Below are positions 1 through 64,000 of a stretch of DNA of 64,000 nt, one piece after another. The position numbers and the translations under genes are program-made. This stretch comes from Apostichopus japonicus. Its lineage: Eukaryota > Echinodermata > Holothuroidea > Aspidochirotida > Stichopodidae. Position 1 is the stretch's first letter. Every line of letters begins with the position of its first letter. The notes beneath the pieces were generated by a model, which did no database searches, was not told the origin of the DNA, and saw only the letters and a list, made by a program, of their open reading frames with translations. The DNA is taken from contig NC_092575.1 in the NCBI RefSeq assembly GCF_037975245.1, positions 2,485,001 to 2,549,000 on the forward strand. The letters are read 5' to 3'.

Positions 1-160
1 AGGTAACTTGTCATTGGGCGCAGTATGTAACTGCTGCCTACTGGAGGGATTGTCTCTGGGACAGGTTATCATTGACCAGGGGTAATAAAACGTCTGTAAA
101 GCGCTTTGAGACCTATCACTGGTATAAAGCGCTATATAAAAAGCAAATATTATTATTATT
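1..160 (+). repeat. 3' part of a SINE
   Basis: TAAAGCGCTTTGAGACC, then AAAGCGCTATATAAA and ATT repeats at the end. A similar tail is at 24258-24325. Confidence 0.6.
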
Positions 161-376
161 AATTGGTCGATGGCTCGATCAATCAGTGATATTTCAAGTG
201 TGCCAAATACATTTAATCTCTACAGAGACTCTTGAAAGTTCTGTACTGACTGTTTGTCTTTACTTATATATATATATATATATATATATATTCTGGCTGT
301 CTATTCCATATCTTTGGAGCATAAACAGAAAAGCCTTTCTCATCTAAATAAACACAATTAGTTCTGGGCTCCAGAA

Positions 377-727
377 TTAAAGGCATTGAAGACTCGCCCC
401 AAACCATCTGAAAAGTTAACTTTCTGTTGCTTGCAAGTGACGTTTTGTTCGCTACAAAATTCAGACAGTAATGAAACGTGATACCTTGTTTTCTTTAACT
501 GGACCTGAGTTGTCCATCGCTGTATCGTTTGTACACTGTGTTGTGGGTATTGACCGCAGCTGTATGTACTGACTGTACAGTAGTGTCTAATTAATGACGG
601 TAGCAAGCTGTGTGCGTATTTTCTGGGATCGATGGTGGTGCCTAACACTTCTGTTACACCTCATTCGAAACTAGGTCAGATTACCGGCATAAGACGTTTC
701 TTTTTGCGCGAGTCTTCACACCCTTAA
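377..727. mobile_element. TTAA-bounded MITE, copy 1
   Basis: The element begins TTAAAGGCATTGAAGAC and ends in the near reverse complement, GTCTTCACACCCTTAA. Two more full copies occur at 36233-36601 and 39486-39995, and a right-end fragment at 53660-53709. There is no coding capacity; open frames inside are incidental. Confidence 0.8.
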
Positions 728-911
728 AGGGTGAGGAAAGGCCGGATGACCTCTGGTGTTTTCATTCAACCCTTGACTTAAGAGTACATCTATTATGTCA
801 GATGAAGCACCATCGTCAATCTCTCTGTTTTCTTCCTTTTTGGGTTGATGAATTCAGGCTTTAAGAATTCCATCATTCTGTATTTTCTATTTTTTCTGTC
901 TTCTTCTACAG

Positions 912-3900
912 ATGCTTTCTTTAACCATCCGTTTCTTAGGACGAAAGTGCAATCAACCGCCTCGAGTGAGTACCCAAACACAGTCTATCCAACCTTTATA
1001 TGAGTGTAATTTAGATGTAAATTAGAAGGGCATTACTGGAAATTGAAATTCCCTCTCATTATTGCTTAGATACTACCTGATGCTTGGTATACAGTATGAG
1101 TGCATATCAAGATGCAACTGTCTAACCTTTTTTGTCTTCATTCAACAGCCTCTCCTCTTCCAGTTCCAGCCAGGACCTCTAGCTGCAGTTCTGAGTCACC
1201 TGATGCCCCCATGTCAATCTCTCCTGGGACCTCATCCATCCCTATTTCTTCTCCTGAGGATCCCATTGTCATTGACCCCCAGGGGAAGTTCCCTTCTCCG
1301 GACAACAGTCCCATTCGAAGCCCCCTCCTCAAAACCATCGTGGAGACCAGCGGCATGTGTGAGACAGTTGAAGATGTGAGTACATTTGTTTTAGCTTGAA
1401 GTAGATTTGTACTTAGAGTACACAACAGCATGAGGACAAGCAAAAAGTAGAATTATTCTTGATATAAGTACAAGAATGAGTACAAACCTTCTTAGCTCAA
1501 GAACAAATACTCAATCTTCATCTGTAGGTTGACTTTAAAAATGCCTCGAGTACAAATATAAGTACAAATCCATCAGAATGACTATAACTTCAGGCAACTG
1601 TGCAAGATTATGAGTACTGTATGGATGCAGGTACTAGCCTCACCACGGTTCTGCTTGGAGGTAAATAAAGGGATTGTCAAAGTCTGGGAAGAGAGGTTGC
1701 ACTGTAAGAGAAAAAGGAGATTTGTCAGTACGAAGGGTTGGGGAGGGTGCGGGACGGAAGCATTCGCTCCATCAAGGGCAAGACCCCCAAGACCCAAACA
1801 ACTTTATGGATTAAATATAAAGTAAGTTTAACGGACAGGATTTCTAAATTTCCCAACATCTATGTAGACTAGCCTAATTTGAGATGGGTTGTGGTCGTTA
1901 TGATAACGATTTTGAGTTTTGTTCTTAGTATGGATTACAGTGTTTATCATCATCATATTCATTATTTTTCACTATTATTTTCACCATTATTTTGTCGATG
2001 CAGGACTTTGTTTTAGTGTCTACCTCTGTACCGAGAAGGACAACAGGTCATTCTGATAGTGTGATTCAAGTGAGAGCATCCAGCAGGTGAGTCATAGTGA
2101 AAAAAATTTGATCAGAAATAGGAAAAACTCAAACAGGAAACAATGACAACAAATATTTTTTGTGATGTCACTGATGTGATTTAAAAGTCTTTTCAAGACT
2201 CACCACTTTTGGCTGCAAAGACTTTTGATGAAAAAAGACTCTTTGGATATCATCCACACCATAAATGAAAAATGAAATATTTTTTAATTTTGTATTTGTA
2301 TCCTGAAACATTGCCAACAAAATGCATCGAACTTGGTCAGAAATTCAAAATACCTAGAAAGCTTCCTGGTGCGGTTTGGTGTTTTCAATCAGTTCTTGAT
2401 TGTATGGCAGCAAACATCTTTTGAAATCTTTGGGAACAAGATGCGTCCAAGTTAAACTTGAGTGGATTTCACAATCATTTTGTATTTATCATACATGTTG
2501 CATGTTTGAAATGTCATTCCATAATATTTAAAGGGTGAGATTTTCCTGTAGCTCTAACACTGTGTATCAATAATATTCTCATTACTTAATCTCGTATTAG
2601 GAGAGTATTAAGAGGTATAAAGCTAGGAAAATGTGTTTGAAAACAAGATTGGGAGTCGTTAGTCACAGAACGACCCTTTTACACGGCAAACTCAAGAACC
2701 ATATCGTGATTACTGCAGACCAGTGAATAAACGCTGCATTATGAAGCTTGTCTATCAACTCTTAATTGAAGTATATTCTACTCCATTCGATTTCAGGGGT
2801 CAACCGTCGGTACAACCATCTGGTGCCCAGGCGTCTCCTCCATTTCCTTCTCACTTCAGCACACCGTTCGGTACTGGTGATAATGGCCACGACTCCAGCC
2901 CCTCTCCTAGTGGAAGGTAAAACTTGACCCAAACTTATAGTAGATACGTTATTGTTGAATTGTACAATTTCAGAAAGATCTGATGCATTTAAGACAAAGC
3001 TCAGGGATAGAAGAAAAAGTTCTGTTATTCTGTTATGCTCCAGTTTAAATTATCTTATCGACAACAGAAGTTTTTTTTTTGATTGATTGATTGATTGATT
3101 GATTAATTTATATATATATATATATGGCTTAGTAATAAACATATTTCTTTAGAAAAACTGAACAAATTTTTTAATTTCTAGGTTTTTGTACCTGTTTCTA
3201 TCAAACATGTATAATACAGTTTTTGGTATGTATATATGTGCACTGCATGTAGTTCATTTCCTTATCAGCCCATATTGTAATCTGTAAATACAATTCTTTG
3301 TTTCACTCAGGCCAAGCAGTCTTCAGTTAGGATCGGAATCACCTCAGTCCCAGCCGCCAAAGAAGTCTACCAAGTTGTCTCCAAAGGCAATTCCGGCTAA
3401 TGCTCTAGTGCTTCACAGAACCTCACCACATGTATGTCGCTGTTTTGTAGCATCTTCCATGATAAATAATGTCTTTTCGGTTTTAAGCCATGATTTAGTC
3501 TACAAAAAGCCCCCCCTGAGCTCTTTTTGAAACCTTAGTGGTGGAACTCACAGATTCAAACAAACTTATTTTAAACTAATTTTCAGTTTTCAATGACAGT
3601 AATAATTCATCTTAGCAAATCATTGAAACAGATTACATCGGCATGGGTTAGATTAGCCTTGTTAATCCTATGTCCGAGAAATCTGTTATAAGCTTTGCCA
3701 GAATTGTATGGGTGCGTGTTGTAGTTGTACAGGTGTGTGTGTGTGCATGTCAGTTTCAGGTAACGGTAAAGGAATACAAAATGACTGCACATACATTACA
3801 CGTAGCATACACACGATGTGTATCTGGGAGAATAAACAAAGAGGATTTTTCCATATTTTCTCTCATTCTTTGGGAGTGATAGGCTCTTTACATTGTCAAA

Positions 3901-6900
3901 GTTATAGAATTGGCTTTCAAATGATTCAATCTCATTTTCTCATTGATTAAGAGGGATTCTATTAACCTGTTGACTAAAGGTGAAGCTATGTATCTTTGTG
4001 TCATGTAAGACTTTACTATGGACATGTCCAGCTACAACAACTGAATTGTTTGTTTAATCATTGATGACTCTTTAACCTTTAGATGTCTCATTTCTTTCAA
4101 AATATCTCCCCCATTCACAGGCTACGCAAAAAAGAACCAAGGTCTCTAGTCCGACTCCAGGAACAACCCTTTCACCCATCACATATTCTTCATCATTACC
4201 AACAGGTAAAATTCCTTGTAGAATCTCACAAACACATCTTTGCAGAAGGTTTTGGTCTCTTTGTTACTTTTTGTTACCTTATATATATATTTTTTCATAT
4301 ATATTTCCAAATTTATCTCAACTAGTTTTCTGTGGCTTCATCGGTTCGACAAAGAATGTTTGTAATATCCAGAAGTCAATGCAAGGGATAATTGGACTTA
4401 TTGTAATTTAAAACTTTCAATCACAGGTTTTTTTGTACCTCAAAGTTTTCTTTTAATCTGTCGGATAGGTATCAACAGTTACTCTTTACCCCTTTTTCTT
4501 GACGGATGTAGTTATTTCTAGCATACAAAGGATGCACAAGTTAGTCATGTTACCAGGTTAGAATAAATGACAAGCTACTTGCATCCTTTCCGATAAGCAA
4601 GAAATAAAAAATATAAAAAAAATACTTGGAAGTAATTTTGAGAAAAATTACAACACTGGCTCGAAGTGAACCTGTTGCATATATTGAATATGTTGGTTAT
4701 TGTAACTTCTGTAGTGAAATGTTTCCAACTGTATGAAAGATTTATAAAAAAATTATCTTTTCTCTGCTGCAGGCGGTATTCTCCATCGAATCAGCCATTC
4801 CCCTTCCCCTTCGCCGCCTCTGACAGGAGGAAGGAGGGGGTCACCATCGTCTGGTGAGAGCGATTCCCCTAAATCATGGGTGCTAAAAATGTCCCCACCT
4901 AACCCCCTAAGAAAACACACAGAGACGACTCCACCAAGGTTAATAAAGTCACCGACGAGGAGAAAAAGTAAGTTTGTCGTCTTAATCGTCTGACCCGATC
5001 TGCCTGAAGAAAAAAAAGTTTTCAAGTGATGTGTAGTACTATGAAACCATTGTTCATTTGTTGCATTCTACAATTCTTGCAAGAAATATAATTTTGATCA
5101 CTTCTAGAAACAGATTTTCATCACTTCTAGGAACTTGTTTAGTGGATGACTAATTAATTTTCTCTTCGTAAGAAGGCTTGATTCAAAGAATTCACTTTCC
5201 TTTCCTCCGATATGTGAATGGAATAACCATCAGAGACAGCACAAGTTCAATGTTATTCAAGAGAGTTACTCTCGTTTTATAATCAAAATCATATTTTTCA
5301 TTGCCATGATAAACTTTGGCCATCTTAATAAACATTCACGTTCCAGTTAAAGGAATGCTTTGAAGGTGGTGTGTTCACTCTGAGATACAAGAATCTTTCA
5401 GTCAGTGTTTCACAAATTTCTTCCACCAATTATATCCCATATATTGGTTTCATGTTCATGCATCTTGGTTTCATCCAAATCTTTTCTGTTTTCATTTATC
5501 ATGCTCAGAGCTTTTTCATACTGATCAAGGTATGGCTTTTAGCTCATTTATGACTTTGATTGGTTTGAAGTTCCTCCCAATTTGTAGTTATTTGATTCCC
5601 CCCACCCCCATCCATTGACCACCATTTTGCCCTGGTTTTGAGCACTCCTTTTCTTTTCCCCTATTGAACCCCCTCCCCCCCTTTCCCCTTGTTTTAGATC
5701 CCACTTTCACCTTTCTTGACCCACCTCTTCAAGTAAAGCTGTTTGTGTTTGGTTGCAATAACCCTCAATTTAATGAAACTAAATAACAGTATTATTCAAA
5801 GTACCCCTGTCCTCGTTCCCTGGGTTACATTTCTACCCCCCCCCTCTCAACCATTTATTTTTATGCGTGACATATTTCCATTACATCAAAAGATTGGATT
5901 ATTCAAAGATTGGATTATTCAAAGATTGGATTATTCAGAAAGCTCAAAGGCTTAATTTTCATCAATTTTGCAGGATTTGTCAAGTAGAATTATTTGTGTA
6001 CATTAAAATCTTATGGTACAAAAGTTTCCAAAGGTTTAGGTTTAATCTGTGTATGTCATTCATCCAAACCCCTGGGGTTTCAATAAATAATATATAGATA
6101 TATTATAATCCATAAATCCATCAAAATATACTTTGCTATAAACCCTCTTTTTATTACAAAGTCATTTCTGTTCTTTCGTCATCCTCAGGCTAAAGTGCAA
6201 AACATTTTCTTAGCTTTTGCTGTGTTTCTTCTCCTTTTTTTCTTAAATTTCTTTTTCTTTTTTATGGCAATCCTTCTAATAGCCTGATACATGAGCTGTT
6301 ATAAAAATGTACATCTGCTTTATATCAAACTAGAATAATAGTGTCAAGTTTCCCATGCAATCATTCCAAGTTCTTTTCGCATTGTTTATCTTTTAAAATT
6401 GTTTCCTAAGTCAAGTGCAACAAAGGTGTACCATAACAGTTTTATATTTATGTACTATTTCTGTATTGTTATTCATTGTTTTCATCATTATTCTGAAAGT
6501 TTGTTGTGAAAAACTGCTATTTACACTTAGGTGAAAAATTAGTTAAGTGGGGCTTGTTAGTAGTGTGAGTCTTGTCTTGAACCAGTTGTTGGTGTTTGGT
6601 TAGGAAAGGTTGACGATACATGTGAGATATGCTAGTACATCTCTGTACATTTTACAGATGTTTATGTTAAATCTCTTTGTTATGAAATCCCTTCTTTTGT
6701 AGTCGTTAGTATAAATACACATAATTTAATGATAACTTAATACAGGCATTTGTTTTAAAGGAGTAGACACCTACTTGTACATCCCCTTGTTGTCATGACT
6801 ATTTCTATAAAACAGAGGAAAATAATGGACAATATCTAAATCAAATGCTACTTGTCAGTTACAAACAACACCTGGAAAACAAACAAATGTTTGCCATATT

Positions 6901-9900
6901 TCCATATCTTCTTGCACGTAAAATGTGAAATTCTGATAGGATTTAGCTTAAGTCATGGGATCATTGATAGAGGTCTGTGTTGATTCTCTCTGATGGGCTA
7001 TCTTTTTAATCTTGTTCATCTTGCGACAGCTTCATCACCTGCTCGACTGACTTCACCGCAACAGTTCACTTCCCCACCTTCACTGCCTGCCATCCAAGCT
7101 GGCCCAGCATCGAGACATGATTCTAGTCCTTCTGAGGTAAGAAATCATCGTGCTATCACTGATTGTTCGAATTACTTAGGAGTGTGTGGGGAGGGAGAGG
7201 GAAAGGGAGGGGGGAGGATGGAGGTGTAGCGGTTACATAATACATTATTTTCAAAAATAAATTATGTGGTCTTTTAGAATTAAGTTCAGGTGATGGATAA
7301 AATATGTGCGTTACTGTGGGGCAGTGCGATGTAAAATTTAAACTATTTAGAAAAGTTTGATCTATTTATGAAAAATTTAGATATTTATCAGATAAGCTAA
7401 GATTGAAGAGATCATTACTTAATCTTCTGGCTGATTCTTATTGTTCAATTTGTCTGAGACAAATGTGAGTTTGTTTTATTTCTCCTTCCTCCAACTTTGG
7501 TAATTAAGAGATTATTTCCTGAGAAAGTTCACATTTGATGTTAATCAGTGATACAGATGAGATATGTGCTCTTATTTCTAACTGATTCAAACTGAAAGGG
7601 GGTGATTAGGATGTGTCTAACTTCTTCAAAGAATAAGCGAAGGCCTGAATGGTTAAGAAATTAGTAACTGGTGACCTTCTTTGGGTATATTTAACCACAG
7701 TGCCATTGCGACAGATATCGGTTCGTAAAGATACCCTATTGACAGCATGAGCTAAATTGAATATGGTTAAGTAATGAGTGACTGGTGACCATTTTGCCAT
7801 ATGTTATTAGCTGATTGTGATATTGTCAGATAAGAATCTGCAAGCTACCTCTTGATAGAGTGAGCTGATGTGAAGTGGTTAAGGAATGAGTGACTGGTGA
7901 CCATTTTGGCATATATGTTATTAGCTGATTGTGATATTGTCAGATAAGAATTTGCCAGATAGCTCTTGATAGAGTGAGCTGATGTGAAGTGGTTAAGGAA
8001 TGAGTGACCGGTGACCATTTTTGAGTTTATAGGGTGTTTCCCTGAAGGTGTGTATAAACAATTTGCGGTATTCGTGTATATAAATGTCTTTGTTCCCAAC
8101 AGCCAATCAGTCTGCCATTTATATATATGAGCCGAAGGGTACGAACATCCTCCGATCTGACGGACGATGGTTGCAATTCACTGAGAGACAACATCCCCTT
8201 CAGACGGAGCGCAAGCTTTAGCAGAATAGCCGACCAGAATGCACTGAGGGCAGCATTTGATTCCTTACCAAAGACCCCTTCTGCCAGTCTGGAAGGAATA
8301 CCAGGTACTATTGTTAACTTGATTTAAATATTCCTTGAGAAGTTTAATTGCATTTGTAAACAACATTGAAACTGATTCCTTTTCTTGTGTACCTTAAAAC
8401 CATCATTCAAATGTGTGTTTGGAAAGGTGTTACTTAATAGTTTTCACAGTCCCTCATTATTTGGAAGAGAAGTCAAAAGATGAATTAATTAATTTTTTTT
8501 AATCTGGGAATCCTTCTGGTAAATGTTGCTAGTTCAACTAGTCACTTTTGGCTCTCAAAGTATAATGATAGTTGATATTGTCATAGCTAATAATAGAAGT
8601 AAAAAGCCAACAGGTCCCAAATAAAAGCATACTATGGATTTTTTAAGGTACCAGTCAACTTTTAATACACGCCAAACTAGATCAATTTTAGATATCAAAC
8701 GTTTTCAAAATTTGTAACATACTTTAAAAGCATTCCTTTTGCCGGCGGTGGAATATTTCGTTCCGGGATATTTTTCAGAGCTTTGTGAAATTTTTTGCTG
8801 AGCTCTGTCAGTTATGGGTTGTGTAGTAGTCACCTTTTATTGAGTAAGAATATCTTCTGTATGGCGCTTTTGACAACTATTTTGTTTATACTTAGCACAA
8901 TCATAAATCTTAGTTTATTATTATGATTATTCTTTTGTCCTCTCATTGTTTTAGGTGCGTGCCTTGCCGTCACCCCACCAACATTCCCGACCTTCTTCGT
9001 AGGGGCTTCCCAATCCAGGAGAAGCTCCCAGTATGGGGAGGGCTCCCCATCCAGCCAGGGGTCCATCACATTTGCCGCCTCTCCTCCTAATATGGAAGGA
9101 CCAATCACCTTTGAGGCTCCAGAACTTGTTGAGGAAACCATCATGAAGGTAAATAAACATACAGGAAGATAAGCCCCCCTGCCCATGAATGTACACAGTT
9201 AAATGTAACGTTAAGCAAATTTTTACTTACTTTACCTTTTTAATCGTCTTTGGATAGAATATTGAAGTTTGGTTCTGTTTTGAACTAAGAGTTAGCAATA
9301 AATGTCATTCATTAGACTAACTTAATGAGAGAAGTAACTTCTGTAATTCCAAAAATGAAAAGAGCTTAATGAAAGATGAAACATTTATCTCCATTTGTTC
9401 TCAACGTCAGACTTAAAACCTACAGTTTCAGTCAGTGGGTTTTTATACCACCAGTTGGTTTAGTTTTTGCAGTGATATACATTGATAAGAACACCAGACA
9501 AAACTGTGAAGCTTTCACAAGTTGCTTAGTGCAGGTTACTCCACCTTCATCCCAGCAAAATTCATTTTATTTGTTGATTAAAGTTTGTTCCATTAGTGTT
9601 TAATTTCTATCGCTCTATCAAGAGCAACTTTTCAGTTAAGAGGTTGGCACTGAGTGTGGTTCTTTTCTTCAATATTCCAGAGTTTTGGAGTTTTGACAAT
9701 CATTTGTTTTCTCAACATAAATGTGGTCCTTGAATATCTAAGACTCGCCTCTCAGATATTTTTAATTGCATTTTTATTTTAATTTGACGATTTCATGCCT
9801 ACTATGTGATCCATATGAACTACTTCATCTTTCACAGCCCGAGCATAACGAAACTGTCGAGAGGCTAAACATCATGTACGGGATTGTGTCTGCCATTATG

Positions 9901-12900
9901 GAACTTGCGCAGTCCCGTAGCGACCCGCTGGCAGAATCTGTGTATTACAAAGACATTGCCAGCAGCGCAAGTCATATATGTTTCATCAGCGAAAATCAAC
10001 GGTGGGTTCTGCAAATTAAAGAAAAATTTGCACTTTTGATTGTTGTTATTTTATAGCCATATTTGTAAATCTTAACCGCTCTTTCAAATCCTCTCTCAAC
10101 ATCATTAAAGATATCATAAGGATTTTTTTATTAAATTTTCATCTTCCCATATAATTGCTTTGTAGTGGATTTATATTTAGTTTCCATAAATGCTTTTCTT
10201 GTTTGCATGTTTCAACTAAGAGTAAAGCTTTCATTTTGTACCATAAATTGATATCTCAAAGCACTGTTCTCATTTTATTTTGACAAATGTCTCTATTTCA
10301 TCCACAGGAGAGCAGAGCAAATAGTCTTGTATGCTCGTGCAATGCAGCTGTTAACTGCAGCCCTGAAATTAGCCAAAGATGAAATTAAATTGAATAAACT
10401 TATGAATTCCAAAGCTGTTAGAAATGGTAAGTTATCATGAGACTTAAAATTTATTTCAGTTTGCATATACAACACATTTTCTTAAACATATCAATAAATG
10501 AACAACAAGAAAACGGACTGGAAAGAATTTTCAGTTGTTCTTTTACTCATATATGTAAGTGAAAAAACCTGTGACACTTTCTGGGTTGCATCCGTAAAAA
10601 TTAAATATTAAATATCAATAAAAAACAGGAAAATTGGGGCTTGATGTCTTGTTACACGGTGTGCAAGATACTGTTGCTTCTGATTGGCAAACCCAGAAAA
10701 GAAATAGCTAGACAGGGATCTTTACCCAACTAAGAGCTGAATAGCATAGCTGGTAAAGGACAGGAATTTTTAGACCTGAGGTAGGTAACGGATTCAAATC
10801 CATACCTGTCCAAACAATACTTCGCTCTTTTTTTTTGCTTTAATTTACCATAGTTTGCTTCATTTCATCGGTCTTGAATTTTTTTTTTTTTTTTTTTTTT
10901 TTGAGATGAAATCTTTTCAAAGTGAAATCCCTTTTTTAGTATTGAAACTTCTTTTTAGTATAATTACAATAAAATCGTTATTTACTCAAACTTTTGCTTC
11001 AGTTTGTGACTTTGAAAAATTTCTAAGTAAACAGTCGTAATTCCTCAAATAAAGGTTACCTTTCTTTTGGCAATTTTATTAGCTCATACCAGCATGCTGG
11101 TGTGAGCTATTGCTACAGTGCGGCGTCTATCACTCTATCATTCTATCACTCTATCCGTCAACAATTGGTAAAACCGCTCCCACTCGCACAGTGTTTGATG
11201 GAATTTCATGAAACTTGGACACAAGGACCATTGGGTATAGGGCCATCAGAGATGGTCCAAAATTTGGGGTCAAAGTTCACCTGTGGGCCGTAATGGGCCA
11301 TTTTGTGGAAATACGCAAAATGCTTCTTCTCCTACAGATTCCATGGTACAATGTTGAGGGTTTGTCATGATAGTACTATGGAAGTTTTACCTTCAGGGTG
11401 TTCATGAATTTGAGATCAAAGATCAACTAGGGGTCTTTTGTGGCCCGGGCCGCGGCCCTATATTTTCAAATTGCTCCTGTTCGTACAGTGTATGGCCAGT
11501 TATAATGAAACTTGGTCACAACGTTCCTCGGGATGAGTGTTACAAGGGGTGTTCGGAAAATTGAGGTCAAATGTCATTTAGGGGATCATCGGGGGTCATT
11601 CTTTGTAATATTTTCAAATATCTCAATCTCCTCAAGAGTTTGATGGATCATATTCAAAGTTGAACTGATGATTGTTGGATTGTGTATGAATATGGTGATG
11701 TCAATAATTTTTGGTCAAAAGTTAATTACAATTAATCCCCATTGTTTAAAAAAATCTGAGCCTTCACCTTTTGCCAAAGCTCCTTTAATTTGTCTCCCAG
11801 TCTCTGCAGTGTTTGTTTACATTTGTGGTTAAGCTCTGCAGAGGCTGTTAGTGGAATTAAAGCAGGACTGGGAGTTGTTATTAACTGTTGAACTGTAAGC
11901 ATGAGAGCCCTATAGCCAATCAGCACTTGCCGATTCTTAGAAGTCTTTGAGCCTGAGGTATGTAGGCAGCCAGCCAAAATTTTGGCAAGGAGTGCTTCAG
12001 GTCTGCTCAGGTAGAGGGGAGAAAGTTTAATAGGGTAGGTCAGTGGTATTGTTTGAGAGAGTGGGTAAAGTAGGATTTAAAGGGGAAAAATAGGAATTAT
12101 AGCCAGTGGTGTGGCCAGGATTCTGCTAACAGAGGGGGGGGGGGGTTATCCCTCATGGGCCCAATATTGGTGGAATCTGAAAATGGCCTGAAATTTGGTG
12201 GGCCATGAAGTTTTGTGGGCCCTACATTTTTAAGCTCGAAAAGGTATGAGCTTCTGCACCATTGGTGCTCTAGTCTCACTTTATTTCAATTTTTTTATGA
12301 TATATTTTTATAAAATATTTCTCTTTGTATTAATATATTTTCTCTTTTGATTTGTTTTTGTTGTGTGTTTGTCTTTACAGTTATTACTCAGCTCCACAAC
12401 CAGTACAAGGAGTGCTTTCATCAGTGTAGATGTTTACAGACGAGGAAAGTGGACTTCACGGGAGGAGAGGTGGAGAAAGACTCGGTTGAAATAGCTGCCG
12501 ACCGTCTCATGTACTCCCATGCCCTGGACCTTTGCCAATCTTCAGGGTTTGAGGAAATGTGTGGCAATCCAGAGGAGGTTGGTGCAAACTGATTTTCACT
12601 GTTTAGACACTTTCTTAGAACTGTTTGCCTTTTTCAGTATTTTCCACTTTTATTTATTTATTTATTTTTATAAGATGAGGTGTTTTTCCCTGCTAATTAA
12701 TTTGCTACCCATTAGTCAGTCTCAAGATTTGCTGATTTGCTTAGTTTTGTTGTTTAATTAAGGCATAAGAATGAATTCATTAAAAATGTGTTAGCGCCGT
12801 AACCCAAGCACCCAACATCGGGTAAACTCACAGTGGCAGCAATGTCTGGTGAAAGAATGATATTTTGAAATATTTTTTTTCGAGGGCCATGGGATATGGA

Positions 12901-14395
12901 CCATAAACCTTTTTTTTTGGTATTTGTCCATTGGAAAAATCTGATACGAGCTTTAGCAGAATCTGCGCTCGAAACAGGCGATAATTTTTCCTTCTAAAAA
13001 GCGTGACCATTAGATTATTCTCTTCTTGTTTGACCTGTTAAGACAAGCATTTTAACACCCAACATTTCTCTCTCTCCTTGTATTGTTTCAGTGTATCGGG
13101 AGGTATCATTCAGCCCAAATGCTGCTACACGGACTCTGCTTACAAGCTACACAAGACAGGGATCGAGATCAGCTACTCAAGTGTGAGTCTCTCCTTCCAT
13201 GAATTAAGGTTTCTTATTAAGTGATAGTTTTGGTTGCCCTCAGGGACTAGCCAGGGGGGAGCAGGGGGAGATATTTGTTTTTAGGCCACTGCCCATCTGG
13301 CTGTCTTACAAAATATGAAAGTTTATATTGTCCATCGGTTAAGTTCGTCAAATGTATTAAAGTTCAGACTTTGGACAATAAACAAGAATTTTCCTACTGG
13401 AAAAATTGTAAAGGAGCACTTTGTTTGTCCTCTGATATTATATGTAAAAGAACATGTAAAAGAATTCAAACAGGAAACAAAATCTGCTGTTAATATGATA
13501 TCATATGATAATGATGAAACTGGCAAAACATTGCACCAGATCGCATCTAAGGACCTTCGATTGTTCAAAAATATCTCAAAGGGAAGGGGGACCCCTCCCC
13601 TTAATCCCCTCCCCCATATCAATCGCAAATTGTGCTCCCCCCTTTCAAATTCCTGGCTACGTTGCTGGTTGCCCTTGTAACATCGGTGTATCTGTAGGAC
13701 GTGTCACATGTCTTTACCTTTCATTGCACAGATATCAAATATGAGCAAGTTTGAGTAATTACACATATATAAATATATCAGATTTTCTGTAATAGATTGT
13801 TGCCTATTATACTCATATAAATCTTGCTATTTTATATTTTGAAATACAACTTTTTAAGTCGCAATTTCAGTCTAGGTTCAAACCCCTGGTTGGTGTACGA
13901 CCAATACTCCAAGTATGCCACAAAGTTATATTTGTGGGGAAACAAAATTCAAACAATAATTTAAGATTTAACTTTAAAATAGCGTAATTTTGGCACAGAA
14001 TAACCATTTCCCCTCAATGATGGAAATAAATCAAATAAAGTAGTTCTCATATAAGTATAGCAGGTACATTTGGAATAATGTTTTCAATGAGAATTTTTTT
14101 TTTTACAGTGTTGTAAGGAATACACTTTTTGTTTTCTGAAAGAATTCAAATTTTGGCAAAAAGGGGCTGAAAAACCTCATTGATATAATGTAACCATTAG
14201 GCTACTACAAGTTTCGATTGGTTTCTCTTTTAAAAGAACATGTCTGAATCAGATTTGGAACTTGATCACTTTTCAATGCTTTGTTACATTTGTTTTGGTT
14301 ATATTCATACAGTGAAGAACATACTAGACCAGCGACTGATATTCCTAGAGAAGCAGGTTCACTCCACCACCACGGCCACGCCGTTTGCAACGTGA
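912..14395 (+). CDS. ULK1/2: ULK1/2 (ATG1) autophagy-initiating Ser/Thr kinase, 3' part of gene (15 exons)
   Basis: Exons by splice signals and continuous phase: 912-965, 1149-1375, 2004-2086, 2797-2916, 3311-3431, 4121-4205, 4773-4967, 7030-7136, 8103-8304, 8955-9148, 9838-10001, 10308-10426, 12381-12577, 13092-13182, 14313-14395 (TGA). About 680 residues are encoded here. The first exon encodes the end of the kinase domain (AFFNHPFL). A long Ser/Pro-rich linker follows, including a LIR-like FVLV after acidic residues, made where exons 1149-1375 and 2004-2086 join. From 9050 on comes the conserved C-terminal region (ITFEAPELVEETIMK, then the helices of the MIT/EAT domain), which in this family binds ATG13 and FIP200. 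The kinase catalytic domain and start lie upstream. With a usual N-terminal kinase of about 275 residues the protein would be close to the 1,050 of human ULK1. ULK1 and ULK2 cannot be told apart here; invertebrates often have one orthologue. An extra symmetric exon, especially in the 2-kb intron 4968-7029, cannot be excluded. Confidence 0.93.
3081..3124. repeat. GATT and TA microsatellites
   Basis: About six GATT units followed by TA repeats in an ULK intron. Confidence 0.9.
5891..5938. repeat. 16-base tandem repeat, three copies
   Basis: Unit AGATTGGATTATTCAA, in the ULK intron 4968-7029. Confidence 0.9.
7651..8025. repeat. Tandem repeat, about 113-base period, 3-4 copies
   Basis: GGTTAAGGAATGAGTGACTG-like starts at 7651, 7765, 7877 and 7991. 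It ends about 80 bases before ULK exon 8103-8304. Confidence 0.85.
10735..10812 (+). repeat. tRNA-like SINE head or tRNA pseudogene
   Basis: An A-box-like TAGCATAGCTGG (10742-10753) and a B-box-like GGATTCAAATCC (10790-10801) stand at tRNA spacing. No complete acceptor stem forms, so it is not a working tRNA gene. Confidence 0.55.
11081..11700 (+). repeat. Dispersed repeat with palindromic head
   Basis: The left edge (11081-11108) is a near-perfect palindrome, AGCTCATACCAGCA and TGCTGGTGTGAGCT. It is followed by CACTCTATC repeats and low-complexity GGTCAAAG/TTCATGAAACTTGG sequence typical of invertebrate dispersed repeats. It is in an ULK intron. Confidence 0.55.
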
Positions 14396-14642
14396 CAAAA
14401 CTAGAAGATTGACTGCTGGAGTGCAGAATTTACCCAGAATAGAGTGGAAGGGACGCAAACAAAGGTACTACTTGCAAGCCGGAAGTTTAGGAGAGTGTCC
14501 TTGGTCGGAAATATAGTTGGTGGGAAAACGAGGTTGTCTCTACCGTAAAATCTTCATGGTTACTTTCTGATGGTATCTTCGTGAGGAAAAGCTGTCTGGA
14601 TTAACTGTTGGAGAGGTCGGTACTACTGGGTATATATAAATA

Positions 14643-14644
<2 letters not shown>

Positions 14645-14720
<76 letters not shown>

Positions 14721-14722
14721 CA
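14645..14722. repeat. TA microsatellite
   Basis: An almost pure TA run shortly after the ULK stop codon, probably in the 3' UTR. Confidence 0.95.
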
Positions 14723-17700
14723 TTATATTTAGATATTATATGTCACAACTCTGATCACCAATTCAGTTTCAAGTCGGTGCCCGTACACAGATATGTGGTT
14801 TGGTACATTTCTTTCGGGTACGGTTTGATAACGCTTGTTATCAGAGGTATTTGAAATGTTGTAAAATGTTTTCTTATCTTTTTATAGAGAAAGTTAAAGA
14901 GTTTGACTTACATTGCGTTTCAATTCTTGAGACTATCCTCACATCAATGCTGTAACACTGTAGACATACATGCGTTTAGTCCTGGGATCCGTACAAGCTA
15001 GCAAACAAAGTCAACCACACTTGTGACACAAATGGTCACGATTGTTATTCAATTTCACCGTCACTGACAACGAATGGTCTATCTTGTAGTCATTTGAGTA
15101 GACATCAAGTGTTAGATACATTTGGATGGCAGTTATTGTACATGGTGATACCTATGATGGTTCTGCACATGTTCGTTCCGTTACCATTTTCTTCAATTTT
15201 TAGAAAATGCTTTTTAGGTGTGGTACGTGCATTAATTTCAGTCTCACAGTATGCTAAATAAGCCGGATGTGCGTCAACCGTTATAGTTGTGCTGTTACTT
15301 GTAACAAGTATCAGACGATGTCATCAACTTACCCTGTTCCAAAGTGTTGAAGATAAAATGTCTGTTGTATTTAAACTACCAGTTTTTTATGTGACAGGAT
15401 GTGAGGGAGAAATGGGGGAAGGGGGGAGGAAGGGGAGGTGAGAGGAAGGGGAGGGGCAATTGAAGCCTGTTGCAAAGTTTGCAGAACACAGGTCTAGAAT
15501 TTCAAAATTTAGCCACTTCCTGATAAAGTACAAATGCTGAAAAAAATCTACTGCCTTAAATCAATTTTTCACTGTCATATTTCCTAAATTACAACATACA
15601 TCACTTTACTGTACTGGCTTTCTTGAGAGAAGCACAATAAGATTTGTTGGTACTGAGGTAGTAATACTACAGGGCTTGTGTCAGGTTTGGGAAATCATGA
15701 CCATTTCTTTATCTGACAGTCATTCACCTCCTGTTTTATATAACGACTCCGTATCCTCTCAATGCTTGTAACTTCTGTTACCCGAGTAAACCAAACTTAT
15801 CGATTTCAAGAACGTTAAGAGTGTTAGGGTGGGAAGGGTGATGAAATAGGGAAGTTTGTATCCCTAGATGATTTTGGCGATATTTTTCTGTTATCACATA
15901 TCTCACTAGTTGACTATTTTAATAGCAATATCAAAAAGTGTTTCAGCTCCGAGGTTGCGATTTGCAAGAAGTTTAAGTGATTTGAGAAAACAAGAAAGTT
16001 TAAAATTTTACAGATCTCTTTAAAAGATAGCTTAATATGTTTATATGTAAGTTCTCATCTCATCCTCCCCCCCCCCCTTGTCCCCCTCTCCTCCCAAATT
16101 CCACTTCTTCCTGAAACATGGTTTGATTTCACACTTGATCTCATACTGTTTCTTCAAGGATATATATATATGTATTAGAGTATACCTATACGGTAACGTG
16201 CATTGTGCTTATATACAATGTGAAAGGGTGACTTACTTTTTACTCTTGTCCTAAGGTATCCCTTATTTTTCGAGGGGGGGGGGGCTGATGGAGCTACATC
16301 AGTCATTCTCTGTACAAGGAATAGGCTTTCACCATCTCCTGGTGTGATGTATCCAAACTGTTGTGCTTCCATACTAGTTACTTTGAATTAACTGCAATCA
16401 AATAATCTACAGTTAGACCGATTAAAGTTACTACATCACTCAATACGTTCATCAGGTACTAAGTTAAACTAGCATTAAAACATGATTTAGAAGAATCGGT
16501 CGGAGACATTGGGCATTATTCTTTCTTTCAAGTGTTTCAAACATAATCACCTTCATTTTTCTACATATTTGCAAAACTACGCCTGACTCTAATTGGTTAG
16601 AACTGTTGTCGAACTACATCGGGAAGGATTTCTTTCTTTTATTTGATTTTCTCAGTAATTCGTTGTCTCTTCTAGGTATTCCATGTGAATCCTTGTTTTC
16701 AAGAATCACAAATTTAAATAGAAGGCAGCCTCTGCTAGGAGCTCAAGCACTTGCTACAGAATCACAAATTTAATGTAGGACATACTAGTAGGCTCCAAAT
16801 ATTTACGAATAATTGAAAAATGTTTTCTAAGCAAAAAAGAGAAAGAAAAAAGGAAGAAAAATACAAAGGGGAATATAGTAGAGAGAAAAACAAGAGGAAT
16901 TTGCAAAGTACTCAACTTGATTTCTCTGCTTACATTTTCAAGTTGTCCTTATTGAATAGAACAATTTTATTTCTTGGATAAAAGGGAGTTAATTTCTGAA
17001 ATGCAATATTTTAATGCTCAATTACCTCTGCTTTGTATCTTGATGTTTGTCAGATTGTTAATGACAGAAAGAAGATACTTTTTATTGGATATTAAGAGCG
17101 TCTTCAAATGTTTGATTTTACCCTTGTAAGGAAGAACAAATTTTGATTTTTTGTTTGTTTTTGTGTTTTATTGTTACTTTAATTGTTTGGGTGTAAACTT
17201 TTTTAACGTTCTAATACATCAAACTCGCACACTAAAATAATAATAATATTGCTACAGGAATTATATCATTTTATTTATTTATTTTGTTTGGTAAAGTAAA
17301 GTGTAATCTTAAGTTGAAAAGAACAAAAAGAAGGGGAATTATTATCCTGTATGTTGCCTAGGTTGGTATTCCAAAGGTGAAAGGTCAAACTAACACCTAG
17401 TTTATCATTTTCTTTTTGTCTGAGAAAGTGTTACCTGTTTTAAAGGACTCTAGTCACTGGACCATGCAAGTTGTGTTCAATGTTTTTCACTTATTGAAAG
17501 CAAGGAGGTTCTACAAAGGAAATATGAAAGTGTTTAACAAAAATTTGCTTCTAAAATCGAGTGTCTCATTTCCACGCATTAGTAACACTGTATTGATTTT
17601 GGTGTTTATTATCTACTGGCCATTATTATCTACTGGCCATTATCTACTGGCAGAAAAAAATGCCTTTTCTTCCTACTGGCAGAAACTATGAAAGCCACTT

Positions 17701-18026
17701 GCCAACTACCCATTAAATAGCCTGAATAATGCAGATCCTGTCTGGTCTGGTAGTGTCCCAGAGTACAGCATTTAGTAATGCAGTGTGGCACTTCATGTAG
17801 CACTTCTTGTGGCACCCTATGGCACTTCACGGAAGTATACAAACAGATGGAAGGATTTTCTATGCTAAGCCAACTACCCAGTAAATAGCCTGAATATCCA
17901 GATCCTGTCTGGTCTGGTAGTGTCTCCGAGTACAGCCTTTAGTAATGCCATGTGGCACTTCATGTGGCACTTCATGTGGCACTTCATGGAAGTATACAAA
18001 CAGATGGAAGGATTTTCTATGCTAAG
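17701..18026. repeat. Tandem duplication of about 165 bases
   Basis: Units 17701-17868 and 17869-18026 share GCCAACTACCC, CCTGTCTGGTCTGGTAGTGT and GATGGAAGGATTTTCTATGC. Inside, TGTGGCACTTCA is itself repeated. Confidence 0.9.
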
Positions 18027-21000
18027 TGTGAGATTTCTTTGACATAGAAAGTTTGCTATAAACTTGGACCATTCCATTGAGGAAACAGGAGGGAAAGCAT
18101 TTGTTTGTTCTCCTAAACGATAGCATATGTGTTTCTTTGAACATCCTCGTGTCAAAAACGTTGCTCTCTGCCTTTTCTTTCATGGCTCTGTCCCTTTCCC
18201 CTGACTCTTTTGGGTAAATCTTCTTTTCTTTTTTTTAAATGCAATAAAATTTCAGAATGAGATTATTAACGTCATGATATTTTTTTCATCATTTTGCTGC
18301 AATATATCGTCACATCACTAAAGGTGTGAAAGGCAAAAAAGGGGTTACTTGAATAGCAAGCAAAATAGTTGTATTTACTTCACAAAATACAGATAAATTC
18401 AGTTCAGTTTTACTGTTCTTTTCCTTTTTCTCAACAAAAATTTGATATTTAATTTTTGGCTCACTTTGTTAAGAAAATTCTGTATTGTCTGTGTTCTGGT
18501 GAAGGACCATCTTAGTTTATTTATTTTTTTGTCACTTCACTGATGAGAACAGAATGTAGTTAAGTAAGTTGAAGTATTAAAGAAGGTATATGGTTGGGGC
18601 TGCTACAACTCCTGTGGTTTAGAACTTCTCTGTATTTATGCAGGTACATTTGTGTGTGTGCGTGTATGTATGTGTGTATGGTTAGGATTGCAGGAGGAAA
18701 AAAGGACAAGCAAACACTTCATTAATATTAAATATAATTGAATTTAAAGTAGAAATAATAAAGGGATGTGAATATTAAATTAAATTTTAAAGTTTTACCG
18801 CAAAGAAAGTATATTAGAAACAGCTTTCAGCGATTCTTTTATAGTTTGATGGGTTAAGTATTAAAAGTACTATTAAATTTGAGTTACAAGAAGTATAGAG
18901 TAAGTAAGTGGGGTTAAAACTCAGGTAGTCAAATTATTATAATAGGTCAAAGGTTATTGGAGAACATCCACACAGCCAGCATGGCCTCTCTTTGACCTCA
19001 GTGTCATTCACAAGGGGATGAATATCTACAGATTATGATTGTTAAGGACTTTGATGGGAACTTGGAAATTATTTGCATATATCATATTTTATGATTTAGA
19101 GGGCAGTGTCATCATTTTGGAAGACAAAATTAAATTAAATTGAACTGGAACAGTAAAAAAGAGAAAGTAGCAAAAAGTGTGTACTGTAAACTAGATAGCA
19201 CTGTTCTAATTTGTTGTACACTAAATTGGCTAAGTGTGCTTTCTGTGTGGTCATTAGTGTCAACCGTTTAATGTCGTTCATTGTTGGTATGAATCGACCA
19301 AATCTGCTTTATTTTTGTTTGTAAACAAGACTGAAATATGTATTTGATATAAAGAATGCCGACGAAGGTGTTGAAATGTGGGTTAGCTACTGTTCTGAAG
19401 TCTTGACTTGTAGAGAGATAAAATCTGATCGATATTCTTCGGAATACAGATTTTTATAAAATGGTTATCATCAAAGCATATTTGATCAAAGTTTAAAATC
19501 ATCTAATTTTGGATGTTTGATGAGGACTACACGGTTAACCATGAAACAAAAGGAAACATTTGGCTGTGTGTCGAGTTAAGATGTGGTCCTGTTTGTATGA
19601 ATGGGTAAGATAGTTCTTTAAGAAGGAGTTTTGTAAAATGAAGGCTTCTTGGATGTGGAAATTAAGGCTTTTGATTTTTAAACTTTCTCTGTTTTCAATC
19701 CCACCTTTTGCTGCATAAGATTATTAATTGCTTTCAAAGTATTGAACAATCTGCATATATTTGCATGTATAGTGTCCTAATGTAGGACTTGGTGGCATTA
19801 GGGTGTACATTTTAACCTTCCTAAAGAAATATTTTCCCCGTGACCACTGAAAGAGATACATTTTATGTTTTATGTCTGTCAACGAGGAACTGTCACTTAT
19901 TTCATTCCGACCCGTACTATTTGCATAAATATTCAGTGTGTTTCAATAAACTTTGAAAGATCTCGTCTTTTTACCGACGACGACTTTAGGTGAAAAGGAA
20001 ACTCTCATCCATGTTTGAAGGTTTTTCTTCGTCGTTATTGCTCGTTAAAAATTACTGATGAAGACTGAATGGAGGGTTTTCTTGCATCATTTCATAACCA
20101 TGAGGAGACTTATGGTTTTAATTTCGAGCTAATTTGGAGCTAATTTCTCACTAAAAGTTGAAACATTTTCATAACATCTGTTTTAACCCATCCATCTGTC
20201 AGAAATATGAAGACCAACATGAGATCCATCTCCGCATACTTTCATTTGAAGAGATTTCTACTCTTTTTGAGGCAATTAGTAGCTGATTAAGTAGGTCAGG
20301 GATTAGTCTTACCCTGTGGTGAAGCATCTACAAAGAGAATAAAATGCAAAATAATTTTGTTGAGGAAGAAAGGAGAGAGAGAAAAAAAAAAGGGTTGGTA
20401 TTTGAATTTGATGTTGAAGAGAATTTTGCACAACAACAACTACATTATTAACTGGCATTAGTTACGTAGTAACGTACATATTTTCTACTCTTTTTCTTGT
20501 TTTTAGAAGTCACTTTTCTTCAATATAGACATTTCTAATTGTTGAGAGATTTTCATTTCACTCGCTTATATTTAATGAAAGTGTGCGCAGCAGTACAGGA
20601 AACGATGTTATGTGTTGGCATTAAGAGCTTAACCTAAACTGCCTGTCTATAGATTAGTCTCAGTAAAACGAGGTATTGTTTGTGCTTTTTTCATGATGAT
20701 CATTTTTATCATTTTTGTGATTATCATTTTTTGCATCTTTGATGTTCTAATAGATACTGTTAATCTTGGTCATAAAATATTCACAAATCATCCATTAGCT
20801 CATTCTTTAGATTTCTTCAGAGTTTTTTGACCAATTATTATTTAAATTAATTTTTTTTGTGGTGGCGGGGGAAGGGGGGATTTTTTTTGGGGGGGGCAAA
20901 AGCTTTGCAGTTTATCTAAACATTCCAATTTTCATTTGTTGACGGTAATAAAAATTTAGTAAATTAGGAATAAAAAGATAAATAAATAGTAATAAGTACA

Positions 21001-24000
21001 TAGAATTGCTTCAAGAAAGGGTCGTTGTAGTTGGTTTAAAACTGTTCTTTCGTAATTCAAAATTAACAGTAGAGACAGAAAAACCAATTAGGTTGGATAT
21101 AGTATCCCTTGCATTTATGTGTTTGATGCTTACACACAAATTTATCTTGCAAGCTTAACCATTACATCTGTCAGAAAGATGAGTTTTATCCTCTTGCCAA
21201 CAAACATGTGGACCTGAAGATCCTTCAGTCTTTTTGTGAGTACAAGGACAACGATTTTTGATATTAATATCCATGTCGAACTTTCTTACAGTGATCATGC
21301 TTTTGCAGATGGTGGGGTGGGGAGGGGGATGGGAGGGAGAACTGATGTACAGGTGTGTGCAGACAATTCATTCATGGTTGCATATTTCTAAAGATTTTTG
21401 ATCACAGACCAAAAATAAAGCTTGCACATCTCTTGTCAACAGAGTATTGGGTGAAAATTTGGTGCTAGATCATTTTTCTGCCAATTAAACCGTTTTATCC
21501 TTTGGCTGTAATATTGCTGATATTTGTTCACCTGTATAGTACAATTGTTGGGAATAAAGTAATATGATGAACTCTTATTAGAAAAAATTAAATGTTAAAA
21601 AGAAATAATATAATACAGAAAAATATTATCTGGCTTTTCTGTTTGCTTCCCTGCATTTACGAGAGATCAATGTCAGTATTTTAGTCCGTTTCTAATTTCT
21701 TTTTTTTTTCAACCCAGCCGGTAACAACATTGGCTGCTATTTGGCTAAGTTCATAATTACATCTTACACCCTGAAGGTTTAATAGGTTACTTATTTTCTT
21801 TCCTTTCTTCATTTCATCTGTTTTTTTTTTCTCTTTTATTTCTTTTCTTTTAAATATTTGGTGTGAGGTGTTCGTTGACATTCAGTCCTGTCACAGTGAG
21901 TCACAGTGAAGTAATGGGCTATTTTCTATACCCTCAAAGACAGCTTCCTTTTTATTGTACAGTAAAAATTTAAATGAAATAAACTTCTTTGTAACTTTAA
22001 AATGCAGTGTTGTGCAATAAACTGTTTGGAGTGGGACGATAAAAGATACACAAGCAACTATTTGGGGGGGGGAGAGGTGTATCTTAGGCCTATGGAACAA
22101 GGTCATGGAGAAGAAGTGGGCCAGAAGGGGGCCAGAAGGGGGCCAGGGTGGTAGTGTTGGGATGGTCATGGTCATGAGGGAGTGGGTAGGGTTTTGGTTG
22201 TGTAAACACTGCTTGACAGTGTTCCTGATGCAGGGTATGTTATGAATGGGTGTAAAAGGTAGGTGTTGGAGGGGGGGGGAGGTGGTTAAGGAAGGATGGA
22301 AGGGGTTTAAGGATGGATGGATGGGAGAGGAGGGATGGGATGGGTATTATTGAGTTCAGTAAATGTTTGCCCTGTTCTTTTTTTTATTCCTCACAGCTAA
22401 TGATCTACTTGAAATTGCCTTATAGAGTTGAAAGTGTTTTTTGTTATTTGTTTTGATTTCTGATTCATTTCGTGTATGTTTTTTACTATTTATGTTTCTC
22501 CCTGCAACATTGTAATGTGGTTTGTAAGCAGTGTTCCAATATGATAATAATTTATGAATTACCCTGCCATTTTCAGCTCGGATGGATTGTTCACGTCCCT
22601 CTTTTTGTTTTAAAACAGTTCCACACTGTGTTGCATGCACGTTCCTTTAAGGTTTCGAGCTAGCAATCTTTCTTATTATACTTTTGCCCAGGTATGTTGA
22701 AATAATGTGTGGCCTAGTGGTGATGTTGCAGACGAAAATGATTTGCAATTGATCTGTAAAAAAAAAGATGCAACAAAGCATGGGGGGGGGTGACTACTAG
22801 AGAGAAGGAGGAGCCCCCCTCCCACATCCCCCCTCTCACATCCCATTCATCTGGAGATTTGATCAGACTTGAAATTTTCATGGAATTGTTAAAAATGTAA
22901 TTTGCAGGAATCCTATCCATTGAATTATTGTTATTTTTCTATTTTTCATAAAGTTTTTTTTGTCTTTTTTGTGTGATTTATATTGTAAAAGATGATGGTT
23001 GTTATATTTAAATACTCGAACAGTTATGTTCTTTTAGGAATTCATGCAGATCTTTTAACTTTTATATTTAGTGAGGTGCCCCTTTTTTTCTTGTGTTTTT
23101 TTTGGTAGTTACCCAAGCCATTGCAGTTTGTTTATGGTACAATACAATCAGGCTTTCTTCACCATTGGGTATATCATGTGATATGCAAAGGGTTACCTGT
23201 TTCTTATATTTTTTATTTATTTATTTACTTAATCTCATTTTTAATTAATCTGCTTGAATATGATGTAAACTACTAGATTTGAAAGTTAATCCTAGATTTT
23301 ACTGAAGCTAAATCGTTTTTGCTTTCTTTATTGCAAGGTTGCGACTTCCGTTTCCTGTTTATTAATTAAAATAATAATAACGTTATAAATGAAAACCTTT
23401 TTTTTGTTTTGTTTTTTTCTGTGTGTGGAGCATATAGCATGTAATAACCAGTTCTATTTAAATAATTTGTATGAATATTCATAATGGTGTGCTGCTGAAT
23501 ATTTAAGTGAATGAGTGTGTTTCAGGTTTGAGTAAATACAATGAGGAAAAATGTTTCAAGTCGTTGCTCACTGCTTGTTATTTATGTGTGTACTGTTTTG
23601 AAGACTTATCAAAGATGAAACCCATTACTAACGGGATGGACCATCAGTATCACATACCACATTCAGTTGTACAGTGGTGGGCTGGGGTGGGGGAGGGGGG
23701 GTGGGGTATGATTGTGGATCAAATAACCATAAGTCAGACCTTTTCCTCAGGATGCAAGGAGCAGTTACAAATAATATTACAGATAGGCTACTAACCTTCT
23801 TACATTTGCTCACAACAATAAAAGTGCTAAAATGTCACTATTTGTCCTCCCATCCCCCTCTGCCCTCTCCAATATTTCACTTCCTCACCCTGTCCTCCCC
23901 TCATCCCTTCCCCTCCCTCATTCCTTCCCCTCTCTCATATACTCGGTACTCACTTTCGATAAAAAGTACTTGGATGCTAAATATTTTGTAGTACCATTGT

Positions 24001-24251
24001 CATTCAGAACCCGGCTTGGATATTAAAGTACTCATATACTTGTATCCAATGTAAGGACTTGGTACTCGTTCACCAAAAAAAAAAAAAATAGTTATGTAAA
24101 AACTGACGTCATCACAGGAAGTGCAAATTTATTTCGATCTTTTCGTCATGCTGTATTGTGATACTCTATAATACTTAGTACCATATACGTCTCTACTCCA
24201 GCAGTACCATATACTATGGAACGCGAAAAGGGAAAACTTATTTCGTTGTCT

Positions 24252-24325
24252 AAACTTTGCACTTTGAGGCCTTTGCATAAAGCGCTCTATAAATATTTGC
24301 TTATTATTATTATTATTATTAAACT
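24252..24325 (+). repeat. SINE 3' tail
   Basis: ATAAAGCGCTCTATAAATAT followed by ATT repeats interrupts the left foldback arm. Confidence 0.6.
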
Positions 24326-24991
24326 AAGTTTGTTGTTGTCTGAACTAAAGTTGTTGCTGCTGTTTTACCACGCACATTGTTGCTCAAACTCATGTTGATG
24401 TCTGAACTTCCGTTGTCTAAACATACCTCGTTGTCTAAACGTACGTTGTTGCCATCGGCGCTGTTCAAAATTGCTCCACGGCGTAATGTAAACCAGAATG
24501 CAAAATGCGTTGAGGTTTCGATGACTTCAGTGCACTAGATTTCTGCTTGTTGGTAAATGCAGGTATAAGCAGAACTAGCTGTTACAATAGAAATGGCCCG
24601 AACCACCATTTTGATACAATAACACTATGGCATAAACACAGGTCAGTCTACTGTACGTGGCTATACGCACCTCCACCAACAACAATAAGGGTCTTGGAGG
24701 TCCAAGTCCATTTGGGGTCACTAGAGGTCAAATTGTGAAAACCTCGTAAACTCGATAACTCAAGAAGGGAAGGTTGGACGGTATATTTAGTATGTAGTTA
24801 TGACACGTTCAGCAAAAGATTTGATTGAGGTACGTTAAAGGTCATTTGGAGTCACCAGACGCCAAATTGTGGAAACCTTGTTTTTATAAGCTACCGTACT
24901 CTCCCACCGTATCAGATAACATGTGCGTTACGCCTCATACGAATTGGAGGCTGCACGGTAAACAACTTTTAAAATGTTATAGGCTATGCAT

Positions 24992-25262
24992 ATACGCTGT
25001 GAATGTCGTAAATCAAGTAAAACGAGTGTCTAGACAAAGTACCAGCATAAAAATACTGCACTTGTAAACTGATTTCATGGAGCCCTAGCTTCAACAACTT
25101 GTTTAGAGATACGCTGTGAATGTCGGCCATCAAATAAAACGAGTGTCTAGACAAAATGCCGGCATAAGAAAACTGCACTTTTAAACCTATATATAGATCA
25201 GCCCCTTCAACAATGTGAAGAGATATACGCTGTGAATGTCGGCAATTAAGTAAAATGAGTGA
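24992..25262. repeat. Tandem repeat, about 117-base period, 2.3 copies
   Basis: TACGCTGTGAATGTCG starts units at about 24992, 25109 and 25225, inside the foldback element. Confidence 0.75.
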
Positions 25263-25689
25263 CAGTAATATTACTAGTGACAGAAGTTTTTGTCCCGATC
25301 GAACACCAATTGCGTTTATTATATGACCTATACTTTTACAAGTTTAGTTGTAAAGATGCGATCATAACACTGCCTGTACTTTGTGAATGCTCTACACAAT
25401 ATATGGCAGCTGCCATCCAGTGCCCTAGCTTCGCCGTTTTACAGGGGCGGCCGCCCGACCTTAATTTCGCCTGCCCTGCCATCTTTCCTCCTCACCAACT
25501 CCGTATATGTAGGCCATACCTCCATGCTTTGACCTTGCAGCGATTTCACCAGCAACCCCAACTCTTCAAATATCCCCGTACATGCATTTTGCATATCTCG
25601 CTTAATTCCACGCAATTGTATTAGGCCTGTTCGTACTTCGGAGTTTCAACTGCACATGCGCAAATACTGAAAATGTGTGAAGAAAAGAT

Positions 25690-25815
25690 CATAATAAAAT
25701 AAAACTGTTAGCAAACTGCGTATTCACTAGAGAGTCTGTGTATAAGAGCCTGTGAAAAATAAGTTGGCCTGACGTTTCGATACTAGCAGGATCTTCTTCA
25801 GAGGCTAAATTAAAA
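25690..25815. repeat. Dispersed repeat with hammerhead-like 3' motif, copy a
   Basis: It shares ACTGTTAGCAAACTGC, CACTAGAGAG and GCCTGACGTTTCGAT with 28405-28525. The motif end is inverted at 26102-26150. The minus strand reads CTGAAGAAG, a short stem, then CGAAACGTC. Confidence 0.7.
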
Positions 25816-26101
25816 GGCAAAATAAATGATCATATTACCGTACCTACAACACATATAGCCCTCGAAAAAGAACTCGAGTTTATCTTGGAAGATTCATTTC
25901 TTGCATAACATGTTAGCGGTCTTTTTGGTCTAAAAATTCGCAACAATGCTGAGCGAGGTTTGTGTATATTCCATTTACCCCACAACCCCACAATCCCAAA
26001 TCGAAACTCCGAACATAGATTGGTGTTACGATCTGAAATTGCTTGACGGGCTTAGTAAACTAGTTCAGTGAGTGTATTGGGGCCTACGTACTAATTGTCA
26101 T

Positions 26102-26150
26102 TTAGCCTCTGAAGAAGGTCCTGCTAGGATCGAAACGTCAGGCCGACTTA
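26102..26150. repeat. Hammerhead-like motif, inverted copy b
   Basis: Plus strand: GCCTCTGAAGAAG, then a stem-loop (GGTCCT paired with AGGATC), then GAAACGTC and AGGC. The outer GCCT and AGGC also pair. It is an inverted partner of the 25770-25815 segment. Confidence 0.7.
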
Positions 26151-26527
26151 CTTTTACACAATTTTTTGAAAAGACAGAACGATGTTCGTTCACAGTGTGT
26201 TACAACAACGGATTTTTAGATAGCAACGAAAGTGTAGACATCAACGTGAGTTTAGACATCAACGTGAGTTTAGACATAAACCGTAAGTTAAGATAGCAAC
26301 GAAAGTATTAGACGTGAGTTTAGACATCAACCGTAAGTTTAGAAATCAACGTGAGTTTAGACATTAACGCGCGTTTAGTCATCAACGTGACTTTAGACAT
26401 CAACGTAAGTTAAGACATCAACGAACAACAGCAACATGGGAAAATAGTAGCAACAACTTCAGTTTAGACAGCAACATTTGAACTTAGTTTAAACAACAAA
26501 ATAATGTTACCCCTTTTCGCGTTCCAT

Positions 26528-28369
26528 AACCTACCGCTTAGTCGTTTCAATATCAGACACTCAGAATTGCCGAACAGTAACAAAATCCGAGAAATTATCG
26601 TCCAGGAAGCAGTTATAAGCACTATGAAGGTTATTGTTTATTTATTAAATATAAAAGGTAGGCCTATACTCGACGATTGGCTACTCGAAAAGTACTCGGA
26701 TGAAAAAGTACTTGTACTTGGTACTCGGATTATACTATGCGCTCCATACTCGGACACCGGGTACTCGGTACTCGGATCCTAGAAGCCGCAGTAGAAATAC
26801 TGGACCTCAAGTGCCGAGTACTCGGATAAGAGTTCTTGGCTACGACACTTCATGACGTTCAGATGAGAAATTGTGCTATATACTTTACAACTCTTGAAAC
26901 AATAAAGTTTAAGAATGTTCGACTGCGGTTTAGGTTGTATCCGCATTTACATGTTATATTTTTTTCATCATACTCTGCACCAGTAGTTCTTGGCTCCCCC
27001 AGCACTATACTTGGCCGTTGTCCCTCGGTTGCTTGTAACAAGCCACCACTGATGGATGAATGCATTCAAGTTATCAGCTTTTTACCGTTGTCTTGTTTAT
27101 TCTTGGTAGGCGTGTTTGTTTGTCAGTGATCTCTAGATAAATTTAACCAGCTGTTAACTCATATACTTGTTGTCATGGGGAGAAGCTAGCCTCAGCCGTA
27201 GTCTTGCACTGTGCATGGCATGAACTATGTGCACGAAAAGTTTTTTTTTTTTTTTTAAGTTAGTTGTTGCACTTCCAACGATTTAAGAACTTTAGAACAG
27301 ACAATTAATGCCTACTGCATTTTAATGAAAGTAATTAAGGGGTGGAGGTGCTCAACTATGATTGCCTTTAAACTTTAGCCGTGGATGATGTCTGCCTCCT
27401 GCAACAGCTAGCTTAAATTATCTGTTTAATTTTCTAGAAGGAGACCAATTAATAGACCTAATGGAGGGGCTTTATACCATATGGTGTGCTGATATACCGT
27501 GGTAGAAATTTTGCTGTTTTATGACTTTCTAAAAGCTGTTTGTTGGTTTGCAAAGAAAAATACCCCCATTTCTTAATTGTTTCCCTCTTCGGATCCCTCA
27601 CTCCCTCCCCTCCCCACGTTTCATCCCTTCCTCCACCTCTTCAAGGGCGCTGCAATAAGATAACAATAGCAGCTCCTGGTTAGAGCGAACCATCTGCAAT
27701 CTGTTTCGTTGGTGTTTTTGTCTTTGTGTGTGGCTCATGGGTTCCAGGCCAAACTATACATATATATTTCTGATCTTTGGTCAAGGTTGTTAGCTAGTCA
27801 GAGTTGCTTCTGCCCTTTGTAAAGCTTTCATGGCCGTTACAAATAATGGGAATTATATGACGCATGCAGAAATAGTAAGCATAAACCATGACTACGTTAT
27901 TGGCTCGCTTCCAATTGTATTTCGCAACAACTGCTGTGTTTTGTATGCAAATTCAATACATTATAAACACTGACTGAGAATTGTTCTGTGTAGGGCGGAT
28001 TGGTGTGGAATCCACCTTTCCTGTGGTTGATATTGTTCATGCTCGCCGAACAATGTAAAGTTCGTTATCTCCAGCTTCTTGTATTTTGTTGACTCTGTCT
28101 GTGATAAAGATAAAAGCGATACTTATCGCACAAGTCGTATCGTTTTATCTTAAATTTAATAACTAAGTTAGAGCACACAACTAATGTAAGTTGTAGCCTA
28201 ACCGGACCTGTTGTATTCCTAAATCAAATCAAGTCAAAAAAGCACGACTAGTAGCATAGTAGTTAATACTACTACTGTACTAGCCTGCTGGTCTAACTTA
28301 GAAACTCTATTATCACAGTATTCTAGTGGTAAGCTGCGAGTCAAAGTGACAATAAAGGAGAAAGCGGGA
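26528..28369. other. Intergenic DNA upstream of MIOX
   Basis: No coding segment is recognised. TACTCGGA-like short repeats lie at 26680-26830. The MIOX promoter and 5' UTR must end at 28369 if the inferred start is right; no TATA box is assignable. Confidence 0.5.
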
Positions 28370-31300
28370 ATGGTAAGATAATTTTCTGTTTTCTTTATTA
28401 CAAAGTAAAATAAAAACTGTTAGCAAACTGCTTATCCACTAGAGAGCCTGTGTAAGAAAATGTGTAAGAGTAAGTTGGCCTGACGTTTCGATCCCAGTAA
28501 CAGGATCTTCTTCAGAGGCTAAATGACAAGTTACAGTAACAGAAGGGACAAAAACACGTACAGAATACAGACAGGTTAATGAGCATGGTGAACACAAAGA
28601 GATAGAAGTAATTTCTTTATTAGAAGTTCTTAATCTTTATTACAACACAGTAGGCATAGAGCCTTTACCATCTCTTTTCCCTCTAGAACTTGGACGTAAA
28701 GTGTTTTGAATAGGCCCAAAGTTAGGCAAAGACAAAAGCTAGGCCTTATTTTGTACTAAGTTATAGGCCGACTCATTTAAGGAGCCTACCTTTGCCAATC
28801 GTTACTATTGTTTGTGTGATTTACTTCACCATGAGTAAGTCAAGTTAACAGCATTTATTATTGGCCGTGGCTATTCTTACGACTACGGCCAATGCATGCG
28901 CAGTAAAGTAAATAAAGCAACTTCGCATGTAGTAGGGTTAATCCTAACTCTAACCCTAAACCCTAATCTTAACCCTTACCCTAATCGGAAAATAATGGTT
29001 ACTCCTAGTCGTAAAAATAGTACTCTTGGTTGTAAAAATAGCAACTGCGCATGCGTAATCGGAAATTATTGTTACGACTAGTCATAAGAATAGCCACTTT
29101 GTTTATTATTACCATTGCATTAGTGAAGAATCCGAGTTTTACAGGCCACATGCAGGCTCACTGAATGTTGTGGTAAAATCATGACTGCGACACAGATTTA
29201 AGATGGGGGAGAGGTAACTTAGGGTAATGAAAATTATTATGTGGGGGTGGGGGGGGAGGGGGATAACTTGATTGCCCATTTGCTGTTAGCGGACTGGATG
29301 CATGCCTGTTCATAAGCCCTATAGCCTAGAGTCAGAAAAGAAGACCCACTTCCAGCTTCTAAGCTAATTCTTTCAGGATAAAAATACTGTAGAGAATGCT
29401 ACTGCATATAAATCAGTCTATTATAGTATTGCAAAAAAATGTAGATTTATAGACTTTTTACTCCTTTGACGTGCCATTTAGGAGAAAGTTCACATTTTGG
29501 ACCCATCGGTGGTGTACAGACCTGATTTATCAGATGAAGAAAAGAAGAAACTTGGTCTCCATCTAGAGGAAACAACATTTAAACCAATTAACCAGAAAGA
29601 AGAGTCATTTCGAATATTCTCAGAGGTAAGTGAGCCCATCGATTTTGGTCATGTAAACATTGATCAACTAACAGAATTTTGTTTGAGTGAATGGATGAAT
29701 TTGTCACACTGAAGACTTGTACTTATTATTTAGTATATATTCTGTCACATGGATCTTGCTGCTATATCATAAGCAAATAAGCCACAATATCAGTCGGTGT
29801 AACCATGATTATTCATATTGTAGAGATCATAGGCTAGTTCTCTCTAGTTTCCACCATTCAAACCTTTCACATGTGTTGCTGCATACCAGTACATTCCTGT
29901 CATAGTAATTAATTAGTGATATGTAATTACCTGTAAACACATACCCAGGTTGCATTTATATCATAGTAAAGTGTCATTGTTACTTACCTGTAGGTAAATA
30001 CATTACAGTCCTGTATAAATACTGTAGGTATTGTTTACTTAATAGTTGTTATTAGGGTGGACCTTCCTGCATTTAAAGGACTCCTATGTTTTGATTGGTT
30101 ACTGTTTTGTATTATCAATTTGATTGGTTGAAACCCTGATAACCAGCCAGGGTCAGACTTTACAGAAAGTACAGCAGATTTGCACAGAACCCCAGAGTGT
30201 GCAGGTGTCTTTTTTATTCTTTGAGTTTTCCCACTCGGTCTCTACAATATTCTCACCCCTCCCCCAGCCACCCATGCACCCACCCTTTGCCATCACATTC
30301 TATTATGTGTCCTTACTAATATCTTATTTGTTATATCAATCATCTGCTATTTAGAAAGACTGGAAAGTTTAAGTGCATAATACAAGCAAAAGTGTCGAGC
30401 AGTCACAGCACCTAGCAAGTTTAGTTTTGCTCCATTGCCACTTAAAAGTTAAAACGAGACATCCAAATGATTTCTCTCTATTAACACAACTGTGTCATTT
30501 GCATACACATTTGCATACATCGGCCATAACAGTTAATGTCAGTTTTAAATATAGATTTTGATAGAAATTTATATCAAAACTTCTTTCAATGGATTACAGC
30601 ATGTTAATTGTCAAAACTCAAAACCAGTTGTTTTTCACAACTCCATGTGAACATTTTTGAGTAGTCAACTCTCCCCACCCCCCTCCCACACCACTCACCC
30701 AACCTCACTTGGTGCAGAGCACCCTGCACAATATATATGCATTCAATTTATGCTCCATGTAATTGCTGTGTGATATCACAATAAACTGTAGGGTGTGTGG
30801 AGCTGTAATGTAATGTAATGTACTGTACTGTATACATATGCTTTTCAACACGGTTAATGTTAGCTACAGTAGGGGTCAGCCCTTATTGCTCTACAGGTAT
30901 ATATTGTAGGCTACCTGGTAAGTAGCTGTTCAGATATGTGTGATTTGTCATCGTTCAAAGTCCCTTTTACATGACTTTCTTGTTTTCTTCTAATTTTCAG
31001 GAAAATGAACTAGTGAAGAAGACCTACAAACTGATGCACACAAATCAGACGTTTGATTTTGTCGAAAAGAAGGTTCAGCAGTTTGAGCTTATTTAGTACT
31101 TTTATACTCCTCTGATGTGTGTGTTGGTTGCACAGGGATTGGGTAAGGGGTTGGGTAACAAGTGAGGGGGTTGGGGGTGGGGAGAGTTGTTGGGACAATG
31201 AGGGTGGGGAGGGGGGAAGAGTGGGGGCTGTATCATCCAACTCAGAATTCATACCAAAATTCAATACTGTACACATTTTAATGTCTGAATTTTTGTGGTT

Positions 31301-34300
31301 TGCCATGAAATTACTTCCAGCCTTCGTTTGTTGTGCCAAATTTGACATTTTATTATATAATTTAAGTTAGTGAGTATCTACCCCAAGGTGCCATGTGATG
31401 AGCCCTGTCATTAATTTAATTGTCATTGTGATGTAATATAGTAGCTTTCCTTATTTCTTTACCTTAGCATGCAAAATATAGGCAGTTCAACAAAGCAGAG
31501 ATGACCATTATGGAAGCATTGGAGTTCATGAACACTTTGATCGATGAAAGTGATCCTGATGTAAGTACGCCATAAAAAGAGAAAAAAAGAATCTATATTT
31601 CATATCATTCGCAGTCAGCACCATCATTTCTTAAACGATACTATCGTTTGTTGTAACTGCTTTATTATAATAATCTTGATTACAGGCAATTTTTATTCGA
31701 CATTGTGAACAGACATATCCACGTTCAGTTGTGATACTTATTTGCCATATGAAGCCCCTCGTTATCATTTACCAAGACATTTAATGGTATGAAGTTTCAA
31801 TGGTGAATCTGTTCCGATCCCTCAAGTCCCTGACCTTTGAAATTTGTGGATAATATCTGCAACGTTTATAAAATGGGTATTTTATTCACCTTTTCTTTTT
31901 TGTTACTTTTTTTTTTAAGTATGTAGTTAGTAAAAAATGTTTGGGACCATATCCTCCCCCCTCTCAAAAAATAAAATAAAAAAGAAAGAAAGAATATTAC
32001 AATATACAGATCTATCAAGGTCTACTAATTAAAAATTAAGCGACTTGAATATTGTCTGTGTTGCACCATCGAATGGCTTGTAGTTACTAAAACAAGGGCC
32101 ATTATCATATTACAATATTAGAAGCTTGTTATTTGGATGAAGGTATTGTTTGGTTAAACTTTTATGTTTATGTACATAACTTAGTCATCCCATACTTATC
32201 TCTTCGTATACATACTAGTCCTTCCTTCACAACCTGTGAACAGTTTTGCTCTGCTTTCGACAGAGTGTGCGACGCAAACCTAACTGTTTATTTCTGACCC
32301 ATTGGGCATTCCTGAGCTAGGTTAATTCAGTTTGACTTTATGGGGGGGGGAGGGGGGGGTTTGACTGTTTTGTATGTTTGGAACTACAAATTTTTGCACA
32401 CAACCTGTTTTCCTGCAAGAGCTGCAATCTTTATCCTTAAAGTAGCACCGGGTTTGCGGTTGGTTCTACCATATTGATAACATCGGTTTTATTTGCTTAG
32501 TGTTTTTGTTCTTATTGCTAGAATTAGGCTTGTTAGGCTTTACCTGTTCCTGTTTTTCACATTGTTAATTTGTCCAGATTCCAAAGACCTTAGAAGTCAT
32601 CCATTACCCATAGCAACTACTGCCATGTCCCCTTTCTCAAGTTGCCATACCATACCCTAAAATTATCTTGAGCAGGGCACAAAAAATTGCCTGAAATACT
32701 AGTGATGTTTGTGGCAGACAAACAGCTGATAAGTATGTATCAGGGTAGCATTAAAATCTAGAGGTACAGTTTGATCAACAACATCATGAAACATTCATGC
32801 TCCTTCAGAAAATGCTCTATCTTGTTCTGCACGGCTTAAATTTAAACAAACTTCTCAACACAGATTAAAGCCTCTTTAGAATGTGCCCCATTTCAGTAAA
32901 CACTGCAGAATAAGAAAATTGGAACAAACTTTGTTGTGATCAGGTGACTAATAAATTTTCTAAATAGTTTAAAAAAAAATGAAAAACAATGTTAGGCTGA
33001 TTGGTTTCATTCGGTCCATGTCGATTCATAAATTGACTTCTGTATAGATTCTGTGAAGTTGAAGAAATAACCTCTCAAAATTCAACCCTACTTGAGGCCT
33101 GACCTTTGATACAGTTCTGACAATAGGTACTTAACGAGTGTTTACACGGCTTATTTGTTCACTGTTTGAAGGTTAGGTTAATGTTTTCATTTGCCTGTTG
33201 ATATGTTTTATCTTATCATTTAATCTCTGCCTATCTCTGTTTTAGACCTCCTAAATTCTCTTCTATAGTAATATACCCTATTCAGAAGTAAAAATTGCAC
33301 AAATCTGGTTTTGTGTCCACACTTGATCGGTTACTATATTTTGGTATAGGGTAAGATATGTTACCCTGCTGAGTGATAACACAGCTGGGACATAGCAAGG
33401 AAAGTTGTACTTGATAAAAGCACAGTCAATAACCTATTTAAAATAAAGTTATCTTTGAAATTCCATTTTGACGTATGGTTAAAAACTCCTACATACAGTA
33501 TACAAGTGCTGCAGATGCAATTTCTGTTCGGGAACAGGCATCGTTAGACTGTGTACATTTCACGGCACGTTTCCCTCTATTAGTAAAGGCAGTCATAGAT
33601 AATAGTGCCAGAGCCCGCAGAGCTAGCGCTCGTTATGGTATCTGAGCCTTGTACAGTTGTACTCATGTCAAGGGGGAACCCTCCTTGTATTCATGTTTAT
33701 GTTGTTGTACCGGTACTACAAGTCTGGGTAGCACTGTCCTTTTCGTCCGTTTACAGGTCGATGTCCCTAACATCTATCATGCATTCCAGACCGCGGAGAG
33801 AATCCGGGAGCAGCACCCCGATCAGGACTGGTTCCATCTCGTCGGTTTAATCCATGACTTGGGAAAGGTCATGGCTATTTGGGGTGATCCACAGGTATTA
33901 AAATGAACCAACATCTGGTCTTGCACGAGTAAATATAAATAGCACCTCGTTCAATGAGACAGTTTATCGCTTCCTCTACTCACTTGTGTGCATAATCGGT
34001 TATTCGTACGTCCCCATATCCAACTGATTGGGAAAACACCTGTCCGGTGGTTATGGTATCGGGAATGCACGATACAATAATCGGCCTGCGTCCTGTGACC
34101 GGCTGTTTCCAAAAGTGCAAATAAGTGGTATTCCTATAGTTGGGATGAGAAACATTTCTAAACTTGATGAGAGAAGAAAAGTTCAATGAAGCAAGACAGA
34201 CCAAGATAGAAAAGCTGAATATTTCCATCATTTGATTATGATTTTCCTGCAGTCATGTTCTCTCCCCCCTCTCCCCCTCTGCCCCCTCTCCTCCTCTCCC

Positions 34301-37003
34301 CCCCTCATCCCCTCTCCCCCTCTCCGTCAGTTGCTTATGTCTCTTTGTTTTTGTTTTCATCGACACAGTGGTGTGTAGTCGGAGATACCTTCCCTGTGGG
34401 TTGTGCTTTCGACCCGTCTATTGTCTACAGCCCGGAGAGCTTTTCTGACAACCCTGATATCAACGACCCCCGATACAATACCAAGTTGGGTATATACGAA
34501 GAAAACTGCGGACTGGACAATATCTTTATGTCTTGGGGACATGATGGTTTGTGCATTTTTTAATTTTTTTTATTTGGTAGTCGTACAACTGCTGTAGTGT
34601 CAAAGTCAGGTTTTCAATTTTTTCGTAAGAGAAGTTTTTAATACTTAAACATGTTTGTTCCCTGGTTATTTTGTAGACTAATAAGAGAATGTATGAAACA
34701 ATTTAACCAGTCGAAGAGCTATAGTAAAAAAAAAAAAAAAGTAGATATTCTACTGTGTACTACTAATGGAGTATCTAGGGCCGAGGAGGGGATATGGGAA
34801 GGGAGGAGGAGGCGGGTATGGAGGTGGGAGGAGAAGGGGGTATGGGGGAGGGAACAGGAGGGTGTAGGGGTGGGAGAAGGAGGGGGTAGGGGAGGGAGGA
34901 GGAGGGGTTAGGGTGAGGGAGGAGGAGAGGGGAGGGAGGAAGGGAGGAGGTAGTTCCAATTTTTTCTCCAATTCTACAGTATAATATGTTGTTATTCAAT
35001 GTTGTAGGATGTTTGCCGCTCATTTTGGACATCTGGATCATGAATGTTTCTAGGATGGGCTTGGGTTTATTTGTTGTCTACTAGACATCTCTGGCTACAC
35101 CCTATAACAAGGCTCTTTTTCATTTACCCTCTATTTTGATTGCAGAGTACATGTACCACGTTCTACTTCACAACAACTGCAAGATTCCAGACGAAGGCCT
35201 TAATATGATACGGTTCCATTCCTTCTACCCCTGGCACACCTGTGGTGCCTATGAGTACCTCTGTAGTAACAAGGATAAGGAGATGATGAAATGGGTGAGA
35301 GAGTTCAAGTAAGTTCATTAGCTGTGGCTCACCTCTTCTTCTTATTTCATCCCTTTTGTTCACACTTCCACCTCTTTCCCATCTCCCCTGACATCTGCCC
35401 TGGCACTCCTGTGGTGCCTATGAGTACCTCTGTAGTAACAAAGATAAGTAGATGATGAAATGGGTGAGAGAGTTCAAGTAAGTTCATTAGCTGTGGCTCA
35501 CCTCTTCTTCTTATTTCATCCCTTTTGTTCACACTTCCACCTCTTTCCCATCTCCCCTGACATCTCCCCTGGCACTCCTGTGGTGCCTATGAGTACCTCT
35601 GTAGTAACAAAGATAAGTAGATGATGAAATGGGTGAAAGAGTTCAAGTAAGTTCATTAGCTGTGTCACACCTCTACCTCTTATTTCATCCCCTTGTTCAT
35701 ACTGCTACCTCTGTCCCATCTCCCATCATTTCCATCCTCTCCCAGTACACATATTGAAGTCCTTGCTTGAACCCCCCCCCCCCCCCCCTTGAAAATAGAA
35801 AGTGGTTACACTTTTATCAGAATCTTGTCATTTAATATAAAGGCTGTAAATTCCTGGAAAACATTCATTACTATTTTGAGTTTATTCTTTCAGCATCAAT
35901 AATAAAGACAAGATCATATTTCCAGCACTGTTCCATTCCTCTTAATCATTTGCTAAGACATTCCATACTAATTGCTAGAAGAGATACAATCAGTAAATCT
36001 TGAGTGTGAAAGTGGAAATGTTATGCAAAGCCCTGTAACTAAAAAAAAAGAAATGTTTTAAAACAGTAAAATTGCCAAGTGTAGACCAAATGTGATGCAG
36101 TTATCATTGTGTTCTGCTGACAGGTAAGTGAGTGTGCAACGTATGTGTGCACATTTATGCAAGGTTTTCCATGGAAATTTATCTCATGGTATACCACTTG
36201 TGGTATCATTTTGACTAATGCGGCTCTGTAACTTAAAGGCATTGAAGACTCGCCCCAAACAGCATGCCCCCATCTCTAGAAAGTTAACTTTCTATTGCTT
36301 GCAAGTGAAGTTTTTCTCTTGTGGCTACAAAATGCAGACAGTAATGAAACGTGATACCTTGTTATCTTTAGCTGGACCTGAGATGTCCATCGCTGTATTG
36401 TTTGTACACTGTGCTGTGGGTATTGACCGCAGCTGTTTATAACGACTGTACACTAGTGTCTAATTACCAACGGTAGCAAGCTCTGTGTGTATTTTCTTGG
36501 ATCGATGGTGGTGTCTAACACTTCTGTTACACCTCATACAAAATTAGGTCAGATTACCGGCATTAGACGTTTTTTTTTGTGCAAGTCTTCACACCCTTTA
36601 ATTAGACCCGCCTTTACTCTCTCTCTCATTTGAGAGCAAATGGTCAATTTGGCAGGAATGGGATATGGATGGTTGGAAAGAAGGAATTCTGTTATTAAAG
36701 CCTCATTTTGTATTCCATTATAAACATGGACCAACCGATACCCATCTCCACGTTACTCTTGGAGCACTTAAATAAGCCAAGATGCTAAAGCACCAAGAGC
36801 AAAAAAAAACAATTGTACGCCCGTATTTGTATGATACGAAACTTCATATCGTTTAACCCAACTAGCTGGATTTAAATTGTCCTCTCTCTTGCAGCCAATT
36901 TGACCTCTACTCCAAAGTCGACAAGCTTCCAGACATCGACAAGCTGCGACCCTACTACCAGTCTCTGATCGACAAATACTGCCCTGGCAAACTGCAGTGG
37001 TGA
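28370..37003 (+). CDS. MIOX: Myo-inositol oxygenase (complete, 8 exons)
   Basis: Exons: 28370-28372 (ATG only, inferred), 29482-29625, 31001-31072, 31468-31560, 33757-33894, 34369-34546, 35146-35308, 36895-37003 (TGA at 37001). All phases agree and give about 299 residues, against 285 in human MIOX. The enzyme is a cytosolic non-haem di-iron dioxygenase that cleaves myo-inositol to D-glucuronate. All six expected iron ligands are present: His112 (YHAFQTA), His137-Asp138 (LIHDLGK), His208 (SWGHDEY), His234 (RFHSFYPWH) and Asp267 (FNQFDLY). Their spacing equals the mammalian 98/123/124/194/220/253 pattern with a constant offset of 14, explained by a longer N-terminal segment. The C-terminus (DKYCPGKLQW) is highly conserved. 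The body from 29482 is certain; the start is inferred because an ATG abuts a GTAAGA donor and gives an N-terminus the same length as human up to VYRPD. Confidence 0.93.
28405..28525. repeat. Dispersed repeat with hammerhead-like motif, copy c
   Basis: Same consensus as 25690-25815, inside the inferred first MIOX intron. On the minus strand the central stem is GATCC paired with GGATC, with a changed loop. Confidence 0.7.
28867..29097. mobile_element. MITE with terminal inverted repeats and a telomere-like core
   Basis: The ends are GTGGCTATTCTTACGACTA and the near inverse TAGTCATAAGAATAGCCAC. Inner GCGCATGCG segments are also inverted. The centre (28935-28985) holds degenerate CCCTAA repeats. 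TTTATTATT occurs close to both outer edges and may be target duplication. Confidence 0.65.
34255..34325. repeat. Pyrimidine (CT/CCCC) tract before MIOX exon
   Basis: A nearly pure pyrimidine run about 45 bases upstream of the exon at 34369. Confidence 0.8.
34780..34955. repeat. G-rich GGAGGAGG minisatellite
   Basis: Degenerate repeats of GGGGAGGGAGGAGGAG type on the + strand in a MIOX intron, with many closely spaced G runs. Confidence 0.85.
35396..35740 (+). pseudogene. Two tandem pseudo-copies of the 3' part of MIOX exon 7 plus its donor and flanking intron
   Basis: The segment starting at CTGGCAC (35231) in the real exon recurs at 35400 and 35569, a period of exactly 169 bases. Each copy carries the codons for CGAYEYLCSNKDK, the end of the exon (WVREFK), the GTAAGT donor and about 90 bases of intron. 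Both copies have GAG changed to TAG after GATAAG, an in-frame stop, and no acceptor of their own. They lie inside the intron between exons 35146-35308 and 36895-37003. The shared stop shows that the second duplication copied an already broken unit. Confidence 0.85.
36233..36601. mobile_element. TTAA-bounded MITE, copy 2
   Basis: Same termini and interior as the 377-727 copy. It lies in the last MIOX intron. Confidence 0.8.
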
Positions 37004-39485
37004 TTTCAATTTCAAAGTTAACTCTGAATGAGACTTTTGGCTCAGCATGGTATTAAATATGTTTGATATAGTCAGGTAGCCATCTTATCATCAATTCATT
37101 TATTCAACAGATTTATACAATTAATAGAATAGAGGGCGGTATGTCAGAATGGTCATTAAATACAAGTATTCTGAATACATGACACATGGTATGGATGGTT
37201 TTACAAAGTAAGAAATGATTCAAGCAATATAATTCAATAGGATTGAAAATTTTGTAATATAATCGATAAATGAATGCAAAAGATAACCTACATTTTTTTT
37301 TACATTTTTTAAAATTCTTCTTGAAAACTTACAGCCTGCAATCAATCTGTGTTTATTTCAAAACAGACAGTTGTGAAAAGTATTTGTTAAAGAAACGGGT
37401 CTACTTTCATAAATGCAACCGATTTTAAAGACTATTTTGTGAGGCTTTATTACCCAAATAATTATGTATTGAGAAAAGTAGTATGCAATCGTTGTTTTCT
37501 AAGGGCAAACCTTTAAAGCAGCAGTCAGTTTTGGCCCCAAATTTCAAAGACATCTTACTTACAGTCTCTGTAAAGAACTGATATGATTTAAGAAAATTGG
37601 TGTCTTTCATTTAATCTCCAAATGTTTTAGGTGAAATGTATTCTTGTTTGTTATTGTCACTGTAGTGTATGCCTCTGTTAATAGTGAGATTCTTGAAACC
37701 ATATATATATATGACCCTACATGCTGCTTTCAGTTTTATGAAGCTAGTATGCTGCTTGAAGCAAGGAAAATGAAAGTAGTTCTTTTTGATCAAAAAGTGC
37801 CCCCCTTGAAGCATGAAAGTGATCAGTGTCCCCGCTAGCTTGGACAGGATAACAATGTCCACTTAAAACTTGGATGTGACAAGGGTGCCTCCTTTATACT
37901 GCTTGGGAATGATAAAATTGTCCCATTACAGCTTGGATGTGACAAGATGTCCTCTTAAATCTTATACGTGCAGCCTGACCTCGATAACAGTGTCCCCTTA
38001 AAGCACGTACATGCTTGGACATGATCCCCTTGAATACAGGATATATGTTATAGCAGTGTCCTCATATATATATATATGTATTCAAAGGAACAGTGATATT
38101 ACAAAGTTTAATGTTTCTGAATTTTAATGTGTTTCTTGTTTACTGGAAAACATAAAAAACTTCACGGGTGGGTATTAAAGAAAGCAAAGTACCTTGTCAT
38201 GAAATTCGAGATGATTCTAAACAGAATTTATCAGGATTTAGTGTTTTGTCATTCAAGTTGATTTTTTAAGCACCTAGTTTCTGGTAGCTTGCACCTGTGA
38301 GATATCTTTCTTATTGTAATAACTAATAATCTGCCTCAAACTAATTTTTTTCCCCATTTTATTCATAAAAGCTATCACAAGATTAGATGCGCAGGTACAG
38401 CAAAGGTTGCAAATACATTTCCATAGCAACCAATTATATCCGCACAGGATAGGAGTGTTTAATATGCATATCTACAATAATCTACAAGAAATTCAGAAAT
38501 TAGCAATGTATCTTTTTTATTAAAATATTTGAAAATCTCCTCACAACCAGTTGATTGAGATCATTCATGTATATTGACAAAGTCTTTTAACAACTTATAA
38601 AATCTGGTGAAAGCTTGCCAACCTTTTATTGAGGTCATAGTTGTTCTGCCAAAAATAGCTAAAATGACCAGCGACTTATTGAGAAATTGACCGATATGTA
38701 TATATTGTAGACCATTTAATGCCTTTGATGAAATGAAATTTAACTAAAGGGGAAGGCTAATTGTGGAGAACTTGCCCAAATTCTTAAAGTGCCTTAAAAA
38801 AAAAAAAAAAAGGTATCGTCATATTTTAAGAAATCTTGCAGCAATCAGTTGAATTGAGCAGTCTGCAATAATTCGTCGTTTTAATGAATAATTACTTATG
38901 AAAGTCACGTTGGATATTACTAACTTGTAATACTCAAATCCCATATTTTGTACATCTATTGACTTATGTGATTTAAGATTTAAAGAGATATCTAAAAACA
39001 GAAGGGGGAAAAAACTTACTTATATCGAATTTGTTCATCAGAAAAAGGGCATCAAGTTTTTGAGGTATGACCGATTTGTTACGGGCATGAAATCCACCAA
39101 TCGGCGCTGCACCGAGTCATTTTACTTAAATCACGAAAATATGCAAAAAGCGAAGAGGCTGACAACAAAGGTTGCGAAGTTCTTCCCTGTCGAAATAGTT
39201 TGGTGTAAAAGTAAGTCGATGGTGTTCTTGATTTAAGTTGGTGGAAAATTGGTGCAACTCTGAAAAAAGCATTATGATCTCGTGAAGGGGTTGGTCCATT
39301 GTTAGCACGTCTTAGAAGATACCCCCTTCCTGTCAGCTTGTTGATTTAGAATGTCTGAATATGTTCCTTTCGGATGCACAGTCTACAGTGTAGGTCACTC
39401 ACACAAAACTTTAATCTGATCATGTGTTATATCTGATCTCCTTTCCAAGTAACTCCACATACCTCACAATGTCATGAACACACTG
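37004..39485. other. MIOX 3' UTR and intergenic DNA
   Basis: No gene is seen. From 37800 to 38020 there is a degenerate repeat around GCTTGGATGTGACAAG and GTCCCCTTAAAGC. The poly(A) site cannot be assigned. Confidence 0.5.
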
Positions 39486-39995
39486 TTAAAGCCATTGAAG
39501 ACTAGCCCCAAACCGCCTGCTGCCATCTGAAAAAGTTAACTTTCTGTTGCTTGCAAGTGACGTTTCGTTCGTGTCGCTACAAAATGCAGACAGTAATGAA
39601 ACGTGAAACCTTAATTGTTATCTTAAGCTGGACCTGAGATGTCCATCGCTGTATCGCTGCCATCTGAAAAAGTTAACTTTCTGTTGCTTGCAAGTGACGT
39701 TTCGTTCGTGTCGCTACAAAATGCAGACAGTAATGAAACGTGAAACCTTAATTGTTATCTTAAGCTGGACCTGAGATGTCCATCGCTGTATCGTTTTTAT
39801 ACTGTGCTGTGGGTATTGACCGCAGCTGTATGTACTGACTGTAAACTAGTGTTTAATTACCGACGGTAGCAAGCTGTGTGTGTATTTTCTGGGATTGATG
39901 GTGGTGTGTAACACTGTCTGTTACACCTCATTCGAAACTAGGTCAAAATACCGGCATAAGACGTTTCGTTTTGCGCGAATCTTCACACCCTTTAA
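39486..39995. mobile_element. TTAA-bounded MITE, copy 3, with internal duplication
   Basis: Same family as 377-727. A block of about 137 bases (CTGCCATCTGAAAAAGTTAA up to the CATCGCTGTATCG region) is present twice in tandem, at about 39518-39655 and 39656-39792. This makes the copy longer (510 bases). Confidence 0.78.
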
Positions 39996-42149
39996 GGGAC
40001 ACTTTGTGAATGATATTCTCCGATTTTCTTCCAATCGGATGACTGCTGTTTCTTTTGATAATGGTACTGTAGTCCGCTCAGGCCCATGAATATCAGGTAC
40101 ATTCCAAACAAGTTAAGCTCATAGTAGTGGTTCAAATGAGCCACAGTTGGCCTGTTATTACAAAACATATTGGCAGGTAGCTCAAGTGTGAAAATGAGAT
40201 TGTCTTTCAAGATGTTACCTAGAAGTGTAATAGAAAGTTATTTTGTAATCGTTATGTATCGAACAAGAAGGTTCATTAATCAGGGTTAATTCAAGCATTC
40301 TTTATTATTATTTTTTTTTCGGATTCGTAAGTAGTCAGGAAGTCTGGTAGTTAGAAAGTCTAGTCCAGTGGCCAGTCTGGGTAAGATTTACGTTTTACAA
40401 AGTTCCCAAATTGATTCAAAAGATAGAGAGAAATTTGAGGTGGAGAGAGAGAGAGAGTTGGTTTTGTTATGAGTTTGTTATATAACAAAACATGTGACAG
40501 ATATACAATTGAATTTAAAGGGCATTTTTCACTTCCTATGTCGTTTGTTAATAAATCAGTTACTGCTTTATCTTAGATCAGTTGTGATTTTATGGAGGAA
40601 AAAGCAAAGATGAATGGCCAGAATGGGAATCGGATCGGTGACCAACATGTCACAATCCCAGTGGTCAACCAACTGAGTTTAATCCAGCCATTGGTTGGCA
40701 GCAGTCCCTATAAATGACTTTACTCTTTCCATCGTCTAAAATTTCCCAGTTAGTTTTCTGTTACTCATTTACTTATATGTAAGTTTAGTTTTTGGATAGT
40801 TTAGACACAATTTTTAGTAGTTGATCAGCGTATTAGAACTATGCAAAGATGTTCAGATATAAAATTCACATTTTGTAATCAAGAATAAAGAAACTGTCCT
40901 TTTAAATACAGTAGTACTTTCAATATCCTTCAAGGTAATCCTGCATTGTCTAACCCAATATATTCTATGACCATTTATAAGTTTCCATAATGCACATGTC
41001 AGTTCAAAGCAGAGTTGAAATTACTGTTTCCACTAAATTCAAGTTTTAATTTTGATATATTATTTATTAATCTAATGTTCTTATCTTGCATGTTATAAAC
41101 GCATGCACTTAGCTAATGCACTTGTATGCATATTACAATCATATACTGTAAAACAAGGTAAAGTAGTTTGAAAAATTGAACTTTCACTCTACAGTATTTC
41201 TATAACGAAATTTTTGTGTGATATATTTCCTAATGTTACTTTCATTAAATTTAAAGTAATTTTCATTGTTTTCAAATTTCATTTAACTGCTTGCCATAAA
41301 AATAAAAATAAAAAGAATTTTGCATGTATGAAAGCCATATATAAACAAAGAAATGAGAATGTTATAAAATCTTCAAGAAGAGGGAAATATTTAAATCAGC
41401 AATCTCTTCTTTTTTCCCTTTTTTTTAGATAATGTATATTTTTAAAGGAGATAAAAACATGATTAAGAAAATGGTTCTTCTGTATTAGGGTAAAAATGGG
41501 CAACAGAAAATGTTACCAATTTAAGTGTTTGCATAATCATGAATATTCAGATTATAAGAGGGCGATCTAATTAAAGCATGCCAAAATTGGTATTCTGATA
41601 TTTACCAATTGTTTCTTTTCTTCTCTGTGTCAGATATGGGTTCCAGTCATTACAAAATAATCTAAATATTCCTGGAGAATCTTGTGGATATTTATGTCAG
41701 TTTATTATGTTCTTCGGTAGGTTAACAGGGTTATGCTCTCTCTGGTAATAGAGGGCGATATCTTAGAATAACAATAATCATTACACAATAACACAATGTG
41801 TTTGTGTATTACAATATGTAGGGGATATTTCATACAAGACAACGAGCATTGTCTTTTACTAATCTACCTGGTTCAACTGCGAATACTGTGTCCTTGCCAT
41901 TTTGTTTCGTAAGGTCTGGGGCAAGATTATAAAAAACAATGTAAACAAATATTACCGGTACTTAATATTGCAAAACTGGTCAAACTAAGACACATTTCAA
42001 ATTATCATCATAGTTTGCAGAGCCGTATACGGCTCTGATAGTTTGCAATGCCGCATCTACGGTTCTGATAGTTTGCCTACATTTTCGCCCCTCCCTTGGC
42101 AAATTCTTGGCTACGCGCCTGTTACATTGCCTAAATAAAAGCAGAAGTC
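39996..42149. other. Intergenic DNA
   Basis: No coding segment is recognised. It holds a tRNA-like fragment (40616-40692), a GA run (40441-40457) and, at 42005-42120, the right end of a GC-rich repeat (GCCTACATTTTCGCCCC, GGCTACGCGCCTG). Confidence 0.5.
40616..40692 (-). repeat. tRNA-like SINE head or tRNA pseudogene
   Basis: On the minus strand AACTCAGTTGG acts as an A box and GATCCGATTCCC as a B box. The acceptor ends are incomplete. Confidence 0.5.
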
Positions 42150-42253
42150 ACGAAAATCTGTCAACGAGTATAAAGAAGTTTGGTGGCATTTTGAGTTCCT
42201 ATAGCCAATAACAAACTATAAGGTTAACTGTAAGCTCTATATAGGGAGCTCCA

Positions 42254-43027
42254 CAAGGGCGGCGGAACGGGGGGGGGGCACAGGGGGCACGTGCCCCCCC
42301 ACTTTTCCTCAGATTAAAAATTTGCCCTTTTTCTACATAAAAATTTCTAAATAAAAAAGAGTTTACAAAGCGAAACCCACGTCGAATGAAATATTTCGGG
42401 AAGTTTTAAATGTTTACTACCACAGGCGTAGGAGCCCAATTTGATTTGGGGGGCTGTAACGACTTGCCCGAAAAATATTACCAAAATTTTTCGCGCGCTT
42501 CGCGCGCGTTCAACACGTTAATGTGCATATCATATAGGCATGCACCGGTTATTACATCGCATGCCTATAACATACAATCATTTGCCGTCTTATAACCCTT
42601 CTAAATTGGTTAGAATTATTGGCAAAGTCGTTACAATAATAATGATCATAATAATATCAGTTTAACCATTCAAAAACACATAGAAAATTACTTTTCTTTC
42701 AGTATTTTCACATATTTCATTTGCTTTCATGCATGTATCGATCGCGTGTGCAGGGACTTGGACTTTATAATGATTTCACCTCATTTTGTCTTTTTCCTTC
42801 TTTCCCAATTTGCACATTAGATACTGCAGTGCTAGTATGCATTGTTTCCTTGAGGGGGGGGGGGGGGGGGGTGGCGTTGATGGAGTGATGTGTATACGCA
42901 AATAAGATAATACAATAAGAGTTATAAAGGGTACTAAATATCAGGCTGCATCAGTCCAATCGAATTTCTGCAAAGTGCCCTTCGACGTTGGTGCCCCCCC
43001 AGATTGAAAGTGCTTCCGCCGCCCTTG
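42254..43027. mobile_element. hAT-type non-autonomous DNA transposon with 8-base target duplication
   Basis: Perfect 14-base terminal inverted repeats, CAAGGGCGGCGGAA and TTCCGCCGCCCTTG, are flanked on both sides by GAGCTCCA (42246-42253 and 43028-43035). The empty-site equivalent, GAGCGCCA, is at about 43347 in a paralogous segment. The interior carries a fragment of another GC-rich repeat from about 42422. Confidence 0.85.
42422..42560. repeat. GGCGTAGG-family fragment
   Basis: It carries AGGCGTAGGAGCC, CTGTAACGACTTGCCCGAAA and a CGCGCGCTTCGCGCGCG palindrome, as in 50960-51392. It is nested in the hAT element. Confidence 0.65.
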
Positions 43028-43254
43028 GAGCTCCATGAACAATACGTCACGGGTCCTAACCAATCATAAAACTTGGTAATGGTTGAAAAATAAAACAGAC
43101 AGTGCAGTACCTTCCTTGTATATATATTGCCATAAGTGTGAGCTTCCATGCTGTAAATGCTGACGATTTTTAACTATTGCTTATGATCTTATAGCCGATG
43201 TAATTCAAATGGTTGCCAACTTGTAATTAGATTCTTTATTGTGTCTTGTAAATG

Positions 43255-43521
43255 AAAAAAAAAGATCTATTAACAAGTATAAGGAAGTAACACGTTGAGT
43301 TCCTAGTCAATATCAAACTAAGGTTAATTGTAAGCTCTATATTGGGAGCGCCATAATCTACGTCACGGGACCTATACCAATCATAAAACTTGGTAATTGT
43401 CTAAACAAGTATATAGAATGTGCAGTATTTTCCTAATACCCTCATTTAGTGTTGACTCCCCATGTTGTATATGCTGACGGTTTTATCCATTGCTTATGAT
43501 CTTATAACCGATCTATTTAAA
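43255..43521 (+). promoter_or_regulatory. 5' flank (probable promoter/5' UTR) of the receptor gene
   Basis: This 270-base block directly before the ATG is the conserved unit shared with 42150-43225. No clear TATA box position can be assigned. Confidence 0.4.
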
Positions 43522-46500
43522 ATGGATGTCACTCTAATTGGATTCCTGTCGTTTTTCCTTCTTTGCGGAAATATTTTTCCAGGGAAAGGTGAGATATTTC
43601 CATCATTTTGGTTTCAGAATCAGCGACTTTTGATTACATTATTCTCAAACAGCAGCAAGTAAGGTATTACCGGCTTCTTGGTCATACATACCGTTCAGTG
43701 TGCAAGAGACAATACAAGTAGGGTCGTTCTTAGACAATGGCACTTAGCGAGAGAGATCTGGGGGCTGGGAACCGTTGCGCGGTCACTTAAGTGTCTGCAT
43801 GCAGTAGTTTTTGTGCTGATTTTCAAACCGTATAATACGTATTGAGAATATGAAATAGTTTATTCTTTCATTTCAATGTTGTGTTACGTATGTGTCTCAG
43901 ACGAAAGACATACGATTTAAACGTTCTCTGCTAAGAACACACAGTTAAAAATTAATGTTTTTTACGTTAGCGACTTCACTGAGCTGAGAGCTTGTCACTA
44001 TATTCTCATGAAAACGCTGTAAACATTTTTTATATAGACTCTCCCTGCAGACAGCGTGCTGCAGATGATAAGAATATATAATTGCATGTGTCTGAGTAAG
44101 GGGGGGGGTGGGGGGGTGAGCCATGAGGTGGTGTTACTGGTGTAAGATAAGAGAGGAGCATGGCAGAGTCAAGCAGCCGGCCCCTCGATGCGGACAAATA
44201 TATAAACCTCCTGTTTGTATTCCCAATTTTGTTGTCACCTATGAAATAAGATAAACTATTGTTTTTCCCATTTTCCCCGATCCCCCCTGTATCTTCCCGG
44301 GTCTCTAATTCATCCCGGGCCCAGGGACGGTATAGCTTCCTGATACTCTCGTACTAAGCGTAGGTTGGCATATGCCACCAGATACACACCCTCAGGTTAA
44401 GTACTTGACTGGTTTGTGTAGAAGGTAACAATGGTGGCTTCATACACAATGTTTCAAGAGCTACGTTACTGATGAATTGCTCCCACCCCCACCACCCCAT
44501 CTGCACCCCACACACACATTTTACCAGTTGTCATTAGCAATATTTGTGTTTACACCAAATAAGAAACACACTTCCTTATCATGTACAACTTTTCAATTTC
44601 TGTTTTTTTTTCTGTTGTCATTTAAAAACAAATTAATTTGTTTTGTTAAGGCATGGACGATTATATATATGGAGGACTAGCGAGCGTTCTTGCTCGTAAC
44701 TGCAAAAAGTGCACTGTAATGGTATTCCCCTGTTTGTTGGATTGGTTCAAATGGTTCATTCTAAATAAACTTGTGACAACAGTCTACATACATGTATACG
44801 CATAGGCGTATAGTAGCCCAATTTGACTTGGGAGGGGGGGGGGGGGCTGTAACGACTTGCCCGAAAAATATATCCAACATTTTTAGCATTCAACATGTTA
44901 ATGTGCATTTAGGCATGTATCGGTTATTACATCGCATGCCAATTACATACAATCATTTTCCGTGTTAATACCCTTCTATATTGGTTACAATATTTGGGCA
45001 AGTCGTTACAATATGATGATGATAATAATATCAGTTTAACCATTGAAAACACATTGCAATTTATTTTTCTTTCAGTAGGTGCCCGAAACTTTATATTAGG
45101 CTATGTACGGTCACAATGGTTACACTTGAGTGGGTGTCTATACATGGCTGCAACATATTTTTATAATTAGTAGGTCTATCTTCCAGTGTCAATATAAATT
45201 TATTGCGGAGGAATTTTAATACGTTTACGAGAAAAAACCCCAATCTATTCATTCGTTGATAGCGTGACTTTCTTGATTATTATATTTACATAAAAGCATA
45301 GCCTGTCTTAGTGTTCAGATTCTGCTTCTATAGCTTACAGAGTTAACTTTGCCAGTGTCTATATGCTTACCATTATAGAAAATTAACGGAGCAGTTAACC
45401 GCGTTCCTTGTGGGTAAATATTTTTTCCGCTTGAATTTTCCCCTTTTAATCTATCGACAATTTATGTCACAAAATAGGAGTGGACTGACATTGACAGTTA
45501 GTAGACGTAGATGTCAGAGAATTTTTTTGTTAGTTATAACGTTTTCTAACAGTGCATAACCATGATATATTACGTATGTACAACTTTATGGACCTGTATA
45601 TTTAGTTTTGCCCTCCCCCCCCTTTTTATTTTAAGTGAAACATTCAGATAGACTCCACTACCCAGTCGTTCATTTAGCAAAACATGTCAACTGTTTTCTT
45701 TTCTCTATAGAAAATTTAATTTTCTCGTTTTACTTTTGTAAGGGACCAGACTCAACAAGTTATCTTATACTTCTGGTCGCGCTGCCTCATTGTGATATCT
45801 TTGTATTTATTATTTTTTTATTAACTTTATTCGTAACCAGGGGTCCTGTCACTGGTAAACCAGTGTTCTCCCCAGGATCCCTGCACATATAAAACATACA
45901 AAATATAACAAATAGAACACATAAATAAATACAGAAAATAGATATAAAAAAATAAAAAATAAAAAATAAAAAATAAAAAATAAAAAATAAAAAAATATAT
46001 ATATATAAAAATAAAAATCTAATTCGATTTCAAAGCCAGGCCATTTCTAATTGCACATTTTAGTTTATTTTTAAAGGTATCAGTGTTATTGCACATACGA
46101 ATATGCCGAGGCAGTGCATTCCATTGATTAACCCCATGGCAAGTTTGACGACGTCTCCCCCAAATAGTGTTGGAATATGGAAGGCAGAAACCACCAGAGG
46201 TAGAAGCTCTTGTGGCAGATTCACTCGAGGAGACATGGGCATACTTGTCACAGAGATAGTCAGGAGCAGCTGCTATGTGGATTTTATGCATAAAAACCTG
46301 ACGGTGATAATTCCATCTTTGCTCTATAGGGATCCAGGATAGAGCTGAGAGAACATCAGCTGTAGGTGCAGTCCTAGGAAGATCTAGAATAATCCGACCA
46401 GCTCTTCCTTGCAGAGATACCAGACACTTTTTATACTTGGCACAGGTGTTAGACCAGGTACAACTAGCATAATCAAAGTGGGGGCTTATCAAACTATTGT

Positions 46501-49500
46501 ACACCATAATCCTGTATTTGTGTGGAAGATACTTCTTAACCCTCCCAAGTATCCCAAGACGGCAGGATATTTTCTTGCAAATCATAGATAAATGGTCTTT
46601 GAAAGTTAAGGTACTGTCCAAAAGCACCCCAAGGTACCTAAAAACATGAACCTGTTCTATATCATGTGAGTCATAATGGAGAATGAGAGGGTCAGCTCTC
46701 TTCATCATGGTTGGTGTGCCAAAAAGCATACTTTTGGTCTTTTTTACATTCAAAGTCAATTTGTTTTTGACCAGCCACTTGCCAATCAGAATAAGATCTG
46801 TAGAGAGAACCTGCTGTATTTCACATATTTTCTCAGAGCTATAAATAACAGCTGTGTCATCTGCATATAAAATTGCCTGGCTTTCACTTGTGGCAGATGG
46901 AAGATCATTTATGTATATAGGTAATAGTAATGGCCCAATGATAGATCCCTGTGGAACGCCAAATGCAATTCCCATCATATCTGAATACTGGTTCTCAATC
47001 TGAACAATTTGGTATCTGCCCGCAAGATAAGAGCCGAACCAATCCAATGCAGAGTCAACAACTCCATATGACCGAAGTTTGTCAAGCAAGATGTCATGAT
47101 CAACTGTATCAAAAGCTTTTTTAAAGTCAAGGAACAAGATGCCAGTGTAGTTCTTTCTTCCACAGGCACCGTCCATGTTTGACAAAATATCATCAACCAC
47201 ATAGCTGAGAGCCGTAGTAGTGGAGTAACCAGGTCTGAAGCCTGATTGCCATTTGTTAAGGATCTTGTTACTAGTTAGATACTGATACAGTTGATCATGA
47301 ACAACTCTTTCCAAGATTTTTGACACAACTGGCAGAACTGAAATAGGTCTATAATTGTCGACCTGACCGCGTGTCCCATCTTTGAAAACTGGTGAGACCT
47401 TGGCAGTCTTCCAGTCAGAAGGGAAAACCCCATGAGAGAGTGTATGAACAAATGTATATCATTGCGGTATATTGGCAGAAATAAACGAAAAGAAACTGTT
47501 CATTTTGAGTTGGTTATATTTTATAATTTCGTATTTATTCACACAAGACAACACACCCACACACACAAATGATTCATAAGAAACTGCACTCCGTTTTTAG
47601 TGAATTCAATCACATTTGTGTCTTACAAAGTTAGAAAAGCACTAGCTACTGTTTTCAGTGGGCGGCGGAAGTATATTGAATCTCCGGGGAAGAGATGGGG
47701 GTGGGGGTGGGGTGAGCGGGGGGGGGGGGACGAGTGGAACACGAACCTTATGAAGTAGTGTGTTTTGGTTTTGATGGGGTACAACGTTACCTTGAAACAT
47801 TACCGTATGAAGAAAGCACAGCAAATATGCACTTATAATTTACCAACAGAGGAACTTTTCAACCACGAGTACGTTAAAAAAAAAAAATTACAGCACTCAC
47901 TCATTAACAAACAGGGACCATTCTTCTGTTTTGAAAAGAAAAGATAGGAGAAGAGGTCACGCACCCCACCAACGTACCCCGTAACGTACCCCGCCAACGT
48001 ACCCCGCCAACGTACCCCGCATGTACCCCTCAACGTACCCCGCCAACGTACCCCGCCAACGTACCCCGCCAACGTAACAGTGTCACGGTAGCCCATGGAT
48101 TTACAATCCACACTTTCCCGCTCATTATAATCACTGACGGACCAAGGTATAAACACATCGGTGCACGGAATGATTAAAACACATTTCCTCCTTTTGTTCA
48201 GCTTCAGATCAAACGTTGACCAGTTCCTCCGGTACATTCTCTACACCATCTTATCCTATTCCCTATGAACCTAATTTGACTTGTACATGGCATCTGGTGG
48301 CTCCTATCGGCATGTCAATCGAGCTCATATTCGATGTCGTTGATCTTCAAGATCAAAATGGCGAACGCGTTGTCTTGATACGATAGAGGTAATGAATATT
48401 TATTTTTACACTACTACTAATGAATATTTATATTTACACTACTCATTAATGAATATGTATATTTACACTAATACTATTTTGTTTTCCACTGTCCTTTCAT
48501 AAAGACAAAAAGCAATTGAGTATGTCCTGATTTTTTTCTTGTGTGTGGTTGGGGGGGGGGGGTTGTGTGGGTTGGGGGAGGGGGTGGGGAAAGGGTGCGG
48601 GATGAGAGACATAAACGATTCCAAAACGTATTGGGGTCGCTGAAATAGTTGGAGAATGATTCACATAGTGGATGATGTTAAAGTTGCAAAAAAGGACAAT
48701 GTTGTCCAACTGTATCAGCCACTTCATTTCTAGTATGCTGTTTAGGCTTGGAATTCATACTTTTTCTGAAAATATGGATGTACCAGTAAAAAAGAAGCAT
48801 TGCTGATGACCGTGTACTATGCGCGTCTGATCTCACAAAGTTGGACAAAACTCTTCGGGAGCTGAATCATCGATATAACATGAAAAATGACAAATCAATT
48901 CCATTTACTTTTATCAGGTTTTTGATGGACCACCTGGATCTTCTGCGCTCACATTTCCATTTTGTGGAGATGGACCAATATGGCCGCAACATCCGATTCG
49001 ATTCCTTTCTTCGTCTAATCAGTTATCGGTGACCATTAAAACTGATAGCATTGATAACGGAATGGGGTTTCAAGCTCGTTATACACATGGTAAGAATAAT
49101 TATATAACCGACATAATCGTATGCATTGATTCATAATACGCTTAAGAGACCTACATAGATATATGATATAGTCGAGGATATAGACATGTAAAAATGAACC
49201 TTGAGACATTTTTGTCGTCATGCAGATAATCGACACACCAAGTTTGGCAATTGTTTTTAAACCGTAATTTGATGACATGCTTCAAAGCACATGATACTGT
49301 TAGCATGAATATCTTGTAACTGTTAGATAAAGCATAGGAACTTGTTCATGCTGCCAGTACTAGTGCTTCATAGCACATGATACTGTTAGCATGAATATCT
49401 TGTTATAAGATAAAGTATAGGAACTTGTTCATGCTGCCAGTACTAGTGCTGCAGAGCACATGGTACTGTTAGCATGAATATTTTGTTACTGTAAGATAAA

Positions 49501-52500
49501 GCATATGAACTTATTCATGCTGCCAGTACTAGTGCTTCATAGCACATGATACTGTTAGCATGAATATCTTGTTATAAGATAAAGTATAGGAACTTGTTCA
49601 TGCTGCCAGTACTAGTGCTTCATAGCACATGGCACTGTTAGCATGAATATATTGTAACTGTTAGATAAAGCATATGAACTTGTTCATACTGCCAGTCTGA
49701 GGCCTACTAGTGCTTCAAAGCACATGATATTGTTAGCATGAATATCTTGTTACTGTTAGATAAAGCATATGAACTTGTTCATGCTGTCAGTACTAGTGCT
49801 TCATAGCACATGGCACTGTTAGCATGAATATATTGTAACTGTTAGATAAAGCATATGAACTTGTTCATACTGCCAGTCTGAGGCCTACTAGTGCTTCAAA
49901 GCACATGATATTGTTAGCATGAATATCTTGTAACTGTTAGATAAAGCATATGAACTTGTTCATACTGCCAGTCTGAGGCCTACTAGTGCTTCAAAGCACA
50001 TGATACTGTTAGCATGAATATCTTGTTATAAGATAAAGTATAGGAACTTGTTCATGCTGCCAGTACTAGTGCTTCATAGCACATGATACTGTAAGCATGA
50101 ATATCTTGTTACTGTTAGATAAAGCATAGGAACTTGTTCCCGCTGCCAGTACTAGTGCTTCGAATCATTGTATGAAAGGACAGTATAGATTGGTATATAT
50201 TAGCTTTAGAGAATCTTCCGGCTGGCTGAATCTATATCATATCTACAGGTGCGTATCCAGGGGGGGGGGTGTTGGGGGCGCGCGCCCCCCGGGTAAGGAA
50301 AAGAGGAGAGAAAAAAAAGAGAAGAAAAAAGGGAAAAGGAGGGGAAAAAAGAAAAGGAGGAGAGGAAGGAAGGGAAAAGAAAAAGAAAAAAGAGAGAAAA
50401 AGGAGAAAAGGAGGGAGTAGAAGATAGCCAAGACCTCGGGAAGAGAAAGATCCCTATTATATACACAGGGTAGCCAGTGACAGATCAAGGATTACGGAGG
50501 GGGTGTGCGCCTCACCCTACCCCTTACCCCGACAACTCCATTTTTGACGTTTCCGTTTTTCCTCTCTCACTAATGTACTTGAACTCGACCGAGTCGTCGG
50601 GGAACATAACGCATTTCGGGAAGGGGGCGACCGCCCCCCCCCCGAGCAAATTTTCTTTATGACATCGCTAGTAATTTCAAAATAGACAATGCTTAGATGC
50701 AACTTACAAGGCCTGGGAAGTGTCATTTCCAGCGATCTGGGAGGCATTTTCGGCCAAAATTTTTCTTGTACGCTTCGCGCCAACTCATGGTGGCGCTTCG
50801 CTTAGATAGTTTGCCTACAGGCTTCGCCCTCCCTTGGCAATTACTCGCTACACGCCTGTTCGAATTTGTAAAGCAAAGAGCAGATATAACATCATATCAA
50901 TGAGCATTGAAATGCATGTTCCACGATGTACAGCCTCAAAAACTGTCAATGTGTGTAGTCAAAGGCGTAGGAGCCAGATTGGATTTGGGGGCTGTAATGA
51001 CTTGCCCGAAAAAAAAGCCAAAATTTTTCGCGCGCAAAGCGCGCATTCAACATGTCGATGCCAATAACATATAGGCAAGATCGCTCATTACATTGTATGG
51101 CATCGTGTACCGCACGGTCCGTCAAAGTTGCACAGTATACCGCCGGATGCTAATGTAAACAACCAAATGTCTTATGTAGATGGAGAAAAACCATACAGAT
51201 CCATTTATGTCAAAACTCTCTTTTACAGTAGTAATGTCGGCCAAGCTTACAACTTTATTTCAATTACCAAGGAGATCATTTTAAGCTATTCATTGCTATT
51301 TATTTTTCTTTCAGTAGGTGCCCAAAAAAAATGGGAAAACAATTGGGGGGGGGGGGCTGCAGCCCCCGCCTCCTACGGGACCTACGCCTATGAGTGAAGT
51401 GTTCGGTTTCGATATACCTCATATCGGAAATATCTCCTATTTTTCTGTTCCTTCAACCAAGTTTTGTAAAAGCCATTATAAGAGGTTGCAATATTTCTAC
51501 ACCAAGAAATTAACTGTGTCGGAATTTTCCAAAATCTCCTCACCAACATTCTTCATCATACTTTCCTCTACTCGTTCAATTTTGACCTGTCTGTTAGGGG
51601 TTCAAGGAGGTTTTTCTATATTGGTTGTCTATAGATTGAATTTTCTGCAACATTATGGCTATGTTTTCAAGTGATTTTATTCACGAGAAAAGTCAATTTT
51701 CAAATTCTCAACAAGTAATGGCTTAAAACCTTGAAAAGTCGGGCTTTCGGATATTGTGGGCCGTGACGTAGAATAACCTACAAAAGCAATGATCCATAGG
51801 ACATGCAATCAGGTCGAACATGATGTGTGACTGGTGACAATCTTCAAAAAGGTTATGAATGGAAAAAACTTTTGGGAAATACTTGGTTCTCAGGCAAAAG
51901 TGTACATCTGGTTGCTCATTTTCAAGCCCGAGAAGTGCCATTTCCGGTGATCTGGGGGGGTATCAAAACCAAAAATTTTCTTGTACGCTCCGCGCCAACC
52001 GATGGTGGCGCTCCGCTTAGATAGTAATTCGCGCCCCCCGGGTTAGAAAATCCTGGATACGCGCCTGATCTATATCATATCTTTATCATGAATATTCATT
52101 TGCTCCTTTATAGATCTTTATATCGTCACAATAATGCAAAATGCTTTTAAACATTTTGTTTCAACTTGAATTATCTTTACAGTTCAACCAAGAACCGAGT
52201 ACATTGCAGCGATTGGTGTAGAGAGCACGGATATTATACAGTTCACCAGATTTAGTGTACATATTCCTCGACAGCCGCTAGCAGTCTCGACTCGTCCATC
52301 AGCTTTGACCTTTGACCACATCAGTGATTTCTTCTATTACACGGATACACAAGAGAAGTTCATTGCTCGAGTTCATATTGGTGGTAGCAGCTCTTCAGAC
52401 ATTTTGATAACAGATGCCGTCGACAGTAAGTTCAATTGGTACCATTTTTTTCTATGTTTGGGTAATGTCATGTCCCACTTCCGAGCACTCGTATTGACAG

Positions 52501-55500
52501 TACGAGCAGTATGGATATTATGTTGCTATCAGGTAAAGGTTAAGAACTGTTTGTACTGTCAATACGAGTGCTTTGAAGCATGATGTGGTAGGAGAGTTTA
52601 GAGAGGTATTAGCATTAGGAAATTGTCCCAACTGGCTACTTTGGGTAAATCTTGTCGGTTAAGAAACGGGCAACCATAAATAAATGACAAAGTGCGCCCT
52701 CCACTTTACAATGACTCCTGTTTTACCCAAAACAGTACCCTATGAAATTAACGCGAGAAGATTTGTGTGGAGGAGTGACAGAAGAGGCAGATTGGGGAGT
52801 AAGGAAAGATGGAAACATTAGAATTGTATTAGTAAAACGAAAAGACTATAGTAGTCCTCTCCGAAAATGTGTGACGACGAGGTATATCTTTATTTTATAA
52901 TGATCCATTTACATTCATAACTAGCTGAAGTCACTATCCTGTAAATGTGTATATGTTATTCATAGACTTCTTTCCACCCACGCTGATAGCTTAAGCCAGA
53001 TTCCCTCTTTTCGCGTTTACCGCGGACAATGAAACTTCACCAAGCGAAACGCCATCAGCTATTCAGAGGTGTTCTTTTCTATCGAACAATGATATAATCT
53101 ACATGCTATTACCAGCTTATATACAATGAAAGGTCATGTGATTATTCGTCTGGCCTTTTGTTCTTCAAGAAACAAAGAGGAACAATAATAAACTTTGCGA
53201 ATTCGCATTCATAAAGGTGTAACGTCATTAATTCACACAGATCCGCTGGGTATCGCTGCCGCTTACCTAACAGGTTTGCTGTACTGGACTGATGCTGGTC
53301 GCGATGAAGTGTCTGTATCTCGACTGGATGGATCCTTCCGAAAAACTTTGGTTCCTTCAAATTCTGGTTGTGCTTTTCCCAAAGCCATTGTTCTAAGTCT
53401 GGATCATCAGTAAGTATATGCAGTTGTTGATTTGGTGATTTATTTATTCATTTACTTTTTTTTTTAAAAGGTGAGGACAATACTGATGTTCAATGATCAT
53501 AGACGTAAGAGCCTAATTTGATTGGGGGTTGGGTGGGGGGGGGGGGGCTGTAACGATTTGCCCGAAAAATATAACCAAAATTTTTCGCGCGGTTCACGCG
53601 CGTTCAACATCTTATTGTGCATATCATACAGGCATTCATCAGTTATTACATCAGATGCCAATTACCGGCATGAGACGTTTCTTTGTGCGCGAGTCTTCAC
53701 ACCCTTTAATAAAATTCTTCTTTAAATCTTTACTTGTCTTGTCTAGACATGTGTTTTGGAGTTGCAGTGATCGGATCGAGACATGCAAAGCAGATGGGTC
53801 AGAAAGAGAGGTGTTCCTTGACCAACTAGGAAACGTGAAGTCATTGGCTATCGATGTAGAAGGTAATAAACATGATTTCAAAGTACTTTATACCGGGGTA
53901 ACTCAAGGTTTCGACATGGTATAGTTTGTTTAACAGTATTCTAGGTGCAGTGACAATTGCTTAGCTGTAATAAGCCATGCTACGGTGACTGTTCTCTCAC
54001 TTGTATATTCTTGCCTACTAAATGATGTTACTAAAATGAATTATAACAACAAGGTTTCGTAACGAACCTTTTCCCTTCTTTTTAACTATTTTATTTTTAC
54101 TCTTTTCTTATTGTTGTGGAAATATACTCAAACTTAATTGTGTCGGATGTTACTGAAGCAAACGTTTGAAGTAATGCAGTCTGACATCTCAAAAAAAAAG
54201 ACTCCTATAAAAATGAAGGAATTCAACCAACGTTGCATAACATAATGGTATTCTGGTGTGTTCGGTCTCCAACACCAAAAGTACTTATTTAACCAGTGCT
54301 ACGAAACCTAAGATTGAGGTTGTAGGTTAGATGGCCAAAGAAAGGTTGGGTGTTCATCGAGAATATAGCCTATCCACGGTTTCCCCATATGACATGTCTT
54401 CCAAATTGTAAATAAGTGTAAGTAATAAATAAGCCATTCGGCTTTCTCCCACATACATATTTATATGAGACTGCTTATTGACGTCGTAAAATAACTGCCT
54501 ACCAGCACGATATTTGATATGTCGATAATTTTAAATATTTAACAATTTTTGCATACGTATATGTTATCCTTAAATTTGTGGAACCATGTAATCTACCATG
54601 ATAGAAGTACACATTTTTGTTTATATTAAATAGTATTTTTGTGATTAATTATAGGTCAGACCCTATACTGGGTGAGTTCTACTGGACACGGCGGTGTTGT
54701 CGAAGAGATTAGCTTGGACGGTTCTGGTCGCAATGTAATATTTCAGGCAGCTTTTCTCTCTAAAATTCATGATTTTGTGGTGGATAGTTTTGCGTTCTTC
54801 TGGTCAGTCCCGAGTGAAGAACGTCTATATCACAATGTGAGAGATGGTACCCTTGACGCAATAAGACTCGCTGAACCACGGCCAAGTCTGGAAGGATTGT
54901 ATTACTATAAATCAGATGAAGTCATACCAGGTAAGTCAGTGGCGTAGGAAGGTACTTTTGAGTGGGGGGGGGGGGCTGAAGACTGATGGCCGGCCTGGGG
55001 GAGGGGTCTAAGGGCAGGGGGTGTCCCCCTCCCCTTTGGATTTTTTTTGCATTTCCAGGTGGCCTCAGATGCAATTTGCTGCAATATAGCACACTTCAAC
55101 ACCCAATCCAATTTGTAAATAATTTTGCATTTTCACCTGGCCTTATAGATGCAATTTGGTGCTCCAAATGAGATTTTTTTCTCATTTGGAAATGAAAAAG
55201 GGGTTTTCTGACTCGCGGAGTGGGGGGGTGGGGCGGAATGATACTTCCGCCCCCCATATTTTTCACTGGGGGGCTGGCGCCCCCCAGCCCCCCGGTTCCT
55301 ACGCCCTTGAGGTAAGTATCAAAACATTCACCCGTTAATTGTTTCAAGCACAAGATCACAAAATATAAATTGCTAGAAAACAACTAAGGGTAGACTCCTG
55401 GACACATTGGAATGTGCTTTATTCTCAGTTAAGGTAACGTGGCCCGACGTTTTCTTTTAACCGATGTTATATGTTATGTTATATTGTCTATGTGTATTCT

Positions 55501-58500
55501 TCATTAACAGCCCAACACCAATGTGCCATCGACAATGGGGGTTGTGAAGAGTTATGCTTGCCCGATCAGAACACGTTTACATGTAACCAAGGTTTGACCC
55601 ATATTTTTATGTCACTTCTCTCTCAAAACTATGGTAAATAAATATGACCACCGTGATGGACAGTTTCTTTTCGCTTGTACATACAGTGACATAAATTTAA
55701 TTTGTGAGAAACATCTTTAAATTTGGTCTTAATTTAATTACTTATCGTCAATATATATCGACATGTTGTTTTTTTTTCGCTTCAATGTTATTATTTGTTG
55801 TTTATCGTTTATCGAAAGGTAACACAATGTTGTAGAACATTTTCAATATCTGGTTTGATATTCTTGCAAACATCAGAGTTTGATTAAAATTCAAGAATCA
55901 CGCTGACACAACAATACCACCTGACAACGATTACAGGAATTTATTCTGTGTTTCAGCGACAGATATTTATCAAAATAAAACGTATATGATATGAATAAAT
56001 ATATAAAATAAAATAACAATACAATACAAAATAGAATGGAATGGAATGGAATGATATCAAATAAAGAGAATAAATCCTAACTGCATGCCCGAATCTTGCT
56101 AGTATAATTGTTACGTTGGAATGCGAGAGGTCTCGATAATTAATTTTAACGAGACACAAGCCTGGGTTCGTTTCCGTAAGGAACACAGACAAATTGACGA
56201 GTTAGAGATTTTAAACGAGAACGTAAACTATATTGAACAATGGATTTCGAACCAACAACAACAAGTGGTAATTACAAATAAATAGAAAATTACTCACAAA
56301 CTTAACAAGATCGGATACACTTTAAAACACGCTGGTCTCTTCCAACGGCGATATCCAGCGGCCACGACCTCGATGACGACGATTCTCGGTCCGTTGTACC
56401 GCGAAATTCACTGGTCCTCGACGAAGTTTCTCGCGATCCCAGAAACAGCAGTCACCTTCTTTCCGGCGATGCTCCAAAATAGAAGACGGACTTCCAGCCA
56501 CAATCGAGTGAAGCACAAGTCGAACTTCTCGCCGACTAAATATTACCAGAGTCAGTCCAAATCAGCTTTATAGCCACCAACTCCTGGCGTAACGAACTTC
56601 CTCAACGGAGACAGAAATTCTTCACCTTCTCCGAAATAAAGCCTGAAAAACTGTACTTTCACAGCAAAGTCCTCTTCAAACTTCTGAATGGAAGTGTAGA
56701 ATCAATCTTGTTATCGATATCTCAATCCTTCAGAAACTACTGGCAGTTGAGCACTGACGATATATAGTAGAATGGTATAATATGTGTCGTCACTTGTATT
56801 CGTACAGAAACTGAGAAACTCTCCGATCTGGGCGGGTTTATATACGATTCGCCATGTCAAGAATCATCTAGATCTCTCTCGATACACCTGAGTAACAACG
56901 CGACCCGGTTTCTCTATTCTTGGAAGTCCTTTGCATCGCTCGCGAATATTCCAGAGAATCCACGAAGATGTGTACAGCTTACACGCGATCTCACGTAAAC
57001 CGACGTCAACCCGAGACCAGCGCGTCATCATGAGGAATATACTAGAACAATCGTGTATTATAACATTCTGACACGGTAACCCGACCTAATTTCTCAAATA
57101 CTGATTTATCACGTAGGCAATTTCAATACTTTCTATATTATAACATTAGGTTCTTTACTAGCAGTGACTAGCGTTAGGCTACAATGGGCCCTCGTAACAT
57201 AATGAATCCATTTATTGTGTTTGTGAAACACCAGTTGATCTACAACAGACATGTTATTTTGAAGAGGCACTGTGCCTTAACATGCAGCTCTTTCACAATA
57301 CGTGTTCAAAATGTACTTAATGTTAGTTTGTTCTTAGTTACATGTTCATTAAATCATTATGATTTTGTGCTTTCTTTTAGTGACACCTGTAATCTCAAAT
57401 TGCTCTCAAGATATTGTAATGTTCACCACTGGACCACAAAGAGTCTTATGGGAAGACCCTACTGCAACTAGCTCAAGCAATGGCCCAGTGCTGATGGACC
57501 TACCTTACAGAAGTCGATCACACGACCCAGGAACACTCTTCATTTGGGGTACCACGAAAGTGACTTATGTTTTCTCTGATGATTTTGGCAACGAAGCAGA
57601 GTGTTCCTTTAACATCGTGCTGTCGGAGATCATAACGATAGGTTAATATTAACATTTATGATTGTGTCACTTTAATCATGATAAAACACAGTGATTAGCA
57701 GAAAAAACAATTTATGTTCTGTTGAATTGCCATATTAGGTATTCTTGCAAAAGGTCATCAGTATTGCCACCACCATAATAAACATTCACAGCAAGCTTAG
57801 CAGACATTTCCCAGTCAGGTTGTGAGGCTAAAGGGTGACAGTGACCATTCACATCAAGCTAAGCAGACAGTTCCCAGTCAGGTTATGAGGCTAAAGGGTG
57901 ACAGTGACCATTCACATCAAGCTAAGCAGACATTTCCCAGTCAAGTTGTGAGGCTAAGGGTGACAAGTAAACATTCACAGCAAGCTAAGCAGATATTTCC
58001 CAGTCGGGCTGTGAGGCTAAGGGGTGACAGAGAACATTCACATCAAGCTAAGCAGACATTTCCCAGTCAGGTTGTGAGGCTAAGGGTGACAAGTAAACAT
58101 TCACACCAATCTTAGCAGACATTTCCCAGTCAGGTTGTGAGGCTAAAGGGTGACGGTGAACATTCACATCAAGCTAAGCAGATATTTCCCAGTCAAGTTG
58201 TGAGGCTAAGGACGGTGACAGTGAACGGTTTGCTGAAGTTTTAAGTAGAGAAATCATCTGCTTTTCTAGCATACAGGATATGTGAATGGGGGGGGGGGGG
58301 AGAGGTTGAACTACGGTTAATATGCTTTCTGCTTACACAAATGCATAATATAATTTTCTAAGTAATGAAATGAACCTATATATTATACCTCCAGGTTCTC
58401 ACAAAAACATACATATGCAATGTGATGAGCTATTCAAAATTTACGTCTCACTTTTGACGATTCCTTCCTGGTAATGATGTCTCTCTCTCTTTCCCGGTTT

Positions 58501-59676
58501 ATTCAAGATCCACCGGTGATCTCAAATTGTCCTGAAGACATTAAGAAGACTACAAGTGGACCATTGGCTGTCTTTTGGCAGGAACCGACCGCGGTCAGTT
58601 CTATCAACGGACAAACACCGGTTGATGTACCCTTTCATGTGCGTTCGCACAAGCCTGGATCAGTTTTCTCTTTGGGTACAACAATTGTTACTTACTTGTT
58701 CTTGGACGAGGGTAACAATGCCGCTCATTGTTCCTTTAATGTGATTCTCTCGCAGCTAACGACTGCAGGTAAGTTATGGTTTAAAAAGATAATTTGAAAG
58801 TGATAGACTTTGAAACAACAGTTAGGGAACTTTAGATTAGATGAATGAATTAATTGTTCGACTGCAGGGCAAGAACACCAATGTCAAACTGTTTTCCAAT
58901 AACCAAAACACATTTCAACAACGGAGATTTACCAACCCTGAATGTTTTGCTAAAGATCGCCTCGTAAGATAACAAGAATGTAACTCGTTTTAATAAGTCA
59001 CATTTTCTAAGTTACACATGCTTGCAAGGAAATGGCTTGACTTGTTGCTCAGATGATCGCCTGTAAATAACCGATACTGATCGTAATTCTAACTTTAACC
59101 TCATCCAGCTCAATGTTAAGAGACTCGGCACTGTTACTCACGGGACGAGTAATATTGTAGTGCGCGTGCGCGCTACAATTTTGGCATTTTTGCCAAGAGA
59201 ACGATACCTACATGACTGCACGTTGAAACTTTAAGTTTCACATAGTCTCTGTATACTTGCAGTTTCAGAAGCCAGCTGTGTATGCAACTTATTCTGAGCT
59301 TGTCACGGCGCCCTCACGTTGTCGTTCCACCTCGTTTCACCTCGGGTTTTTACCATTCTAATCGGTGGGAATTAGTGACAGATAGCATAGAATACCAGGG
59401 CTGTGGCCGAGTGGATAAAGGCGGTGGCAATTGGGGGCTTAGGGCATCGGGAGGTTCCGGGTTCGATACCCGGCCGGGTCATAGTAAGGTGGGGTTTTCA
59501 TCCAAGAGCAATCTACGGTTTTCCCATCTGAAATGACTTCTTAAATAGAAAAGATCCAAAATTTGAGTTGAAATGTTGAATTGGAAGCCACCCAGCGTGT
59601 AAGTTGTAATCCATAAGCCCTTGCGGAATATGCTCTCACATTTGTGGTAGCTTAAGCGTCGTATAAATAACTGCTG

Positions 59677-59708
<32 letters not shown>

Positions 59709-60691
59709 CATCATCATTTCTGCTGCCAGTTTCTTTACTACTTGGTTTGTGTCCTCTACCCTACAGCTGAACTGACACAGGTGATACATATGCCGCGTGT
59801 TCGTGTGTATTGTTCAACTTTGGTTGAGTGTTACATATCGTGTCCCTTGGACTTCCCTTGTTTAAACTGAAATTCCTTTCAGTTTAGGACCGTTGTAGAT
59901 GATCTCCTATAGTTTTAACTGCAAATAGTCTAGCCTCTTGTTTATCTATTTGCTATATGAGGCTGCTAATTAGTTTACTTTCAATAGCGATCAACAACAT
60001 ATAAAAATGATTTTTTTTTTTTTTGGGGCTAGTCATCCTTTTAAGTAAATGTGCCTAACGTGTGCGCGTTCCTTGGTTATCAATAAGTGTGGAACAATGT
60101 CACACTTGTTGAGAATAATATCTAGAATACAACAGAAGTATATAAGTACCGTATAAATGGTTAATTAATTAATTGTAATTTATGAAATTAAATCTGCAGA
60201 GTTAATGGGGGATGTGCTCTTCGACCGATATAGAGCTGTTACCCTTTTTGCCCCCCCCCCCCCCCACACACACACACTTGGTTTTAGTTCTTAAAGAGAG
60301 AAATAAACTGCACAGGTTATTATAGCTATTATTATTTTATTTTATTTTTTTACTATGATTTATCTTGAAATTATTCATTTTCTTGTTCACAGGTTCGATA
60401 GAGGTGGAAACATCAACCGCATCTCAATCATCGTCGTTTGATATCGAGAAGTTATTTACCGAATACCTGGTTTACACCGTTATCGGTATCGCCTTTATCG
60501 CGGTTATTCTACTTTTGATGATTATCACTTGCATAGCATGTTGCTGTGGATGTTTGAAGTGTACCTCTGCCTCCAGAGATGACGAACGTAGTGTTGAGCA
60601 GCACGATATGGCGGCCATGAATTACCATGACAACGGAAATTATGATTACGCACTTTATGAGAAGTCGGTGCCTCCCTATACTCCACGTTAA
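43522..60691 (+). CDS. Type I membrane receptor: signal peptide, CUB, six-bladed YWTD propeller, EGF-like, two HYR domains, TM
   Basis: Exons: 43522-43588, 48208-48368 (donor uncertain), 48918-49089, 52183-52425, 53241-53409, 53747-53862, 54655-54930, 55511-55591, 57381-57641, 58508-58768, 60393-60691 (TAA). The model gives about 701 residues. Order: hydrophobic signal peptide (about 1-20); CUB (about 27-133, with SYPIPYEPNLTCTW and VFDGPPG); propeller (134-401) with blade motifs FYYTD, LYWTD, VFWSC, LYWVS, FFWSV and LYYYK; EGF-like (402-428, four Cys); HYR1 and HYR2 (429-515, 516-602), each starting PVISNC; transmembrane helix (about 627-650), then a Cys-rich juxtamembrane segment and a short tail ending PPYTPR. 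The CUB halves meet at a phase-0 junction. Nearly all other introns are phase 1, as in shuffled extracellular modules. It is a cell-surface protein with a probable adhesion or ligand-binding role. I do not recognise an orthologue. Confidence 0.85.
44803..45100. repeat. GGCGTAGG-family fragment
   Basis: It starts CATAGGCGTATAGTAGCCC and continues through the same interior to TTTCAGTAGGTGCCC, but lacks the right end. Confidence 0.65.
45810..46018 (-). repeat. 3' UTR and tail of the LINE copy
   Basis: Read on the minus strand, the RT stop is followed by T-rich sequence containing a six-base A5T-type microsatellite (45950-46008 on +). A short hairpin (CTGGTTTACCAG) and ACGAATAAAGTTAATAAA at the end follow. 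Position and orientation fit the LINE 3' UTR and polyadenylated tail. Confidence 0.6.
46019..47460 (-). mobile_element. 5'-truncated CR1/L2-like non-LTR retrotransposon (reverse transcriptase)
   Basis: One open frame reads from about 47460 down to a stop at 46019, about 480 residues. It starts abruptly inside the RT domain (FPSDWKTAKVSPVFKDG) and shows ordered RT motifs: RPISVLPVVSKILE, FRPGYSTTTAL, LFLDFKKAFDTVDHDILL, GVPQGSIIGPLL and the catalytic YADD. A C-terminal RT thumb region follows (HKYRIMVYNSLISPHFDYA). The endonuclease and ORF1 are missing, as expected for a 5'-truncated LINE copy. It sits antisense in the first intron of the CUB/YWTD/HYR gene. The intact frame suggests recent insertion. 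CR1/L2 assignment is from motif style; a related Jockey-superfamily clade is possible. Confidence 0.88.
47964..48077. repeat. 12-13-base minisatellite CCAACGTACCCCG
   Basis: About nine units, 130 bases before the first CUB exon. Confidence 0.9.
48388..48480. repeat. Tandem repeat TAATGAATATTTATATTTACAC
   Basis: Three units of about 30 bases starting at the possible donor after the first CUB exon. Confidence 0.75.
49275..50165. repeat. Minisatellite of about 86-110-base units, ten copies, with two unit types
   Basis: AGCACATGATACTGTTAGCA starts each unit. Some units carry an extra TCTGAGGCCTACTAG segment or lack part of the TAACTGTTAGATAAAG block. It lies in the intron 49090-52182. Confidence 0.9.
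50246..52067. mobile_element. Nested cluster of GC-rich TIR elements
   Basis: Outer ends are CAGGTGCGTATCCAGG and CCTGGATACGCGCCTG, an imperfect inverted pair. ATCTATATCATATCT flanks both sides and may be target duplication. Inside are a purine-rich tract (50300-50420), the 50960-51392 element, and two related segments (50700-50860, 51935-52020) sharing TTTTCTTGTACGCT and TGGTGGCGCT. Confidence 0.55.
50960..51392. mobile_element. GC-rich non-autonomous TIR element (GGCGTAGG family)
   Basis: It begins CAAAGGCGTAGG and ends CCTACGCCTATG. Flanking octamers TGTGTAGT and AGTGAAGT match at 6 of 8 positions, a possible decayed target duplication. The interior GGGGGCTGTAATGACTTGCC and the TTTTTCGCGCGC segment recur at 42422, 44803 and 53500. 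Confidence 0.65.
52484..52572. repeat. Perfect 20-base inverted repeat (hairpin)
   Basis: Arms AGCACTCGTATTGACAGTAC (52484-52503) and its exact complement (52553-52572), with a 49-base loop, 58 bases into an intron. Confidence 0.85.
53500..53659. repeat. GGCGTAGG-family fragment
   Basis: It starts CATAGACGTAAGAGCC, has a G tract and then CTGTAACGATTTGCCCGAAA. It is followed directly by the TTAA MITE fragment. Confidence 0.65.
53660..53709. mobile_element. TTAA MITE right-end fragment
   Basis: The sequence ATTACCGGCATGAGACGTTT through CACACCCTTTAA matches the right end of the three full copies. It lies 37 bases before a receptor exon. Confidence 0.7.
54937..55309. mobile_element. hAT-type MITE inserted in a splice donor
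   Basis: Termini CAGTGGCGTAGGAA and TTCCTACGCCCTTG are inverted (12 of 14 matching). They are flanked by an exact 8-base duplication, AGGTAAGT, at 54929-54936 and 55310-55317. The left copy is the donor of the exon ending at 54930. The interior is GC-rich near the ends and non-coding. Confidence 0.85.
56109..57199 (-). mobile_element. Solo LTR of an LTR retrotransposon
   Basis: The 1,091-base block begins TGTTACG and ends CGTAACA, flanked by TAAT on both sides (56105-56108 and 57200-57203). Read on the minus strand it starts TGTTACGAGG and has a TATATAAA box about 350 bases in (about 56840-56848), followed by a plausible transcript start region. No internal gag-pol is present. It lies in the intron between the EGF and first HYR exons. 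Confidence 0.65.
57779..58230. repeat. 62-base minisatellite, seven copies
   Basis: The unit contains CATTTCCCAGTCAGGTTGTG and AGGCTAAGGGTGACA. It lies between the two HYR exons. A 97-codon open frame in it is an effect of the period. Confidence 0.92.
59396..59715 (+). repeat. tRNA-derived SINE
   Basis: A tRNA-Leu/Ser-like head has an A box (TGGCCGAGTGG, 59404-59414) and a B box (GGTTCGATACC, 59460-59470). A non-tRNA body and a tail GTATAAATAACTGCTG followed by ATT repeats follow. It is in the last intron of the receptor gene. Confidence 0.82.
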
Positions 60692-62669
60692 ATTAGATTA
60701 GTCTGCATGGCAGGTGCAAACTATAATGGCTCCCATACTCGTTGTCCTGGTCATCATTACCCATTTGTAAGATGTGGTGAACAAGATACATAAAGAAACA
60801 CCCAACGAGGGCTCAAACCCCTACATAAAGTCAGTCTGGGGAAATTTATAAACCAACCACCCTTTTTTTGGGAAATCCTGTGCACGCCAATGGTTTAAAC
60901 CTCCCTTATTTCTCAGTATATGTTTCGAGTAGTTCAACTAGGTACAGACAATAATCTAACCTTTGGTCTGTTTGATTTTGCTATCACATAAGACACACAG
61001 TATGGTTCTACCAGGGAGTTGTTATGGCTCACTGGTTCTATCATCCACGTACGTGCTTTTGATCTCGGTGACAGAAAGCCATTCTGGTTCAGAACCCGAA
61101 TTTATTGCATCCTTTTACTTTTGAATCATTACAGTATAAGCGACAAAATCAATGATTTGGAGCTAGGATAATTTTTTTAAACTTTATTAAGTTACTTTGT
61201 CCGTGTTATACCTTAGGTAGTACACGTGGTGAGATATGTATAGCTAATTTATGGGATGTTTTCTGTATGCTTATTACCTCCCGTAATAATCGATACTATC
61301 CACAAAAGTTTTATATGGAACGCAAAAAGGGAAAAATCAAGCAACAACAACGTTTATTACAGATCATAGTCTTATATATAGAATATCACATGCAATCAGT
61401 CCACTCTACTAACTGTTCATGGTTATCTGATAGGTGACATCCATAAACTAACTGATCAGGGGTTGGGAAGGGGAGAGGGGGGGGGGTAAGTCACAAACAA
61501 GCCAATTTAAATTCATCCTTGCTGGTATTTTGGGGGTAGCATTAATTCAGAGTCGTCTGGTGAAGACTCATTGTTTTACTTTATTTTCATCCACGTATGT
61601 TTTGTTTTAATTATTGTTGTGGTATGGTTGCTGTATATAAACTTAGCTGACATGGAAACTCTAAGGTTCTATTTCTGTAAGGTCGTTTCTGTCCATTTAC
61701 TCAGTGTTGGTCTCTATTGCTATACTTTACTCTTTTGCTTATCTGTACGGTACTTCTTGGTTTTTAGTACTTTCAATAATACTTTCAATAATAACATTCA
61801 AGGAAACCGGAATTCTGCTTAGTTGTCGTTTTTACGTATCCCTTATCATTGAAACCATGTACGACTGAATGTTTACTGCCATAATAGTCTCTTCAATCCC
61901 GCTCCACACATTCTTATAAAATAATGGATCTTCTGTTTTCCTTTTCTTTTGTTAACAAACTAAAACAATAAGGAAAAGAGCAGAGAAACTGAATTGTTCA
62001 TTACTGGAACCAGTTTAGGAATTTAACTCTCAACAAAAATGGTTCTCCTCAATTACCACGTTCAACCTTGCTTTGATCCATGGATGTGTTACATCCGTTA
62101 CACTGCTAAAACAAAATGTAGATTTACAGTTAATTCCTGTAGAATTTTCAACTTAAAAAGTCGTTTTTTCATAATTATTTACATGTTAACTTTTGTTATT
62201 ATAACAGACGTTTTTTGTAAAGCAAGTCCATGGTTTACCAAAGAAAAAAAGTTGTATTTTTCCCTCCAATGAAAATATACAGGAAAAAACAAATTTGCAG
62301 AATATGTTAGTGTTTTTTATATTTACATATAAAATTCTGTGATTATTTTTCTACAGAGGTTTAACATATGTCATGCTTTTTACAGAATAAGTTTGTTATT
62401 GCAATCTAATGCATGTAAATAGGAATTTGAAGAATGTTTCACGGCTATTTACCTGAAGTTAGAAACACGGTACCAATATACAATGAGTATACAACAAACT
62501 CAATCGTGCAGGAACATTACAGTAGGGTTAAGAAACGAATCATGTGATGTCCAATCCACAATTACCAGTTGATTGTCTCTATAGAGTTGTTCTCTGCTTC
62601 AGTGTTACATTTCAGTAACATCCCCCCCCCCCCCGTGAGGCTCATCAAGGACCCTTCCCTAGCAGACGT

Positions 62670-62704
<35 letters not shown>

Positions 62705-63276
62705 CACCTCATACAGTACAAAAAAAGAGTCATTGAGACTGTTGTAGCGTAGCAGCGTGCATGGATACCGTATAAACGATGACGTCATGAGCTAATTTAA
62801 CACCTTTCAGGAACAAGAAGAGGAATTAGGAGATGAGTGAAAATGACTGAACTTTGCCCATTATTAGTTACCTATTCGATGTCAATACAGCTGTCTCGGA
62901 TACACAACTCACTCCCGTATAAATGATCTCTGGAATAAAAAAAAAAAGAGAACCAATTTGAAGAGTTATTTAAGAGACCTTTGTACTCTATGAGACTGTT
63001 AAGGGATGATCAATAACACAATTAACAAGACGTTATTAAGTAAACAATTGTTGTATATTTCATTTGAAGAAATACATTAGCCACTTTATATGCGAGCATA
63101 AACTTTCTACACGACGAATATATTTGTTTCCTTTCCGCTACATAATTTGGTGAATTCTGCCGAATTCAAGTAGAGAGACAGTGAAGAGAAGACTAGGAAG
63201 AACTCCTCTTGGAGAACAGATAATTTGGATATTTCTGCGTCGTGTTGATAAAGCACTTCTCATCAATGTCTCAATA
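60692..63276. other. Receptor 3' UTR and intergenic region
   Basis: No gene is recognised. A short copy of the foldback terminus (ATGGAACGCAAAAAGGG) is at 61316. A TA microsatellite is at 62671-62701. A possible poly(A) signal with an A run is at 62935. Confidence 0.5.
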
Positions 63277-63363
63277 ATGTCCTCTTCGTACGACATTTTT
63301 AATGGTCTTGATGTCTTTACTCTTGTGTTGTACTTTATTTCCGTATTAGCAGTCGGTATATGG
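63277..63363 (+). CDS. SLC5-family sodium/solute symporter, first coding exon only
   Basis: The ATG at 63277 opens 29 codons ending at a GTGAGT donor after a Trp codon (phase 0). The peptide (FNGLDVFTLVLYFISVLAVG, then IW) matches the start of the first transmembrane helix of SLC5 transporters (SGLT, SMIT and related), where the motif is D-x-x-x-x-x-x-YF-x-x-V-x-x-VG-x-W. This is the only in-frame ATG in the exon; the upstream frame is open but lacks one. The substrate cannot be read from this exon, and the rest lies beyond the window. Confidence 0.72.
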
Positions 63364-63398
63364 GTGAGTACATGCTGTCAAATATGTTTTTTTGTTTT

Positions 63399-63400
<2 letters not shown>

Positions 63401-63497
<97 letters not shown>
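63401..63497. repeat. TA then TG microsatellite
   Basis: Pure TA run (63401-63473) followed by TG units, in the first intron of the SLC5 gene. Confidence 0.95.
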
Positions 63498-64000
63498 ATA
63501 AAATAAGTTGCAGTCATAAGGTTATTGTTATTTACGATAGAAATATGAGTACGACCCTTCAAAGGGGGGTAAGGGCCAAACTCAGAAGGGGAACAACCCG
63601 TTTTCTATATTTTTCTAATATTTTTATTTGGTTTTGTGGAACAGATATTCGAAATGGTGGATTCCTGTTGAGTTGTCTGTATTTATTGAGACTTTAAAAT
63701 AAGAGCCGTACCGGCATTCTATGGGTTTCTGTGAAGTATTTGCCAGGTTCATGAGCAGCACTTCCGGGAAAGTGCTTTTGAAGTCTTAACCGTTTTATTA
63801 TACTAGTGATTAGTGTCGAAAGTAAAAGCAGTGTTAATGATAGTAAAATTGTGGTGAATCGCTTGGTTCTTAAGATTATTAGATTTTATTGGTTTTAAAA
63901 CATGTGTTGTCGGTAAGTAAAAAATTAATTTGTATGATCCCCCCCCCCCGGCCACCCACCGTTGCCTAAAATAGTTAACAGCAATCTCCCTTCGTTGGTG

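Follow-up and report, generated by a model that had tools for sequence, protein, structure and literature searches.

In a probable gene of the sea cucumber Apostichopus japonicus, the 8 bases that join a predicted exon to its intron occur twice, once on either side of a transposable element. This locus raises three questions: how the gene came to have two 5′ splice sites (donors) where a single one would be expected, which of the two would be used, and whether the element was drawn to such a site or landed there by accident. We consider it likely that a recent insertion of a MITE duplicated the donor, that the upstream copy, donor 1, is the one mainly used, with the protein kept, and that the choice of site reflects chance followed by survival.

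Structure of the host gene and of the insertion

We refer to the whole stretch of DNA that was analyzed, 64,000 bases of contig NC_092575.1, as the window. The modeled part of the host gene comprises eight exons. Their boundaries were picked by eye from lists of AG and GT dinucleotides, and the gene model is accordingly a prediction from sequence. The features of interest are the following:

52183-60691, + strand: host gene, modeled part, eight exons; one open frame across the joined exons (predicted)
54655-54930, + strand: exon D (predicted), 276 nt with phase 1 at either end; the frame stays open when the exons are joined
54929-54936, + strand: target-site duplication, left copy, AGGTAAGT; AG at 54929-54930 is the end of exon D, GTAAGT at 54931-54936 is donor 1
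54937-55309, + strand: hAT-type MITE, 373 bp, delimited by its ends and by sister copies
54937-54950, + strand: left terminal inverted repeat, CAGTGGCGTAGGAA; exact in 35 of the 39 other copies among the best matches
54945-54947, + strand: TAG, first of seven in-frame stops in the exon that donor 2 would produce, 364 nt upstream of the end of that exon
55039-55058, + strand: acceptor-like site GATTTTTTTTGCATTTCCAG in the element, score 5.42 (predicted)
55296-55309, - strand: right terminal inverted repeat, 12 of 14 bases matching the left one; exact in 36 of the 39 other copies among the best matches
55310-55317, + strand: target-site duplication, right copy, AGGTAAGT; donor 2 at 55312
55511-55591, + strand: exon E, start of an EGF-like domain; 3′ end uncertain, with a weak donor and the domain cut short

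The gene model contains an LDL-receptor class B repeat (Pfam, 2.5e-10), and two stretches of HYR (Pfam, 3.4e-26); an EGF-like match (Pfam FXa_inhibition, 0.00078) is weak and falls short of the cut-off. The two halves of a CUB domain are matched by two upstream exons (Pfam), and the last exon, read by eye, encodes a hydrophobic membrane segment. When the predicted donor at 54931 is joined to 55511, the frame is kept into the start of the EGF-like domain. Because the donor of exon D lies within the first AGGTAAGT and the 54930-55511 join keeps the frame, we conclude that the insertion sits exactly across the predicted exon end of this gene. Skipping of exon D would likewise keep the frame in the gene model. 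Donor scores range from 3.2 to 7.0 in exons A, B, C, E and F (E 3.8, F 3.2), and exon G has a donor scoring 12.72; given the weak donors of exons E and F and the shortened EGF-like domain, an exon may be missing after E. A search of the same genome, in its one assembly, for a second or empty copy of exon D returned one candidate, which was exon D itself.

Several other features were observed in the window. Upstream of the CUB exons, an open frame of 479 aa that includes a reverse transcriptase domain (RVT_1, 1.1e-35) lies at 46019-47458 on the - strand. Self-comparison revealed tandem arrays in the introns of the gene, at 49278-50167 (unit of about 85 bases) and 57783-58226 (unit of about 63 bases). 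A myo-inositol oxygenase match (33646-33903, 2.1e-17) and a weak ATG1-like MIT2 domain match below the cut-off (12314-12592, 0.0034) probably belong to neighboring genes. Within the window, Rfam gave no match at the gathering threshold, and ARAGORN gave no tRNA or tmRNA gene.

The two copies of AGGTAAGT (54929-54936 and 55310-55317) are perfect, and 373 bases lie between them. The ends of this element, CAGTGGCGTAGGAA and TTCCTACGCCCTTG, are 14 bases each and form inverted repeats that agree at 12 of 14 positions. Its G+C content is 53%, versus 38% for the window, and translation of the predicted extended exon D meets stops in every forward frame of the element. A preliminary description of the locus had proposed a hAT-type insertion whose 8-base target duplication consists of the exon end plus the donor. 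The duplication is indeed perfect on both sides, at the predicted exon end, and the hAT assignment is borne out by its length, by the inverted ends and by the duplications around sister copies. Terminal inverted repeats of hAT elements measure 5 to 27 bp (PMC3517528); those of the window copy fall within this range and are common to its sister copies. The element is also short, non-coding and, with 2,677 exact left ends in the genome, high in copy number, as MITEs are. Thus, the segment 54937-55309 is a young non-coding hAT-type MITE.

An abundant family with 8-bp target-site duplications

The genome searched comprises 35 contigs with a total of 671,581,487 bases. An exact match to the first 31 bases of the element is found in it 2,677 times (1,293 + 1,384), and the reversed control sequence does not occur at all. 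In a DNA search with the complete element, the best 40 of 2,570 candidates were scored; all of these span the whole element, and the 39 other than the window copy are 93-97% identical to it. No sister copy with different termini, the kind of result that would have spoken against the preliminary description, was seen among these 40, and the exact 14-base ends recur in most of them, as listed above. Over 371 aligned bases, the window copy has 5 differences from the consensus of the 40 copies and, in addition, 2 gaps; the median divergence of the 40 copies from this consensus is 1.6%, both figures being based on copies chosen for their likeness to the window copy.

Duplications flank most of these copies. 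Among the 39 other best matches, the flanking 8 bases agree at 8 of 8 positions in 34 cases, at 7 in four and at 3 in one. Two pairs within this set (L009/L039 and L034/L036) have common flanks and are therefore not independent insertions. Because the 39 had been selected for likeness to the window copy, we examined a second sample, namely the 40 copies that come first in the list for contig C1. Of these 40 consecutive copies, 31 have a perfect duplication, two agree at 7 of 8 positions and one at 6 of 8; four agree at 4 positions or fewer, and two are without a recognizable right end. Two of the low-scoring copies (L062 and L063) are the halves of one composite. That the AGGTAAGT flanks and the element in the window reflect coincidence or an assembly error has, in our judgment, a practically negligible probability, since flanking duplication is the rule in this family and the same ends are common to 2,677 places. 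The one observation on the side of coincidence or error is that no empty allele was seen in the assembly.

More distant relatives were observed in the window itself. An old relative of the left part of the element (76% over 92 columns, left end CAGCAACGTAGCCAGGAATTT) lies at 13530-13616 on the - strand. A different hAT-like element occupies 50960-51392, with ends CAAAGGCGTAGGAG and CCTACGCCTATG and flanking 8-mers TGTGTAGT and AGTGAAGT that match at 6 of 8 positions; relatives of its left end are found at 42421, 44801 and 53498.

Matches to the hAT dimerization domain are present in the genome (best 150 of 633 candidates scored). In 11 of 12 composites examined, a 103-aa fragment of this domain lies between two copies of the element, and the twelfth (L129) is rearranged. 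Leaving L129 out, the composites (L122-L128 and L130-L133, on contigs C1, C6, C8, C12, C16, C20 and C22) consist of two full or nearly full element copies around 2.15 or 2.5 kb. Their outer 8 bases are duplicated perfectly in 10 cases and at 7 of 8 positions in L133, and the outer flanks are common to all 11, which indicates a single move, as a unit, into a larger repeat. To judge from these shared flanks, the larger repeat then appears to have spread with the composite inside it. Neither the dimerization-domain loci scored nor the composites examined yielded an autonomous element bounded by a single pair of these ends.

Target-site preference and the question of donor targeting

The target preference of the family was derived from 63 distinct perfect duplications, drawn from the 39 best matches and the C1 sample. 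These sites have a mild preference for T at position 2 (26 sites) and for A at position 7 (31 sites). The target consensus of the Ac family is nTnnnnAn, and 14 of the 63 sites conform to it, as against 9.6% of the 8-mers in the window; that is, the pattern is a preference, not a rule. For TcBuster, the target consensus given in PMC3499496 is nnnTAnnn, and a third hAT group, Tip, is named in PMC3942097. The nnnTAnnn pattern fits 8 of the 63 sites, against a background of 8.0% of window 8-mers, and membership of the Buster family is not indicated by this measure. The same figures lend no support to the idea that a TA-centered preference makes donors favored targets, AGGTAAGT itself having a central TA.

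Could the family nonetheless seek out splice donors? The insertion in the window lies exactly on one, and another sister copy, L135 (G000:C15:28759850), inserted in antisense, is flanked by a duplicated GTAAGTAG that follows tttctttcag plus 22 bases. This good-looking acceptor suggests that L135 is possibly a second donor insertion, at a putative microexon. The counts, however, argue against targeting. A sense GTAAGT within the duplication is found once in the genome, in the window copy, whereas 1.8 would be expected for 2,677 copies; in antisense, it is found three times versus 2.4 expected. These expectations derive from the family's own site composition, and, as the pattern counted needs just 16 element bases, the underlying copy number may be somewhat greater than 2,677. 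In two of the antisense cases (L134 and L136) there is no clear exon before the site. The more specific pattern AGGTRAGT followed by the element has a single occurrence genome-wide, at 54929. A second estimate, based on the 19,828 genes reported in PMC10344927 and on the assumption that a gene has 6 to 10 introns, yields 1.4 to 2.4 insertions that duplicate a whole donor. Moreover, AGGTAAGT agrees poorly with the sites that the family uses, because few of them score as low (6 of 63 score no higher than the -1.39 of AGGTAAGT) and most 8-mers of the window score as high (63% reach or exceed this value). We therefore regard a donor-seeking family as extremely improbable. With one sense GTAAGT duplication versus 1.8 expected, the counts suggest that targeting need not be invoked, and that chance and survival would suffice to explain the position.

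Two donors that are alike but not equivalent

The ancestral donor, reconstructed by joining the flanks of the element, reads CAG followed by GTAAGTAT and is complementary at every position to the 11 bases of U1 with which it was compared. After the insertion, donor 1 reads CAG followed by GTAAGTCA, and donor 2 reads GAG followed by GTAAGTAT. The preliminary description had placed identical donors before and after the element. Both sites are there and both are strong by score; the identity holds over the 8 duplicated bases and ends beyond them, so the two are not equivalent. The matrix score is 12.72 for the empty site, 12.72 for donor 1 and 11.69 for donor 2, and only 6 of the 4,061 GTs on the + strand of the window reach 11.6, both donors included. 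The modeled energies of U1 pairing are -14.0, -12.1 and -12.6, respectively.

The consequences of the choice differ. Donor 1 yields an exon of 276 nt; the protein is unchanged in the gene model, as had been proposed. Donor 2 yields an exon of 657 nt, whose 381-nt extension is a multiple of three and contains an in-frame TAG at 54945-54947, where a stop had been predicted. A stop well before the exon end, with later introns following, is the usual trigger of nonsense-mediated decay. Here, 364 nt separate this TAG from the end of the extended exon, and further introns come after it, so that the RNA is more likely to be degraded than to give rise to a secreted protein. The proposal of a truncated, possibly secreted isoform is retained in its first part, the early stop; a stable secreted product of donor 2 use would, by the decay rule, be unlikely.

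We also modeled the accessibility of the two donors by RNA folding. The probability of being unpaired is greater for donor 2 than for donor 1, at 0.63 vs 0.36 with 100-base flanks and 0.72 vs 0.40 with 400-base flanks; the remaining partition-function foldings give 0.53 vs 0.47 and 0.59 vs 0.37. In the single best structure, part of donor 2 is paired. We set folding aside as a guide to donor choice, as the openness varies with the stretch folded and the best structure disagrees with the pairing probabilities.

If donor 2 were used frequently, exon D would extend to 55311, the product would be a truncated protein or, more probably, an RNA that is degraded, and the output of the gene would be lowered. 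Several properties of donor 2 are consistent with such use: its high score, its U1 pairing, a modeled openness at least as great as that of donor 1, and its proximity to the next acceptor; the 381-nt extension, with its first stop 364 nt before the exon end, would account for the loss of output. Donor 1, in turn, has the higher score on the 9-base signal and defines the shorter exon. G-runs downstream of a donor are said to help that donor, and the element places such runs after donor 1 (12 G at +34). On balance, we consider frequent use of donor 2 unlikely. Donor 1 is most likely the preferred site, a choice that the reading frame, the 9-base score, the exon length and the G-runs would all favor; the slightly better U1 pairing, the modeled openness and the acceptor proximity of donor 2 would weigh slightly the other way.

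An acceptor-like site within the element

The preliminary description did not include a further feature of the element, the acceptor-like site GATTTTTTTTGCATTTCCAG. Its score of 5.42 exceeds those of seven of the eight acceptors in the gene model, and 31 of the 39 other copies among the best matches contain a match to its motif. Together with donor 2, which is strong, this site would bound a predicted cassette exon of 253 nt (55059-55311), with a stop at 55169. In such a case donor 1 would be spliced to the GATTTTTTTTGCATTTCCAG acceptor and donor 2 to exon E, and 55059-55311 would sometimes be included. The score is less distinctive than it may seem, however: among the 3,682 AGs that the + strand of the window contains, 62 reach this value, that is, 61 besides GATTTTTTTTGCATTTCCAG itself, and all acceptor scores are rough. 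The stop at 55169 would also make the RNA short-lived. Hence, inclusion of the element as a cassette exon seems to us distinctly unlikely. We are just as doubtful of the broader proposal, built on the same predicted sites, that one insertion made a three-way switch, with donor 1 giving the protein, donor 2 an extended exon, and the element a cassette exon.

The second AGGTAAGT might also act as a recursive splice site, the element being removed first (54931-55311), CAG followed by GTAAGTAT being restored, and the remainder of the intron being removed later. By construction, the site has the form AG/GTAAGT, in which an acceptor is joined to a donor as at the ratchet points described in PMC8605326, and a branch-like TTCAC is found at 55262. 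Such splicing would be hard to see, because the resulting mRNA would be the same as that from donor 1. As an acceptor, though, the second AGGTAAGT scores -2.74, less than any of the eight acceptors in the gene model, and 41% of the AGs in the window are as good. This weak acceptor disfavors recursive splicing, which we regard as very improbable.

Discussion

Our preferred reading of the locus, in which the MITE insertion duplicated the donor and donor 1 remains in use, can be set out as a sequence of steps. A non-autonomous hAT-type MITE would have entered AGGTAAGT, the 8 bases joining exon D to its intron, fairly recently. The staggered cut and its repair copied AGGTAAGT to both sides, and it is because of this duplication that each side now has a strong 5′ splice site. 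The duplication step is shown by the sequence of the locus and by the duplications around other copies. Most transcripts would then most likely use donor 1, in which case the intron's first 381 bases consist of the element and donor 2, with no change to the protein. Low-level use of donor 2 is possible and would produce an early-stop RNA that is probably degraded. An insertion of this kind would be tolerated because the duplication contains the whole donor, and the landing on a donor would be a matter of chance and survival, this being one of thousands of insertions.

Comparable systems are known. Mar of Drosophila is a hAT-superfamily MITE with sites of the form nnnTAnnn, of the Buster type, according to PMC3517528; as described there, it resembles the present element in being short, non-coding and high in copy number, with 8-bp duplications and short inverted repeats that begin with CAG, but differs in its target sites, the A. 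japonicus element having nnnTAnnn in 8 of 63 sites versus the 8.0% background. In some introner families, the 5′ splice site is supplied by the target duplication and the mRNA is unchanged (Gozashti et al. 2022, PMC9860276). The present insertion resembles these in the origin of its splice site; however, introners create a new intron within an exon, whereas here, if donor 1 is used, an existing intron was lengthened at its start. The element landed at the donor of the intron that ends exon D, and we do not class it among the introners, which create an intron where none existed. Its likeness to the ratchet points of PMC8605326 lies in the acceptor AG adjoining a donor GT, although the acceptor at the second AGGTAAGT is poor. 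Spliceosomal twin introns of type D1,2 likewise involve an intron nested at the donor of another intron, but those described in PMC12403724 show no target duplication, unlike the A. japonicus element. In the potato RdRp gene (PMC4974935), intron gain also came from a duplication that yields splice sites; that duplication is a tandem genomic one, and the present one is a transposon target duplication at an existing donor.

A hAT element that duplicates an existing donor was not encountered in the literature searched, whose coverage leaves out most subscription journals. Older maize work reportedly placed Ds and dSpm at splice sites, which would be close to the present case. As far as the literature was searched, then, the locus is new, and the kind of event is already known from introners and hAT MITEs. 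For an element present in thousands of copies, the insertion is a tidy but unremarkable accident, and it constitutes no new kind of system.

If the cassette exon were used, it would be a newly arisen exon that owes its donor to the target duplication, and the same could happen with each of the thousands of sister copies if it landed in the sense orientation on a donor. More generally, an 8-bp duplication just suffices to span the entire donor signal, which suggests why such insertions can be tolerated on donors. The locus is also a natural experiment, in that two donors of recent common origin, identical over 8 bases and 381 bases apart, are present in one gene and allow the choice between related splice sites to be measured.
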